This document shows positions 1 through 57,850 of a stretch of 57,850 nucleotides of DNA, piece after piece. A model generated the notes under the pieces. The model was not told the origin of the DNA. It ran no database searches and saw only the letters and a list, made by a program, of their open reading frames with translations. The DNA is from Acidobacteriota bacterium (lineage in GTDB: Bacteria > Acidobacteriota > Vicinamibacteria > Vicinamibacterales > UBA8438): positions 2,329 through 60,178 of the forward strand of contig VXME01000050.1 in assembly GCA_009861545.1 (NCBI GenBank), in the 5' to 3' direction. Positions within the stretch are counted from its first letter, which is position 1. Each line of letters starts with the position of its first letter. The translations under genes and the position numbers were made by a program.

Positions 1-579
1 TTATTCTCTGTGTTGGGCCGGGGGGCGCGGGTATTGGGTGCGTACAATTTGCTGTGGGGTTTGGGGGGGGTGTGTGCTGGTCGCCGCGGGGCGGGCGCGG
101 CGCCAGTCGTGGAGCTGGGCGTTGAGCGCCGCGAGGTGCTCCACGAGCATGAGCGTGGGCAGGTGACCGAACTTGGGCAGCCACACCTCGACGTCGCGAC
201 GCCGCTCGGCGCTACCGATCAGGTTGCCGGTCACTTGGTCGAGATAGCGCTTGGCATCGGCAGCGAGGGTGTCGCGCGCGGCGCGAGGCAATGTTCGCAG
301 GCTCGCCCGCAGTTCGTCGCGCCGGGCTCGGATGGTCTTGAGTGGAGTTCCGGGCGCGAAGCGGAGCTCGCGTTGGACACCATTAACCTTAACGGTTGCG
401 GCCAAGCCCCAGCGATCCTTGTAGATCCCGGGGGCGACGCGGTTACGGCTACGCGACTGCGAGGAGTGGCCATCGGCCCTAGGCGATCGTCGTCGCCCCT
501 CCGCATCGCGCCTTGTAGCACGTTGACTCGTGCTGGGCATCTCCTGTGCGGCGGTGGTGTTGCTGGTAGTCAAACCCAT
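1..579 (-). CDS. int: Tyrosine integrase of the ICE, N-terminal part (runs off the window)
   Basis: This would be the recombinase that integrates and excises the surrounding conjugative element. The visible part has a basic N-terminus, a short beta-rich stretch (GIYKDRWGLAATVKVNG) like an arm-binding domain, and a helical SAM-like core-binding region. The catalytic domain lies off the window, so no R/H/Y residues can be checked. The ATG at 579 has a good ribosome site (GAGGAGTG) 6 bases upstream. It lies 11 bp downstream of the repressor on the same strand, the usual place for an integrase at an element end. Family assignment is by domain layout only; it could be another core-binding-domain protein. 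Confidence 0.55.
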   Translation of the reverse strand: MGLTTSNTTAAQEMPSTSQRATRRDAEGRRRSPRADGHSSQSRSRNRVAPGIYKDRWGLAATVKVNGVQRELRFAPGTPLKTIRARRDELRASLRTLPRAARDTLAADAKRYLDQVTGNLIGSAERRRDVEVWLPKFGHLPTLMLVEHLAALNAQLHDWRRARPAATSTHPPQTPQQIVRTQYPRPPAQHRE

Positions 580-590
580 CCAATCACTCC

Positions 591-1304
591 TCACACGAAA
601 GTTCGCGCGGCCCACTTGACCTCGCCGATCACCGGCGCGTCGTCGGGCCACGGCACCGTCGGCCAGGTCTTCTTGTTCGGGTTGTCGCTGACGAGCTGCC
701 AAGCGCCGGCCCGATCCTTGCCGGCGCGCTTGACGACGAGCCCGTCGTCGGTCCGCACGACGAAGATGCGGCCCACCCTCCGGCGCTGACCCACCTGATG
801 CACCAGGATGGAGCAACCATCGACGAGAGTTGGCTCCATCGACTCGCCGAGGATCTGGATGACGCGGCACTCACTAGCGGCGAGACCGTGGCGGGCGAGC
901 CACTCCCGCCGGAACTTGATACGGCCTGTGATTCGCTCGTGGTCGACGACGGCGCCTCCGCCCGCGGCCCCGGCCAGCTCCGAGACGCCCACGTAGTCGC
1001 CGTCGTCTTCCGACGCGACGTACGCCTGCTGCTCCTCGAGGTCGCGGACCCGCGTCGTGGAGTCTGCCAGCTCCTTCGCGAGCTGACGGGCCGGGGTCGG
1101 ATCGGTTGTCAATCCGCAGAGGAAGTCCACCGAGACGCCGAGGGCCTTAGCTGCGGACGTCAGGTTGGCCACCGACAGGTTCGCGCGGCCGTGCTCGACC
1201 ATCGAGATAAGCGGGCGGGTGTTGCTGGTGCCCGCGGCGAGCTGCAGCTGTGAGAAACCCCGCAGTTTCCGGGCCTTCAGGAGGCGCTTTCCGACCGTGG
1301 TCAC
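591..1304 (-). CDS. Phage-type repressor: XRE helix-turn-helix plus S24 autopeptidase
   Basis: A 237-residue repressor of the CI/LexA type. Residues 1-65 form an XRE helix-turn-helix (GKRLLKARKLRGFSQLQLA). Residues 125-235 match an S24 peptidase, with the nucleophile in GESMEPTL and the general-base lysine in GLVVKRAG. In this family DNA damage and RecA trigger self-cleavage and derepression. The gene is divergent from a Cro-like gene across an 85-bp region with promoter and operator signals, so it probably keeps the ICE quiescent. The start is GTG at 1304, with AAGG just upstream on the minus strand. Confidence 0.85.
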   Translation of the reverse strand: MTTVGKRLLKARKLRGFSQLQLAAGTSNTRPLISMVEHGRANLSVANLTSAAKALGVSVDFLCGLTTDPTPARQLAKELADSTTRVRDLEEQQAYVASEDDGDYVGVSELAGAAGGGAVVDHERITGRIKFRREWLARHGLAASECRVIQILGESMEPTLVDGCSILVHQVGQRRRVGRIFVVRTDDGLVVKRAGKDRAGAWQLVSDNPNKKTWPTVPWPDDAPVIGEVKWAARTFV

Positions 1305-1332
1305 CCTTACAGAATAACAGAAAATTACCCCG

Positions 1333-1362
1333 TTGACACGTAAACAATGCTTACTCTATGCT
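1333..1362 (+). promoter_or_regulatory. Rightward early promoter with operator palindrome
   Basis: A perfect -35 TTGACA (1333-1338) is followed after 18 bp by TATGCT (1357-1362). Between them lies a 15-bp imperfect palindrome, gtaaacaatgcttac (1340-1354), placed so that a dimeric repressor bound there would block RNA polymerase. It drives the Cro-like gene and probably the replication genes. The operator role is inferred from position and symmetry. Confidence 0.6.
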
Positions 1363-1389
1363 CGCAACCCGCCAATGAGGATTACGCCC

Positions 1390-1629
1390 ATGACACCGAA
1401 GCCGATGACGCGACAGATCCGAAGCCGGCTCGCCGGGCTGAAGCTGCCGCAGCACACCCTGGCCGCCATGCTGGGCGTCAGCCAGACGAAGCTGAACCTC
1501 ATCCTCAACGGCCACCGGAAGGCGCCGTCGGGGTTCGAGGCGGAGGCCGGGGCGGCTCTCGACCGGCTGGAGCGGGCGGAGGCGGCGGCTGCCGAGGCGC
1601 GGGCCCGGGTGCTGGGAGACGCGGCATGA
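1390..1629 (+). CDS. Cro-like small helix-turn-helix protein
   Basis: A 79-residue DNA-binding protein with an XRE-type fold: LPQHTLAAMLGVSQTKLNLILNG reads as helices 2 and 3 of the motif, followed by an alanine-rich helix. The ATG at 1390 is preferred because TGAGGA lies 9 bases upstream; an in-frame ATG at 1375 lacks a clear ribosome site. Being first behind the rightward promoter and divergent from the S24 repressor, it most likely plays the Cro role in a bistable switch. Its stop overlaps the next start (ATGA). Confidence 0.65.
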   Translation: MTPKPMTRQIRSRLAGLKLPQHTLAAMLGVSQTKLNLILNGHRKAPSGFEAEAGAALDRLERAEAAAAEARARVLGDAA

Positions 1630-1886
1630 GTGCCCGGGACGACCGTGCCGACGACGCCGGTGGGACCGAGCCCCTGCCGGAGGTGCTGTTCCTCGACGAC
1701 GTGGCGAAGCTGCTGCGCTGCTCGCCCTCGACCATCAAGCGCCGGCTGCGCGCGCAGGTGTTCCCGGTCGCGCCGCTGCCGGGGATCGACAAGCGGCCCC
1801 GGTGGAGCAAGGCAGCGCTGCTGGAGTGGATCGCGGTCGGCGGATCGGGCGGTGCCGTGCGGGGTCGCGGGAGGCGGACGGCATGA
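1626..1886 (+). CDS. Excisionase-like helix-turn-helix protein
   Basis: An 86-residue protein with a MerR/excisionase-type winged helix in the middle (LFLDDVAKLLRCSPSTIKRRL, then a wing ending in RWSKAALLEWI). Proteins of this kind bend DNA at attachment sites and favour excision, or act as small regulators. Here it sits in the early operon of an ICE whose integrase is on the other strand, which fits an excisionase. It is translationally coupled on both sides by ATGA overlaps. The exact role is inferred. Confidence 0.6.
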   Translation: MSARDDRADDAGGTEPLPEVLFLDDVAKLLRCSPSTIKRRLRAQVFPVAPLPGIDKRPRWSKAALLEWIAVGGSGGAVRGRGRRTA

Positions 1887-2107
1887 GCACGGCCGCAGAA
1901 CGCAGCCGACGGGCGACCGACGGGCCGGACGGCGCCGGATGGCGCGTTGCGGATCCGGAAGCGGGTGATCCCGTGGTCGTCTGTCCGTGGTGCTGGCAGG
2001 CCGTGGCCGAGTACTGGCAGGCGCGGCCGGACGCGACCGTGCGCGTGGTCGGGCCGAGGCCGGAGTGGGCGCGCTGCGGCGTCTGCGATCCGGAGCGGGT
2101 GTGCTGA
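1883..2107 (+). CDS. Small zinc-ribbon-like protein, unknown function
   Basis: A 74-residue protein with two cysteine pairs, CPWC (residues 34-37) and CGVC near the C-terminus, about 30 residues apart, as in a small zinc ribbon. It has no other recognisable feature. Coupling by ATGA to the excisionase-like gene puts it in the early operon. About 100 bp separate it from the replication initiator. Function unknown. Confidence 0.5.
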   Translation: MSTAAERSRRATDGPDGAGWRVADPEAGDPVVVCPWCWQAVAEYWQARPDATVRVVGPRPEWARCGVCDPERVC

Positions 2108-2207
2108 TGAGGGGAATCGAGGAGGGTCCGGCGGGGACCGCCCGGAAGGGAACGGCTCCGCGGAACGGGGGCGCATGGCGGGACGGCGAAGCGAAGGCGA
2201 GGTAGCG

Positions 2208-3020
2208 ATGCCCGCCGACCGGCTCCTGCACGCGCGGCTCGGTCACTCGGCGAAGGTCGCGAGGCTGACGGACCTGGAGTACCGGGTTTGGACGACCTAC
2301 GTGCTGGCGGCGGACGACTTCGGGGTGATGCGCGCCGACGCGGTGGCGTTCCAGGCGGCGCACGACGCCTTGGGCACGCGCCCGGCGGAGGAGATCGCGA
2401 GGTGCGTCGAGCGGCTCGTCGAGGCCGGCCTCGTGGCGGCGTTCGAACACCAGGGCGCGCGCTGCCTGTACCAGTGGAACTGGCAGGACTTCCAGCGGGT
2501 GCGGTTCCCGGCGCGGACGCTGCACCCGCTGCCCGAGTCGGCCGAGATCAGCGCGAGGACGCACCACCTGTGGTCGGTGCATCCGGGCGGCGCCCGCGTG
2601 CCGGCGCTTCCGCAGAACTTCGGCACTGCTTCCGCACAACTTCGGAAGTTGTTCCGCAGAAGTGCGGAAGCGCTTCCGGACAACTCCGGAAGCGCCGCGG
2701 CTGCGGTACCGGAGAACAGCGGGCGCAACGCCGCACCGTCGCCAGGGCTCCGTGAAACGGGGCCGGATCCGCTTCCGCAGGACTTCGGCACCACTTCGGA
2801 AGTTGTTCCGAACCACTCCCGCACTACTTCCGCAGAACTTCCGTCTCGCGCGCGCGCGTACGAAACGGCTAACGGCTTACGGCCAACAGGAGAGGGGGGT
2901 GCGGGGGGAGAGGGGCGGCGACGGCAGGCGAAGGCGTCGCTGCGCGGCGGCGGCGGTGCGCGGTCGACCGAGCGGCGCGAGGCGTACGACGCGGGCATCA
3001 AGCGGGCGAAGCAGGGATGA
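2208..3020 (+). CDS. Replication initiator / replisome organiser-like protein
   Basis: A 270-residue protein. Residues 1-115 resemble the winged-helix N-terminal domain of phage replisome organisers (LTDLEYRVWTTYVLAADDFG ... CVERLVEAGLV). The middle is low-complexity and is encoded over an iteron array. The C-terminus is basic. The next gene is a DnaC-like ATPase, reproducing the lambda O/P or phage organiser/loader pairing, in which the organiser binds the origin and the loader brings DnaB. The ATG at 2208 follows GGCGAGGTAGCG. The pairing and embedded iterons carry the call; sequence similarity alone would be weak. Confidence 0.6.
   Translation: MPADRLLHARLGHSAKVARLTDLEYRVWTTYVLAADDFGVMRADAVAFQAAHDALGTRPAEEIARCVERLVEAGLVAAFEHQGARCLYQWNWQDFQRVRFPARTLHPLPESAEISARTHHLWSVHPGGARVPALPQNFGTASAQLRKLFRRSAEALPDNSGSAAAAVPENSGRNAAPSPGLRETGPDPLPQDFGTTSEVVPNHSRTTSAELPSRARAYETANGLRPTGEGGAGGEGRRRQAKASLRGGGGARSTERREAYDAGIKRAKQG
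2609..2843 (+). repeat. Iteron array inside the initiator gene: candidate replication origin
   Basis: A 16-bp motif close to TTCCGCAGAACTTCGG occurs at 2609, 2631, 2653 and 2675, exactly 22 bp apart (two helical turns). Diverged copies lie at 2707, 2773 and 2828. Because 22 is not a multiple of three, the periodicity cannot come from a protein repeat; it is selected at the DNA level. Origins embedded in initiator genes are known from lambda O and related phages. Confidence 0.7.
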
Positions 3021-3748
3021 GCGTGGGGTGCGGGCGGTGCGAGCGGACTCCGGGTTGGGAGTCGGTCGAGGTCGAAGGCGTGACCCGTCTGCAGCGCTGC
3101 GGCTGCTGGACGGCGGCGCACGCCGCGCCGCCCTCGGTGCCGCGGGAGTTCCGGGACGCGCGGTGGTCGACGTGGCGCAAGACGGCGGAGAACCGGCACG
3201 CGCTGGACGAGGCGCAAGCCTTCGCGCGGGCCGGCGCCGAGGGGCCGGACCTGTTCCTGTGCGGTTCGGTCGGTACGGGCAAGACGCGGCTGGCCTGCAC
3301 GGTGGTCAACGAGGCGTGGAAAGCCGGCGAGCGGTCGGTCGCGTTCGAGCGGGTGCCGATGCTGCTCTACCGGCTACAGCCGCACGGTACGGCCGCGGAG
3401 ACGGCCGGGGAGTTCAACCGGTTGACGGCGGCGCGGCTGCTGGTGCTCGACGACTTGGGGGCGGAGCGGGACGCGGCGACGGACTACACCCGGCGGACGC
3501 TCCTGATGCTCTACGAGGCGCGGCACGATGGGGGCCGCCGGACGATCTGGACGTCGAACAAGACGCCGAGCGAGGTGGGCGCGTTCATGGGGGACGACCG
3601 GCTGTCGAGCCGCATCGCCGGCCGTTGCCGCGTGATCGAGCTGGAGGGCCGCGACTGGCGGCTGGCGGGCCGCGCCGCGTGGCGGCAGGCCCAGCGCGAC
3701 CCGGTTTCCGGAGAACGCGCTGCGCCGGTGATGGAGCGGGCGAGGTGA
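3017..3748 (+). CDS. DnaC/IstB-like AAA+ helicase loader
   Basis: A 243-residue AAA+ ATPase. An N-terminal zinc-binding segment has CGRC (residues 5-8) and CGC about 20 residues later. Walker A is GSVGTGKTR near residue 83 and Walker B is LLVLDDLG near residue 141, followed by a sensor-like TSNK. This matches DnaC/phage P-type loaders that place DnaB helicase on origin DNA. It is coupled by ATGA to the initiator, forming a replication module. A role in autonomous replication of the excised ICE is likely. Confidence 0.8.
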   Translation: MSVGCGRCERTPGWESVEVEGVTRLQRCGCWTAAHAAPPSVPREFRDARWSTWRKTAENRHALDEAQAFARAGAEGPDLFLCGSVGTGKTRLACTVVNEAWKAGERSVAFERVPMLLYRLQPHGTAAETAGEFNRLTAARLLVLDDLGAERDAATDYTRRTLLMLYEARHDGGRRTIWTSNKTPSEVGAFMGDDRLSSRIAGRCRVIELEGRDWRLAGRAAWRQAQRDPVSGERAAPVMERAR

Positions 3749-4621
3749 CGGGCCGGAGGCCGGAGAGGACGCCCGGACGGGACGTGTGGCGCGAGGCGCG
3801 GCCGGGGCGGCGCGAGCGCAGCGGGCACCGCCGCGAGTACGACGGCCGTCGGGAGCGGCGGACGCAGGAGGCGCGGGTCGACGGCGTGGTGCGGGACGTG
3901 GGCGCCTTCCGGGCGGTGGCCTACCGGGACCTGGTCGAGCGGCAGTTCGACGGGCACCCGTTCTCGGCGCGCCGCGGCATCGGCGTGGCCGAGCGGCGCC
4001 GCTGGGTGCGGCGGCGGAAGGCCCGCGGCCCGCTGGGCGGGGAGTTCACGGTCGTCGTGGCGACGCCGGCCGGGGCGGCCCGGGCGGCGGCGCTGTGGCG
4101 CGAGGCCGGGCGGCCGGACCAGCGCACGTTCTCGGGTGCGGTCAAGCCGTCGGAGCTCGGGCACGACGTGGCCGTGTACCGGGCGGCGGGCGCCGTGCAG
4201 GCGCGGATCGAGTCGGCGGGCGGGCGCGTCGTTCGCGTCCGCATCGACGCGGAGCTGAAGGGGATGCTGGCGGCGCGGGCCGAGCGGGCGCGCCCGAAAG
4301 GCGGGACGCCGGGCGGCCGAGCTGGAGCGCTGCCGCGCCGCGGCGGCGCTGGGGCTGCCGGTCGAGGAGGGCCAGGTGCTCGTGCCCGACGCGCAGGTCG
4401 AGTACGTCGACGCCGCGGGCCGGACCGGGCGCTGCAACGTCGAGGTGGCCTCGGAGCACTACCGCGGCCGCTCGATCCGCGCGAAGGCGCGGGCGGGGTT
4501 CGTGCTCTGCGCGCTGACGGCGCGGGCCTCGAGGGCGATCCGCCGCGCGCTGGGCGGCGGGAGCGACGGCCGCCGGGGCGGCTTCCCCCTGCGGCAAGAG
4601 CCCGAGGTGATCGAGCTGTGA
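3745..4621 (+). pseudogene. ICE-conserved unknown protein, apparent frameshift at about 4298
   Basis: The GTG at 3745 is coupled to the loader. The frame runs to about residue 185 (ELKGMLAARAERARPK) and the expected continuation (LERCRAAAALGLPVEEGQVL ... YVDAAGRTGRCNVEVAS) is one base out. Removing one A from the AAA at 4297-4299 restores a protein of about 290 residues ending at 4621. A very basic N-terminus and the C-terminal segment with CNVEVASEHYR are the notable parts. I do not recognise the family. The shift could be a sequencing indel, real decay, or programmed. Position between replication and transfer genes leaves a DNA-processing role open. Confidence 0.5.
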
Positions 4622-4935
4622 GGCCGTGGAAGGTGGGCGTGGGACTGACGGCGTCGGCCGGGGCGCTGGGCGTCTGGGGGCTGTGGGTCGAGACGGTGTA
4701 TCTGCACCCGTTCTGGCGGGTGGTCGCCGTCGACTACGGCCTGTATGCCGCCGCGTACGGCGCCATGGCGCTCGCGGCGTTCGGTACCGGGGTCTACGCG
4801 GCGGCGCGCGTGGCCGGCCTCGGCGCGGTGGGGCGGAAGGTGGACGTCGTCGAGCGGGCGATCCGGCGGGGCGACGGGCAGGAGCGGGAACTGGCCGAGG
4901 CGCTCGCCCGCGACGAGGCGGGGGAGTACTCGTGA
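4618..4935 (+). CDS. Small membrane protein with two transmembrane helices
   Basis: A 105-residue protein starting at GTG 4618, overlapping the previous stop. Two hydrophobic segments (residues about 7-28 and 38-68) are followed by a charged, probably helical C-terminus (VDVVERAIRRGDGQERELAEALARD). It opens the run of small membrane genes before virB2, so an accessory role in the transfer apparatus is plausible. Family not recognised. Confidence 0.5.
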   Translation: MRPWKVGVGLTASAGALGVWGLWVETVYLHPFWRVVAVDYGLYAAAYGAMALAAFGTGVYAAARVAGLGAVGRKVDVVERAIRRGDGQERELAEALARDEAGEYS

Positions 4936-5135
4936 GCGGGGAGATGGACGCGGCGGAGTGCGGCCGGGCGGCGGTGTGGGTGGCCGGCCTGTGCGCGGCG
5001 GGGCTCGGCGGCGCCGTGCTGGTGCTGCTGCCTCGCGACCCGGAGGGGGCCGACGCCGGGCTGGCGGCCGGAATCGCGTTCGGGGCGATTGCGGCGGCGG
5101 TCTGGTACGTCGCGGCGGTGTGCCGCGCGTGGTGA
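4932..5135 (+). CDS. Small two-helix membrane protein
   Basis: A 67-residue protein from GTG 4932 (an internal ATG lies 12 bases further), overlapping the upstream stop. Two hydrophobic helices (AAVWVAGLCAAGLGGAVLVLL and GIAFGAIAAAVWYVAAV) leave little else. It sits directly before virB2 in the transfer operon. No family recognised; it could be a lipoprotein-like or pilus accessory protein, but no lipobox is visible. Confidence 0.45.
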   Translation: MSGEMDAAECGRAAVWVAGLCAAGLGGAVLVLLPRDPEGADAGLAAGIAFGAIAAAVWYVAAVCRAW

Positions 5136-5149
5136 GGAGGAGGAGTTCG

Positions 5150-5434
5150 ATGCGGAAGCGATGGTGGGTGTGGAGCGGGCTGGTGGCGGCGCTGGCCGCC
5201 GCAGGTGAACGGGCGCTGTTCGCGCAGGGCACGTCGCCCTGGGTTCAGGCGGTCAACAACCTGCAGCAGGCGTTCACGGGGCCGATCGCGCGGGGTCTGG
5301 CCCTGGTGGCGATCGTGGTCGGGGGACTGATGTTCGCGTTCCAGGAAGGCGGCAGCAAGCAGGCGCTGGCCGGGATCATCTTCGGCCTCGGCATGGCGCT
5401 GGGCGCGGCCAACTTCATCGCCTGGCTGTTCTGA
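5150..5434 (+). CDS. virB2: VirB2/TrbC-type conjugative pilin
   Basis: A 94-residue pre-pilin: basic N-terminus with a signal-like helix (residues 3-24), a possible cleavage site near ALFAQG, then two hydrophobic helices (IARGLALVAIVVGGLMFAF and GIIFGLGMALGAANFIAWLF) joined by a short polar loop, EGGSKQ. This is the standard VirB2/TrbC layout. A strong GAGGAGGAGGAG ribosome site precedes the ATG at 5150, fitting a highly expressed subunit. VirB3 and VirB4 follow directly. Confidence 0.85.
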   Translation: MRKRWWVWSGLVAALAAAGERALFAQGTSPWVQAVNNLQQAFTGPIARGLALVAIVVGGLMFAFQEGGSKQALAGIIFGLGMALGAANFIAWLF

Positions 5435-5739
5435 TGCGCGGGCGAAGGCAGTGGAAGGGCTACACGATCCTGAGCCAGCCGCTCACGGTCCTGGGGGTCG
5501 AGCGGCGGTTCTTCCTGCTGGCGGCGACGCTGGCCGCCGCCATCTGGAACGCGGTCAACAGCCTGTCGGCGGGCGGGCTGGTGTTCGGGGTGCTGTACGC
5601 GGCCGGCTGGCTCGCGTGGCGGCGCGACCAGGACCTGGTCGGCGTGGTCCGGGCCGCGATCCGGTACCGCAGCCGCTACGACTCGGGGCTGCTGGAGGAC
5701 CGCTCGCCGTACGTCGTGATCGAGAGGAGCGAGGGGTGA
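5434..5739 (+). CDS. virB3: VirB3/TrbD inner-membrane protein
   Basis: A 101-residue protein with the VirB3/TrbD pattern: an N-terminal segment ILSQPLTVLGVERRFF followed by one or two adjacent hydrophobic stretches (LLAATLAAAIWNAV, LVFGVLYAAGWLAW) and a polar C-terminus. VirB3 works with the VirB4 ATPase in pilus biogenesis. It abuts virB2 and overlaps the virB4 start. Confidence 0.8.
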   Translation: MRGRRQWKGYTILSQPLTVLGVERRFFLLAATLAAAIWNAVNSLSAGGLVFGVLYAAGWLAWRRDQDLVGVVRAAIRYRSRYDSGLLEDRSPYVVIERSEG

Positions 5740-7513
5740 CGGGCGACGCCGGGCCGCTGGCCCACGAGCTGCCGTACTGGGGCTGGGTCGACGAGCGCAC
5801 GCTGCTGACGCGCGCCGGCGAGCTGCTGACGGTGGGCGCGCTGACGCCCGTCGTCGTCGACGGCCGGAGGGCGGAGGACCTCGACGAGGTGGCGGGGCGC
5901 TGGCAGCGGATGCTCTCCGGGCTGCCGCCCGAGATGCGGGTGTCGTGGATCGTGGAGCGGCGGCCGGCGGCGTTCGACGAGCGCCCGCCGTCCTCGGACA
6001 TCGCCGCGCTCGCCCAGCGCAAGCGGCAGGCGTTCCTCGAGGGCCGCGTGCAGGACGTCGAGACGCACGTCGTGTGGAGCTTCGACCCGCGGCTGCGCCA
6101 GTCGGCCGCCTCTCGCGGGAGCGCGTGGTGGCGAAGCCTGGCCGCCGAGTGGCTGCGGCGCCGCCGCGCGCCGCACGAGTCGGCCTTCCTGGCCGCGGAC
6201 ATCGCGCGGGCGGTCAAGACGGAGGCGGCGGTGGTCGCGGCCTCGGCGGCGCGGGTCGTCGACGCGACTCCCATCGAGATCCTGACCGCTGAGAAGGCGG
6301 CGGCCGTGCTCTACCGGCTGGTCAACGGCGGCCTGGGGAGCTGGACGGCCGGCATGCGGACGGACGCGGGCGTCAACTGGCGGCTCGCCGGCGAGGACGT
6401 GGCCGCGGACCGGCAGGCGCTGCACGTCGGCGGCAGGCAGTTCGGGATCTGGTCGTGCGTGGCCCCGCCGGCGGCGGTGACGGCGAACGCGCTGGCCGAG
6501 CTGTATGCCCTGCCGGCCCCGATGACGGCGGTCGTCGAGTGGCGGCCGTGGTCCCGGGAGGCGGCGCGGAGGAAGCTGCGCTCCGCCCAGCGGCACTACT
6601 TCTCGAAGCGCTACTCGATGGCCGCGCACATGCAGGAGAAGGAGGGGACGGCGGCGGCGCTCGAGGACGCCGCGGCGAGCATCGAGGCGAACCGGGCCGG
6701 CGCGGCCCTGGTCGAGCTGGAGACCGAGGGGGTCTCGTACGGCGACGTGGCGCTGTCGGTGGCGTTGCGCGGCTCCGCCGGGCAGCTGGAGCAGTGGGGC
6801 GCGGACATCCAGCGCGTGTTCGGCGGCCTGGACGCGAAGGCGGCGCGAGAGTCCTACGGGCAGCTCGCCGTCTGGTTCGGGCGGCTGCCGGGGCAGCCGG
6901 CCTCGAAGCAGCCGCGGCGCGTGTTCGTCTCGGCGGGGGTGGCGGCGTGCGTGGCGCCGCTCTTCGGCCCGCCGCGGGGCGAGCGGCGCTGCACCCACCT
7001 CGATGCGCCCGCGCTGACCGTCTTCGAGACGCCGGCCGGCACGCCCTATCACTACGACCTGTTCGGGGGCCGCGACGTCGGGCACACGCTGATGCTCGGG
7101 GCGACCGGCGCGGGGAAGAGCTTCACCCTCAACTTCCTCCTCGTCCAGGCCCTCCAGTACGACCCGCGGGTCCTGATCCTAGACCTGGGCGGCAGCTACC
7201 GCGCCCTGACGCAGTTCCTCGGGGGCGGCTACCTGGAGGTGTCTCCCGAGAAGGACGCGATACCGCTGCGCCCGTTCGGGCTGGAGCCGATGGAACGGAC
7301 GGTGCAGTTCCTCTCGGCGTGGGTGCTGCGGCTGCTGCGGATCGGCGGGTGGGAGGAGTCGAGCGGCGACCTCTCCGAGGTGCGGGCGCGCATCGAGGAC
7401 CTGTACGCGCTGGCTCCGGTCCGGCGGTCGCTGGGCAACCTGGTGCGGTCGCTGCCGGCCCCGATGTGGCCGGCGCTGTCGCGCTGGCACGGCTCGGGCG
7501 CCTGGGGCAAGTG

Positions 7514-7522
7514 GTTCGACAA
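7514..7522. repeat. Left attachment repeat of element A
   Basis: GTTCGACAA here is repeated at 18129-18137, where the virB4 frame resumes. The next five bases also agree except one (TCCGC against CCCGC). This is the expected signature of tyrosine-recombinase insertion. The offset of 10,615 bp is the inferred element length. Confidence 0.8.
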
Positions 7523-7576
7523 TCCGCTAATCCCTATCCTGGATCGGTCCAAGTCGAGTTACGTAAGTATATGTGT

Positions 7577-7593
7577 AGTAATAATTTATTACT
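7577..7593. promoter_or_regulatory. Palindromic site near the left end of element A, candidate integrase arm site
   Basis: agtaataatttattact is a perfect 8+1+8 palindrome in otherwise GC-rich DNA. Element B has agtaatcaattattact at the matching place (28950-28966), and its right end has gttattact (45220-45228). Conservation of position suggests a recombinase or accessory binding site. Confidence 0.5.
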
Positions 7594-7605
7594 CGATACG
7601 GACCC

Positions 7606-7634
7606 TTGACGGGGTCGACGAAGCCCTGTAGCAT
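7606..7634 (+). promoter_or_regulatory. Integrase promoter, element A
   Basis: TTGACG (7606-7611), 17-bp spacer, TAGCAT (7629-7634). Element B has TTGACG-N17-TACGAT at the same distance from its integrase although the spacers differ, so the two boxes are conserved while the sequence between them is not. Confidence 0.65.
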
Positions 7635-7666
7635 GCTCTTTGATCCGCCACTAAATGAGGGGAGAG

Positions 7667-8902
7667 ATGGGTAGGCGAGTGACACTCCAGGCCACACCGC
7701 GCGGACGTAAACCCCGGGGCCGGCACCCCAAGCAGGCCCTCTCGACTGCCTTCGTCCGCAACGTCGCCCAGGTCGGCCGGTACTGCGACGGGAACGGGTT
7801 GTACCTCGAGGTGAAGCCCACCGGCACGCGGAGCTGGGTCCAACGGCTCGCCATCCGCGGACGCCGACGCGAGCTTGGGCTCGGCGGCTTCCCGCTCGTC
7901 CCACTCAAGGAGGCTCGCGCCCAAGCCCTCGCCAACCGCCGGCTCGCCCGCGCCGGGGGCGATCCGTTGGCGGAGAAGCGCCGCGCGCGGTCGATGCCCA
8001 CGTTCGCCGACGCCGCCGAACGCGTCTGGAACCAGATGCAGCCGGGCTGGCGCAACCAGAAGCACATCCAGAACTGGATCTCGGGTCTGCGGCGGTTCGC
8101 ATTCCCGCGCCTCGGCAAGATTCCGGTTTCCGAGGTGTCCAGCGCCGACCTGGTCGAGGCGTTGCGGCCAGTCTGGCACGTCCGGCCGGCGACGGCGCGC
8201 CGCGTACGCCAGCGCATCGGCACCGTGATGGAGTGGGCCGTCGCGATGGAGTACCGGAACGACAACCCGTGCGATCGCATCGGGCCGGCCCTCGGTCCGC
8301 AGCGTGACCTCGTGCAGCACATGCGGGCGCTGCCGCATGCCGAAGTCGCCGCAGCCATCACCATGGTGCGCGCGACCGCTGCGACGGCCCCGGTCAAGCT
8401 GGCGTTCGAGTTTCTCGTGCTGACCGCGGCCCGGTCGGGCGAGGTGCGCGGAGCGCTGTGGACCGAGATCGACCTGACGGATCGCCTGTGGACGATTCCC
8501 CCGACGCGGATGAAGGCGACACGCGAGCACCGCGTTCCGTTGTCCGGGCGGGCAATGGAGATTCTCGACGCGGCGCGGACGCTCAACGCTGGCGACCCCC
8601 TTGTGTTTCCGGGCCAGGGCGGGAAGCCGATTTCTCAGATGAGGTTGCCCAAACTCCTACAGAACCACGGAATCGCGGCCGTACCACACGGCTTTCGGTC
8701 GTCCTTTCGGGATTGGGCCGCCGAGGAGACGGACCACCCGCGCGAGGTCGTCGAGGCGGCGCTGGCTCACGCCGTGGGCAACCGGACCGAGGCGGCCTAC
8801 GCCCGCTCCGACCTGTTCGAGCGCCGCCGGCGGTTGATGGATGACTGGTCCGCCTACGTCGGCGGCGGCGCGGGAGCGCCCGCCGATGATCGCCCATCTT
8901 GA
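7667..8902 (+). CDS. int: Tyrosine integrase of element A (DUF4102/P4 type)
   Basis: About 411 residues. The N-terminal arm-binding domain (DGNGLYLEVKPTGTRSWVQR ... ELGLGGFPLVPLKEAR) is typical of P4-like integrases, followed by a core-binding domain and the catalytic domain: Arg in TAARSGEVRG, HGFRSS (HxxR), a His in ALAHAVGN and the Tyr in AAYARSD. The ATG at 7667 is chosen because GAGGGGAG lies just before it; ATG 7655 has no ribosome site. It is close to the element B integrase over its whole length, yet the two use unrelated target sequences. The stop overlaps the partner gene by 17 bp. Confidence 0.92.
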   Translation: MGRRVTLQATPRGRKPRGRHPKQALSTAFVRNVAQVGRYCDGNGLYLEVKPTGTRSWVQRLAIRGRRRELGLGGFPLVPLKEARAQALANRRLARAGGDPLAEKRRARSMPTFADAAERVWNQMQPGWRNQKHIQNWISGLRRFAFPRLGKIPVSEVSSADLVEALRPVWHVRPATARRVRQRIGTVMEWAVAMEYRNDNPCDRIGPALGPQRDLVQHMRALPHAEVAAAITMVRATAATAPVKLAFEFLVLTAARSGEVRGALWTEIDLTDRLWTIPPTRMKATREHRVPLSGRAMEILDAARTLNAGDPLVFPGQGGKPISQMRLPKLLQNHGIAAVPHGFRSSFRDWAAEETDHPREVVEAALAHAVGNRTEAAYARSDLFERRRRLMDDWSAYVGGGAGAPADDRPS

Positions 8903-9875
8903 GGATCGCGCGGCGGCGCTGGTGGCGCACGGGTGGACCCGGCGCGAAGCCGAGTGGCTGGCCCTCGTCTGCCTTCACGGCGGCGTGTTCCTCCGCTCCC
9001 AGTACCTCGCCTTCATCGGCCGGACCAATCCCGCGCTCGCGCACCGCTTCATTCGGCGCTGTCGCAAGTACGCGGTCGAGCAGCCGTGGAACGGCTCCCG
9101 GCTCCGGCTCTGTCGCATCGCCTCGAGGCGGCTGTACCGGGTGCTCGGGGTCGAGCACATCCGACACCGCCGGCCCGCCGCTCCAGAGGTGTTGCTGCGG
9201 CGGCTGCTGTCGCTCGACTACCTACTCGAACGTCCGCGCACGTCGTGGCTTCCGACGGAGGCCGAGAAGGTCAAGGCACTGACCGGCGCGGGGATCGCGG
9301 GGGATGTGCTGCCCCGCAGGCTCTACCAGGGAGCGGTCGGCATGCAGTATCGGTACTTCCCCCACAAGATGCCGGTCGGGCTCGACGGCTGGAGGGCGAC
9401 GTTCGTCTATGCCCAGGCCGAGGACGAAACGCCGAGCGCGGTCCGGACATGGGGCTCGCAGCACGCCGCGCTATGGGCAGGGCTCGCCGCGGCCGGCCGC
9501 GCCGTCGAGGTGATCGTCGTCGGCCGTGACCCGGAACGTCTGGCGGCGGCCGGACGGGTGCTCGACAAGTGGGCCTCGACGCCTCCGGAGTCCGTGACGA
9601 TGGCCCGCGAGGACGCGGCGGTGGAGATGGCCGCGATCAAGAATGCGATCGCGACGGGCGACTCGGCCGCCCTTGAGGAGTACGGCGGCCTGAACCCCGC
9701 GCTGCAGCGCACGCGCATCCTCGACGCCGCCTGCGCCGGAAGCCGCCGATCCACAGCCGCGATCACGACAGGCCGGACGTGGCGCTCGACGCGGGTGCCG
9801 TCTGACCTGTTGCCCGCCCGGTACGCCGGCCAAGCCGCCCGAGATTACACCCGAAGTGCCGCGCCGGAGGTGTAA
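8886..9875 (+). CDS. Integrase-partner protein, element A; homologue of an ICE transfer-operon gene
   Basis: About 329 residues, family not recognised; a predicted mix of helices with no membrane segment. Shared landmarks with the element B copy and the ICE copy at 24638-25594 are WLALVCLHGGVFLRSQYLAF, the LLRRLLSLDY stretch, TEAEKV, RTWGSQHAALWAGL, EVIVVGRDPERLAA and the C-terminal GRTWRSTRVPS. The N-terminal third looks like a winged-helix region, so DNA binding (Replic_Relax-like) is a possibility I cannot confirm. Translation is coupled to the integrase. A role in integration or excision, or in interfering with or recruiting ICE transfer functions, is inference. The tail after VPSDLLPA differs between A and B. 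Confidence 0.75.
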   Translation: MIAHLEDRAAALVAHGWTRREAEWLALVCLHGGVFLRSQYLAFIGRTNPALAHRFIRRCRKYAVEQPWNGSRLRLCRIASRRLYRVLGVEHIRHRRPAAPEVLLRRLLSLDYLLERPRTSWLPTEAEKVKALTGAGIAGDVLPRRLYQGAVGMQYRYFPHKMPVGLDGWRATFVYAQAEDETPSAVRTWGSQHAALWAGLAAAGRAVEVIVVGRDPERLAAAGRVLDKWASTPPESVTMAREDAAVEMAAIKNAIATGDSAALEEYGGLNPALQRTRILDAACAGSRRSTAAITTGRTWRSTRVPSDLLPARYAGQAARDYTRSAAPEV

Positions 9876-10094
9876 GTAGGACGGAGCGCCCAATTTACGC
9901 CCGGAATCACACCGCCTGTCACACCCCTTCCACCCGCAAGTCCCTTGCTCTCAACGCGATCCACCAGCCCGCCCCCCCAATAGTGCCACTCAATATGGCA
10001 GGGGGCGGGTAGGGGAGCGACCCGCCGAAAACTCCAAGGTTTTCGGCCCCGGCAGGTGTTCCTCCGTCACACTCGCCGGGCCGGGTCGCTCCCC
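9834..10094 (+). other. Conserved non-coding block with three-way-junction fold, element A copy
   Basis: The block matches 31525-31786 in element B. The first 85 or so bases differ at only a few positions and carry several TTACRCC-type motifs (gattacaccc, tttacgccc, tcacaccg, and an inverted ggtgtaa). The last 83 bases (10012-10094) fold: outer stem ggggagcgaccc/gggtcgctcccc, inner hairpin ccgaaaac/gttttcgg, and a second arm with loop TGTTCC...TCACA. The inner hairpin differs from B by paired changes. It could be a structured RNA, a recombination or processing site, or a terminator-like element. Confidence 0.6.
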
Positions 10095-10370
10095 TCTTGA
10101 ATCATCCGTCCCGGAAGGGTAACTGTCTGCGGCGTCGGCCGATAGCGGTCGGCACCGGATCACCGCACGGTATACTGTCCGAGGTTGCGACAAACTGGTG
10201 AGCGGCCGTGCTTACGGTGTTCACGTGGGACTGCCAACTGGTCGCCGGAGCCATGGAGGATGTGCGCCGGGAGCCAGCCATGCGATTCACCGACCATCGC
10301 CTGCTGTCCGCAAACCAGCTAGCGGCGAAGCGCCGCTCTGCGCGGGCTCCCAGAGGAGACATCGAGGACG
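10095..10370 (+). other. Leader region before the NYN/NACHT genes
   Basis: No convincing gene. A TATACT box lies near 10173, and agcggcg-aag-cgccgct (about 10320-10336) forms a 7-bp hairpin 35 bp before the NYN gene. The region probably holds the promoter of the defence pair. Short open frames here lack ribosome sites. Confidence 0.35.
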
Positions 10371-10997
10371 ATGCCTCAAGCATCCAGTTGGGTCATGACC
10401 TTCGACAAGACGACGCCGGGTCTGGCCCTCATCGACTACGACAACTTGCGCGGATTCCGCCGCAAGTCGCTTGCCGACTTCGAGTTGCATGCCACCGATT
10501 TAATTGACACACTGACACGCGCCTTCCGTTCTGGATTCCCCGGCATCCGTGAACTGGACGTGCGTTTCTACGGCGGGTGGACAGACGAGTTCGGACTCCC
10601 AAGTCGCGACCACCTCTGGTTCCTTCAGACGCTGCCTCGACTGCGGGGCAGGCGACACGGCTTGATCGTCCGCCCCGCGCTCGCCACGGCGATGCTCCAG
10701 TTCCCTGAAGTGATTCTGCGCGGCACGGTACGAGTCGAAGCTTCACAACCAAGCCACAAGCGACGACTGCGCCAGAAAATGGTCGACGGAATGCTGGGAT
10801 GCGATGCGATGTTCGCTGCCGCCGCAGGGTTCGCTCGCATTGGTGTCATCACCGGCGATGACGATCTGGTTCCCGCCACTTTAACGGCCCACACCGCGAA
10901 TCCTGGACTGACGGTATGGATGAGGCCACGGAGAGCCGGCGCGGGGCCGAACGAGCGGGGCCTGATCGAACGGGGGCTGCGCATTCGGCCAATCTAG
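10371..10997 (+). CDS. NYN/PIN-like nuclease domain protein
   Basis: A 208-residue protein with the NYN (PIN-fold) acidic motifs in order: ALIDYDNL near residue 19, KMVDGMLGCDAMF near 139, and GVITGDDDLVPA near 164. NYN proteins are metal-dependent RNases. The ATG at 10371 has GAGGAC close upstream; ATG 10395 is an alternative. It sits 71 bp before a NACHT ATPase on the same strand in an element full of defence genes, so it may be the effector of a two-gene immune system in which the ATPase senses infection. That pairing is inference. Confidence 0.75.
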   Translation: MPQASSWVMTFDKTTPGLALIDYDNLRGFRRKSLADFELHATDLIDTLTRAFRSGFPGIRELDVRFYGGWTDEFGLPSRDHLWFLQTLPRLRGRRHGLIVRPALATAMLQFPEVILRGTVRVEASQPSHKRRLRQKMVDGMLGCDAMFAAAAGFARIGVITGDDDLVPATLTAHTANPGLTVWMRPRRAGAGPNERGLIERGLRIRPI

Positions 10998-11068
10998 TTC
11001 TCCATCCGGCGTCGCCGGACCCTGTATTCGTGAAACAGCGGTACCGTAGTTTCTCTTTAGGGTGAACG

Positions 11069-13435
11069 ATGTTTGACATGTCGCATTTCGCAGCCTACTG
11101 GAAGGACAGGATCGAGCGGGATCTCGCATCGTTCGGAGATCCGGGTGCAACCGTGGATGTCACCGGCTCTGGACGGACGTTGCGCGCCACGTGGACGATG
11201 CGCGGCGTGGCCCGCGACGCTGTCTTCTCCGTTTCTCGAGACAAGGGCGTCCGAGTGGACGCCGATGGACACCGCCTGTCCTACCACGGCTTCATCGCGG
11301 GTACGGACATGGCCGACCTTCGGCATGTTGCCCGGATGGTGCGGCAGGCGGCGAAGCCACAGATATTCGTTCCGATTCGAGCCGAATACTCCGAGGTCGA
11401 GAATGCCGAACCAGGGCCGGCTCTGGAACGGCTCTCGACACTGCTAGACGACGGGAATCCGGACGCGACGCGTGTGATCATGATCACTGGCGATGCCGGA
11501 GCAGGCAAGACCCGTGTCCTACAGGAGCTTGTCCGGCGTCGTGCCGACGACTACCTACATGGGCGAGCGTCGAGCCTACTGCTGTACGTCAATGCGCAGG
11601 GACGCGCGCTGTCTCGTCTGAACGAAGCCCTCGCGACGGAGCTTCAGGATCTCAAGGTCGGACTCACCTACCATTCGGTCGCCGTACTGACCAGGTTGGG
11701 CATGCTGGTACCGGCAATTGACGGGTTCGACGAGCTTCTCGGTGTAAGCGGATACGACGACGCCTTCAGTTCACTGGCGAGCTTCCTCGAACAGCTGGAA
11801 GGCGAAGGTCAAGTGCTGACCTCGGCACGGTCCGTGTACTACGAAGAAGAGTTTCTGTCGCGGGCTGGTAGTCGATCGGTCACTGGCGATCAGCGCTGGT
11901 CGCACGAAGCTGTGCGCGTGCTCGCATGGTCGGAGGCGGATCGCGAAGACTACTTGCAGCGGTGGTCAGGAACAACAGGGTTGTCAGAGGATCAGTCGGT
12001 CGGACTCCGAAAGCGCGTGAAGGCCGCGTTCGGTGGCCGCAACGAAGAGCTGGCATCGAAGCCGTTGTTCTTCACCCGCACGGTGGATCTGCTTTGGGCG
12101 AACCCAGACTTCTCCGGAGGCACGGACCTACTGCGAGCCTTGGTGCAGGAGTATCTGGCTCGTGAACTAAACGACAAATTGCTGGACCAACAGTCGCGGA
12201 GTTTGCTCTCGACAAAGCAGTTCGAGTACCTGATGTCCGAGCTTGCCCTGGAGATGTGGAACCAAGAGACGCGGGAGCTCGACGCCGGTTCGGTTCGCGA
12301 CGTTGCCAAGTACGTCGGCGAGACCGAGGGGTGGGGGGGAAAAGCTCGACAAGCAGTTGCCGACAGAATGCCCACGCTCGCTTTTCTCGCCCACGGCGAC
12401 AACCGCGCGTCGTCGCGCACCAGCATCGCCTTCGAGCACGACCTGTTTTTCTTCTACTTTCTTGCTGGCTCGATCGCGGAGCAACTCGTGTCGGCGGGCG
12501 ATATCCGAATCGTTCTCAGTCGATCCGCGTTGCCGGAAGATGTGGCCGACCGGGTCGCGATGCAACTGAACGCTGGATCATCTGTGGGGGCTCTAGAAGA
12601 TTTTCGGGTGCTCCTGGATCGGCTCGCCCAGGCTGGTGTGACCGAGTGGCATCGAACCACGCAGGTTCGCGAGAACGCGGGTTTGCTTGCGATGGCACTG
12701 CTACGCTCATACGGCGATACTGGCAATGCCGACGGGGAGGTCGAGGGGTGTACGGTCCGATCCATGGTCTTTCCCGGCAGCCACCTGAAGAACACGACAC
12801 TGAGACGCTGCGCGTTTGTCGATCTCGCAGTGCGGCGGACGGACCTTTCGACGACGCGGTTTGTGGAGTGCGAAGCCAAGGACGTAGTGCTCCTTGAACC
12901 ACAAGTCGCGCCGGAGACGACGCGCCTGGAGCTCAAGGGTCTGGATCCGGCACAGGTGATGGGTATTCGCGTACGGCGAGGCGGTCGGCTGGAGACGGAG
13001 TACGCACCGCAGGCAATCGTTGAGAAGCTCGTTCAGTGTGGCGCACCGGTGCGGAACGAGCCTACGCTCTCGCGCCCTCAGGTGGCGCCAGAGCACGTCA
13101 AGACGCTGGAACGCCTGATGCACGCGTACCATAGGGCGAATCCGATCTGCAAGCAGGATCCGAAGCTCAAGCCGATATTCGGTCGTCCGGAGTGGTCCGG
13201 CATCGAACGACTGCTGATCGAGCATGAGCTCGTGGCATTGGAGCGCCGCAGCACGAGCGGCAAGCTGAAAGAGTTCCTGCGGCGCCGGTTTCTGCCCGAA
13301 CAACTCATGACGGGACTCGCGGATCGCGAGCACGCGGACAGACGCCTCCAGGGGTTCTGGCGTGCGGTGGAAGAGCTGGCGGGGAGCGGTAGCCGCCCCG
13401 TGTCGCGACGAGACGGTCGCAGTCCCATCCCATGA
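11069..13435 (+). CDS. NACHT-type STAND ATPase with pentapeptide-like region
   Basis: A 788-residue protein. Residues 1-110 are an unknown N-terminal domain. The P-loop GDAGAGKTR is near residue 141 and the Walker B-like LVPAIDGFDELLG near 212, both typical of NACHT. A long helical region follows, then a pentapeptide-repeat-like stretch near residues 556-610 (FPGSHLKNTTLRRCAF, DLSTTRFVECEAKD), then a C-terminal helical domain. Bacterial NACHT proteins are known anti-phage sensors. No nuclease domain is visible within it, so the adjacent NYN protein is the obvious effector candidate. Confidence 0.8.
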   Translation: MFDMSHFAAYWKDRIERDLASFGDPGATVDVTGSGRTLRATWTMRGVARDAVFSVSRDKGVRVDADGHRLSYHGFIAGTDMADLRHVARMVRQAAKPQIFVPIRAEYSEVENAEPGPALERLSTLLDDGNPDATRVIMITGDAGAGKTRVLQELVRRRADDYLHGRASSLLLYVNAQGRALSRLNEALATELQDLKVGLTYHSVAVLTRLGMLVPAIDGFDELLGVSGYDDAFSSLASFLEQLEGEGQVLTSARSVYYEEEFLSRAGSRSVTGDQRWSHEAVRVLAWSEADREDYLQRWSGTTGLSEDQSVGLRKRVKAAFGGRNEELASKPLFFTRTVDLLWANPDFSGGTDLLRALVQEYLARELNDKLLDQQSRSLLSTKQFEYLMSELALEMWNQETRELDAGSVRDVAKYVGETEGWGGKARQAVADRMPTLAFLAHGDNRASSRTSIAFEHDLFFFYFLAGSIAEQLVSAGDIRIVLSRSALPEDVADRVAMQLNAGSSVGALEDFRVLLDRLAQAGVTEWHRTTQVRENAGLLAMALLRSYGDTGNADGEVEGCTVRSMVFPGSHLKNTTLRRCAFVDLAVRRTDLSTTRFVECEAKDVVLLEPQVAPETTRLELKGLDPAQVMGIRVRRGGRLETEYAPQAIVEKLVQCGAPVRNEPTLSRPQVAPEHVKTLERLMHAYHRANPICKQDPKLKPIFGRPEWSGIERLLIEHELVALERRSTSGKLKEFLRRRFLPEQLMTGLADREHADRRLQGFWRAVEELAGSGSRPVSRRDGRSPIP

Positions 13436-13615
13436 GGCGGCTCCAGGTTGTCAACCTTGAGGTGCTGCCAGCGTCGCCCAAGGCCTTCATCGGCCTATAG
13501 ACGTGGGCCTCAACGTGGGGTAAGACTAGCCACTAGTGCACGTAACTCTTTTAGATGAAGCAACTTACGCCACACGAGCGATCGCCACCGCCATCCGCTT
13601 TCTCCCCTCCACCTC

Positions 13616-13894
13616 TCAACGAGGTGTCACTACCACGACGTTACTAGGCCCGCCGCACTGCTCGACCTGCCTCTTTAGTCCTTCAAACTGGTCGCGTGCC
13701 ATCTTCAAGAACTCGCCTGACACGGCAGCACCGTACACAGGATCTTTCCATGGAGTTGCTAGGCAATCACGAACTCCCCGCAGGAAAATATCCGTGATCG
13801 TAGTAAGCTTTCTCGCGTCGTCAGGATTCATATCGGCAAAATAAACCCTGATCTCATCCTCCAACTGCTCTAACGCTTTCTCGATACTCTCCAC
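13616..13894 (-). CDS. Small hypothetical protein, 92 residues
   Basis: An acidic-then-basic, mostly helical protein with no recognised motif. The start is GTG 13894 with a strong GGGAGGAGG about 8 bases upstream. It is convergent with the NACHT gene and lies to the left of the restriction genes on the same strand as them, about 130 bp beyond their end. Function unknown. Confidence 0.5.
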   Translation of the reverse strand: MESIEKALEQLEDEIRVYFADMNPDDARKLTTITDIFLRGVRDCLATPWKDPVYGAAVSGEFLKMARDQFEGLKRQVEQCGGPSNVVVVTPR

Positions 13895-14026
13895 CGTCTA
13901 GCCTCCTCCCTTCTTGGGCTACTTGCGATCCACCGCGTCTAGTCCATGTTCCGCCGTCATCGTCCGCGTAGATCCCGCATCGATCCAGGTCCCTGGGCCG
14001 CCGGAGCGAGTATCCACTTGCCCCCC

Positions 14027-14824
14027 CTAGTCCGGCCGAGCCGGCGAACCAGACGATGCCGCGGTGGATTGGACCAAACGCCACTCCGCGTGGATTGTGC
14101 AGGCGGCGAGCTCGATGCGCCGGATGGTGATCTTGGCGTCTGACCTGTCGATCGCCACTTGGCCCGCTGATGGAAGCCCCCGGTAGGAGCAGTTGATCAC
14201 CGGACCGTCGGCCGCGAATGCTGACTCCGGAGTGTCCTCCAGAGACTTGAACAGGTCGGATGGAATCTCGACGAGTTGGTAGCGGTTCGGCATCTGGGCC
14301 GGTTCGCGGAATGCTCTAAGCAGGATGATCGCGTCCACCGCCCCACGATAGTCGCGGAACAGCTCCAACGTGCGCTGGCGGCGTGCCTTGGCGCTTCTTA
14401 CGTCCTGAATCCAGGCGGCTTCTGTTAGCTTCGAGATGTGCGCGGTGCGCTCGCGGAGGTTCTTGGCGGCCGTCGACTTCAACGACAACCGTCGCGTTTT
14501 TCCGTCGGGAGGTGTGACGGTCATGTCCACGAATCTTCGCGTCGCCGATCCGGGCGGGTCAGTGGGCCAGGCCACGGCTTGACAAGCGTTGCGGAACACG
14601 GTCTCGAAGCTCGTTTGCACGAGAGGCTCCGTTGTAGCGCCGTGGTGCGCCGAAACCGCGAGTCCGAAGTACTCGATCCAGTCGGGATGCTTGGTCAACC
14701 AGGTCGGCGTTACCGTGTGCGGCGTCGGCGCTTCGGACAGCGAGTCAACGAGCCGCGCCACAAACCGGACGGCCATCGGCGACAATGTGTCGATGCGCGC
14801 CTTGAGAGTGTCGCGATCGTTCAT
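14027..14824 (-). CDS. Type II restriction endonuclease (partner of the adjacent methyltransferase)
   Basis: A 265-residue protein with no membrane or signal sequence. RFVDMTV followed about 12 residues later by LSLKSTAAKNLRE looks like a PD-(D/E)xK core (D, then S-L-K in place of E-x-K), followed by ISKLTEAAWIQD. The start overlaps the methyltransferase stop (ATGA) on the same strand, the classic arrangement of a type II restriction-modification pair. Recognition site unknown; a beta-class methyltransferase with SPPY often modifies cytosine N4. Confidence 0.7.
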   Translation of the reverse strand: MNDRDTLKARIDTLSPMAVRFVARLVDSLSEAPTPHTVTPTWLTKHPDWIEYFGLAVSAHHGATTEPLVQTSFETVFRNACQAVAWPTDPPGSATRRFVDMTVTPPDGKTRRLSLKSTAAKNLRERTAHISKLTEAAWIQDVRSAKARRQRTLELFRDYRGAVDAIILLRAFREPAQMPNRYQLVEIPSDLFKSLEDTPESAFAADGPVINCSYRGLPSAGQVAIDRSDAKITIRRIELAACTIHAEWRLVQSTAASSGSPARPD

Positions 14825-15747
14825 CTGCTCATGCGCCGCTCGATCAGGCGAACGAACTCGGCCTTAAGCTCGATACCGACCCACCGTCGTCGCAGTTGCG
14901 CCGCCGCAAGCAGGGTTGTGCCCGAGCCGGCGTACGGATCGAGCACGACGTCGCCCGGTTCACTCGTAAGCGTGACGCAGCGCTGGGCTAGGTTGATTGG
15001 CATTGGCGCGGGGTGATCGTCGTCCGGAATCTGGCCGCGCCGGCGCGGGCGGGTCGGAATGTCCCATACACTTCTCAGCCGCCGGTCGTTAGCCCCGCGC
15101 ACCGCGGTGACATCGTAGTAATAGTCCTGGTCTCTCGACAGCAAGAAGACCGTCTCGTGCGCCTTGGTTGGCCGGTCGCCGACCGACTCGGGGTGCGCAT
15201 TCGGCTTGTGCCAGATCACCTCGGACCGCACCCACCAGCCATCGTCCTGCAGCGCGAAGGCCACGCGCCACGGCAGTCCGATCAGATCCTTGGGTTTGAG
15301 CCCGTGTGGTGTCTGCGGGCGGACCGACATCGCGCGCGCACGATTCTTCCTGTCCGGCGCCCGGTAGCGGCGATTCCCCGAGGTGTAGGCATCGCCGATA
15401 TTCAGCCATACGGTTCCGTCGCCCCTTAGCACGCGCCGGAGCTTGCGGAAGTCGGCAACGATGCTTGCTACGTAGTCGCGCAGCGTGTCGTCCCGGCCGA
15501 ACGGGTCTCCGATGTCGTAGTCACGTAGCGACCAGTACGGTGGCGACGTAATCACGGTCCGCACGCTCTCGGTGGGCAACAAGTCAAGTGCTTCCGAGGC
15601 TCTTCCGCGAATGAGCGTCGCGGCCGGCAGGGCAGGGAGTTCACCGTCTGTTTCCGTATCGAGACGGACGTACGGTGGGGTGTGGTCGCCCTCTGGATCC
15701 TGCGGGGTAGCCGCCTCAGTGGGCTGGATCGAAAAGAGCGTGCTCAC
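14821..15747 (-). CDS. Beta-class DNA methyltransferase, probably N4-cytosine
   Basis: A 308-residue enzyme. The catalytic motif IV TSPPYW (residues 67-72) comes before the AdoMet-binding motif DPYAGSGTT near residue 275, which defines the beta class. SPPY rather than DPPY favours N4-cytosine. A target-recognition region lies between them. The endonuclease gene follows with an ATGA overlap, so this is the protective half of the restriction-modification system on element A. Confidence 0.88.
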   Translation of the reverse strand: MSTLFSIQPTEAATPQDPEGDHTPPYVRLDTETDGELPALPAATLIRGRASEALDLLPTESVRTVITSPPYWSLRDYDIGDPFGRDDTLRDYVASIVADFRKLRRVLRGDGTVWLNIGDAYTSGNRRYRAPDRKNRARAMSVRPQTPHGLKPKDLIGLPWRVAFALQDDGWWVRSEVIWHKPNAHPESVGDRPTKAHETVFLLSRDQDYYYDVTAVRGANDRRLRSVWDIPTRPRRRGQIPDDDHPAPMPINLAQRCVTLTSEPGDVVLDPYAGSGTTLLAAAQLRRRWVGIELKAEFVRLIERRMSR

Positions 15748-16205
15748 GGCACTCAGTGCCTCGATCGTCCATGGTCAGCACCATCAGCCGGCCGCGGTCA
15801 CGGCGGGCGCAGAATGCAAACCCATGCTACCACGGACCACGCGAGCAGCCGTACCGGGGAGCAGCATCACGCGCGGCTGGGCCTACCAGCGGGGCCGGCA
15901 CGCGCCCGCATGCGGAACACGTGATGAGTGCTCGGTGCTCGACTTGAGCCGGACTGGACCTGAACCCCGACGCGAGCTAGGCTGTACAGCATAACGGCCC
16001 GGATGAACCGGGCTGTGATGAACCGCCGCGCCGGGACTGCCCACCAAGCTAATCGGCGACGGCCTATCAAGGAGGGCGTCATGCCCCCAAAGGCTACGTG
16101 TGCGCCGAGACTGCCCGCGCCGTCAAGATTCCACACCGTCGCCTACGTCGAATCCATCAAGCGACTGATCCTGTTCGAGCACGTCTCGCTCGGGGAGGTA
16201 CGGTG
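15748..16205 (+). other. Region without a convincing gene
   Basis: It contains the upstream region of the methyltransferase gene and a short frame from ATG 16081 (about 41 codons, ending just before 16206) preceded by AAGGAGGGCG, a good ribosome site. That frame ends in LILFEHVSLGEV and may be a real small gene coupled to the next one, but nothing in it is recognisable. Confidence 0.3.
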
Positions 16206-16430
16206 ATGCGGCTGCTAGAAATCAACCCGGAGGAAGGCCAGACAGTAGAACGTCGAGACGAGAGGGGGTTCATTGAGGTCTGGATTGTCGAGGCCGCAGG
16301 CGAACGGGATGGCGTCGCGTTCGTCCGCGTAGAACACGATGGGCTGAGAGCCGAGATTCGTGGAACAGACATGACGAGTGATCGAGGCGGACCTGTGCTC
16401 AATGACGATGAGTGGGTTGGATTGGGTTGA
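16206..16430 (+). CDS. Small hypothetical protein
   Basis: A 74-residue acidic protein starting at ATG 16206, with GGGGAGG about 9 bases upstream. It is beta-strand rich (RGFIEVWIVEA, VAFVRVEHDGLRAEI), looking like a small beta-barrel. Unknown function; first of two small rightward cargo genes. Confidence 0.45.
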   Translation: MRLLEINPEEGQTVERRDERGFIEVWIVEAAGERDGVAFVRVEHDGLRAEIRGTDMTSDRGGPVLNDDEWVGLG

Positions 16431-16518
16431 TGCTCAAGTCGACCCACCGCGAGCGCGGCTGCATCGCATCCCTCACGCAGTGGATCTGGATCGAGCGCGG
16501 CTCGCTCGGGGTCGAATA

Positions 16519-17043
16519 ATGGGTTCATCAAGCTACAAGAGAATCGTTCACGTCGTCATCGGAGACGACCTTCTTTCAACAATCAAGGGATCGCGTGATC
16601 CCGACTTCATGTCCGTCGATCAGGTGCCGACAAGCACCTTTCGGTTCAGATTCAAGATCGAAAAACAAGGGCATGACGACTCCACCGGGAGCGACTTCGA
16701 CTGGTGGTTCCGCAAGCTCATTGAGGCGTCGGAAGCGGCGCGAGAGAGCGGACAATCGCAGGTGGTTTCAGTGGTGGAGGACGTCTACAACACAGGAACC
16801 TACTACCAGAACAAGTGGTCCGGGATGCTCGCAACGGGAGTTAACGACTCTCCGTGCCGGCATAGAGACAACGAAATCCTGTTTCAGTTCGAACTGAAGG
16901 TAGCTTCCTTCACCCGCACGTTCATTAGAGAAGAACACATGCCACGCGAAGGGCGATGGCTGGAACGGGCGCTGGACGACGAGTTTCAGGAAGGGTGGAA
17001 CCACCCGGAGTTTTCAGAGGGCGTTCGGTTCGATGAAACCTAG
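16519..17043 (+). CDS. Hypothetical protein, 174 residues
   Basis: A soluble protein from ATG 16519 with no recognised motif; alternating strands and helices (RIVHVVIGDDLL, FRFRFKIEKQG, FEWWF-like DFDWWFRKLIEA). The GGGGTCG preceding the ATG is a weak ribosome site. Lower GC than the transfer genes marks it as cargo. Confidence 0.5.
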   Translation: MGSSSYKRIVHVVIGDDLLSTIKGSRDPDFMSVDQVPTSTFRFRFKIEKQGHDDSTGSDFDWWFRKLIEASEAARESGQSQVVSVVEDVYNTGTYYQNKWSGMLATGVNDSPCRHRDNEILFQFELKVASFTRTFIREEHMPREGRWLERALDDEFQEGWNHPEFSEGVRFDET

Positions 17044-17060
17044 TTTACGCCCGCCGTAGG

Positions 17061-17321
17061 TCAATCCGTTGGCGCGTTCAACATGCCTCGGACGATTCCC
17101 TCCACTTCGGCCAGCCGCTCGACAACATCATCGAGCCTGCCATCAAGGTGTCCTATATCGGAGGCCAGCCCGCAATAGCCCGTCAGAGCCACCGTTCCGA
17201 TGGTGGCCAGAACTGTTAGGATTTGGCGCCACGTGACCGAAAAGTACAGGCTTCCGTCCGGGTGGATCGGTTCCTGTGGCGTCGCGAAACGCCGGCCACC
17301 TGGATCAAGACGCTCTCCCAT
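17061..17321 (-). CDS. Small membrane-anchored protein with coiled coil
   Basis: An 86-residue protein with one transmembrane helix (ILTVLATIGTVALTGYCGLA) and a heptad-like C-terminus (LDGRLDDVVERLAEVEGIV). It overlaps the upstream minus-strand gene by one base, so the two are probably made together. Small membrane partners are common effectors in defence pairs, but no family is recognised. Confidence 0.5.
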   Translation of the reverse strand: MGERLDPGGRRFATPQEPIHPDGSLYFSVTWRQILTVLATIGTVALTGYCGLASDIGHLDGRLDDVVERLAEVEGIVRGMLNAPTD

Positions 17322-17581
17322 TACAGCTTAGCTTTCAGAGCTTCCAGCTTCTCTACCAGCGCGTTATCGCCGAATCCAGAGTAGTAGTTGGCGGTCACCA
17401 CGGCGCCTCGAACGGAGTTTTCTTTATCCATGCCAAGCCAGTCCGAGAAATCCTTAGCGGAGGTGTGATCGCTGTAGGTAAACCACGCACCGGGCGCGAT
17501 CTCAGCACGATTCGAGGCATCGATCTGGCGCTCGACCCGCTCTGTATATTCAGTCGGAACGACGACGACGTACAGGGGCAC
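17321..17581 (-). CDS. Small hypothetical protein, operon partner of the membrane protein
   Basis: An 86-residue soluble protein with an initial strand (MPLYVVVVPTEYTERVERQI) and a compact alpha/beta look. It is immediately upstream of the small membrane protein. Function unknown; a sensor/effector or toxin/antitoxin pair is possible but unsupported by motifs. Confidence 0.5.
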   Translation of the reverse strand: MPLYVVVVPTEYTERVERQIDASNRAEIAPGAWFTYSDHTSAKDFSDWLGMDKENSVRGAVVTANYYSGFGDNALVEKLEALKAKL

Positions 17582-17735
17582 AATGCTTCGACCCTATACG
17601 ACTTGACGGAGCGTGTCCAGCGCGACGCGATCCCCAAAATACACTCGTAGCGCCGGGGCATATACGCGACGACAGGGGACGCGCAACGACCCCAACGGTG
17701 GCGATCCACAGTGGTGGAGGATCGCCCGCCTACCC

Positions 17736-17891
17736 TCAATCACCCGCCTGAAAAGGCGGCGCCACTGCTGATCCGAGCTGCCGAACCTCAAACCGCGTTT
17801 CGCGCATCTGGTTGATGACATCCACAACCTCGCTGCGCGTTGGAAATTGGTACTCCTGACCGGCGCCCCCGCGCACAATCACAGAATGCAT
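17736..17891 (-). CDS. Possible 51-residue protein
   Basis: A short frame from ATG 17891 (MHSVIVRGGAGQEYQF ... FQAGD) with ordinary-looking composition and a plausible fold start (strand, then helix SEVVDVINQMRETRFEV). It precedes the other two minus-strand small genes. No ribosome site is obvious, so this is tentative. Confidence 0.3.
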   Translation of the reverse strand: MHSVIVRGGAGQEYQFPTRSEVVDVINQMRETRFEVRQLGSAVAPPFQAGD

Positions 17892-18128
17892 CCGGATTGC
17901 CAGGGTGAACGGCTACATTCGCGAATCGGCCACGGGCCGGCCTCCCGTTCGTCGAAGCCGAATACCTCCCATCGTACCACGGAGCGCCGATGTGACCACA
18001 GGTGGCGTTCTGTGGACCGCAGGCGAGACCGGGAGCGGTTCGAGAACGGGGGGTGGAACGAGGGGATGGGCCGTCGGCAGAGCGTGTTACACCCTTACTT
18101 TACAGCACTTTACGGGGCCTAGAGGGCA
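17892..18128. other. Right end of element A, non-coding
   Basis: No gene seen. The last 45 bases contain ttacaccc, tttacagc and tttacggg in close succession, resembling the TTACRCC motifs of the conserved block, and may be recombinase arm sites. Confidence 0.4.
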
Positions 18129-18137
18129 GTTCGACAA
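18129..18137. repeat. Right attachment repeat of element A
   Basis: GTTCGACAA, identical to 7514-7522. The virB4 frame resumes in phase here (TTC GAC AAC CCG). Confidence 0.8.
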
Positions 18138-18771
18138 CCCGCCGGCCCCGCAGGCGGACCTGACGCTCTCCGACTGGCAGGTGATCGACCTGGCCGGCGC
18201 GGTCGAGCACGAGGACTGGTGCGAGGCGGCGCTTCTGTACCTGCTCGAGAGGCTGCGGACCGAGATCGAATCGCCGGCCGAGGCGACGCGCCTCAAGCTG
18301 ATGGTGGTCGACGAGGCGTGGCGGTACCTGCGCGATCCGGTGGTGCTGGGCCGGCTCACGGAGGCCGCGCGCACGTGGCGCAAGCGCAACGCGGCGCTGA
18401 TCCTGGCGACCCAGTCGGTGACGGACATCACGCAGACGCCGGGCGCGGCGGCGCTCCTCGAGTCGATGCCGACGCGGCTCTTCCTGGCGAATCCGGACTT
18501 CCCGGAGGCGGGGCAGGCCACCTTCCAGCTCGGCGACGACGAGCTGCGGACGGTGCGCGAGCTGGAACCCAAGCGGGAGCTGTACCTGCGGCGGCCCACG
18601 ACGGCGGCCGTGCTGCGCCTGGCGGTCGATCCGGAGAGCTACTGGCTCTATACGTCGTCGGCGGGCGAGGCGCAGCGGCGCGCGGAGATGGTGGCGCGCT
18701 ACGGGGTGGAGGGCGCAATTGTCCGCCTGGCGGCGGGACTGGATCACAAGCGGGCGGCGGTGCTCGGGTGA
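18138..18771 (+). pseudogene. virB4: VirB4 ATPase, 3' part
   Basis: It continues virB4 without a start of its own: PPAPQADLTLSDWQVIDLAG, then Walker B LKLMVVDEAW about 50 residues in, the TQSVTDI motif and the C-terminal TrbE region to the stop at 18771. Residues match what the 5' part lacks. Joined at the repeat, the two halves give a complete ATPase. An open frame continues upstream into element A, but that part is element DNA. Confidence 0.9.
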
Positions 18772-18785
18772 CGGAAGGGGGAGCG

Positions 18786-19733
18786 ATGAGGGGCGTGGGA
18801 CGAGTACTGGCCGCGGTCATGTGTTGCGGCCTGCTGGCGGCGGCGCCGGCCGCGTCCGGGCAGGGCATCCGGGCGGTGCCGCCGGGAGCGGCGGAGTCCG
18901 CGATCGAGGTCATGGCGCGGGTGCGGCACACGACGACGATCGTGCTGCCGCGCGGGGAGCGCATCGCCGACGTGGTGGCCGGGGACGCGGACTACTGGGA
19001 CGTGTCGGCCGCGGAGAACGTGGCGTACCTCAAGCCGCTGGAGGCGGGCGTCGCGTCGAACGTGACCCTGGTCGCCGAGAGCGGCCGGGTGTGGGCGCTG
19101 CTGGTGGCCGAGTCGTCCGCCGGGGAGCCGGACCTGGTGGTCTACGTCGAAGAGCCGGGACGCGCAGCGCAGGCGGAGGTAGTGCGTCATGCGCCCGCGT
19201 TCGTGGCGGGCGGCGAGCTGGCCGCGCACGAGGCCGAGGAGGCGGCGGCGCGGGCCGCGCTGCTGGCGATCGAGGAGGCGGCGGCCGAAGAGGTCGCGGC
19301 CATCCGGGCGGAGCACGACGCGGCGTGGACGCGTTGGCGCGACGAGTACCCCCGGCGGCTGCGCTTCCCCTACCGGCTCGACCCGGCGGCTCTCGGGCCG
19401 CCCTTCGAGGTCGAGGCGCTGTGGCACGACGGGCGCTTCACGTACCTGCGCTCGCGGGCCGAGGAGACGCCGGCGCTCTACGAGCTGCGGGAGGCGGACC
19501 GGCGCTTCGGCCGCACGGGGCTGGAGCCGAGCCTCGTGTCGTACGAGGTGTTCGACGACGGGCTGTACGTGGCGGACCACGTGCTCGGGCCGGGGCGCCT
19601 CCGGATCGGCGACTCCGAGACCGGGTGGACGGTGGGCCGGGAGGACCGGAAGTGGACGTGGAAGACGCGCACGGTGGTGGGCGGGATGTTCGCGGCGGTG
19701 GCGACGGTGCTGATCCAGGGGATGGCCCGATGA
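18786..19733 (+). CDS. virB9: VirB9/TrbG-like protein, copy 1
   Basis: A 315-residue exported protein: signal peptide (residues 1-25, AAAPAASGQ), then the VirB9/CagX N-terminal core (VRHTTTIVLPRGERIADVVA ... DYWDVS), a helical alanine-rich insert, and a C-terminal beta domain (LWHDGRFTYLRS). A C-terminal hydrophobic segment (TVVGGMFAAVATVLIQG) is unusual for VirB9. VirB9 forms the outer-membrane core complex with VirB7 and VirB10. A second, shorter copy follows with a 4-bp overlap. Confidence 0.8.
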   Translation: MRGVGRVLAAVMCCGLLAAAPAASGQGIRAVPPGAAESAIEVMARVRHTTTIVLPRGERIADVVAGDADYWDVSAAENVAYLKPLEAGVASNVTLVAESGRVWALLVAESSAGEPDLVVYVEEPGRAAQAEVVRHAPAFVAGGELAAHEAEEAAARAALLAIEEAAAEEVAAIRAEHDAAWTRWRDEYPRRLRFPYRLDPAALGPPFEVEALWHDGRFTYLRSRAEETPALYELREADRRFGRTGLEPSLVSYEVFDDGLYVADHVLGPGRLRIGDSETGWTVGREDRKWTWKTRTVVGGMFAAVATVLIQGMAR

Positions 19734-20542
19734 GGGCCTGGATCCTGGCGCTCGGGTGCGCCCTGCTGGCGGCGCCCGCCGCGGCGCAGGGGGTGCGCGC
19801 GGCCCCGGCGGGCGGCGACGAGCCGATCAGGGTAGCGGCGCGGGTGCGGCACGTGACCGCGGTCGTGCTTCCCGAGACGGCGGAGATCGTCGAGGTCGTC
19901 GTCGGCGACGCCGAGCAGTGGGACGTGTCGGCGGCGGCGCACCTGGCCTTCGTCCGGCCGCTCGCCGAGGGCGCCCGCTCGAACGCGGTTCTGCTGACGG
20001 CGGCCGGCCGGATCGTGCCGCTGGCGCTGGTCGAGAGCGCGGACGCCCCGGTGGACGCCGTCGTCCACGTGCAGCCCGCGGAGGCCGGGACGGCGGGCGC
20101 CGGCCCGGTGCTGGCGGCTTCCGAGGCGGTCGCGGCGGCGGCTCGGCGCGCGGCGGAGGCGTGGAAGGCGGTCGCGGCAGCGGAGGCGCAGGCGGCCGAG
20201 CGGGTCGAGGCGGCGCGGGCCGCCGCACGGGACAGGCTCGACGCGGACCGCGAGGCGTACGCCCGGCAGGCGCGGTTCGACTACCGCTGGTCCGCCGGAG
20301 CGGCCGGCTACCCGTGGCTGGTCGAGGGGATGTGGCACGACGGCCGGCGGACCTACCTGCGCACGCGCGCGGTCGCGCCCGTGCTCTACGAGCGGGTGGA
20401 CGGCGAGCTGGTCGAGGTGGCGGTCTCCGCTCCGGTCGACGGGGTGCTGCACGTTGCCGGGCGGGTGCTCGGGGCCGGCGCGCTGGAGGCCGGGGGGCGG
20501 CTGATCCCGTGGACGGCGGCGCCGAGAGAGGCGGGTCCGTGA
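19730..20542 (+). CDS. virB9: VirB9/TrbG-like protein, copy 2
   Basis: A 270-residue paralogue of the preceding protein: signal peptide ending AAPAAAQG, VRHVTAVVLPETAEIVEVVVG ... EQWDVSAA, an alanine-rich helical segment, and GMWHDGRRTYLRTRA. It lacks the C-terminal hydrophobic segment of copy 1. Tandem duplication suggests that two related subunits replace a single VirB9 ring component, or that one does the work of VirB7. Coupled by overlaps to copy 1 and virB10. Confidence 0.75.
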   Translation: MRAWILALGCALLAAPAAAQGVRAAPAGGDEPIRVAARVRHVTAVVLPETAEIVEVVVGDAEQWDVSAAAHLAFVRPLAEGARSNAVLLTAAGRIVPLALVESADAPVDAVVHVQPAEAGTAGAGPVLAASEAVAAAARRAAEAWKAVAAAEAQAAERVEAARAAARDRLDADREAYARQARFDYRWSAGAAGYPWLVEGMWHDGRRTYLRTRAVAPVLYERVDGELVEVAVSAPVDGVLHVAGRVLGAGALEAGGRLIPWTAAPREAGP

Positions 20543-21846
20543 TGGCGAAGTGGAAGCAGCTTCTCCAGCCCCCGGCCGGCGCGCTGCCGGGAAACCTGGT
20601 CACCAAGGCGGGCATCGGTGTCATCGCGGTGCTGCTCGTGGGCCTCGTGCTGAGCCAGTCGGGCGGCGGTCCGGAGACCGGGGAAGAGGCCGGCGTGGAA
20701 CCGCAGGTCACGGGACCGGGGGTGGTCGGGCAGCTGCGCTCGCGGCTGACGCAGCTCGGGGAGCAGCAGCTCACCGAGGAGGAGAACCGCGGCGACCCGC
20801 CGGGGGCGGATTCCCAGGGACTCTCGGCGCCGACGCTTCCACCCACGGGGGATCCGGAGGGATCGGGCGAGCTCGCGCCGTTGCCGACGGCGGGGGAGGT
20901 CGAGCTGCGCGAGCGGCTGCGGCTGGAGGCGATAGAGCGGCGGTCGCGGTCGTTGCGAGCGCCGGGCGTCGTGCAGACCTTCCGGGGCGAGCCGCGCGAC
21001 ATGGTCGCCGAGTTGCCGGATCCGGACGGCCGGGACGGAGGCCCGCCGCCAGCGGCGGTCCCGGCGAGCGCGCGCGGCGTGCCGCCGCCGCCCGATCCCG
21101 CGGCCGTCGCCGGCCGGATGGAGGACGCGACGGCGGCGCTGCTGTCGGGACTGGCGGGCGGCGATGCGGCCGGTCCGCCGACCGCGGAGCGGACGGTGCC
21201 CGGCGTGACCGGACCGCCCGTCGGGGAGACGCCGGACCCGGCCGCGGTGGCGGCGCCTGCGGACCCGGCCGGCTGGGAGCGGGTCTACGAGGGCTCGGTG
21301 CTGAGCGCCGTGCTGGTGACGCAGCTCGACGGCGACTTCGCCGGGCCGGTGCTCGCGCAGGTGGCGATCCCGTTCTACTCGGCCGACCGCCAGAGGGTCC
21401 TCGTGCCGCGCGGCGCGCGGCTGCTGGGCACGGCGGAGGCCGTCCGCCACCAGGACCAGAGCCGGCTCGCGGTCGGCTTCCACCGGCTCGTCTGGCCCGA
21501 CGGCCGCTGGGTGGATCTCGCCTTCCACGGCCTAGACGCCGTCGGCGAGAGCGCGCTTTCCGACCAGGTGGACCGGCACTACGCCTCGATGTTCGCGGCG
21601 GCCGGCGCCGTGGGACTCCTCGCGGGCCTCACGCTCCAGGGCTCGGACCCGTACGCCGGCGGGTCCGCCGGCTTCCGCGCCGCGGCCGGTCAGGGCCTCG
21701 GCCAGTCGGCGACGCAGATTCTCGGGCGGTTCCTCAACCGCTTCCCCACGGTCACCGTCCGCGCCGGCCACCGGCTGCGCGCGTGGGTGACTTCGGATTT
21801 CCTCGTGCCGCGGCCTCTGCCGCACCCGGAAAGGATGTACCGCTGA
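20542..21846 (+). CDS. virB10: VirB10/TrbI core-complex protein
   Basis: A 434-residue protein: cytoplasmic N-terminus, one transmembrane helix near residues 22-40 (AGIGVIAVLLVGLVL), a long proline-rich periplasmic linker, and the conserved TrbI domain from about residue 250 (VYEGSVLSAVLVTQLDGDFA ... VLVPRGARLLGTA ... HRLVWPDGRWVDL). VirB10 spans both membranes and gates substrate passage. The ATG at 20542 overlaps the virB9 stop. Confidence 0.9.
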   Translation: MAKWKQLLQPPAGALPGNLVTKAGIGVIAVLLVGLVLSQSGGGPETGEEAGVEPQVTGPGVVGQLRSRLTQLGEQQLTEEENRGDPPGADSQGLSAPTLPPTGDPEGSGELAPLPTAGEVELRERLRLEAIERRSRSLRAPGVVQTFRGEPRDMVAELPDPDGRDGGPPPAAVPASARGVPPPPDPAAVAGRMEDATAALLSGLAGGDAAGPPTAERTVPGVTGPPVGETPDPAAVAAPADPAGWERVYEGSVLSAVLVTQLDGDFAGPVLAQVAIPFYSADRQRVLVPRGARLLGTAEAVRHQDQSRLAVGFHRLVWPDGRWVDLAFHGLDAVGESALSDQVDRHYASMFAAAGAVGLLAGLTLQGSDPYAGGSAGFRAAAGQGLGQSATQILGRFLNRFPTVTVRAGHRLRAWVTSDFLVPRPLPHPERMYR

Positions 21847-22964
21847 TGACGAAGAAGAGATGGCGCTGGGCGATTGCCGGCCTGCTGGTGGCCGCGGCCC
21901 TGGCGGCGGCGACGCCGCGGCGCGCGCAGGCGTGCCTGTTCGGCTCCTGCGACGCGATCATCATCGCGAACCAGGTCACCCAGATCGCGCACATGGTGAC
22001 GCAGATCGGAAGGATGGTGGAGCAGCTTCAGTCGCTCGACGGGGTGCTGGACGTGACGACCGAGCTGGTCTCGTCGAACGACATCGGGATGGGCAACATC
22101 GGCCGCCTCCGCGAGGTGACCGACGCCGGCTGGCAGATCGGCCGCCACGGGATCGGGCTGTCGACGAGCACGAGCTCGGGCGGCGTGGGGGCGTTCCTGC
22201 AGCGCATCCCGGGCGTGACCGACGAGACGGGCTGGCTGGACGTGCTCGCCGCGCCGGGCCTGGGCGACCCGTCGGCGGCGACGGTCCTGCTCGCCGGCCG
22301 TCCCGCGACCGAGACTTCGGCGGCCGAGCCGAGCGCCTTCCGCACGTGGGCCGCGCCGGCCGGCCCGGCGTGGTCCGGCCCCGGCCGCGACGCCGCCCGC
22401 GAGGCGCTCGACATCCTGGGAGACGTCGCCGAAGGGACCGCGACGTGGCGCACCGTCTGGGACGACCTCGAGGCGGCGCTGCCGCCGAGCGTCACGGCGG
22501 CGGACCTGCAGGGCCTGCGGCTCGCGCGCCAGGTGGCCGACCGGATCGTGCGGGAGTGGGAGCGCGCCGAGGCGCGCGCGGCGGCGGAGCTGACGCACAC
22601 GCACGCGGTGGCCGAGGCGGCCTCGACGCTGGCCGTGCAGGTGGGCGAGTCCGCCGCGCATCTCACCGAGCTGCGGGGCGACGACCTGATGCGCACGCAG
22701 CGGGTCGACCAGGCGGCGCTCGCCAACGGCGTCACGCAGACCGAGCTGCTGGCCGCGCAGGCGCAGCTCCTGGCCTACGAGGCGGCGCGCGAGGCGCGCG
22801 AGCGCTACCAGGCCGAGCGGGCGCGGCGCGAGGCGACCGCTCGCTGGCAGGCGGGGGCGCGGCGGGCGGAGGCCGGGCAGGACGCCTTCCTCGCCGAGGT
22901 GGCGGCCGCCGCCGCGGACGCCATCGACAGCCACCGTTTCGTGCCGTCGCCGTCCGATTGGTAG
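21846..22964 (+). CDS. virB5: VirB5/TrbJ-like periplasmic protein
   Basis: A 372-residue protein with a cleavable signal (LLVAAALAAATPRRAQA), then a helical region beginning with the TrbJ-like IIIANQVTQIAHMVTQIGRM, and a long alanine/arginine-rich coiled C-terminus. VirB5/TrbJ proteins sit at the pilus tip and are poorly conserved, so the call rests on this start, on length and on position between virB10 and virB6. Confidence 0.7.
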   Translation: MTKKRWRWAIAGLLVAAALAAATPRRAQACLFGSCDAIIIANQVTQIAHMVTQIGRMVEQLQSLDGVLDVTTELVSSNDIGMGNIGRLREVTDAGWQIGRHGIGLSTSTSSGGVGAFLQRIPGVTDETGWLDVLAAPGLGDPSAATVLLAGRPATETSAAEPSAFRTWAAPAGPAWSGPGRDAAREALDILGDVAEGTATWRTVWDDLEAALPPSVTAADLQGLRLARQVADRIVREWERAEARAAAELTHTHAVAEAASTLAVQVGESAAHLTELRGDDLMRTQRVDQAALANGVTQTELLAAQAQLLAYEAAREARERYQAERARREATARWQAGARRAEAGQDAFLAEVAAAAADAIDSHRFVPSPSDW

Positions 22965-23003
22965 CGGCGGCCGGCAGTTTCCCACGGAAGGAGAAGGCGA
23001 GTC

Positions 23004-23985
23004 ATGACGCTCAACGAGCTGCTGCTGATGCTGCAGCAGGCCGGGATCCTGACGGGCCAGATCATGGCCGCGGTGGCGCCCGGCCGGGGCGACCGCGGGG
23101 ATGCAGCTCTGGCAGGGGCTGGCGCTCATCGTCGTGGTCTGGACCGGGGCGCAGATGGCGCTCTCGGGCGGCGGGATCAACATGGCCGCCGTCGTCCGGA
23201 TGGTCATCGGGCTTTCGATCCCGCTCGGCATGCTCCAGTTCTACACGGCGCCCCTGCCGGGCGCGGGCCGCAGCGTGCCCGAGCTGATCACCGGCATGGG
23301 CGAGTGGCTGCAGATGATGATCGTCGCCGACGCCGGCACGGCGATGATGGAGCAGCTCGCGCTTGCGGGCACCGCCTTCCGGGAGCTGCTCGCCGGCGAC
23401 GGGGTCTTCGGGGGGATGGCGTCCCTCGGCTGGAGCGTCGTGACGGATCTGCCGGCCGTGCTCGACGCGGCGTTCGACCTGGCCGTCACCGTGGCGCTGA
23501 TGATGCTGCTGGCGGTGGGCCTGGTCACGGTCTTCGCCATCGGGCAGGCGCAGGTCATGTGGGCGCAGCTCGCGCTGTCGCTCGCGCTCGTGCTCGGCCC
23601 GATCTTCATCCCCTGGCTGCTGGTGCCGCAGCTCTCCTTCCTCTTCTGGGGGTGGCTGCGGACCGTGCTCGTCTACTCGCTGTACGGCGCGGTGGCCGCC
23701 GCCGTCTTCCGGGTCATCACCGAGCTGGGCGTGTTCGTTGTCCAGGGCTGGACGGGCGACATGGCGGCCGGCGTCGAGTGGGCGGGGCCGGACGGAATCA
23801 TGACGGCGTGGCTGCGGTCGCTCGTGACCATCCCCTACATCGTGGCGGCGGGTCTGGCGACGGGCAAGGTCGGCGAGCTGACGCAGATGCTGATCTCGGG
23901 CGGCGGCAACGTCGGCTCCGGCGCCTCGGGGCGGGCGATGCAGACGGCGGCCGTGGCGCGGGTCGCGGTGACGGGAGGGGCGTAG
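23004..23985 (+). pseudogene. virB6: VirB6/TrbL inner-membrane channel protein, frameshift at about 23075
   Basis: AAGGAGAAGGCGAGTC precedes ATG 23004, which begins MTLNELLLMLQQAGILTGQI. The frame then changes near 23070-23080; the +1 frame reads PAGATAGMQLWQGLALIVVV and continues to 23985 with at least five transmembrane helices and the TrbL-type FAIGQAQVMWAQLALSLALV. The full product would be about 327 residues. A one-base indel in gtggcgcccgg explains it, either an assembly error or a real mutation. Translation from ATG 23101 would give a shortened but largely intact protein. Confidence 0.75.
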
Positions 23986-23987
23986 AG

Positions 23988-24641
23988 ATGGCGGCGCGGG
24001 AGTTCGCGGAGATATGGGGGGAGCAGATGCACGCGGCGCGGCATCTGCGCCTGGTGACCGGCGCGCTGTCGCTCGTGATCCTGATTCTCGGGATTGCGCT
24101 CGTGCGCCTGGCCTGGGCGCCGCAGCCGAAGCCGCTCGTCGTGCGGGTCGACGAGGTGGGACGGGCAGAGGCGGTGGCCTACGAGGCGATGGAGGCGCAG
24201 GCCGACCCGCTGGACGCGACCACCGGGTTCTTCCTGCACCGCTTCGTCGTCGACCACTACTCGCGGCGGCAGGGCACGGTGCGCGAGTACTGGGAGCGGT
24301 CGCTCTGGTTCCTGACGCCGGAGGTGGCCAACGCGGCCTACGCGGAGCAGGCGGAGGACGTGGCGGCCACCGCGGTCGGGCTGCGCGACGAGGAGCTGCA
24401 CGTCGAGGATGTGGCCGTGCGCATCCTGCCGCAGCCGGCGGAGCCGCACGGCGCGGCGGCGACCTTCGACCTGGTGCGCATGCGCGGCGGCGAGGAGCTG
24501 GCCCGCGAGTCCTGGTCGGTCTCGATGCGCTTCTCGTTCCTGCCGCAGATCCCGGCCGAGCTGGTCGTCCGCAACCCGATGGGGATCGTGATCTCGTTCC
24601 TCCAGGGCGACCGGATAGTGACGAGCGGGGAGAACCGGTGA
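23988..24641 (+). CDS. virB8: VirB8/TrbF assembly protein
   Basis: A 217-residue bitopic protein: short cytoplasmic N-terminus, one transmembrane helix (LRLVTGALSLVILILGIALV), and a periplasmic VirB8 fold with RFVVDHYSRRQGTVREYWE and a conserved FSFLPQIPAELVVRNPMGI end. VirB8 nucleates the secretion channel. It follows virB6 by 2 bp and overlaps the next start (GTGA). Confidence 0.85.
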   Translation: MAAREFAEIWGEQMHAARHLRLVTGALSLVILILGIALVRLAWAPQPKPLVVRVDEVGRAEAVAYEAMEAQADPLDATTGFFLHRFVVDHYSRRQGTVREYWERSLWFLTPEVANAAYAEQAEDVAATAVGLRDEELHVEDVAVRILPQPAEPHGAAATFDLVRMRGGEELARESWSVSMRFSFLPQIPAELVVRNPMGIVISFLQGDRIVTSGENR

Positions 24642-25594
24642 TCCCGCACCTGAACGGCCGCGCGGCGGCGCTCGAACCGCTCGGCTGGACCGGCCGCGCG
24701 GCCGAGTGGCTGGCCCTGGTCTGCCTGCACAGCGGGGTCTTCCTGCGCGCGCAGTATCTGGCGTTCCTCGGCGGCGGCCACCCCGAGGCGGCGGCTCGAT
24801 TCGTCGAGGAGTACGGCGCGTGGTGCGCGGGAAGGGCCGGGCGTCCGGCGTCCGTGGAGCGGACGTGGCGCGGGTCGACCCGGCTGTGCATGGTGGCGCC
24901 GCGGGCGTTGTACCGAGCCCTGGGGGCAGAGCACGTGCGCCATCGGCGCGAGGCGTCGCCGGCCGTCGTGCTGCGGCGGCTGCTGTCGCTCGACTACGTG
25001 GTCGACCATCCGGGGGAGCCGTGGCTTGCGACCGAGGCGGAGAAGGTCTCGGCGCTCGAGGCGGCGGGCGCTCCGGAGCGGTCCCTGCCGCGCCGCGTGT
25101 ACCGGGGCCGGCGCGGCTCGCGCCGCCGCTACTTCGCGCACAAGCTGCCGCTCGCCCTCGATTCCGGGCGGGCGACGTTCGTGTTCGTCCAGGCGGAGGA
25201 CGTGACCCCGAGCGGGGTCCGGACGTGGGGCGAGTCGCACGCCGCGCTGTGGGCGGCGCTGCGCGCGGCCGGCCGCGCCGTCGAGGTCGTCGTCGTGGGC
25301 CGGGACCCGGAGCGCCTGGCGGCGGCCGAGCCGGTCCTCGCCGGCTGGACGAAGGCGGCGGCGGCAGGCGCCGCGGCCGAGGGCGGGGCCGAGGCGGCGC
25401 GGCTCGCAAGGGCGGAGTTCGCGGAGATCCAAGCGGCGGTGGCGCGCGGCGACCTCGCCGCGCTGGAGGCCCACGGCGGCATCAACGGCGCGCTGGGCAG
25501 GATGCGCGAGCTGTCAGCCGCCGCCGCGGGCGCCGGCGGGGCGGTGGCGATCACGAGCGGGCGGACGTGGCGCTCGAAGCGGGTGCCGTCATGA
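24638..25594 (+). CDS. ICE transfer-operon copy of the integrase-partner family
   Basis: A 318-residue protein from GTG 24638, overlapping both virB8 and virD4, so it belongs to the transfer operon. It is colinear with the partner genes of elements A and B: EWLALVCLHSGVFLRAQYLA, VLRRLLSLDYVV, ATEAEKV, RTWGESHAALWAAL, VVVVGRDPERLAA, and the same C-terminal GRTWRSKRVPS. Identity to A and B is visibly lower than between A and B. Placement next to the coupling protein hints at substrate selection or DNA processing at the channel entrance. Family unrecognised, with a possible N-terminal winged helix. Confidence 0.75.
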   Translation: MIPHLNGRAAALEPLGWTGRAAEWLALVCLHSGVFLRAQYLAFLGGGHPEAAARFVEEYGAWCAGRAGRPASVERTWRGSTRLCMVAPRALYRALGAEHVRHRREASPAVVLRRLLSLDYVVDHPGEPWLATEAEKVSALEAAGAPERSLPRRVYRGRRGSRRRYFAHKLPLALDSGRATFVFVQAEDVTPSGVRTWGESHAALWAALRAAGRAVEVVVVGRDPERLAAAEPVLAGWTKAAAAGAAAEGGAEAARLARAEFAEIQAAVARGDLAALEAHGGINGALGRMRELSAAAAGAGGAVAITSGRTWRSKRVPS

Positions 25595-27600
25595 TGCGCC
25601 TGCTGGCCGGCGCGTCGGCCGCCGCTGCCGTGTGGGTGTGGTGGCCGTTCCCGGCGCCCGGCGCCGATCCGGTCGCCGACCTGATCGCGATGCACTCGCC
25701 GCGGCTGCACGCCACGATCCGCGCCTGGCACTACCTGGCGCCCGCCCTGGCGGTCGTCGGGGCCTGGTCGGTGGCCACCTCGGTAGGGCTGGTGTGGCTC
25801 GCGGGCGGGCGCAGCCGGCCCCCCGCCGGCACGCTGCCGCCGTGGCCGGTCGACGCGGCGAACCCGTCTCCCGCCCTGGTGGTCGGCGAGGTGCACCATC
25901 CGGTCACCGGACGGGAGGCGGCATCGCCGCGGTGGCTCGTGATCCCCGAGACGGGCCTCTACACGGGCATGCTCATCTGCGGCGCGATCGGCTCCGGGAA
26001 GACGTCGGCCTGCATGCGCCCGTTCGCGCGCCAGCTCCTGAGCTGGCAGGCGAAGGACTCGCGCCGCCGTATCGCCGGCCTGGTGCTGGAGGTCAAGGGC
26101 GACTTCTGCCATCAGGTGCGCGGGATCCTGAACGACGCCGGGCGCGCCGGGGACTACGTCGAGCTGGGGATCGGCGGGCGCTGGCGCTGGAACCCGCTGG
26201 GCGACGATCTCCTGGACTCCTACTCGCTCGCTTACACCATCGCGAGCCTCATCAACCAGCTCTTCGGGCGCTCGAAGGAGCCGTTCTGGCAGCAGGCGTA
26301 CGTCAATCTCGTGCGCTGGATCATCGAGCTGCACCGCATGGCGCCCGAGCGCTGGGTGACGCTGCAGGACGTCTACCGCTGCACGCTCGACGCGGAGAGG
26401 ATCGACGCGAAGATCGCCGAGGTCGAGGCGTTGGTCGAGCCGCAGGCGACGGTCCGGGTGCGGATGGCGGACGTGGCCCCGCACGGCGACGAGCTGGCGG
26501 CGTGGTCGTGGCTGCCGGAGGCCGGCGGGATCCTCCGGATGTCGGACGACCGGGAGCTGTGTGAGCAGCTGGCGAAGCTCGGGATTCCGTTCGAGATGGA
26601 CCGGCGGGCGCCGGCGGACCCGACGCGCCCGCAGCGTCTCGACGCGGTGAAGCGCTGGTACGCGCAGGACTGGCTGACTATCGATCCGAAGCTGCGGTCC
26701 AGCATCATCGAGGGCCTGAGCGTGTTCCTCTCGGTCTTCGACCTGCCCGACGTCGCCGCGACCTTCTGCCCGCCGAAGCCGGCGGCCGAGCCGGCCGGCG
26801 CGCAGGGCCCGTCGGGCGCCGATGCGCCTGACGCGCCGTCCGCCGACGCGGTGGCCGTCGCCAGGCCGCTGCCGCCGCTCGACCAGGTGATCGACGATGG
26901 CCGGGTGCTGTGCCTGAACATGGCCGCCGGCACGAACCCGGCCCTCGCCCGCGCGGTGGGCGTGCTCCTCAAGCAGGCGTGGCTCCAGACGCTGCTCCGC
27001 CGCCCCGCGGAGATGCAGCGGCGTCCGGGGCGCGTCTTCCGGCCGGCGATGTTCCTCTGCGACGAGTACCAGACCTTCGCCACGGTGGGCGAGGACGACC
27101 CGGCCGGCGACGAGAAGATGTTCGCGCTGACGCGCCAGTCGCGCCTGATCCCGATCGTGGCGACGCAGTCGATCTCGTCGCTGCGCGCCGTGCTCGGCCA
27201 GTCCGAGGCGTGGCGGGCGCTGCTCCAGACGCTGCGCACCCGCATCTTCCTGTCGCTCGCCGACGACTCGTCGGCGCAGATCGCGAGCACGCTCTGCGGC
27301 CAGGTGGCCCGCATGAAGGCCTCCTACACGGTCTCGGAGCAGACCCAGCGTGCCGGCGCGTCGCTGCTGTCGGGCTCCGCCGGGGGCGGGACCGGCAGCG
27401 TCGGGGCGAGCAAGGCGTTCTCCGAGCGCCGCGAGCCGCTGTTCCATCCGCGCGACTTCGCCCTGCTGGGCAACTGCCAGGCCATCGTCATGCCCTACGA
27501 CGGCCGCCGCTCGCTCGACGCCCGGCGCTGCTACCTCAAGCCGGACTTCCTGCCGCGGGACCGCCCCTACTGGCGCGCCCGCGAGGCCGGAGAGCTGTAG
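25591..27600 (+). CDS. virD4: VirD4/TraG coupling ATPase
   Basis: A 669-residue type IV coupling protein: two N-terminal transmembrane helices (about residues 5-25 and 50-75), Walker A GAIGSGKTS near residue 131, a Walker B-like FLCDEYQTF, TQSISSL, and a TraG C-terminal segment. An alanine/proline-rich insert lies at about residues 395-425. It brings DNA-relaxase complexes to the channel. The ATG at 25591 overlaps the preceding stop. No relaxase is recognisable in the window. Confidence 0.9.
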   Translation: MMRLLAGASAAAAVWVWWPFPAPGADPVADLIAMHSPRLHATIRAWHYLAPALAVVGAWSVATSVGLVWLAGGRSRPPAGTLPPWPVDAANPSPALVVGEVHHPVTGREAASPRWLVIPETGLYTGMLICGAIGSGKTSACMRPFARQLLSWQAKDSRRRIAGLVLEVKGDFCHQVRGILNDAGRAGDYVELGIGGRWRWNPLGDDLLDSYSLAYTIASLINQLFGRSKEPFWQQAYVNLVRWIIELHRMAPERWVTLQDVYRCTLDAERIDAKIAEVEALVEPQATVRVRMADVAPHGDELAAWSWLPEAGGILRMSDDRELCEQLAKLGIPFEMDRRAPADPTRPQRLDAVKRWYAQDWLTIDPKLRSSIIEGLSVFLSVFDLPDVAATFCPPKPAAEPAGAQGPSGADAPDAPSADAVAVARPLPPLDQVIDDGRVLCLNMAAGTNPALARAVGVLLKQAWLQTLLRRPAEMQRRPGRVFRPAMFLCDEYQTFATVGEDDPAGDEKMFALTRQSRLIPIVATQSISSLRAVLGQSEAWRALLQTLRTRIFLSLADDSSAQIASTLCGQVARMKASYTVSEQTQRAGASLLSGSAGGGTGSVGASKAFSERREPLFHPRDFALLGNCQAIVMPYDGRRSLDARRCYLKPDFLPRDRPYWRAREAGEL

Positions 27601-28611
27601 ATGGAGCTGAACGTCGCGGACCTGAAGCCGTTCCTGCCGGGGCTCGAGGCCGTACTCGACGACGAGGCGGTCTCCGAGGTGATGGTCAACGGCCCCGCGG
27701 CGGTCTTCGTCGAGCGGGCCGGCCGGGTGATCGCCCTCGACGCCCCGGCGCTCACCGCCGAGGCCGTGGCGCGGGCCGCGATCCAGATCGCCCGCCCGCT
27801 GGGCGAGGACCCGGCGACCGATCCGATCATCGACGCGAGGCTCGCGCACGGCTCCCGCGTGGCCGTGTGCAGCCCGCCCGCGGCGCCGGCGACGGCGATC
27901 ACGATCCGCCGCTTCGGCGGCCGGGAGTTCACGATCGCCGAGCTGACCGCGAGCGGCTCGCTGCCCGCTGCCGTGGTCGACGCGACCGCGGACGTGCTCC
28001 GAACGGAACGCAACGTGCTGATCTCGGGCGGCACCGGGTCGGGCAAGACGACGTTGCTCAACGCGCTGGTGGCGCTGCTCCCGGCCGAGGGTCGGGTGAT
28101 CTCGATCGAGGACACCCTGGAGCTGCGGCTCCGCCGGACGAACTGCCTGCGCTTCGAGGCGAGGGGGCTCGCGGGCCGGAACGTGACGATCCGGGACTTG
28201 GTGCGCCATGCGCTGCGGCACCGGCCGGATCACATCGTCGTCGGCGAGGTCCGCGGCGCCGAGGCGGCCGACCTGCTCCAGGCGCTGAACACGGGGCACG
28301 GCGGCAGCCTGGCCACCGTGCACGCGAACAACGCCGCGGCGGCGCTCTCGCGCCTGGCGACCTGCGCCATGCAGGCGGGCGACGCGCTGCCGTGGGCGGT
28401 GGTCTGCCGCGGCGTGGTCGACGGCATCGAGGCGGTCATACACCAGACGCGGACGCCCGAGGGCGTGCGCCGCGTCGACCAGATGGTGCGCGTGCGGGAC
28501 TACGACGCGCGGGACAACCGGTGGGTGGTCGAGCCGGTCTGGCCGGCCGCCGGCGCGGAGGCGGTGACGAACGGAACGGAGGAATGGAGGTGCAGGGATG
28601 AACGAACGTGA
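27601..28611 (+). CDS. virB11: VirB11/TrbB hexameric ATPase
   Basis: A 336-residue secretion ATPase that switches the machine between pilus building and DNA transfer. N-terminal domain (SEVMVNGPAAVFVERAG), Walker A GGTGSGKTT near residue 143, Walker B-like HIVVGEVRGAEAADLLQ, and the His box TGHGGSLATVHANNAAAAL. It abuts virD4 with no gap. The C-terminal tail beyond WPAAGAEA is short and polar, and its coding sequence overlaps the next small gene. Confidence 0.93.
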   Translation: MELNVADLKPFLPGLEAVLDDEAVSEVMVNGPAAVFVERAGRVIALDAPALTAEAVARAAIQIARPLGEDPATDPIIDARLAHGSRVAVCSPPAAPATAITIRRFGGREFTIAELTASGSLPAAVVDATADVLRTERNVLISGGTGSGKTTLLNALVALLPAEGRVISIEDTLELRLRRTNCLRFEARGLAGRNVTIRDLVRHALRHRPDHIVVGEVRGAEAADLLQALNTGHGGSLATVHANNAAAALSRLATCAMQAGDALPWAVVCRGVVDGIEAVIHQTRTPEGVRRVDQMVRVRDYDARDNRWVVEPVWPAAGAEAVTNGTEEWRCRDERT

Positions 28612-28786
28612 CGAGAGTCGCACGGAGGAGCGGGCGCCCGTTCGGGCGGAGACCCGCGAGCAGTTCGACGAGGCGGTCGGGGAGCTGTTCCGGACGGGGC
28701 AGCCGATCGAGGCCCCGTCGCTGGAGACGCTCGAGGCCTGGGACGTGGACCTCGAGGACGAAGAAGGCGGAATCGAGGGACTGTGA
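28598..28786 (+). CDS. Small acidic protein, unknown
   Basis: A 62-residue highly acidic protein (LEAWDVDLEDEEGG) from ATG 28598, preceded by GGAGGTGCAGGG, overlapping the end of virB11 and the start of ardC. Its composition resembles DNA-mimic or small regulatory proteins, which would suit a neighbour of an anti-restriction gene, but there is no specific motif. Confidence 0.5.
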   Translation: MNERDESRTEERAPVRAETREQFDEAVGELFRTGQPIEAPSLETLEAWDVDLEDEEGGIEGL

Positions 28787-28947
28787 TGGGCAAGATGAAA
28801 GAGAAGGCCGACGAGTACCACGAGCAGTTCGCCGCCCGCATCATCAAGGCGCTGGAGGAGGGGACGGCTCCGTGGCAGAAACCGTGTCCACCATATTTGA
28901 AAAACCGTCAAGTCATATTCCATCCATGGTGCATGTTAAGTTACTGA
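28786..28947 (+). pseudogene. ardC: ArdC-type anti-restriction protein, 5' fragment, interrupted by element B
   Basis: ATG 28786 opens the ArdC N-terminus (YHEQFAARIIKALEEGTAPW, then QKP). At 28878-28886 (gaaaccgtg) element B begins; about 20 foreign residues follow and the frame stops at 28947. The rest of the gene lies at 45254-46951. ArdC proteins bind single-stranded DNA and protect incoming plasmid DNA from restriction. As sequenced the gene is split. Confidence 0.88.
28878..28886. repeat. Left attachment repeat of element B
   Basis: gaaaccgtg here and at 45256-45264; the ardC reading frame crosses it in phase on both sides (AAA CCG TGG). The offset of 16,378 bp gives the element length. 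Confidence 0.8.
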
Positions 28948-28949
28948 AT

Positions 28950-28966
28950 AGTAATCAATTATTACT
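28950..28966. promoter_or_regulatory. Palindromic site near the left end of element B
   Basis: agtaatcaattattact, matching the perfect palindrome of element A at the same relative position. A half site, gttattact, is at 45220-45228 near the right end, as expected for integrase arm sites at both ends. Confidence 0.5.
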
Positions 28967-28978
28967 CACATCCGGGCA

Positions 28979-29007
28979 TTGACGTGGAACGAGGCGTCCT
29001 GTACGAT
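28979..29007 (+). promoter_or_regulatory. Integrase promoter, element B
   Basis: TTGACG (28979-28984), 17-bp spacer, TACGAT (29002-29007), equivalent to the element A promoter. Confidence 0.65.
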
Positions 29008-29049
29008 CCATATGTATCCGCCATTATGTGAGGGGAATACTGGTAGGCC

Positions 29050-30273
29050 ATGGAACTCCCGATACGATCCCGGAACCGCAAGCCCACCGGTCGGCAACCC
29101 TACCACGCGCTCTCGGCCGCCTTCGTCCGCAACGTAGCGCAGGCTGGCCGCTACTGCGACGGCAACGGCTTGTACCTCGACGTGCAACCGTCCGGCACTC
29201 GTAGCTGGGTGCAGCGGCTCGTCATCCGCGGCCGGCGCCGCGAACTCGGACTCGGCGGTTTCCCGCTCGTTCCGCTCAAGGACGCCCGCGCCCAGGCGCT
29301 CGCCAACCGCAGGCTCGCCCGCGCCGGAGGCGATCCCTTGGCCGAGAAGCGCCGCATCAAGAGCATGCCCACCTTCGCCGCCGCCGCCGAGGCGGTCTGC
29401 GCCCAGATGCGTCCCGGCTGGCGCAATCCCAAGCACGGCAAGGACTGGCTGTCGAGCATGGCCCGCTTCGCCTTCCCCCGCCTCGGCAGGCTGCCCGTCT
29501 CCGAGGTGACGACCGCCGATGTGGTCAAGGCGCTTCGCAAGGTCTGGCACGAACGGCCGGCGACGGCGCGGCGCGTACGCCAGCGCATCAGCACCGTCAT
29601 GGAGTGGGCCATGGCGATGGACTACCGCAACGACAACCCCTGCGACCGTATCGGGCCGATCCTCGGTCCGCAACAGGATCTCGTCCAGCACATGCGGGCG
29701 CTGCCCCATCGGGAGGTAGCGTCGGCGATCGAGACGGTGCGGGCTTCGGGCGCGGTTTCGGTCGTCAAGCTGGCGTTCGAGTTTCTCGTGCTGACGGCCG
29801 CGCGGTCTGGTGAGGTCCGAGGAGCGCTGTGGGCCGAGATCGACACCGAGGAGCACGTCTGGACTGTGCCGGCGACGCGGACGAAGGCCAAGCGCGAGCA
29901 CCGCGTGCCGCTGTGCCGGCGCGCCGAACAGATCCTCGACGCGGCTCGGACGCTTGGCGGCGGCAACCCGCTCGTGTTCCCAAGCGGGCGCGGCAAGCAG
30001 CTGGCCGACATGGCGGTGTCCGGACTGCTCAAGGACCTGGAGATCGGAGCCGTTCCGCACGGCTTCCGGTCGTCGTTCCGGGACTGGGCCGCGGAGGAGA
30101 CGAACCACCCGCGCGAGGTCGTGGAGGCGGCGCTGGCCCACGTGGTCCAGAACAAGGTCGAGGCGGCATACGCGCGGTCCGACCTGTTCGAGCGGCGGCG
30201 GCGCTTGATGGACGACTGGTCCGCCTATGTCGGCGGCGGCGCGGGGGCGCCGGCCGATGATCGCCCATCTTGA
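29050..30273 (+). CDS. int: Tyrosine integrase of element B (DUF4102/P4 type)
   Basis: A 407-residue sister of the element A integrase with the same domains: arm-binding DUF4102 region (CDGNGLYLDVQPSGTRSW), core-binding domain, and catalytic TAARSGEVRG, HGFRSS, ALAHVVQN and AAYARSD with the Tyr nucleophile. GTGAGGGG lies 18 bp before ATG 29050, so a non-ATG start closer to it (for example CTG near 29040, out of frame) was considered and dropped. The N-terminal 20 residues differ most from A. It overlaps the partner gene by 17 bp. Confidence 0.92.
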   Translation: MELPIRSRNRKPTGRQPYHALSAAFVRNVAQAGRYCDGNGLYLDVQPSGTRSWVQRLVIRGRRRELGLGGFPLVPLKDARAQALANRRLARAGGDPLAEKRRIKSMPTFAAAAEAVCAQMRPGWRNPKHGKDWLSSMARFAFPRLGRLPVSEVTTADVVKALRKVWHERPATARRVRQRISTVMEWAMAMDYRNDNPCDRIGPILGPQQDLVQHMRALPHREVASAIETVRASGAVSVVKLAFEFLVLTAARSGEVRGALWAEIDTEEHVWTVPATRTKAKREHRVPLCRRAEQILDAARTLGGGNPLVFPSGRGKQLADMAVSGLLKDLEIGAVPHGFRSSFRDWAAEETNHPREVVEAALAHVVQNKVEAAYARSDLFERRRRLMDDWSAYVGGGAGAPADDRPS

Positions 30274-31249
30274 GGACCGCGCGACGGCCCTGATGGCGCG
30301 CGGCTGGACGCGCCGCGAAGCGGAGTGGCTGGCGCTGGTCTGCCTGTACAGCGGCGTGTTCCTCCGTTCGCAGTACCTCGCCTTCATTGGCCGGACCAAT
30401 CCGGCGCTCGCGTACCGCTTCATCCGCCGGTGCCGTAAGTACGTGGTCGAACAGCCGTGGAACGGCTCCCGGCTTAGGGTCTGCCGCATCGCGTCGCGGC
30501 GGATCTACCAGGTGCTTGGGATCGAGCACATCCGGCATCACCGGCCCGCTGCGCCGGAGGCCGTACTGCGGCGGCTGCTCGCGCTCGACTACCTGCTCGA
30601 ACGTCCACGCACGTCGTGGCTCCCGACCGAGGCCGAGAAGGTCGGCGCGCTGACTGCGGCGGGGATCGCCAAGGATGTGTTCCCGCGCAAGCTCTACCAG
30701 GGCGCGGTCGGGGCGCAGTGCCGGTTCTTCCCCCACAAGCTGCCGGTCGCGCTCGACACTTGGCGGGCGACGTTTGTGTTTGCCCAGGACGAGAAGGAGA
30801 CGGAGAGCGCGGTCCGCACGTGGGGCTCGCAGCATGCGGCGCTGTGGGCGGGGATCGCTGCGGTCGGCCGCGCCGTCGAAGTAATCGTCGTCGGCCGTGA
30901 TCCGGAACGTCTGGCGGCGACCCAGCGGGTACTCGACAAGTGGGCCTCGACGCCTCCGGAGTCCGTCACGATGGCCCACGAGGACGCGGCGGCCGAGGTG
31001 GCCGCGATCAAGAACGCGATCGCGACGAGCGACTGGGCCGCGCTGGAAGAGTACGGTGGCCTGAACCCCGCGCTGCAGCGCACGCGCATCCTCGACGCAG
31101 CCTGTGCTGGAAGCCGCCGATCCACGGCCGCGATCACGACGGGTCGGACGTGGCGCTCGATGCGCGTGCCGTCTGACCTCTTGCCGGCCGTGGCGTCGGC
31201 CAGTTACGCCCGGTCTCGGATGCGGGGCCCGTTACTTCGTCATCGGTAG
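30257..31249 (+). CDS. Integrase-partner protein, element B
   Basis: About 330 residues, strongly similar to the element A partner up to RVPSDLLPA, after which the tails differ. It has the same landmarks (EWLALVCLYSGVFLRSQYLA, VLRRLLALDYLL, EVIVVGRDPERLAA, GRTWRSMRVPS). The start ATG 30257 lies inside the integrase end, as in A, so coupling is conserved. Function unknown; see the element A entry. Confidence 0.75.
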   Translation: MIAHLEDRATALMARGWTRREAEWLALVCLYSGVFLRSQYLAFIGRTNPALAYRFIRRCRKYVVEQPWNGSRLRVCRIASRRIYQVLGIEHIRHHRPAAPEAVLRRLLALDYLLERPRTSWLPTEAEKVGALTAAGIAKDVFPRKLYQGAVGAQCRFFPHKLPVALDTWRATFVFAQDEKETESAVRTWGSQHAALWAGIAAVGRAVEVIVVGRDPERLAATQRVLDKWASTPPESVTMAHEDAAAEVAAIKNAIATSDWAALEEYGGLNPALQRTRILDAACAGSRRSTAAITTGRTWRSMRVPSDLLPAVASASYARSRMRGPLLRHR

Positions 31250-31419
31250 CTCCGTACCTCAGTGGCGAAGGCCACAAACGACGTCACGGCCCCGCCGACC
31301 ATCAGAAACCCGGCCGGCACGACACCGAAGTCCCTGATGCCGAGCGCTCCCACCACCATCGCGGCGATCGCGATACGCTGCACGATCCTTGCGACCTTTC
31401 GCTTCTTCTCTCTGTCCAT
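31240..31419 (-). CDS. Small two-helix membrane protein, 59 residues
   Basis: A minus-strand gene from ATG 31419 with GGAG 6 bases upstream: basic start (MDREKKRKVARIVQR), then two hydrophobic helices (IAIAAMVVGALGI and GFLMVGGAVTSFVAFA). Its end overlaps the partner gene's end by 10 bp on the other strand. It lies in the segment that element A lacks. Unknown function. Confidence 0.5.
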   Translation of the reverse strand: MDREKKRKVARIVQRIAIAAMVVGALGIRDFGVVPAGFLMVGGAVTSFVAFATEVRSYR

Positions 31420-31524
31420 GTTCGGCTCCTTCCGCGATAGTACTTGCCGTCCGGGTCATCGAGAACGTCGCTCAGCGCGTCGAGCTTCTCGGTCAGGCAC
31501 TAGTGCAGCTGACGGCTCGCGGTC

Positions 31525-31786
31525 GCCGCCCGAGATTACACCCGAAGTGCCGCACCAGAGGTGTAAGTAGGACGGAGCGCCCAATTTACGCCCGGAATCA
31601 CACCGCCTGTCGCGTTCCCGCCGGCCGCAAGTCCCTCGCTCTCAACGCGATCCAATATCCCGCCCACCCCAATAGTGCCGCTCAATGTGACATGGGGTGG
31701 GTAGGGGAGCGACCCACCGCAAGACTGGCGTTTTGCGGACCCGGCAGGTGTTCCTCTGTCACACCTGCCGCGCCGGGTCGCTCCCC
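31525..31786 (+). other. Conserved non-coding block with three-way-junction fold, element B copy
   Basis: Counterpart of 9834-10094. Outer stem ggggagcgaccc (31704-31715) with gggtcgctcccc (31775-31786); inner hairpin ccgcaagac/gttttgcgg; second arm ggcaggtgt/acacctgcc with loop TCCTCTGTC. Stem changes relative to A keep pairing in the inner hairpin. The first 85 bases are more conserved than the neighbouring genes appear to be. Confidence 0.6.
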
Positions 31787-31919
31787 TGGAAAGTGTCCCT
31801 CCCGGAAGGGGGAGCACGGCGCTCGCAGTGCCTGTCCGGGCCGGCTGCTATGCTCTTTTGTCAAAGACTGTCGCTACGCGGCAACGCCCGCGGAGCAGCT
31901 TCTGGTGAACGGCCAACTA

Positions 31920-32189
31920 ATGACCAACGGCAGCCTGACGAAGGCGGCGCTCATCGAGGAGGTGGCCCACACTGTCGGGGTCTCGAAGAGGCGCGCCGAG
32001 ATAGTCGTCGACACCCTGTTCGGCAGCATCGGTGAGGCGCTTCACCAAGGTGAGAAGGTCGAACTCCGCGGCTTCGGGAGTTTCCGTCTCCGACTCCGGC
32101 CGCCGCGCCGACGCCGCAACCCCAGGACCGGCGACGGCGTGGACGTGCCGCCGAAACACGTCGCTTGCTTCAAGCCCGGCAAGGACTGA
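31920..32189 (+). CDS. HU/IHF-family DNA-bending protein
   Basis: An 89-residue HU/IHF fold: LTKAALIEEVAHTVGVSKRR helices, then VELRGFGSFRLRLRPPRRRR and the R-N-P-R-T-G DNA-binding arm. The end after VDVPPKHVACFKPGKD matches normal family length. Such proteins bend DNA for tyrosine recombinases, and IHF assists spacer acquisition in some CRISPR types; either role could explain its place between the integration module and the cas genes. An upstream in-frame GTG is an alternative start. Confidence 0.88.
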   Translation: MTNGSLTKAALIEEVAHTVGVSKRRAEIVVDTLFGSIGEALHQGEKVELRGFGSFRLRLRPPRRRRNPRTGDGVDVPPKHVACFKPGKD

Positions 32190-32336
32190 AGGAGCTGATC
32201 AACCGGGACCCGGCGCAGCCCGTCTCAGCGCCGTTGTCCGAGTAGCCGGCGGCTCCTTCGCCGCAATCCGAAAGTCGGTCCATGACCAAGAAAGAACGGC
32301 TGCCGGGACCGCACCTGACCTGACTGGAGGGCCGGT

Positions 32337-32591
32337 ATGCATGACCTTGAGAAGCGACTTTGGAAAGAGGCTGCGGACATGCAGCGCATTGGCATCGCCG
32401 CCTTGGTCATCGGCGGTGGCGCTCTCTTGCTAGGGTGCTTCGTTTTCGTGACCACGCCGCCGATCACGGAGCGCCAGGTGTTGTCGATCGTGTGGGCTGG
32501 TGTCGGCGCCGGGTGCTTCGGTATAGGGGTGGCAGCCTACAACGCCGGTAACGCGATCCTGCACTGGATCGAGAAGGACCAAAAGGAGTAG
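32337..32591 (+). CDS. Small membrane protein, 84 residues
   Basis: From ATG 32337, preceded by GGAGGGCCGGT. Two transmembrane helices (IGIAALVIGGGALLLGCFVFV and IVWAGVGAGCFGIGVAAYNA) and charged ends (MHDLEKRLWKEAADM, HWIEKDQKE). Unknown role; possibly an immunity or stress membrane protein of the element. Confidence 0.5.
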   Translation: MHDLEKRLWKEAADMQRIGIAALVIGGGALLLGCFVFVTTPPITERQVLSIVWAGVGAGCFGIGVAAYNAGNAILHWIEKDQKE

Positions 32592-32948
32592 AAGTGCGCT
32601 CGGATCTAGCGCCTACAGTGCACCCGGCAGGCCCCGCATGCTGACCGTGCCGACGCGCCGCCGACCACCGAACTGGCGGGTCGGATCCGCTTGGCCGCCG
32701 TGGTTGTCGATGCGGTGGCATCCGTATTCCATCAGCTCCGTCTCGGCCGCACCGCGCTAGGTGCGGTGTCACTACACCGCCTCGAGGATCGCGCGATCCC
32801 CCCCAGCGCCGAGCAGTGTCGCTATACCAGCCCCGCCGTACGGCCGCGAGATTTGCTCGAAACAGGTCCTGGCCGGATCAACCACAACTTTGGGAGCGAG
32901 AGAGGGAGTTACGGACAGCCAATCGCCATGATCGGGGCCGCGGCGGAC
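32592..32948. other. Gap without a recognisable gene
   Basis: About 360 bp with several short GC-rich inverted repeats (for example accgc...gcggt near 32748-32766) and no frame with a credible start. Nothing further recognised. Confidence 0.3.
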
Positions 32949-33494
32949 CTATCGCCCGCGTTCGACGCTCCGCTCCGGGAACGCGGCCTCCGCCGCTCGC
33001 CGCACCGACGCCTTCACCAGCTCGCCGGGGAACAACTCTCGATACACCCGGATCGCCTCGTCTGGACCCTTGAGCCCGAGATACTTGCACAGCAACGCGA
33101 TATCCCCCTGGTCCTTGCCACGGCCCGCCGCCAGCTTCATCGCCAGCAGATGCCGGGCCGACGCGCCGGTGACCGTCAGGTACGCCGACTCGTACACCGT
33201 CTGCGCACGGCCGTCCGGCGTGCGCGGGATCGCCGTCGTCGCCTGGTCGTTGAGCCACGAATCCGCTAGCCCGTGCCTTCGGCCGACCGTCTGTACCGCC
33301 TGCGTCAGCCGGTAGTGCCCCGCGTCGATCCGTGCGTCCACGTCCCGCGTCGCCCGCTCACGGTCGAACGCCAAGCTCATCGCCGCGCCGCCGATGATGT
33401 AGATCTGCGCCCGGGCGCCCTGGAACCTCAGCTCCCTCGACAGCTCATCGAACAGCTCAACGATGCGCTTGCGGTCAAGCAGCTCGTCAGCCAT
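32949..33494 (-). CDS. Nucleotidyltransferase-fold protein (DUF6036/AbiEii-like)
   Basis: A 181-residue protein with the minimal nucleotidyltransferase signature: YIIGGAAMSLAF near residue 32, then RATRDVDARID, giving the G-G...D-x-D core. LLAMKLAAGRGKDQGDIALL is the usual helical follow-up in DUF6036 proteins. Such proteins form the enzymatic half of toxin-antitoxin or abortive-infection pairs. The upstream gene ends 4 bp before its start, consistent with a two-gene unit. Confidence 0.7.
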   Translation of the reverse strand: MADELLDRKRIVELFDELSRELRFQGARAQIYIIGGAAMSLAFDRERATRDVDARIDAGHYRLTQAVQTVGRRHGLADSWLNDQATTAIPRTPDGRAQTVYESAYLTVTGASARHLLAMKLAAGRGKDQGDIALLCKYLGLKGPDEAIRVYRELFPGELVKASVRRAAEAAFPERSVERGR

Positions 33495-33498
33495 GCCG

Positions 33499-33978
33499 TC
33501 AGAACAGGCTCGGCCAGGGGGTCCACTGATGGCGTTCCCCCCCGCGGCCGTCGAGATCCCGGGGATCCGGTATCGCGCCGTGCCGCAGGAACGCGGCCGG
33601 AGAGTACATCAACGCATTCGCCCGTATCAACGGCGACGAGAACACAACCCACGTGCTGTCGAGGAACCGTTCCGGCTCGTCCACCCAGGCCGGCGCATCA
33701 TGCCCATGCTGCCGGGCCACGTGTTCCACCGTCGCCGCAAGGAGCGCGTCCCACTTCGTTCCCGTCAGCCGGGGCCGGCCCGCGAGCGCCGCGCGTTGCT
33801 CCGCCGCGGGCAGAACGTGGAAGTTGCGCGGAAGGCCGCACACAATCAGCCGATAGATATCCGCTTCCGGCCAGTCCTCCTCGATTCCGACGAGGTAGCC
33901 GTCCAACCACAAGGGGGAGGGGGGGGTATCACGCTGCTGCAGATCAGTCATTTCCGGCGGCCAGGGGAGCTGGCGCAA
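33499..33978 (-). CDS. Partner protein of the nucleotidyltransferase, unknown family
   Basis: About 160 residues, starting at TTG 33978 (LRQLPWPPEMTDLQQ); the frame stays open a little further upstream, so the true start may lie nearer 34020. It has the motif RETK-like GTKWDALLAATVEHVARQHG and a compact helical C-terminus. It is transcribed just ahead of the nucleotidyltransferase, the position of a cognate antitoxin or regulator. Not recognised otherwise. Confidence 0.5.
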   Translation of the reverse strand: MRQLPWPPEMTDLQQRDTPPSPLWLDGYLVGIEEDWPEADIYRLIVCGLPRNFHVLPAAEQRAALAGRPRLTGTKWDALLAATVEHVARQHGHDAPAWVDEPERFLDSTWVVFSSPLIRANALMYSPAAFLRHGAIPDPRDLDGRGGERHQWTPWPSLF

Positions 33979-34133
33979 TTCACGTGCCGTGTCACCGAGA
34001 GCCTCCGTGACCAGCCGCCGCTTTGATGGCTCTCTGAGTTTGAGAATACCACGACCGACGCCATTCCAGGGTCGGCAGCCATCATGACGCGCCCGCAGTG
34101 TACGCGAGGCGCAATCCTGTACTAGACCGTTTG

Positions 34134-34161
34134 TTGACAGTGCCCGTCCCTCGCTTAGCGC
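34134..34161 (+). promoter_or_regulatory. Possible cas operon promoter
   Basis: TTGACA (34134-34139) with a weak TAGCGC 16 bp later (34156-34161), upstream of cas3. If used, the transcript begins near 34168, which excludes the upstream in-frame ATG 34098 as the cas3 start. Confidence 0.35.
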
Positions 34162-34235
34162 ATCAGAAAGGCGAGAAACTCAAATTAACCCGAAGACCAC
34201 CCCACATCGTTTCCCTGCGAGCGGACGGCAAGGCC

Positions 34236-39101
<4,866 letters not shown>

Positions 39102-39103
39102 CA

Positions 39104-40018
39104 ATGAGCGTGATCACCAACCGTTACGACTTCGTCTATCTGTTCGATGTGGCCAACGGTAATCCCAATGGCGACCCGGACGCGGGGAATCTTCCGCGTC
39201 TCGATCCAGAAACCAACGAAGGACTGGTCTCGGACGTGTGTTTGAAGAGGAAGGTACGCAACTACGTTCAGCTCCTCGGCAAGGAGAACTGTGAGATATT
39301 TGTCCAGGAGAGACGACCACTCAACCCCCTAATCGCTGAAGCGTGCGAGGAGAATGATCAACCCGATCATCGTAAGGCGAGCGGTGGTTGGGACACACGT
39401 GCGGCAAAGGCGCGGTCGCAGAGCGACATCGGTGTGCTGCAAGGTTGGCTCTGCGCCAAGTACTTTGACATTCGAACGTTCGGCGCGGTGCTATCAACGG
39501 GTCCCAACGCCGGCCAGATCCGAGGCCCTGCGCAGCTGACTTTCGCACGGTCTGTGGAGCCCATCCTCCCTCTTGAGCAAGCGATCACCCGGGTTACGGA
39601 TGTTGACAAGGAAGAGGGGGAAATGGGCCGGAAGCACGTTGTGCCCTACGGCCTCTACCGTGGCCACGGTTACGTGTCGGCATATCTTGCCGGGGCAGCC
39701 GGGAAGGGCACGGGATTCTCCGAGGAAGACTTGGAGCTGCTGTGGACGGCGCTCGTGCAGATGTTCGACCACGACCGGTCGGCAGCGCGAGGCGAGATGA
39801 CCGCGCGCCGGCTGATCGTATTCAAGCACGCGAACGCACTTGGCAGTGCGCCCGCGCACCGGCTTTTCGAGCGAGTCTCGATCAAGCGCCGTTCCCAGCG
39901 CGAGGAGCGCGAACTTGGAGATCCAGAACTGCCTCCCGCCCGAGCCTACGCCGACTATGCCGTTCACGTGGACGCAACGGGCTTGCCGGCAGGGATCGAG
40001 ATCATTGATAGGTGCTGA
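39104..40018 (+). CDS. cas7c: Cas7c (Csd2) backbone subunit
   Basis: A 304-residue RAMP protein with the unmistakable start NRYDFVYLFDVANGNPNGDP and LKRKVRNYV, plus FGAVLS and a GPAQLTFARSVEPI stretch. Several copies coat the crRNA in the Cascade complex. ATG 39104 is favoured over 39098; both overlap or abut the cas8c stop. Confidence 0.93.
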   Translation: MSVITNRYDFVYLFDVANGNPNGDPDAGNLPRLDPETNEGLVSDVCLKRKVRNYVQLLGKENCEIFVQERRPLNPLIAEACEENDQPDHRKASGGWDTRAAKARSQSDIGVLQGWLCAKYFDIRTFGAVLSTGPNAGQIRGPAQLTFARSVEPILPLEQAITRVTDVDKEEGEMGRKHVVPYGLYRGHGYVSAYLAGAAGKGTGFSEEDLELLWTALVQMFDHDRSAARGEMTARRLIVFKHANALGSAPAHRLFERVSIKRRSQREERELGDPELPPARAYADYAVHVDATGLPAGIEIIDRC

Positions 40019-40664
40019 ACTGGCGACTGAAGACGCGGCGAGCGAGGTTCCCGAGGACGAGTTGGTGCCGCTCTCGGCGCTTCAGCACATGCTCTACTGT
40101 CCGCGGCAGTGCGCGCTCATCCATGTCGAACAACAGTGGGCGGAGAACCGCTTGACGGCCGAAGGGCGCGTAATGCATGGCCGCGCGCACGGCGGAGGCC
40201 ACGAAGCGCGCAGCGGCGTGCGAATCGCACGGAGTGTCACACTGCGGTCACTGCGCCTCGGCGTTGCCGGCGTCGCCGATGTCGTCGAGATCCGGGCTGA
40301 CGGCTCGCTGTACCCGGTCGAGTACAAGCGTGGACGCCCGAAGGCCCACCGCGCGGACGAAGTGCAACTCTGCGCTCAGGCCATGTGCCTAGAGGAAATG
40401 CTGGGTGTGCGAGTACCGGAGGGGGCACTGTTCTATGGGCGCAACCGACGACGACACGTCGTCAAGCTCGACATCGACCTACGGGCTCTAACAGAGCGAA
40501 TAGCGGCCGATACACGAAGGCTCCTCGGCGGCGGCCGGACGCCAATTCCCGAGTACGAGGCAAGGAAATGCGATGCATGTTCGTTGCAGGACCTGTGCCA
40601 ACCGCGACAGCCGCGTGGCGCGGGTACCGTCGCCCAGTGGCTCGCGAGCGCGATCGACGCCTGA
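40005..40664 (+). CDS. cas4: Cas4 exonuclease
   Basis: About 219 residues. Iron-sulphur cysteines occur in MLYCPRQCALIH and the C-terminal CDACSLQDLC; the RecB nuclease motif includes VADVVEIRADGSLYPVEYKRG. Cas4 trims prespacers and selects those with a correct PAM for Cas1-Cas2. There is no ATG near the start; TTG 40005 (LIGAELATED) overlapping the cas7 end is the best choice. Confidence 0.92.
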   Translation: MIGAELATEDAASEVPEDELVPLSALQHMLYCPRQCALIHVEQQWAENRLTAEGRVMHGRAHGGGHEARSGVRIARSVTLRSLRLGVAGVADVVEIRADGSLYPVEYKRGRPKAHRADEVQLCAQAMCLEEMLGVRVPEGALFYGRNRRRHVVKLDIDLRALTERIAADTRRLLGGGRTPIPEYEARKCDACSLQDLCQPRQPRGAGTVAQWLASAIDA

Positions 40665-40673
40665 CCGCCGCGC

Positions 40674-41714
40674 ATGCGCCGCCACCTAAACACCCTGTAC
40701 GTGACCACGGAAAACGCGTGGTTGCGAAAGGACGGGGAGAACGTCGTCATCGAGGTGGACGGTAAGGAACGGGGGCGGCTACCCGTCCATCTGCTCGGAG
40801 GGATCGTCTGCTTTGGAGCCGTAGGCGTGACACCGGCGCTGATGGGTCACTGCGCAGCGCGCGGCGTCTGCATGTCAATCCTCGGCCGTAACGGTCGGTT
40901 TCTCGCCCGTGTTGAGGGTCCGGTATCCGGAAACGTGCTGCTGCGCAGGGCGCAGTACCGCACGACGGACGACGCCGACAGGACAGCCCGACTCGCGGGC
41001 CAGCTGGTGACCGGGAAACTGCTGAACCAACGCACAGTGGTACGTCGAGCGCTACGCGACCACGGTCAGAGCACGACAGCGAAGGCTCGAGATCGACTCG
41101 GCGCCTGTGAACGCCGCCTGTCCGATGCGGCGCGACGCGTCGGTCGCGCGGCCAGCACAGACACGATACGCGGCATCGAGGGTGAAGCCGCCCGGCACTA
41201 CTACGCGGTGTTCGGCGATCTGATGCGAGCGGACGGGCCGCAATTCGCCTTCGGCGGGCGCTCGCGCCGGCCGCCGCTCGACCCGGCGAACGCTCTGTTG
41301 TCCTTCCTCTACACGCTCCTGGTGCACGATTGCCGATCAGCTCTCGAGACGGTGGGCCTCGACCCAGCGGTAGGATACCTCCACCGTGAGCGCCCAGGGC
41401 GGCCGAGCCTCGCACTGGACCTTATGGAGGAATTGCGTCCCGTTCTCGCGGATCGAATCGCCCTGTCACTCATCAACCGACGGCAACTGCAGGGGCGCGA
41501 CTTCGAGACCGGTGTGAGCGGGGCAGTCACGATGCGTGACGACGCGCGGAAGACCGTACTCGTCGCCTATCAGGAACGCAAGAAGGACGAACTCGGCCAT
41601 CCGTTTCTAAAGGAGAAGACGACCCTCGGTCTCGTGCCGTTCATACAAGCGACGCTGCTGGCCAGACATCTGCGCGGGGACTTGGACGGGTACGCCCCGT
41701 TCCTTTGGCGATAG
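40674..41714 (+). CDS. cas1: Cas1 integrase
   Basis: A 346-residue Cas1 with the metal-binding residues in place: Glu in GIEGEAARHYY (about 169), His in GYLHRERPGR (about 237) and acidic residues in ALDLMEELRP (about 249-253). The N-terminal beta domain begins LNTLYVTTENAWLRKDGENV. It inserts new spacers with Cas2. It follows cas4 by 9 bp. Confidence 0.96.
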   Translation: MRRHLNTLYVTTENAWLRKDGENVVIEVDGKERGRLPVHLLGGIVCFGAVGVTPALMGHCAARGVCMSILGRNGRFLARVEGPVSGNVLLRRAQYRTTDDADRTARLAGQLVTGKLLNQRTVVRRALRDHGQSTTAKARDRLGACERRLSDAARRVGRAASTDTIRGIEGEAARHYYAVFGDLMRADGPQFAFGGRSRRPPLDPANALLSFLYTLLVHDCRSALETVGLDPAVGYLHRERPGRPSLALDLMEELRPVLADRIALSLINRRQLQGRDFETGVSGAVTMRDDARKTVLVAYQERKKDELGHPFLKEKTTLGLVPFIQATLLARHLRGDLDGYAPFLWR

Positions 41715-41732
41715 GGGCAATGGGGTGCATTC

Positions 41733-42023
41733 GTGCTGATGCTCGTGACCTACGATGTCGCAACCGATGACGCAGCCGGGCGTCGCCGTCTGCGACGTGT
41801 CGCGCGACTGTGCCAGAACTTCGGCCAGCGCGTGCAGTACTCGGTATTCGAATGTGACGTCGATGCGGCGCAATGGGTAGCGTTGCGCTCTCAACTCATC
41901 GCCGAGATCGATACGAAAGCGGACAGCCTTCGCTTCTACCGGCTCGGTGTCAACTGGCGATCGCGAGTGGAGCATGTAGGCGCAAAGGACTCGTACGATC
42001 CTAGGGGCCCGCTCGTGTTTTGA
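41733..42023 (+). CDS. cas2: Cas2
   Basis: A 96-residue Cas2: MLVTYDVATDD with the first-strand Asp, RRVARLCQNFGQRVQYSVFE, and the C-terminal strand region. The start is GTG 41733 or ATG 41739. Last gene of the operon; the CRISPR leader starts at its stop. Confidence 0.95.
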   Translation: MLMLVTYDVATDDAAGRRRLRRVARLCQNFGQRVQYSVFECDVDAAQWVALRSQLIAEIDTKADSLRFYRLGVNWRSRVEHVGAKDSYDPRGPLVF

Positions 42024-42206
42024 AGGCGTGCGAACCTGAAGTGAACATGGTGTCGCAGGGAAGTTCGCGCACTGCGAAAAACCCAGTCCTGAGAGGCATA
42101 AATGTCGCCGCGATGCGGGGAACACACGACGCGAGATTGATCAGCCTCGACGGTTCGCGAGAACCTCACGCCTAAGCGTTGTACGGGAAAGAGTTACGGT
42201 GATGGA
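42024..42206 (+). promoter_or_regulatory. CRISPR leader
   Basis: 183 bp between cas2 and the first repeat, less GC-rich than the surroundings, with gcgcactgcgaaaaaccc near 42067-42084. It lies at the end with uniform repeats, so new spacers should enter here. Array transcription should also begin here. Confidence 0.75.
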
Positions 42207-44982
42207 GTCGCTCCCCGCGCGCGGGGCGTGGGTTGAAACAACGAATACCTATTTCGCATCAACCACCTCAGGCAGTCGCTCCCCGCGCGCGGGGCGTGGG
42301 TTGAAACCGAACTACTGACCCGAGGCGTCATCCGCGAGGTCGCTCCCCGCGCGCGGGGCGTGGGTTGAAACCAGCACAACCAGGTGTATGTCGCGTTGAT
42401 CATCGTCGCTCCCCGCGCGCGGGGCGTGGGTTGAAACTTGGACAAGGCGAAGCTGGACAAGGTCATCAGCGAGTCGCTCCCCGCGCGCGGGGCGTGGGTT
42501 GAAACGACACAAACGACTGCAGCAGCGAACCGATGGTCTGTCGCTCCCCGCGCGCGGGGCGTGGGTTGAAACCTCAAAACCGGATGCGCCTGGCACAATG
42601 CAGAAGTCGCTCCCCGCGCGCGGGGCGTGGGTTGAAACGTAGCGCCCACGTCGGCGGCAACGCTGACGTGTGTCGCTCCCCGCGCGCGGGGCGTGGGTTG
42701 AAACAGACGCCGGCGGACCGGATCGTGTTCGTGGATGTCGCTCCCCGCGCGCGGGGCGTGGGTTGAAACAGGCTACATGTCGGTATCTCGCGAAGTACGT
42801 GAGGTCGCTCCCCGCGCGCGGGGCGTGGGTTGAAACACAACAGGATCAGCGTAGACGGTCCGGCGCACGCGTCGCTCCCCGCGCGCGGGGCGTGGGTTGA
42901 AACCGAATCGCACCAGTAACGGCGGAAACCGCCTGAGTCGCTCCCCGCGCGCGGGGCGTGGGTTGAAACACACGAGGAACCGTCCGAGACGTCTTCTGCC
43001 GAAGTCGCTCCCCGCGCGCGGGGCGTGGGTTGAAACGCCCTCGAACCGAGACGACGCGCCAGATCCGAGTCGCTCCCCGCGCGGGGGGCGTGGGTTGAAA
43101 CGCCTTTTCCGGCGAAGGTGCCCCGTATTTGCCGTCGCTCCCCGCGCGGGGGGCGTGGGTTGAAACCCGTGATCGGCCGCCGTCACCGTTACGCCGCCGT
43201 CGCTCCCCGCGCGGGGGGCGTGGGTTGAAACCTTGTTGCGCCGCGTCGAGTCGCCCTCGTCCGGAGTCGCTCCCCGCGCGGGGGGCGTGGGTTGAAACCA
43301 CTCGACCTCCCACATCTGCTCGTACTGGGGATGTCGCTCCCCGCGCGGGGGGCGTGGGTTGAAACGACGGCCTGCTCGCCTCGATCCAGGTGCTACGCCG
43401 CAAGTCGCTCCCCGCGCGGGGGGCGTGGGTTGAAACGTCAGATCGTGCCCGACCCCATCGTGAACCACGTCGCTCCCCGCGCGGGGGGCGTGGGTTGAAA
43501 CGGGATCGTGGCAGCGTACTTCTTCGCGCGCTCGAGTCGCTCCCCGCGCGGGGGGCGTGGGTTGAAACAGGACCGGCTCGGCGGATTCGGCCGCCCGCTG
43601 GAGTCGCTCCCCGCGCGGGGGGCGTGGGTTGAAACGGCCAGGGTCCCCCGTAGGACGTAGAGTCGGCGGAGTCGCTCCCCGCGCGGGGGGCGTGGGTTGA
43701 AACTGAGTCCGCCCGCGCATGGGGAGCGGTCGGCGTGTGTCGCTCCCCGCGCGGGGGGCGTGGGTTGAAACGGGCGGACGCCGTCGCGCACAGGAACCGC
43801 CACGCGAGTCGCTCCCCGCGCGGGGGGCGTGGGTTGAAACCCCAAGGGATCCAGTAGTGGGTTCCGTAAAGGATGTCGCTCCCCGCGCGGGGGGCGTGGG
43901 TTGAAACTGGAGTTCCGCTGAGGCTTGCTCACACTTGTCGAGTCGCTCCCCGCGCGGGGGGCGTGGGTTGAAACAACCCGTTCGAGGGCCTTTTCGGGTC
44001 CGTCCCGGAGTCGCTCCCCGCGCGGGGGGCGTGGGTTGAAACACCGTCACACCATCTTCCTGCCTCCTGGCGGCAGGCGTCGCTCCCCGCGCGGGGGGCG
44101 TGGGTTGAAACTGGAACCCCTTTATCGCCGGTTCCTTTGCCCGCGTCGCTCCCCGCGCGGGGGGCGTGGGTTGAAACGACAGCGGCCCGCTGAGCGAGTG
44201 GGTCGTAGTCAGGTCGCTCCCCGCGCGGGGGGCGTGGGTTGAAACTGCTCGAGCTCAGGAGCGCGCTGCTCGTCTTGGTGTCGCTCCCCGCGCGGGGGGC
44301 GTGGGTTGAAACGCGTTGCCGTCAGCGTCCGGCGTCCACAGCGACGTCGCTCCCCGCGCGGGGGGCGTGGGTTGAAACGACCTGTCGGGTACCACCCGCG
44401 ACTCTGCCATCGTCGCTCCCCGCGCGGGGGGCGTGGGTTGAAACATCGAGTTCCCGTTCGTCGACGTGCTGACCGAGGATGTCGCTTCCCTCGCGGGGGG
44501 CGTGGGTTGAAACGTCTACCAGTGCAAGAGCGGGCGTCCGATGCCGAGTCGCTCCCCTCGGGGGAGGCGTGGGTTGAAACAACCAGAAGCAGGGCGTGTT
44601 CGTGATGGCCGACGTCGCTCCCCTCGCGGGGGCGTGGGTTGAAACACGTCGCAGAACGTCGGGTCCGGATCGGTCGCCAGTCGCTCCCTGTGCGGGGGGC
44701 GTGGGTTGAGCGTTACCGAGAAGGAGCGCATGATCGAACACGTCGTCTCTCCCGGCGCCGGGGGGGCGTGGGTTGAAACACCCGCTGGCTCATGGGCTTC
44801 CCCGAAGCACACGGTCGCTCCCTATGCGGGGGGCGTGGGTTGAAACCACATGGGGTGGTCGGGGCAGTAGAACGGCACCACGTCGCTGCCGGCGCGGGGG
44901 AGGCGTGGGTTGAAACGAGTTGCCGGCGGAGTACATCGCTTGCTGGATCGTCGCTCCCTGTGTGGGGGGCGTGGGTCAAGAG
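42207..44982 (+). CRISPR. Type I-C CRISPR array: 42 repeats, 41 spacers
   Basis: 33-nt repeats beginning GTCGCTCCCCGCGCG and ending in GTGGGTTGAAAC, separated by spacers of about 29-38 nt. Repeats 1-13 have C at position 16; repeats 14-34 have G; repeats 35-42 (from about 44482) are mutated, mostly in the stem. The type I-C consensus usually ends GTGGATTGAAAC. Several old spacers read as phage-like protein, for example RWLMGFPEAH near 44783. The degenerate end marks the ancient side. Confidence 0.98.
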
Positions 44983-45255
44983 AGCCGTAGCCGCGCCTCC
45001 GGATCCGGCTCCGGGGCGTGTGTCGGAGGATCCAGGGGAGCACCATGAGACTTACGTCTAGAGGTGCCCCCTCACACGCGGCGGCGACTGCCATCGCGCG
45101 ACGAGCACTACAACGACGCAGGTCTAGAGCCGGCCGTAGATGTTGCCCAGGGAGCGTATGAGTCCATCTCAGAACGAGGGATGAGGCGGGGGGAACGGCC
45201 ACCATAACCCTATATAAAGTTATTACTATCAACATCTTAAGAGAATAGGCGGTCG
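44983..45255. other. Right end of element B, non-coding
   Basis: No gene seen. It contains ggggagcacc...ggtgcccc, a hairpin-like pair near 45035-45070, and an AT-rich stretch with gttattact (45220-45228), which is half of the palindrome found at the left end. Confidence 0.4.
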
Positions 45256-46951
45256 GAAACCGTGGAAGCCGGGCGAGCGGATCCTGCCGCACAACTTCGC
45301 CAGCGGGCGCGACTACCGCGGCGGCAACGCCGTGTACCTCGCCATGCACGCGCTGGAGCGCGGCTACGCCGACCCGCGCTGGGGAGGCTACCGCCAGATC
45401 CAGGCGGCCGGCGGGCACGTCCGCAAGGGGGAGAAGGGCACGCCCATCATGTACGTCGACTTCCGGCAGCGGCAGACGGTCCGCGACGAGCAGGGCAACC
45501 CCGTCCGGGACGAGGAGGGGCGGCCGAAGCTGGAGTGGGTCCAGCGGGACCGGCCGCTCGTCAAGCTCCACTACGTCTTCAACGTCGAGCAGACCGAGGG
45601 GCTGCGGCTGCGATCGTTCCAGACGGCGCCGGCGGAGTGGGAGGGCCACGAGCGGGCGGAGGCGCTGATCAAGGCGAGCGGCGTCCGGCTCGACCACGTG
45701 GCCGGCGATAGGGCCTACTACAGCCTGAAGGACGACCGCGTGGTGCTGCCCGAGCGCACCCAGTTCCCGTCGCAGGACGCCTACACGCACACGGCGCTGC
45801 ACGAGCTGGGGCACGCCACGGGGCATCCGGGCCGGCTGAACCGGCCGACGCTGGTCGAGCACGGGGGCTTCGGCACCGAGGCCTACGCCCGCGAGGAGCT
45901 GCGGGCGGAGATCGCCGCGATGATGACCGGCGAGCAGCTCGGCGTGGGGCACGAGCCGCGGCACGGCACGGCGTACGTCAGCTCCTGGATCAAGGCGCTG
46001 GAGAACGACCCGAAGGAGATCCGGGCCGCCGCGGTCGACGCGCAGCGGATGTCGGACTGGCTGCTCTCCCGCGAGCGCGAGCGGAGCCTGGGCGACGAGA
46101 AGGCCGAGCACGAGCGGCCGGCCGGCGACGAAGGCCGGACGCAGGAGCGCGAGCCGGAACGGCCGCCGCCGGCTCCGGAGGTGGGTGGCGCGGCGCGGGA
46201 GGAGCACGTCTCCGCGCTGCAGGTCCCCGACCGCCCGGCGGCGGCGATGAACGCCGGCGCCGCGACGCCCGGCGCGGCGGCCATGTCCGAGGAGTTGAAG
46301 GGCGTTCTCCGGGACATGGGCTTGGCGGGATACCGGGCGGGGTACGAGGCGTCGATGGACCGCCTGGACACCGATCCCCACCAGAGCGCGCGCGTGCACT
46401 TCCCGGCCGCGGCCGGGAAGGAGATCCGGTTCGTGCTGGAGCGGGTGCACGTGGACGCGTACCTGCGGGGCATGCACGACCATCAGCGCGGCATCGACGA
46501 CGAGGCCGTCTGGAAGGGCGAGAGCCGGGTCTCGCGGGACGCGATCCTGCGCGTCGAGGCGGAGCTGAAGACGGCGCTCCGGGAGATCGGCGCCGCGGGC
46601 TACGACCGCGGGTACGGCGACGCCGCCGAAGGCCGCGACAAGACGCCCGGCTGGCCCCGCTGCGGCCCGGCCGAGCACGGGCCGGGAGACGGAGCGGAGT
46701 ACCTGCGGTCGGACGCGGCGGCGAGGGCGTACGTGCGGGGATTCGACGACCGCCTCCGCGGGGCCAGCCGGGCCGACGCCGCCGGCCGCCGGCTGGGCGT
46801 GGACTACGTCAGGGAGGTGACGGCCATCGGCGAGGACCAGCAGGCCGCCCTCCGTTACTGCCCGCCACCCGGCAGCGCCGGCGCCCCGGAACGCTCGCCG
46901 CGGGCGGCGGCGGCCGGAGACCGCGATCGCGACGCGGGGCCGAGCCGCTGA
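45254..46951 (+). pseudogene. ardC: ArdC-type anti-restriction protein, 3' part with zincin domain
   Basis: It resumes ardC in frame at AAA CCG TGG (KPWKPGERILPHNFASGRDY). Residues typical of ArdC follow (RGGNAVYLAMHALERGYADP, GGHVRKGEKGTPIMYVD), then the zinc metallopeptidase site HTALHELGHATGHPGR. A further region of about 230 residues repeats a motif, once as GLAGYRAGYEASMD and once as GAAGYDRGYGDAAEG. The 3' fragment has no start of its own; rejoined it would be about 595 residues. Confidence 0.88.
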
Positions 46952-47018
46952 CGGAGCCGTTGGCACGCAGTTTGCTCCACCCCTGAACGAACCAGCGAAC
47001 GACACGGGAGGTAGCGCG

Positions 47019-47246
47019 ATGACGAAACGGCCGGACGTCTACACGACCCTCGGCCCGGCATGCGGATGCTGCGGGCACCGGCACGCGACGGTCCGGGAAG
47101 CCGGACGGTGCCTGGAGGACTACCGGCGGCGGGGGTACTCCGACCGCATGGTGGTCGCCGTCGCCGCCGACGCCCCCTGGCCGCCGGCCGAGGGCCGGTA
47201 CCTAAACGCCGCCGAGCTCGACGAGCTCTATCCGGACGCCGAATGA
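47019..47246 (+). CDS. Small cysteine-containing protein
   Basis: A 75-residue protein after a GGGAGGTAGCGCG ribosome site. CGCCGHRHATVREAGRC gives a C-x-C-C-x-x-H zinc-ribbon-like cluster. Its stop overlaps the start of the sigma-54 activator, suggesting joint expression. Unknown function. Confidence 0.5.
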   Translation: MTKRPDVYTTLGPACGCCGHRHATVREAGRCLEDYRRRGYSDRMVVAVAADAPWPPAEGRYLNAAELDELYPDAE

Positions 47247-48253
47247 TGTGGCGCGACGGACTGCGCGCCGCCGCGCCGCGCGGCGTGGCGCGGCTCATCG
47301 GCGAGAGCGGGCCGATGCGGGAGCTGAAGACGCAGATCCCGCGGGTCGCCGCCGCGCCGTTCCCCGTCGTGATCGACGGCGAGTCGGGCACGGGCAAGGA
47401 GCTGATCGCCCGGGCGATCCACGAGGAGGGGTCCCGCCGCGGGGCGGTGTTCGTGCCGGTCAACTGCGCGGTGCTCGGCGACGAGCTGTTCGAGTCGGAG
47501 CTGTTCGGCCACGCCAGGGGGGCGTTCACGGGTGCGGCGCACGAGCGCAAGGGGCTGCTGGAGCTGGCCTCCGGGGGCACCGTCTTCCTCGACGAGGTGG
47601 CCGAGCTGACGGCGCGCGCCCAGGCCAAGCTGCTGCGCGTGCTCCAGGACGGCGAGATCCGGAGGCTCGGCGAGAACCGCACCCGGCGGCTCGACCTGCG
47701 CGTCGTCGCCGCGACGAACCGCCCGCTCGACGCCGAGGCGGCGGCGGGCCGCTTCCGAAAGGACCTGCTCTACCGCCTCGGCGTCGTCGGGCTGACCGCG
47801 CCTCCGCTGCGCGAGCGCGGGCCGGACGTGGCCCGGCTCACCGACCACTACTGGAAGGACATCGCGTCGGCGGCCGGCAGCCGCGCGACGCTGGCGCGGG
47901 AGACGGTGGCGGCCCTGGCGGCGCACCCGTGGCCCGGCAACGTCCGCGAGCTGCAGAACGTCCTCGCCAACCTCACCGTCACGGGGCCGCGCTACGGCCC
48001 CGTCGGCCCCGACGCCCTCCCGTCCGCCTTCCGGCGAGCGGTCGCCGCCGAACGGCGGCCGACGCTGGCCGAGGCCCGCGAGGATCTCGAACGCGCGATG
48101 GTGCGCGACGCGCTGGGCCGGCACGGCACGGTCGCCCGCGCCGCGGGCGAGCTGGGCGTCACCCGGCAGGGCCTCTCGAAGGTGATGGCGCGGCTGCAGG
48201 TCGACCGCTTCAATCCGGGCCGGGACCACTCGGCCCAGATACCCTCGCGGTAG
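47243..48253 (+). CDS. Sigma-54-dependent transcription activator without sensor domain
   Basis: About 336 residues. The AAA+ domain starts almost at once (LIGESGPMRELKTQI), with Walker A GESGTGKE near residue 46, the sigma-54 contact loop GAFTGA, Walker B GGTVFLDEVAEL, and PWPGNVRELQN. A Fis-type helix-turn-helix ends it (HGTVARAAGELGVTRQGLSK). No receiver or GAF domain is present, so it may be always active or controlled by its partner or level. At the end of the ICE, it could control transfer or host genes. Confidence 0.88.
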   Translation: MMWRDGLRAAAPRGVARLIGESGPMRELKTQIPRVAAAPFPVVIDGESGTGKELIARAIHEEGSRRGAVFVPVNCAVLGDELFESELFGHARGAFTGAAHERKGLLELASGGTVFLDEVAELTARAQAKLLRVLQDGEIRRLGENRTRRLDLRVVAATNRPLDAEAAAGRFRKDLLYRLGVVGLTAPPLRERGPDVARLTDHYWKDIASAAGSRATLARETVAALAAHPWPGNVRELQNVLANLTVTGPRYGPVGPDALPSAFRRAVAAERRPTLAEAREDLERAMVRDALGRHGTVARAAGELGVTRQGLSKVMARLQVDRFNPGRDHSAQIPSR

Positions 48254-48325
48254 CAGGCGCCCGTCCGGCGCGGCCGGTGCGTCGCACGAACTGCGGCGCC
48301 GAGACCCTTCCAGGAAGGAACAATT

Positions 48326-48413
48326 TGCCGGGAGCGACCCCCCGCGATGGGTGTGATTCGGGAACACCCATTACGCCGCCAAACCGCGGGTTTTCGGGGG
48401 GTCGCTCCCGGCA
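48326..48413 (-). other. Third copy of the three-way-junction structure, inverted
   Basis: Read on the minus strand this matches the folds in A and B: outer stem tgccgggagcgaccccccg paired perfectly over 19 bp (48326-48344 with 48395-48413), an inner ccgaaaac region, and an arm atgggtgt/acacccat with loop TCCCGAATC. The TGTTCC...TCACA core matches the other copies. It follows the sigma-54 activator near the presumed right end of the ICE. Confidence 0.55.
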
Positions 48414-48963
48414 TTACGGGCGGCGCAATAGGGTCCGCCCGCTTCCTGCCGAGACGCGCATCCGTCCCGCAAACACGGGCCCTAACGGGGCGCCGACCGG
48501 CCCGGCAGGATGTGATTCGGGCAGTGACAGAGGAGCGTTGACTGAATCACACGCTGGCGTTGGCAAATTGAGGCTGCTTGGTGGGATCTGGTTCTTCATG
48601 CGCGATGGGTTTCCGGAGTTTCGTTCCCAGCCATTTGTACCACGAGGGCCGGATCGTGGTGGTCGCCGCGTTGACCGGCATGGTCCGCACACTGCCGGCG
48701 TAGGGGGCGGGTCGCTGCCGCACAGTTGGCGCAAGCGGCACCGGACGAAGGGTCGTGGCGGCCGGGAAGGAGTTGCCAAGAAACGCACTCCGTCCATCAG
48801 GAACGGCTGGCAGTCGGGGCCATCGCTAGAGCTAGAAACCGTCTGTCCCGCAGTGGTGGCCGAACGCCCGGCAGGAACCCGCAGGACCGCGCTCCGAGCG
48901 AACTGCAGGTGGACTCACTTCCATGGGCTGATTGAGATCGCGCCCGGGCGGGCGCGCGGGTTG
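48414..48963. other. Presumed right boundary zone of the ICE, no gene recognised
   Basis: About 550 bp. ttacgggcgg follows the structure at once, and tgtgattcgg and tgactgaatcac occur near 48510-48550. Open frames are short and share no motif. The attachment site should lie here, because the exporter relic starts at 48964 and belongs to a different gene context. Confidence 0.35.
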
Positions 48964-49649
48964 CTAACGGGCCAGCCTGCCGTCGAAGAGCTGGATCTCG
49001 CGCCGGGCGTGGCCAGCGTAGCGCGGATCGTGCGTCACCATGCAGATGGTCGAGCCCTCGTCGTACAGCGTCTTCAGCAGTTCCATTACCGCCTCACCGC
49101 TCTTCGAGTCGAGATTGCCCGTCGGCTCGTCCGCCAGCAGGATCGACGGCTGGCCAGCAACCGCCCGCGCCACCGCCAGCCGCTGCTGCTGGCCGCCCGA
49201 CAACTGGCTCGGCAGGTGCTTCGCCCGGTGCCCATCTCCACCTTCTCCAGCGCCGCCGTCACCGGAGCCCGCCGCTCCGTCGGCGCCATCCCGCGATACG
49301 TCAGCGGAAGCTCCACGTTCTCATACACCGTCAGGTCGCCGATCAGGTTGAAGCTCTGGAAGATGAAGCCGATCTTCCGGTTCCGCGTCCGCGCACGCTC
49401 CGCCTGGCTCAGTTGCGACACCCCGCGGCCGTTCAGCGTGTAGTCGCCCGCCGTCGGCGTGTCCAGAAGACCCAGGAGCGACAGCAGCGTCGACTTGCCG
49501 CACCCCGACGGGCCGGAGACCGCCACATACTCCCCCGGGTGGATGTCGAGCGTCACCCCGTCGAGGGCGTGCGTCTCCACCTCGTCCGTGTAGAAGACCT
49601 TCGAGACCCCTTCGAGGCGAATCAACGGTTGCCGGTCGTTCCCGGTCAT
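48964..49649 (-). pseudogene. MacB/LolD-type ABC ATPase, frameshift at about 49232
   Basis: The 5' part (ATG 49649) has Walker A GPSGCGKST and the Q-loop GFIFQSFNLI. After VEMG the frame is lost, and LSGGQQQRLAVARAV with Walker B ILLADEPTGNLDS follows in the next frame. Adding one G in gatgggcacc restores VEMGHRAKHLPSQLSGGQ. The enzyme would energise a tripartite macrolide- or lipoprotein-type exporter. The permease expected downstream is absent because the ICE end comes next. Confidence 0.8.
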
Positions 49650-50520
49650 CGTCGTTCAATCCTTACGCGGTCGAACTGATCCCAGGCCGACATGTCCGAC
49701 AGCACGACGCGGTCGCCCGGCTGCAGGCCATCGCGCACCTCGATCGCGCTCACCGACGCGCGGCCCAGGCTGACCGGGGTCCGGGCCGCGTGGGCCCCGT
49801 CGGCCAGCATCCGGAACAGGCTCACCACGCTGTCCTCCTGGCCGAACACCGGACGCCCGACGAAGATCACGTCCTCCAGCCGCTCGAGCTCGATCGTCCC
49901 GTCCACCGTCAGGTCGGGACGCGCCCCCCGCGGCAGCTCCCCGTCCAGCGCCACGTCCACCGTCACCGCCCCGTTCTCCACCGCCGGGTCGATGCGCGCC
50001 ACGTGCCCCGGTATCACGCCGTTCCGCGTGTCCACCAGCGCCCGCTGCCCAATCTGAACGTCCTTGGCCTGCGTCTCCGCAATCCGAAGCTCCGCCTTCA
50101 GCATCGTCGGGTCGCCCACCCGCGCCAGGTTCGTCCCCGTCGTCACCCGCTGCCCCTCGTCGAGCGGAACCTGCTGCAGGACGCCGTGGATCCCCGCGCG
50201 CACACGCAGCGCGTCGACTTGCTGCAACCGCAGCTCGTGCAGCGTCCGCAGCCGGTCTACCTCCGCCTGCTCCACCGCCAACTGCTCGTCCACCGTCTCG
50301 GTCGCCATCTGCAGCCGTTCCTGCTCCAGCTTCAGCCGCGTGTCGTATTCCCGCTCCGTCGCCTCCGACTGCAGGAGCTGAATCGTCGACACCAGCCCCT
50401 GGCTCGCCAGCTCGCGGTCCGCCTCCGCCTGCAGCCGCGCCGACGTCAACTGCGCCTCGGTCGAAGCCAGCGCCGAACGTTGCTCCAGCAGCGCCCGTTC
50501 CACTTCCACCCGCCGCGTCG
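49646..50520 (-). pseudogene. MacA/HlyD-type membrane fusion protein, N-terminally truncated
   Basis: Coiled-coil hairpin (ALLEQRSALASTEAQLTSAR ... LRTLHELRLQQVDALRVRAG), lipoyl-like region (GIHGVLQQVPLDEGQRV), and beta-barrel end. It couples to the ATPase by overlap. The N-terminal membrane anchor and first lipoyl half are missing: at about 50520 the frame meets unrelated sequence, so a deletion or insertion joined the next island here. Confidence 0.75.
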
Positions 50521-50644
50521 TCCAACGCGATCCCGATAGGGCCGAGACTCCGTTCCCGAAGCGCCGGGATTCAGCGACTCAAGATCGGCCGATGGTGGTG
50601 TATGCTTGGCCGTGGTGAAAGCTGCACAACACTGGTGAAGCCCG

Positions 50645-50836
50645 ATGAAGCAGCATCGCCTGACCATCAGTCTCGAAGCCGACGACTACAGGCGCCTCTG
50701 TGTCCTCGCGCGAACAGAAGACCGGTCGCTGAGCTGGCTTGTCGGCCGGGCCTTGAGGGCGTTCCTGGATGAGCACGCCGTTCCCGAACAGCTCGTGATG
50801 CCCGACCGCCCCGAACCCACTGGCCCGAAGCCATGA
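50645..50836 (+). CDS. Ribbon-helix-helix-like small DNA-binding protein
   Basis: A 63-residue protein: basic strand (KQHRLTISLEADDYRRLCVLA) followed by two helices (SLSWLVGRALRAFL), as in CopG/Arc-type repressors. It overlaps the vsr start by 4 bp, so it probably regulates the restriction-modification operon that follows. Confidence 0.65.
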   Translation: MKQHRLTISLEADDYRRLCVLARTEDRSLSWLVGRALRAFLDEHAVPEQLVMPDRPEPTGPKP

Positions 50837-51264
50837 CCGATACGGTTTCGCCCCAAACGCGCAGCCGCATGATGAGCCAGATCCGGAGCACCGAGACGTC
50901 ACCGGAGCGGCAGGTCCGATCGTATCTCCATCGCCACGGGCTTCGGTTCAGAAAGAACGTTGCTGGCCTGCCGGGCCGGCCCGACGTTGTGCTCAAGCGC
51001 CACTCGACGGCGGTCTTCGTCCACGGGTGTTTCTGGCACCAGCACGCGGGATGCCGCGACGGCCGCATCCCTGGGAGCAACGCGGACTACTGGAAACCCA
51101 AGCTGAAGCGGACGCAGGAGAGAGACAGGGCGCATCAGCGCCAACTGCGAGAGGCCGGCTGGCGTGTCATCGTCGTCTGGGAATGTGAGGTCGGTCCTGA
51201 TCGTCTCGGGGTTCTTGCCCGGCAGATCCTCTCTCCAGGCGCCGGGAGCGATCCGCAGTGTTGA
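50833..51264 (+). CDS. vsr: Very short patch repair endonuclease (Vsr)
   Basis: A 143-residue Vsr: RSRMMSQIRSTETSPE, GLPGRPDVVLKRHSTAVFVH, and CFWHQHAGCRD, then WKPKLKRTQERD. Vsr nicks T:G mismatches left by deamination of 5-methylcytosine. It accompanies C5 methyltransferases, and the next gene is one, overlapping by 7 bp. Confidence 0.93.
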   Translation: MTDTVSPQTRSRMMSQIRSTETSPERQVRSYLHRHGLRFRKNVAGLPGRPDVVLKRHSTAVFVHGCFWHQHAGCRDGRIPGSNADYWKPKLKRTQERDRAHQRQLREAGWRVIVVWECEVGPDRLGVLARQILSPGAGSDPQC

Positions 51265-52547
51265 ACGTACTCGACGTTTTCTGCGGAGCCGGCGGTTTTT
51301 CCGAGGGCTTTCGCCAAGCCGGCTTTCGCATCGCCGCCGGCACGGATGTTGACCCCGATGCCTGCGCCACCTACGCGCACAACTTCCCGGACGCGGTGGC
51401 TGTCTGCGGTGATCTGACCGAGGAGGCCATCCGGTCGCGCGTGGTTGACGCCGCCGGAGCTGTCGACGTCGTAGTCGGCGGGCCTCCCTGCCAGGCCTTT
51501 TCGCAGGTTCGCAACCACGACCGCGCGCTCAACGACCCGCGAAACCGGCTCTACCGCGAGTTCCTTTGGCTGCTCGAACGCGTCCAGCCACGCGCGTTCG
51601 CCATGGAGAACGTCCCGGGACTCGCGCAGCTTCGCGTACAGGAACGGATTGCGGAGGATCTCGTTCTTGACGGCAAGTACCGCGTGTCCGTGCAGGAGGT
51701 CGATGCCTGTGATTTCGGCGTGCCGCAGACGCGCAAGCGGCTGCTGTTCATAGGGCTTCGCAGTTCGCTCGGTGCATGCCCGGAAGTCCTCAGCGGCAGC
51801 CGCGCTTCCCAACACCTGCTGCTGGCACGTACCGAGAATGGCTCGGTCGGTTATCAGCCGACGCCAAGCGGCCTCGACGGACGGCGGTTTCTCCGAAGGT
51901 TGCTGGACACCCGGGATGCCTCGATCGTCACGACCCGCCAGGCTATTTCGGACCTAGCCGTCCTCCGATCCGGGCGCCGTGCCGACGATTTGTCGGCCGA
52001 AGATCTCCCGCCCCCCGAGTCCGCTTACCAGCGAGTCATGCGCAACGCGTGCGCCGTGTCCAACGTCAGCGTTCCGCGAATCAACGAGGACACGATTCTC
52101 CGGCTGTCCGCCATCCCCGAGGGTGGCAACTATCTCGACCTGCCTCATGGCCTTCGAGATCGCTACCTGACTGGACAGAGGTGGGGACCCCACAACGGGA
52201 GCGGACGGCTGGGCCGCCGCCACTACTACGCGTATCGCCGCCTGCATCCGGACTTTTGGGCCTGGACTCTCAACACGAAGGCGGACTCCACGTACCATTG
52301 GCATGCCGAGCGTGCACTCTCCGTGCGCGAGTTCGCGAGAATTCAGTCGTTTCCCGACCATTTCAAGTTCCTGACAGACCCGCGCCGCGGTCCAATTCCA
52401 GGCCGAATCCCCGGTGGCGCCGCCCATTCTCGGTACCGCCAGGTCGGCAACGCGGTGCCCCCACTGCTAGCCCTAGCAGTCGCCCGTCAGCTCCATACCC
52501 TGCTCTCATCCGATCCTGTGACACGGAACCGCGGGGCCTCGGTATGA
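51258..52547 (+). CDS. C5 cytosine DNA methyltransferase
   Basis: A 429-residue enzyme with DVFCGAGGFSEGF (AdoMet site), catalytic GGPPCQAFS, ENVPGL, QTRKRLLFIG and the C-terminal RYRQVGNAVPPLLA. The target-recognition region lies at about residues 230-330. Start GTG 51258. Together with Vsr and the following endonuclease it forms a type II restriction-modification system. Confidence 0.95.
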   Translation: MLNVLDVFCGAGGFSEGFRQAGFRIAAGTDVDPDACATYAHNFPDAVAVCGDLTEEAIRSRVVDAAGAVDVVVGGPPCQAFSQVRNHDRALNDPRNRLYREFLWLLERVQPRAFAMENVPGLAQLRVQERIAEDLVLDGKYRVSVQEVDACDFGVPQTRKRLLFIGLRSSLGACPEVLSGSRASQHLLLARTENGSVGYQPTPSGLDGRRFLRRLLDTRDASIVTTRQAISDLAVLRSGRRADDLSAEDLPPPESAYQRVMRNACAVSNVSVPRINEDTILRLSAIPEGGNYLDLPHGLRDRYLTGQRWGPHNGSGRLGRRHYYAYRRLHPDFWAWTLNTKADSTYHWHAERALSVREFARIQSFPDHFKFLTDPRRGPIPGRIPGGAAHSRYRQVGNAVPPLLALAVARQLHTLLSSDPVTRNRGASV

Positions 52548-53590
52548 CGGCCGACACCATCGGAGCGGCAGTCAAGCGGGCGTTCGGTGCGGACAATCGC
52601 GACCGTTTGCTTCGCGAGTACCTGGCTGGCATCGCACCGATTGCCCCCGATACTGCGTGGAAGCACGTCTACCGCCTCTTGCTTTGGATCGACAGCACAA
52701 CCGGGTTGGCGCATTGCTACGAAAGCGACAAGTCCCAGCCGGGCCGGGCCTGGTACGAGCGGTCCTTGCGGTTCCACGCTTGGGTGTCGGCATCCCTCGG
52801 GTCGGCACCGGAGGCTCTGCGATCTGAGATTGACTGGCTCTTTAGGCATGCGTCGCGGGATCTCGCTTCCGGCGCGTCAGCCAGGCAGCAAGAGCGGGCC
52901 AAGCGCCAGCGGGCGCGGACGCCAGGCATGCCGGAGCCGGGACGAGATCCAGAGCTCGAGAACTTGATTCTGAACGCTCTTGCACCTTGGTTGCAGGAGC
53001 CTCCTCCGCCAGATGCGGTGCGGACGCTAACCGAGCGGATCCATCGGCACACGCGTCTGGAGAACAAGCGCAAGAACCTCGTTGGTGAGGGCTTTGAGGA
53101 CGTGCTGGCAGTCCTCATCCGTCTCCTGCCCGCGTCGGCGTTCCGCTTCGTGCGAGCCCGCTGCCCGCTCCACGACATTCCCGGATTCTACGAACCGCGC
53201 GACCGCGAGAAACCTCGCATCGTTGATCTGGCTCTCGTGCGCGGTCCCGAGGATCGTCGTTCCTTGATCACGGCGAAGTGGTCAATCAGGGCCGACCGCG
53301 AGGAGCAATTCGTCAGCGACTGCGCGAGTTACGTTCACCTCGAACGGGCGGGTCAGTCGTTCGATTACGTTCTCATCACGAACGAGTTCGATCCGGCTCG
53401 GTTGGTTGCGGCAGCCGAGCGGCAGCGGGAAGGCAATCCACTGTTCACCAATGTAGTACACGTCAGCACCGACGCGTTGAAGGCCGTCTATGGGGACCGT
53501 CCAAGCCGTTCGTTCGCTCGGGCCCTTGCTCACGTACGTGGCGGGCGCGTTGAGAGCCTTGGCGACTGGCTCTCGCGGCTTCATCGGTAG
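52544..53590 (+). CDS. Restriction endonuclease, PD-(D/E)xK type
   Basis: A 348-residue protein starting at ATG 52544, coupled to the methyltransferase. The C-terminal half has RIVDLALVRG, then LITAKWSIRADREEQFVSD, which resembles the core of Bpu10I-like enzymes with K-W-S in place of E-x-K. A helical N-terminal half resembles a target-binding region. Role inferred mainly from the operon. Confidence 0.7.
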   Translation: MTADTIGAAVKRAFGADNRDRLLREYLAGIAPIAPDTAWKHVYRLLLWIDSTTGLAHCYESDKSQPGRAWYERSLRFHAWVSASLGSAPEALRSEIDWLFRHASRDLASGASARQQERAKRQRARTPGMPEPGRDPELENLILNALAPWLQEPPPPDAVRTLTERIHRHTRLENKRKNLVGEGFEDVLAVLIRLLPASAFRFVRARCPLHDIPGFYEPRDREKPRIVDLALVRGPEDRRSLITAKWSIRADREEQFVSDCASYVHLERAGQSFDYVLITNEFDPARLVAAAERQREGNPLFTNVVHVSTDALKAVYGDRPSRSFARALAHVRGGRVESLGDWLSRLHR

Positions 53591-53723
53591 AGGGCCGCAC
53601 GTCTCCCCCACACCATCCATGGACAATCGCGTTAGCCGTCGCCAGACGCCAGTGACGGCACCGTCAGCGGTCCCGACCGCCTAGGCCGAGGGTCGCAGGC
53701 GCGCCCGCTTAGGATCCCCAAAG

Positions 53724-54689
53724 ATGGGAGAGTTGGAAAAACTCCGGAGCACAGTCCACGACGCAGTCACGGTTGCGAAAGGCCCCGTGCTCTACCGAGG
53801 TGAGAGCCAGAACTACCCGGAAGTGTCGTCAACCCTGCGGCGCAAGTGTGGCCAGTGGCGCCGCCAAGGACAAGACCTGAACAAGCTCCAGGACGTACTG
53901 ACAGACATCGCCAAGAGACACGACAACCCGGACGCAAGGAAAACCAGAAAACCGCGACGCAGTGAACAATTCATCCATGTGTGGTCAGGTGGATACGACC
54001 CAACACAGATGAGTGAGAGTCAAGTGGAATTGATGTGCGAACTCCAGCATTGGGGAGCTGACACCAACCTTATTGACTTTACCAGGAGCCTCGACGTTGC
54101 GATCTACTTTGCGTGCGAGGAGACGTGGCACCGGAACGGCAGGATCATCGTCGTCCAGGAACACGATTGGGCGGCATGGCGCCTTGATGCGAAATCCCCG
54201 TCTCATAGAGTGGAGGCACAGCAGAGCGTGTTTATCCGACCGCCGGATGGTCTCGTCACGCCATGGCGCCAATTCCAGGTGGAAGGGCGCAAAAAGGAGG
54301 CAATCCTGGAAGAGCTCAGCGGTTTGGCGAATCCTATTACCACACCCACGTTGTATAACGACCTTCAAGGATACATACGACTGAGCAAGAGGTATGTGGA
54401 AGGCATGGATTACTATCACGCGGGAGTGTCGTGGCTAGTCGAGTACGAGAATCAATTGGATTCCGGCTCGGACCGGCAAGAGATGCTGGAACGAGCGATA
54501 GAGTCGCTTCGCAAGGCTGCGGAACACCTGCACTGGATTGGGGGCGTGTGGGACCGACTGGCGCTAGCGTACCTGCACTGTAACGACCGGCGGCGCGCTG
54601 CAAGAGCGATCGGGAAGGCGACGCGATTAGGACATCCGCCGCCCCCTCCACAGGTGATGAGGATTCTGCGTGAGCCAGCGGACGAGTAG
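53724..54689 (+). CDS. FRG-domain protein
   Basis: A 321-residue protein. The FRG motif is clear: LYRGESQNYPEVSSTLRR near residue 19, then LQHWGADTNLIDFTRSLDVAIYFAC near 100. FRG proteins are enriched in defence islands and possibly modify nucleic acids or proteins. A helical TPR-like C-terminus (LRKAAEHLHWIGGVWDRLAL) may bind a trigger. Solitary, 130 bp after the endonuclease. Confidence 0.8.
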   Translation: MGELEKLRSTVHDAVTVAKGPVLYRGESQNYPEVSSTLRRKCGQWRRQGQDLNKLQDVLTDIAKRHDNPDARKTRKPRRSEQFIHVWSGGYDPTQMSESQVELMCELQHWGADTNLIDFTRSLDVAIYFACEETWHRNGRIIVVQEHDWAAWRLDAKSPSHRVEAQQSVFIRPPDGLVTPWRQFQVEGRKKEAILEELSGLANPITTPTLYNDLQGYIRLSKRYVEGMDYYHAGVSWLVEYENQLDSGSDRQEMLERAIESLRKAAEHLHWIGGVWDRLALAYLHCNDRRRAARAIGKATRLGHPPPPPQVMRILREPADE

Positions 54690-54843
54690 TCCAGAGGTTG
54701 AGTGTTTTCAACGGACGCGAGATTCGGCGGTCGTTGGCGACACGGACGCAGAGGCCCAGCAGGTCCGCGAAACATGCGGCCCGTACAGTAGGCTACAATT
54801 GGCATATAGCCTCTTCGGTGTGCGTTGAAAGGCAGGCATTGTA

Positions 54844-55701
54844 GTGTCGCTAAACAAGGAAGACGTATGGGCAGACCTAAGGTATGCCCTCGATGAACTG
54901 GACAGCCCTCCCCGCGATATACACAGCAGCTTGACTGATGCAGCACACTTAGATGCACAAACTGAAGAGGAGTTCTTTAATAGACTCTTTCAGATTGGAC
55001 TACTCTCCCTAGCATATTCAAGAGCTAAGACAAGGGCGGATACGAGGAATGCTCACGAGGCAATCGAGAAGGGCCTAAAAGCGATTCTGTTAGACGGCGG
55101 CCTGACACAGAAACGGGTTCGTTCTCGCAGTCACGAGCTACACCGACTGTTGGAGGATGTTCAACAACACAACCCAGCGGCATTCAATGAACTAGAGCGT
55201 TGTTTCGACAGCACTATCCAATATCTGGAAAGCGTCACAACCATCAAACACAATACGAACATCTTGGAGTATTTTCGGAAACATGGCAAATCCGAAGTAT
55301 TTGTGGCCACTAGGTACGCAAGTATCGAGGGTGCTAACAACACGGACGGAGGAATGATCGGCCATGTCTATATGGAGATTATACGTGCACTATTGTCGCT
55401 CTTATTTGGATGGCGCCCGAAGGACATAAACCACCGCATCGAGGAAGAAGCAAGGAAGGCGATACTGGCCGAGAGCAAACGGGATCCGGCTTGGGACGCA
55501 GCGGAGTGGTTGAATCGGGGACCCGTTCGCCCGCGACTAGAAGTCAGGGAGAACCTAAAGGACAATAGAGTGCTACGTGCGGCGCTGCGGAGGTGTGCAA
55601 GAGGATCGAAGGATAGCGGGATTCAGTATTGGGCTGCGACACTCAGGCACAAGCACGTCTTTGCAAGAAGAAAGGCGCGAGCTGAGCACCGGGTCCGGTG
55701 A
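54844..55701 (+). CDS. HEPN-like domain protein
   Basis: A 285-residue protein (GTG 54844). Residues 55-110 resemble HEPN: AHEAIEKGLKAILLDGG followed by RSRSHELHRLLEDV, giving an R-x4-H-like RNase motif. The C-terminus is very basic. HEPN proteins act as RNases in toxin-antitoxin and abortive-infection systems. AT content is clearly above the neighbours, pointing to transfer. Confidence 0.6.
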   Translation: MSLNKEDVWADLRYALDELDSPPRDIHSSLTDAAHLDAQTEEEFFNRLFQIGLLSLAYSRAKTRADTRNAHEAIEKGLKAILLDGGLTQKRVRSRSHELHRLLEDVQQHNPAAFNELERCFDSTIQYLESVTTIKHNTNILEYFRKHGKSEVFVATRYASIEGANNTDGGMIGHVYMEIIRALLSLLFGWRPKDINHRIEEEARKAILAESKRDPAWDAAEWLNRGPVRPRLEVRENLKDNRVLRAALRRCARGSKDSGIQYWAATLRHKHVFARRKARAEHRVR

Positions 55702-55912
55702 GAGTCGATGTGCTCCTCTTTCGGAAGAATAGTTTTTTCGGCCGATGGTTGGCGCGGCGGGTCGCTGAGAATTTTCCGGTTCGGTCAGTCCCTTCTTGTC
55801 GAGCCCTGCGCGACGCCATACGGGTCAATGTCGGCAAGAGGCCGCCGTTGCGACGTGACCGACCAGGCGTGGGGGCTAGAGTGGGTGGTTGGACGAATGG
55901 ACAGGGAAATAG

Positions 55913-56710
55913 ATGGCCGACGTGGTCGCGAGTCGTAGTGTAGGATGGCTGGTGGTGGATAACGACGGAGACGCGAAGACTCCTGTGGAGTTCCACGACT
56001 CGTGGGACAGGATCGCAGCCGCCGACAAGGAGTACAGAGAATTCCTAGACGAGATAGACATGGCGGTACATTCGCAATGGCAGCGCATGATCCGGCAGTC
56101 GCCGGACGAGCCCGATACGACTGAAGTGCGCCTCCTGACCCCGAAGGAACTAGTAGAGCTGTCGGGCCGACCTCGCGTTCTTGCCGGGCAGGTGGCGGAG
56201 AATCTGAGAAGCGCTCTAGACTACGTTGTTTTTCACTTGTCCGAGCGGAACCACAAGAGACTGACCCGCAGGACCCCGGCGTTCATAATAGCCGACGATC
56301 CGATGTCCTTCAAACGGGACAGCCGTAGGAGCTTGGAGTATCTGAAGGAAGACGAGAAGCGTATCATCGAGGGGCTACAGCCGTACCACGGATTTGAGTT
56401 CCTGCAAGTTGTACGCGAAGCATCGAACAAGTCCAAGCATCGCGGCCTGTTGAGGCTTCGGAACTCCGTCAGCAGCAAGGTTGTCGTAGACAGCACAGCC
56501 AATGCGAGCAAGTACGAAGGCTGGTGGCAGTTCCCGCAATCAGATGGAGTGACGGTGTACGTAGTGCGCACCCACCACCAGGTTGCATTGCTGGAAAAGT
56601 ACAATGCAATGATGGCCTTGAAACAAATTGTCGACGGTGTGAGGACGGTGGTCTGGGCGTTTGAGCGGTATCTCTACGCCGGCGAGTTTCCGGTAATCAA
56701 GATTCGGTGA
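55913..56710 (+). CDS. Hypothetical protein, 265 residues
   Basis: From ATG 55913. A mostly helical N-terminal half (SGRPRVLAGQVAENLRSALDY, VVFHLSERN) with LQVVREASNKSKHRGLL resembles the helical core of HEPN-like proteins of unknown function that often stand alone in defence islands. No catalytic motif can be assigned. Confidence 0.5.
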   Translation: MADVVASRSVGWLVVDNDGDAKTPVEFHDSWDRIAAADKEYREFLDEIDMAVHSQWQRMIRQSPDEPDTTEVRLLTPKELVELSGRPRVLAGQVAENLRSALDYVVFHLSERNHKRLTRRTPAFIIADDPMSFKRDSRRSLEYLKEDEKRIIEGLQPYHGFEFLQVVREASNKSKHRGLLRLRNSVSSKVVVDSTANASKYEGWWQFPQSDGVTVYVVRTHHQVALLEKYNAMMALKQIVDGVRTVVWAFERYLYAGEFPVIKIR

Positions 56711-56847
56711 AGGACCGCTCGCACGGCGCCGCCAGAACTTGGTCAACGTCTCCTGCGGGGATTCAGTTACTCAGTATTGTGGAAGCGGTGCGGAAGGTCA
56801 AGACGTGGATGTTGGTGGCAACCGTAAACCTTCCATTTGGTTGGAGG

Positions 56848-56945
56848 GCGCCCCTTGAAGTGGGCATTCGGCTGGAAAGATTGACAGGCGATTAGAGTGC
56901 GCCCCTTGAAGTGGACACTTTCGGCTGGGAGGATTGACAGGCGAT
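56848..56945. repeat. Tandem duplication at the left end of an IS3-type relic
   Basis: A unit beginning gcgccccttgaagtgg and ending ttgacaggcgat occurs at 56848-56892 and again at 56899-56945, 51 bp apart with small differences. It may be the inverted-repeat end of the IS duplicated by a nested or repeated insertion. Confidence 0.6.
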
Positions 56946-57850
56946 GGGGTATTCGGAGGAAGACCTATGGCCCGAACGCCGCAGCTACAGCATTGGGTTC
57001 AAACGCTAGGTAGTTCAGGAGTTACTCGACGGCGAAGCCCTTCGGCGTTTGGCGCGACGCCACGATGTTTCGCGGAACCGCATTCGGGTCTGGGTGGCGA
57101 AGTACGGGGCAGGCGCCTTCAGTGACGAGTTCCAGGCGGCGGACCCTCGGCAGCGGTACGAAGTGAAGACCTGCGGCTGGAACGGCTGGTCGGCCGCGAG
57201 GCGTTGGAGATCGAGTTTCTAGAAAGGGCTCAGAAAGACGCACGGTCGTCGAGAAGCGCACCTACGTCGATCGTTGCCGGCCTCCGGGTATGTCCGTCAC
57301 CCGAGGATGCGTCCTGATGGGCCTCCCGCGTTCGACCTTCTAGGACGCACCGAGCGTGGCGGTCGATGACAGCGAGATCGTCCGTGGCATGCCGACCATC
57401 TGGGACGAGTTCGAGACGTGACGGGTACCGGCGCGTCGGCGCCGCGCTGCGCCAGGACGGAATGGTCGTCAACAGCAAGAAGGTGCGACGGTTGATGCGC
57501 GAACACCATCAGCAACCCGAACGGCGCAGGCGGTTTGTCGCCGCCACCGACAGCGACCTCGAGCTGCCGGTGTTCCCCAATCTCGCCAGCAATATCGTGG
57601 CCTACACCTACGTCGCCGTAGCGTCCGGATTCTGCTCCGCCGTGCTGATCCTGGACGCCTGGTCACGCCGTGTGGTCGGCTATGCGGTCGCTGGCTCCAT
57701 CGACGCGCGACGGGCGGTGGCGGCACTCGAGGCCGCCAGCGCGTCGCGCCGACCGCCGTGCGGATGCATCTGCCACACGGACCGCGGATCGCAGTATGAA
57801 CCGTACCGGGTTTTCCAGAGACTGAATTACGTGACTCCGGCCACCATGGC
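56940..57850 (+). pseudogene. IS3-family transposase remnant (orfA and orfB), decayed
   Basis: OrfA reads RRSYSIGFKR, then a TAG stop, then VVQELLDGEALRRLARRHDVS and a frame change. OrfB follows at about 57420 (GYRRVGAALRQDGMVVNSKK, later LILDAWSRRVVGYAV and HTDRGSQY), with part of the DDE region missing (the expected WVADITY is lost) and further frame changes. The window ends inside it. No active transposase is possible. Confidence 0.8.

Follow-up and report, generated by a model that had tools for sequence, protein, structure and literature searches.

An array of 11-bp repeats inside an initiator gene as a probable lambda-like replication origin of an integrative, probably conjugative element in Vicinamibacteria

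We find that an integrative, probably conjugative element of a Vicinamibacteria genome carries an array of 11-bp repeat units inside its replication initiator gene, and that the stretch of this gene from position 2608 to about 2920 is very probably a lambda-like theta origin (oriV). The window, that is, the whole 57.85-kb stretch of DNA analysed here, corresponds to positions 2329-60178 of contig C50 in a genome of 6.35 Mb, and the array sits in the open reading frame 2208-3020. A first-pass annotation of this DNA had proposed a lambda-style origin within the initiator gene; this proposal is strongly supported by a winged-helix initiator-like gene, by the DnaC-like loader gene that adjoins it and by a DNA period of 11/22 bp that is conserved in homologues. 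The features of the window on which the argument draws are as follows.

1..579, minus strand: N-terminal half of the tyrosine integrase of the element; its C-terminal half is outside the window, on the left, beyond a run of N
591..1304, minus strand: CI-like repressor with HTH_3 and Peptidase_S24 domains (phrog_4, 1.7e-31)
1333..1362, plus strand: pR-like promoter of sigma-70-like type between the divergent cI and cro genes, TTGACA-18-TATGCT (consensus match only)
1390..1629, plus strand: Cro-like HTH protein (phrog_1468)
1626..1886, plus strand: Xis-like HTH_17 protein (phrog_66, excisionase and transcriptional regulator)
1883..2107, plus strand: ORF of 74 aa, its place conserved in relatives
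2208..3020, plus strand: replication initiator of 270 aa with a lambda O-like role (phrog_2149, phrog_1408)
2208..2510, plus strand: part coding for the winged-helix domain (predicted structure and fold matches)
2608..2695, no strand: iteron block 1, with eight 11-bp units that pair into four 22-bp dyads
2696..2772, no strand: degenerate stretch, seven 11-bp units in register with a single recognisable unit at 2707
2773..2849, no strand: iteron block 2, six clear 11-bp units and one partial, in the same register as block 1
2847..2858, no strand: (CG)6 run between array and heptads
2865..2883, no strand: heptads ACGGCTAACGGCTTACGGC, candidate opening or accessory element
2889..2920, no strand: G-rich purine tract
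3017..3748, plus strand: DnaC/IstB-like helicase loader with a lambda P-like role, overlapping the initiator stop (phrog_50, 6.5e-37)
5434..5739, plus strand: conserved gene, presumably VirB3 from its position
5742..7526, plus strand: VirB4, N-terminal part (TraG P-loop), interrupted
18130..18771, plus strand: VirB4, C-terminal part
18719..20542, plus strand: VirB9/CagX-like
23004..24641, plus strand: VirB8-like
24706..27600, plus strand: VirD4/TraG-like coupling protein
27601..28611, plus strand: VirB11-like ATPase (T2SSE)

The array, the initiator and the DNA that follows

The first-pass annotation described four repeat copies 22 bp apart, accompanied by diverged copies and running out of phase with the codons. 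We confirm the spacing: four CTTCCG-N8-CGGAAG dyads start at 2607, 2629, 2651 and 2673, exactly 22 bp from one to the next, and further copies lie at 2772 and 2783, beyond the four-dyad run. The pattern is stronger than had been described. What has to be corrected is the size of the unit, which is 11 bp and not 22 bp, each 22-bp dyad being made of two 11-bp half-sites placed head-to-head. Six places within the array match the dyad symmetry at 10-12 of its 12 positions, TRF detects one array of 22-bp period at 2604-2695 and others of 22/11 bp at 2772-2843, and the autocorrelation of the array is highest at lags 22, 33, 11, 44 and 55, followed by 66 and 77. When a unit is called wherever at least 8 of 9 informative positions match, a scan of 2560-2900 yields 14 units spanning 2608-2838, all 14 in the single register (position-2608) mod 11 = 0; 36 more matches by the same criterion lie elsewhere in the window. 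The second block starts 165 bp (15 x 11 bp) after the start of the first, and the register is maintained across the degenerate 77-bp gap and over 231 bp in all. Because neither 11 nor 22 is a multiple of 3, the repeat passes through every codon phase.

To see how much of this pattern comes from the encoded protein, we compare the array with synonymous codon shuffles of the gene. None of 5000 shuffles comes up to the observed autocorrelation at lag 22, to its maximum over all lags or to the core count. Elsewhere in the window, scanned with the CRISPR arrays excluded, none of 2164 stretches of 250 nt reaches the array value. The signal at lag 33, which is 11 codons, is largely accounted for by the protein (z 0.4 against the same shuffles).

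The protein encoded by this gene matches two profiles of replication initiation proteins, phrog_2149 (E 8.1e-9, residues 35-247) and phrog_1408 (2e-5). It has no match to any Pfam family at E 0.1, including Phage_rep_O, which we take to be the Pfam name of the lambda O protein family, and RepA_N, and it matches no NCBIfam family; by sequence it therefore belongs neither with lambda O nor with the RepA_N proteins. Solved structures searched by sequence give nothing convincing (best E 0.03). A model of residues 1-135, built from 15 sequences (mean pLDDT 73.6, with block means of 86-96 over residues 21-90), shows the helix and strand order of a winged helix, and its fold matches in the PDB are mostly winged-helix proteins: MecI, Fur, ORC/Cdc6 and, weakly (E 0.18), 4pt7, which is titled 'Structure of initiator' and is listed among RepA_N/DnaD structures (PMC7145576). 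These matches of a predicted model indicate a fold and not a function. The window initiator does not have a part of about 100 residues that is found in the proteins of C108, L021, L019/L023 and L024, and the DnaD C-terminal domain, present in the relative from Paenibacillus phage Mock2, is not found in it.

In most homologues a (CG)n run comes after the array, and after it come heptads (TAACGGC)n or, in their place, another short repeat or an AC-rich tract. The G-rich tract is present in 9 of 19 genes. Heptads are present in 11 of the 19, nine times on the coding strand and twice on the opposite strand (L118, L121); since L067, L118 and L121 were recruited via the heptad pattern, the count without these three is 8 of 16. 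The opposite-strand heptads of L121 translate as PLAVSRKPLAVS, where the coding-strand form reads TANGLRLTANG, and we conclude that the DNA, not the peptide, is under selection, given that the other strand encodes other amino acids. In the 6.35-Mb genome of the window the heptad pattern occurs only in the three initiator genes, and a reversed control gives no match. We reject the heptads as a specific mark of the origin: only 8 of 92 viral stretches with ACGGCTNACGGCTNACGG have an initiator N-domain in the spanning frame, and most of the others are TCACGGC-type repeats without 11-bp flanks. Heptads alone are thus not diagnostic, and what is informative is their fixed place after the array. Many unrelated viral contigs (L041-L129) carry such TCACGGC-type heptads, which translate as SRLTAHG or SRQPSAV, again without the flanking 11-bp units. 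In one homologue (L035, 6001-7230) some 150 extra residues are inserted ahead of the linker, and GCCGGCAA-type repeats replace TTCCG before the heptads. In 15 of 18 genes (L035 left out) the 40-mer of lowest stability falls within the array or shortly past it; in the window gene it lies inside the array and has 55% GC, and by the stability of 40-mers no classical AT-rich opening region (DUE) is found in the window initiator gene.

Conservation of period and gene order

Loss of the periodicity in close homologues had been set in the first-pass annotation as a refutation test for the in-gene iterons, and we find the period kept at the DNA level. The comparison takes in 18 homologues besides the window, of which seven belong to its element family and eleven come from viral contigs; L016 (array truncated), L037 (identical to L036) and duplicate fetches of one locus were left out, and L035 was scored from nt 800 onward because of its insert. 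Against synonymous shuffles the z-scores summed over the 18 are 13.5 at lag 11, 9.7 at lag 22 and 7.7 at lag 44, then 7.1 at lag 7 and 5.7 at lag 14, with all other lags at or below 3.5; because the homologues are related, these sums are not probabilities. At lag 11, z is at least 2 in 14 of the 18, and lag 11 or 22 ranks top in 10; four (L014, L035, L067, L118) show no clear lag-11 signal of their own. The same statistic at lag 11 gives 0.8 for six loader genes and -0.9 for eight repressor genes, which rules out a general coding periodicity; the loader genes do show lag 33, with a value of 4.4. The sequence of the unit drifts between homologues (TTCCGCAnnAC, TTCCCGnAAnA and others), and its period and its place in the gene stay. 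Between iteron type and predicted recognition helix we see a weak covariation (overall rho 0.48), for which the best 10-residue windows start at residues 91-99, outside the recognition helix, so that the match is not helix-specific.

The surroundings of the gene are conserved as well. Of the 8 other places that we compare, 7 have the order int-cI-cro-xis-orf-O, the exception (L016) being truncated and without xis and orf. The loader gene comes next in 5 of the 8 (L009, L134-L137), and the contigs of L010 and L016 end before the loader position. In another copy (L138, 3994-5447) a truncated initiator is succeeded at once by virB9, and neither the loader nor virB2-virB4 is found; the origin module is thus broken in some copies. 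A search of the cI/cro gap for sigma-70-like promoters finds one, against 0.0 expected in shuffles, by consensus match only.

The element that carries the array, and what else the repeats could be

The annotation's view of a conjugative element is borne out by the VirB4, VirB8, VirB9, VirB11 and VirD4-like genes of the window together with an integrase that adjoins a tRNA gene in two relatives, and from this gene content we regard the element as integrative and probably conjugative. The integrase is present in all nine copies; in two of the nine its end lies 15 bp from a tRNA-Arg (L138) and 189 bp from a tRNA-Val (L134), and a third tRNA lies 1.7 kb away. Genes of a type IV secretion system (T4SS) follow the module in three relatives (L134, L135, L138), the contigs of L009, L010, L016 and L137 end too early to show this region, and L136 has no T4SS gene within 4.4 kb past the last conserved gene. 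A search for relaxases of PF03432, PF08751 and PF03389 gives no match on the element, whose right part is not delimited; one partial PF03432 match lies on another contig.

The window copy is itself a host to other DNA. Its virB4 is split: the N part runs to about 7526, the C part resumes near 18130, and each edge bears the residues FDNP. In L134 and L135 the same gene is uninterrupted beside the same module. With virB4 split by an island, the window copy is probably transfer-defective, to judge from its gene content. The island (7527-18129) holds a tyrosine integrase with Arm-DNA-bind_3 (7655-8902), a NACHT ATPase (11069-13435) and a restriction-modification pair of SmaI-like nuclease and N6/N4 methylase (14027-15747). 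Just after virB11, the stretch 29050-44709 looks like a second guest island carrying CRISPR-Cas: it starts with a second integrase of the same type, followed by cas3, csd1/cas8c, which we take to be of a type I-C-like system, and long CRISPR arrays. The stretch 45332-46951 encodes an ArdC-like anti-restriction protein that includes a zincin-like peptidase domain. As for the limits of the assembly, a run of N splits the integrase of the element just left of the window, and the two ends of contig C50 (window 57797-57850 and C50:1-54) are inverted copies of each other, with no end overlap that would indicate a circular contig.

How else might the repeats be read? They could be products of slippage, or a repeat at the level of the protein in a low-complexity linker with no role as DNA. 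The linker is indeed low in complexity and the protein does explain most of lag 33, while no synonymous shuffle comes up to the array in lag 22, in maximum autocorrelation or in core count, the register holds from the first unit to the last, the homologues keep the period with differing unit sequences, and the heptads occur on either strand. The shuffles and the strand-swapped heptads rule out a repeat of the protein, and this whole account seems to us scarcely credible. It is also improbable, if somewhat less so, that the array is a regulatory region (sites for autorepression by the initiator, or repressor operators) or an incompatibility locus, with replication starting elsewhere. Such dyads would fit dimeric regulators, and the predicted winged-helix model is as close to the repressors MecI and Fur as it is to initiators. 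Set against this, the array lies about 1.25 kb downstream of the promoter and within the initiator gene, a conserved (CG)n/heptad module comes after it, and it travels with the initiator and loader genes in elements and is found in phage initiators too.

A further account accepts the origin as real and denies the excised, replicating ICE: the module would act by replication in place, or be derived from a satellite or phage, or the copy would be a dead remnant. The island that splits virB4, the lack of a match to the three relaxase families on the element, the presence of the same initiator type on viral contigs, the copy without loader and virB2-virB4 (L138) and the one without a visible T4SS gene in 4.4 kb (L136) all speak for it; the unbroken virB4 beside the same module in L134 and L135, the integrase and Xis-like genes, and the two integrases close to tRNA genes speak against it. 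We consider this account rather unlikely and favour a lambda-like origin in an element that, we infer, replicates as an ICE after excision, its array probably bound by its own initiator.

Known systems, proposed mechanism and meaning

The origin of lambda lies inside the initiator gene and is built of four iterons, each a 19-bp inverted repeat, together with a 40-bp A+T-rich region (PMC5043065, PMC7466680), and it needs transcription running through it (PMC5043065). The window shares with O and ori-lambda the probable in-gene origin, the dyad-symmetric repeats and the loader gene next in line, and its pR-like promoter may likewise be CI-controlled and transcribe through the origin; it differs in its 11-bp units in one register, its (CG)n/heptad module and the lack of an A+T-rich block, and in an initiator without any Pfam match. 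The replisome organizer gp38 of SPP1 binds direct repeats in its own gene at oriL, with an AT-rich DUE and the loader gp39 (PMC6316719), and the lactococcal organizers ORF13 of TP901-1 and Rep2009 of Tuc2009 likewise bind direct repeats in their own genes (PMC8965321). By their description these resemble the window in having in-gene initiator repeats, and unlike the window element they are phages and not conjugative elements. Initiators of phrog_2149 and phrog_1408 and phage initiators with DnaD domains are alike in profile match and, in 6 of 8 distant phages, in 10-/11-bp in-gene periods; the Mock2 relative differs by its DnaD C-terminal domain, which the window protein does not have. The conjugative elements SXT/R391 and ICEBs1 combine CI- or ImmR-like control with plasmid-like replication after excision, from oriT with a relaxase (PMC4489591), whereas the window element has a separate lambda-type pair of initiator and loader and an origin. 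In-gene origins are thus already known, and the one-turn units, the heptads and the conjugative setting make the window origin a variant. Judged by titles and abstract openings, in a literature search that most subscription papers fall outside of, we find no in-gene origin of this kind in a conjugative element and no one-turn iteron arrays in initiators of the phrog_2149/1408 type.

The mechanism that we propose is as follows. While the element is integrated, CI would repress the promoter; upon induction, a single transcript would yield Xis, initiator and loader and run through the origin, so that excision and copying would be turned on together. The winged-helix domain of the initiator would bind the 11-bp units lined up along a single face of the helix, one subunit per turn, in dyads, and the bound initiator would wrap or bend the array. 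Either the array itself or the flanking (CG)n/heptad stretch would then open, and the loader and the host replicative helicase would be handed to the opened strand.

The element family is narrowly distributed. Relatives of the initiator found by protein search are Vicinamibacteria MAGs and one short contig labelled Gammaproteobacteria; with the own genome counted in each set, 3 of 149 relatives and 1 of 396 genomes of the phylum are positive, and named phages and plasmids include none with the window initiator protein. Genome G000 holds at least three members of the family (contigs C50, C108, C53) and G021 at least four (C4, C7, C50, C200), with different iteron types on the members that reside together; these may possibly be compatibility groups.

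Beyond the family, eight distant phage relatives were reached through its viral members, at about 25-35% identity to the queries and three of them only via the Mock2 protein. Six (L141, L142, L143, L145, L146, L148) exceed the 95% null at lag 10, 11 or near-multiples, L147 lies just below it and L144 shows lag 8; units of 10 bp are more frequent in these phages than units of 11 bp. In L141, L142, L143 and L145 (gut, Paenibacillus and Rhodobacteraceae phages) the 10-/11-bp in-gene repeats are followed by AATCC-, AGAAC- or GGAAAATAAA-like tandem repeats, which encode low-complexity peptides. From sequence comparison, winged-helix phage initiators would seem to have a design in common, of which the window element is one member. 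Tentatively, and as a joint reading that we find somewhat doubtful when taken as a whole, the design would be a continuous array of one-turn (10-/11-bp) half-sites in the initiator linker, unlike discrete iterons of 18-22 bp, with the register kept across degenerate stretches; the tract of tandem repeats that follows, be it heptads on either strand, hexads or pentads, would be an opening or accessory site, and the initiator, with one subunit at each turn, would form a regular filament along one face of the DNA.

If this joint reading is true, the low-complexity linkers that are frequent in phage initiators would be the translated shadow of origin DNA, and phages and conjugative elements would exchange an origin module. 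A DNA period of 11 or 10 bp in the initiator linker, beyond codon effects, gives a route from sequence alone to the origins of uncultured phages and integrative elements, and the binding of one initiator subunit per helical turn becomes a testable question. For the Vicinamibacteria, where titles and abstract openings show no study of such an arrangement, the finding sets a module for control and replication of the lambda type beside a conjugation system.

Follow-up and report, generated by a model that had tools for sequence, protein, structure and literature searches.

A gene for a predicted winged-helix protein and its adjoining hairpin as a putative mobilisation module of an ICE and of islands nested in it

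What could a gene of an ICE transfer operon be doing in islands that lie within that same ICE? The question is raised by the window analyzed here, the whole 57,850 nt stretch of an Acidobacteriota contig (VXME01000050.1), which encoded three intact, colinear homologues of a gene that we call X. X-ICE (24638-25594, + strand, GTG start) encodes a predicted winged-helix plus PD-(D/E)XK-like protein. It overlaps the stop of virB8 (23982-24641, +; Pfam VirB8) by 4 nt and is followed by genes for the coupling protein virD4 (25591-27600, +; Pfam TraG-D_C and TrwB_AAD_bind) and the ATPase virB11 (27601-28611, +; Pfam T2SSE). X1 (8886-9875, +; ORF open from 8841) and X2 (30257-31249, +; ORF open from 30227) belong to two islands, E1 and E2, and start 17 nt ahead of where the stop codons of the preceding integrase genes end.

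X in the transfer operon and in the islands

Over its full length X-ICE was 61% identical to X1 (E 1e-100) and 57% identical to X2 (E 1e-94), X1 and X2 shared 85% identity, and the motifs EWLALVCL, TEAEKV, VGRDPERLAA and GRTWRS were confirmed in all three. An earlier note had described the genes at 8886, 24638 and 30257 as colinear and motif-sharing, with the ICE copy between virB8 and virD4 and the other two coupled to an integrase, and the identities, the flanking Pfam domains and the 17-nt overlaps bear out this description. The dN/dS ratio was 0.18 between X1 and X2 and 0.40-0.56 between these two and ICE copies, which indicates that the element genes were kept as proteins under purifying selection. 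The same genome also encoded a fourth X copy of the ICE type (contig C56, locus L061), where virB4 is uninterrupted.

Element E1 (7514-18142, 10.6 kb) splits virB4 into a 5' part (5739-7527, +) and a 3' part (18129-18771, +) and is bounded by the 14-nt direct repeat GTTCGACAAYCCGC (7514-7527 and 18129-18142), as determined by alignment to the uninterrupted virB4 of loci L061, L063 and L064. Element E2 (28878-45264, 16.4 kb) is inserted in ardC, identified by its ArdcN and MPTase-PolyVal domains, between two copies of the 9-nt direct repeat GAAACCGTG (28878-28886 and 45256-45264), and the empty site is found in L061. Both islands encoded a P4-type tyrosine integrase (7655-8902, + in E1 and 29050-30273, + in E2) with the Pfam domains Arm-DNA-bind_3, Phage_int_M and Phage_integrase. 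No mating-channel (T4SS) genes were matched between the direct repeats of either island, and there was no Pfam relaxase among the scanned ORFs. E1 and E2 therefore resemble IMEs in having their own integrase, in being discrete with an empty site in relatives and in containing no mating-channel genes; in the place of an oriT and/or relaxase they have only X and a candidate hairpin. In locus L095, virD4 of a Gemmatimonadota-type ICE contained an inserted integrase gene (11970-13282) whose product shared 68% identity with the E2 integrase and which had no X beside it. The target sites of this integrase and of E1 and E2 shared no more than a loose AA(n)CCG core, so that on these sequences site choice looks relaxed and not virB4-specific.

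X is a conserved core gene of the ICE transfer operon. It lay between virB8 and virD4 in every complete ICE operon found, down to 26-29% X identity, in hosts comprising Acidobacteriota, Gemmatimonadota and Proteobacteria MAGs, and was not found in plasmid, phage and IMG/VR collections. A tree was calculated from 49 X sequences labelled as ICE or non-ICE, with well-supported branches starred. ICE copies were present in every major branch and accounted for almost the whole outgroup; copies from VirB-less loci as well as integrase-linked copies took several separate positions among them. The starred branches forced at least seven changes between ICE and non-ICE labels (shuffled mean 16.5). The separate positions and the forced changes point to repeated capture of X by islands from ICEs. 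The E1/E2-type genes grouped together in a single clade (100/99), and the larger clade around them (100/98) had no other members than window-type ICE copies, with a donor-branch support of just 66/29. Element copies of X most likely derive from ICE copies; with this outgroup, capture by islands from ICEs is the direction that suggests itself, the change counts alone being no proof of it. The earlier note had named two outcomes that would speak against its own reading of X, unrelated folds and a gene linked to integrases throughout bacteria without conjugation. We found a single family with ICE copies throughout and a strong link between X and conjugation. The sources were mostly MAG contigs, for which mis-binning is possible.

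A hairpin unit downstream of X

Downstream of X we found a conserved noncoding unit. A leader about 170 nt long comes first and is followed by GGGAGCGACCC, a pair of inner hairpins, GGGTCGCTCCC and lastly the short palindrome TCCC..GGGAAGG; the GGGAGCGACCC...GGGTCGCTCCC hairpin is predicted to form a three-way junction. It was present within 900 nt downstream of X in 39 of the 45 testable genes (full-length, with at least 800 nt of downstream sequence), usually 165-185 nt from the stop and in ICEs and islands alike. Single-sequence folding with RNA parameters gave energies of -52 to -80 kcal/mol, compensatory changes were seen at the outer stem ends and in one arm, and a control search with the reversed pattern yielded 0 hits. 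Within one genus the hairpin occurred in 5/5 genomes with X and in 1/6 without X. An Rfam scan of the window gave no match and the hairpin showed no homology to a known oriT. The ORF clusters c12, c13, c22, c24 and c35 downstream of X were rejected as genes, being the noncoding hairpin leader.

In the window, candidate oriT hairpins follow X1 (10013-10093, +; three-way junction, predicted -64 kcal/mol with RNA parameters) and X2 (31705-31785, +). A third hairpin (48330-48409, -) has no adjoining X and lies about 2.2 kb past the end of ICE homology; its assignment to the ICE is doubtful, as the DNA there matches a non-ICE region of another genome. The stretch 46296-48530, which holds a sigma-54 activator gene and this solo hairpin, is 82-85% shared with contig C74 of genome G003 (L167), and similar pairs of hairpin and sigma-54 gene are found in L161. 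The hairpin was located between X and virD4 in the ICEs L091, L101, L182 and others; window-type ICEs had none in this position, and X lineages outside the main clade had no such hairpin. X-less hairpins were found beside integrase or AlpA genes or alone; they fit oriT-only hitchhikers, but also a dispersed repeat. In L111, L114 and L134, paired X genes face each other over two hairpins of opposite orientation.

The loci could be arranged from whole ICE to island. In the ICE of L101 the order was AlpA, virB2 to virB8, X, hairpin, virD4, virB11, ardC, c7 and integrase. Loci L096, L097, L099 and L105 had the order AlpA, X, hairpin, virD4 and integrase, with no VirB genes detected in their available flanks. 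L181 had integrase, X, hairpin and virD4, and E1 and E2 integrase, X and hairpin plus cargo. The gene cluster upstream of X had first been labelled D4 and was corrected to AlpA. What was kept after loss of the channel would correspond to the needs of a mobilisable element, namely a recognition protein, its site and sometimes the coupling protein. Hitchhikers may thus arise by reduction of whole ICEs. According to the earlier note, the islands may carry a mimic of a helper function in order to be recognised by, to hijack or to block the transfer machine; of these readings hijacking fits best, because VirB-less islands keep X and the hairpin and some of them also virD4. Interference with the ICE is possible as well, since the E1 and E2 insertions break virB4 and ardC. 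The same note regarded X as the partner of the integrases. The overlaps in E1 and E2 agree with this, but X also occurs without an adjacent integrase and with virD4, which makes the hairpin DNA the more likely partner. Neither the hairpin unit nor the repeated occurrence of the capture had been part of that note.

We therefore propose, as the probable though by no means certain answer, that X and the hairpin constitute a new mobilisation module, an oriT-binding protein plus oriT, and that E1 and E2 are mobilisable elements with the ICE as both home and helper. In a little-known ICE family, X and the adjoining unit would be the half of a conjugation module that recognises the DNA. The hairpin would be the origin of transfer or part of it, and the wHTH/PD-(D/E)XK-like X protein would bind it and hand the DNA to VirD4. 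E1, E2 and several other lineages would be integrative mobilisable elements that kept or captured X and hairpin, sometimes with virD4, from ICEs and lost the VirB channel or never had it. The islands might then be exported in trans by an intact ICE that shares their cell, with the ICE-only protein c7 as a candidate nicking enzyme.

Predicted fold of X and competing explanations

The structure model of X (pLDDT 88.7) comprised a winged helix at residues about 13-98, matching wHTH chains of MarR/ArsR type (Z 7.4, rmsd 2.4-2.8), and a nuclease-like domain at residues about 103-317 with matches at Z 5.6-7.5 (SdaI 7.5, EndoMS 6.8, XisH (2okf) 6.0 and BspD6I nickase 5.8), all of them at VIA Z values below 8, which can be chance. 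Foldseek searches of PDB and BFVD gave nothing at E <0.001, the best BFVD match being Gp146 of Bacillus phage G (3.8e-3). Searches against Pfam, NCBIfam, PHROGs and PDB sequences gave nothing useful, with perm_prefix_1 and PAS_4 matches far below cut-offs. We did not file X as a MOBC relaxase: among 42 sequences no lysine was conserved at 90% or more and there was no conserved acid in residues 150-190, and no profile match was obtained to Replic_Relax PF13814 or to a pTEF1 TraX-type alignment (hhalign probability 0.8%). Because the catalytic residues are absent, X itself is probably not the nicking enzyme; judging from the model, it may work like the DNA-binding part of a MOBC protein.

An HUH-motif scan over the ICE ORFs revealed no credible HUH relaxase. 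The catalytic relaxase of the ICE may be c7 (3796-4513, +), a second wHTH protein of the ICE (Z 10.9), encoded upstream of virB2. Its D...E...K pattern (D223, E241 and K255) is invariant, with a D-to-E spacing of 18 as in the TraX-like D152/E170; c7 had no profile match and was found in ICE loci only. In the window c7 is frameshifted near 4300, and in L061, L063 and L064 it forms a single open frame. The window copy of the ICE is probably defective, because c7 is split by this frameshift and virB4 and ardC are interrupted. A bolder version of our proposal, which we put forward tentatively, would make X and the DNA cloverleaf an undescribed conjugative initiation module. X would recognise oriT by means of a nuclease fold and might be a relaxase with other residues, and the module would have been taken repeatedly from ICEs by defence islands in ICE transfer genes, the helper being off until they excise.

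The MarR/ArsR-type domain of X and the location of the gene within the operon would also suit a protein that regulates this operon. In that case the hairpin would be an operator or a structured RNA, comparable to the self-encoded small RNA used by SGI1 for mobilisation (PMC9299015), and X would serve the islands in sensing or repressing the ICE, which would be costless to islands that disrupt virB4 and ardC. We consider this unlikely, given that X is not at the operon start, that in most loci the hairpin follows X and is not in a promoter, that islands retained virD4 beside X, and that a cloverleaf of 70-90 nt with covarying arms would be unusual as an operator.

The int/X overlap in both islands, the HU-like gene of E2 and the presence of XisH among the fold matches could instead mean that X assists the tyrosine integrase as an accessory factor in directionality or excision, with the hairpin as a recombination enhancer. 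This seems distinctly unlikely to us, as the oldest and commonest place of X, between virB8 and virD4, has no integrase alongside, the islands already carry AlpA, the hairpins are internal and away from the element ends, and X pairs with very different integrases.

Some hairpins look like dispersed repeats of a palindromic, REP or MITE-like kind, which X or another enzyme would have moved: the Acidobacteriota genome G077 (L169-L172) had 25 hairpin units, spread over its contigs and alike in their flanks, solo copies adjoin unrelated genes, and an IS200-like Y1 transposase is encoded on one hairpin-bearing G077 contig. REP/RAYT repeats and MITEs are likewise palindromic and sometimes multicopy, but the hairpin differs from them in its link to X, from which it is separated by a nearly fixed distance within transfer operons, a distance near-constant in about 30 loci across phyla. 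Moreover, distant X-bearing ICEs have no hairpins, most genomes have few copies, X did not match Y1_Tnp, and the linkage of an HUH Y1 transposase to the palindrome that marks REP/RAYT was not seen, a single Y1_Tnp, in L171, lying at 5 kb from the hairpin. We therefore give this explanation little chance. That X is an ICE gene captured by chance without present function in the islands, for which the broken copies in L073, L102 and L121 might speak, is highly improbable in view of the low dN/dS between X1 and X2, the repetition of the capture and the retention of X together with the hairpin.

Related systems, cargo and flanking DNA

Most mobilisable islands have, to our knowledge, no recognisable means of moving. 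On our preferred reading, X and the hairpin as mobilisation module, the X family and its searchable folded DNA motif would allow many of them, in Acidobacteriota and Gemmatimonadota as well as in further bacteria, to be tied to helper ICEs. Judged by record names, the sources were in many cases sponge-type metagenomes. IMEs living inside their helper ICE have been proven for the IME_oriTs of Streptococcus, which are inserted in the ICE oriT (PMC7563843). Like E1 and E2, for which this is proposed, these are integrase-bearing islands with the ICE as home and helper; they sit in oriT and have a MobT relaxase, whereas the insertion sites of E1 and E2 are virB4 and ardC, and what these islands have is X plus hairpin, no relaxase being recognised in them. 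MOBC relaxases have a wHTH at the N terminus and are PD-(D/E)XK related (PMC12857230), and they are carried by mobilisable plasmids having their own VirD4 (PMC5704250). TraX of pAD1 and MobC of CloDF13 (PMC12857230; pTEF1 record) resemble the predicted X protein in the wHTH followed by a PD-(D/E)XK-like domain, and X also in the gene being near VirD4, but X has no significant sequence or profile match to them and their catalytic residues are not conserved in it. SGI1 and other relaxase-poor mobile genomic islands have, as is proposed for the X-bearing islands, recognition and oriT parts of their own and some helper transfer genes; SGI1 differs in using different proteins and IncC plasmids as helper.

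The cargo of the islands might connect defence genes with the proposed mobilisation route. E1 encoded a NACHT-type NTPase (11069-13435, +; Pfam) and, at 14027-15747 (-), a SmaI-like restriction enzyme (a weak Pfam match, below cut-off) with an N4/N6 DNA methylase. E2 encoded a type I-C CRISPR-Cas system with repeat array (34098-44976, +), whose spacers had no convincing target among the compared loci. The HU-like DNA-binding protein (31935-32189, +; Pfam Bac_DNA_binding) was assigned to E2 only, the apparent match in E1 being translated hairpin DNA. A DUF6036 nucleotidyltransferase gene beside another ORF (32949-33978, -) in E2 is possibly a toxin-antitoxin pair. Left of virB2, the region 591-3748, conserved in L061 and L064, encoded a LexA/S24-type repressor, a protein at 1947-3020 and an IstB/DnaC-like loader and may be a replication and control module of the ICE. 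A further defence cluster might lie to the right of the ICE, at 51258-55701, with genes for a C5 cytosine methylase and for one FRG-domain and one HEPN protein.
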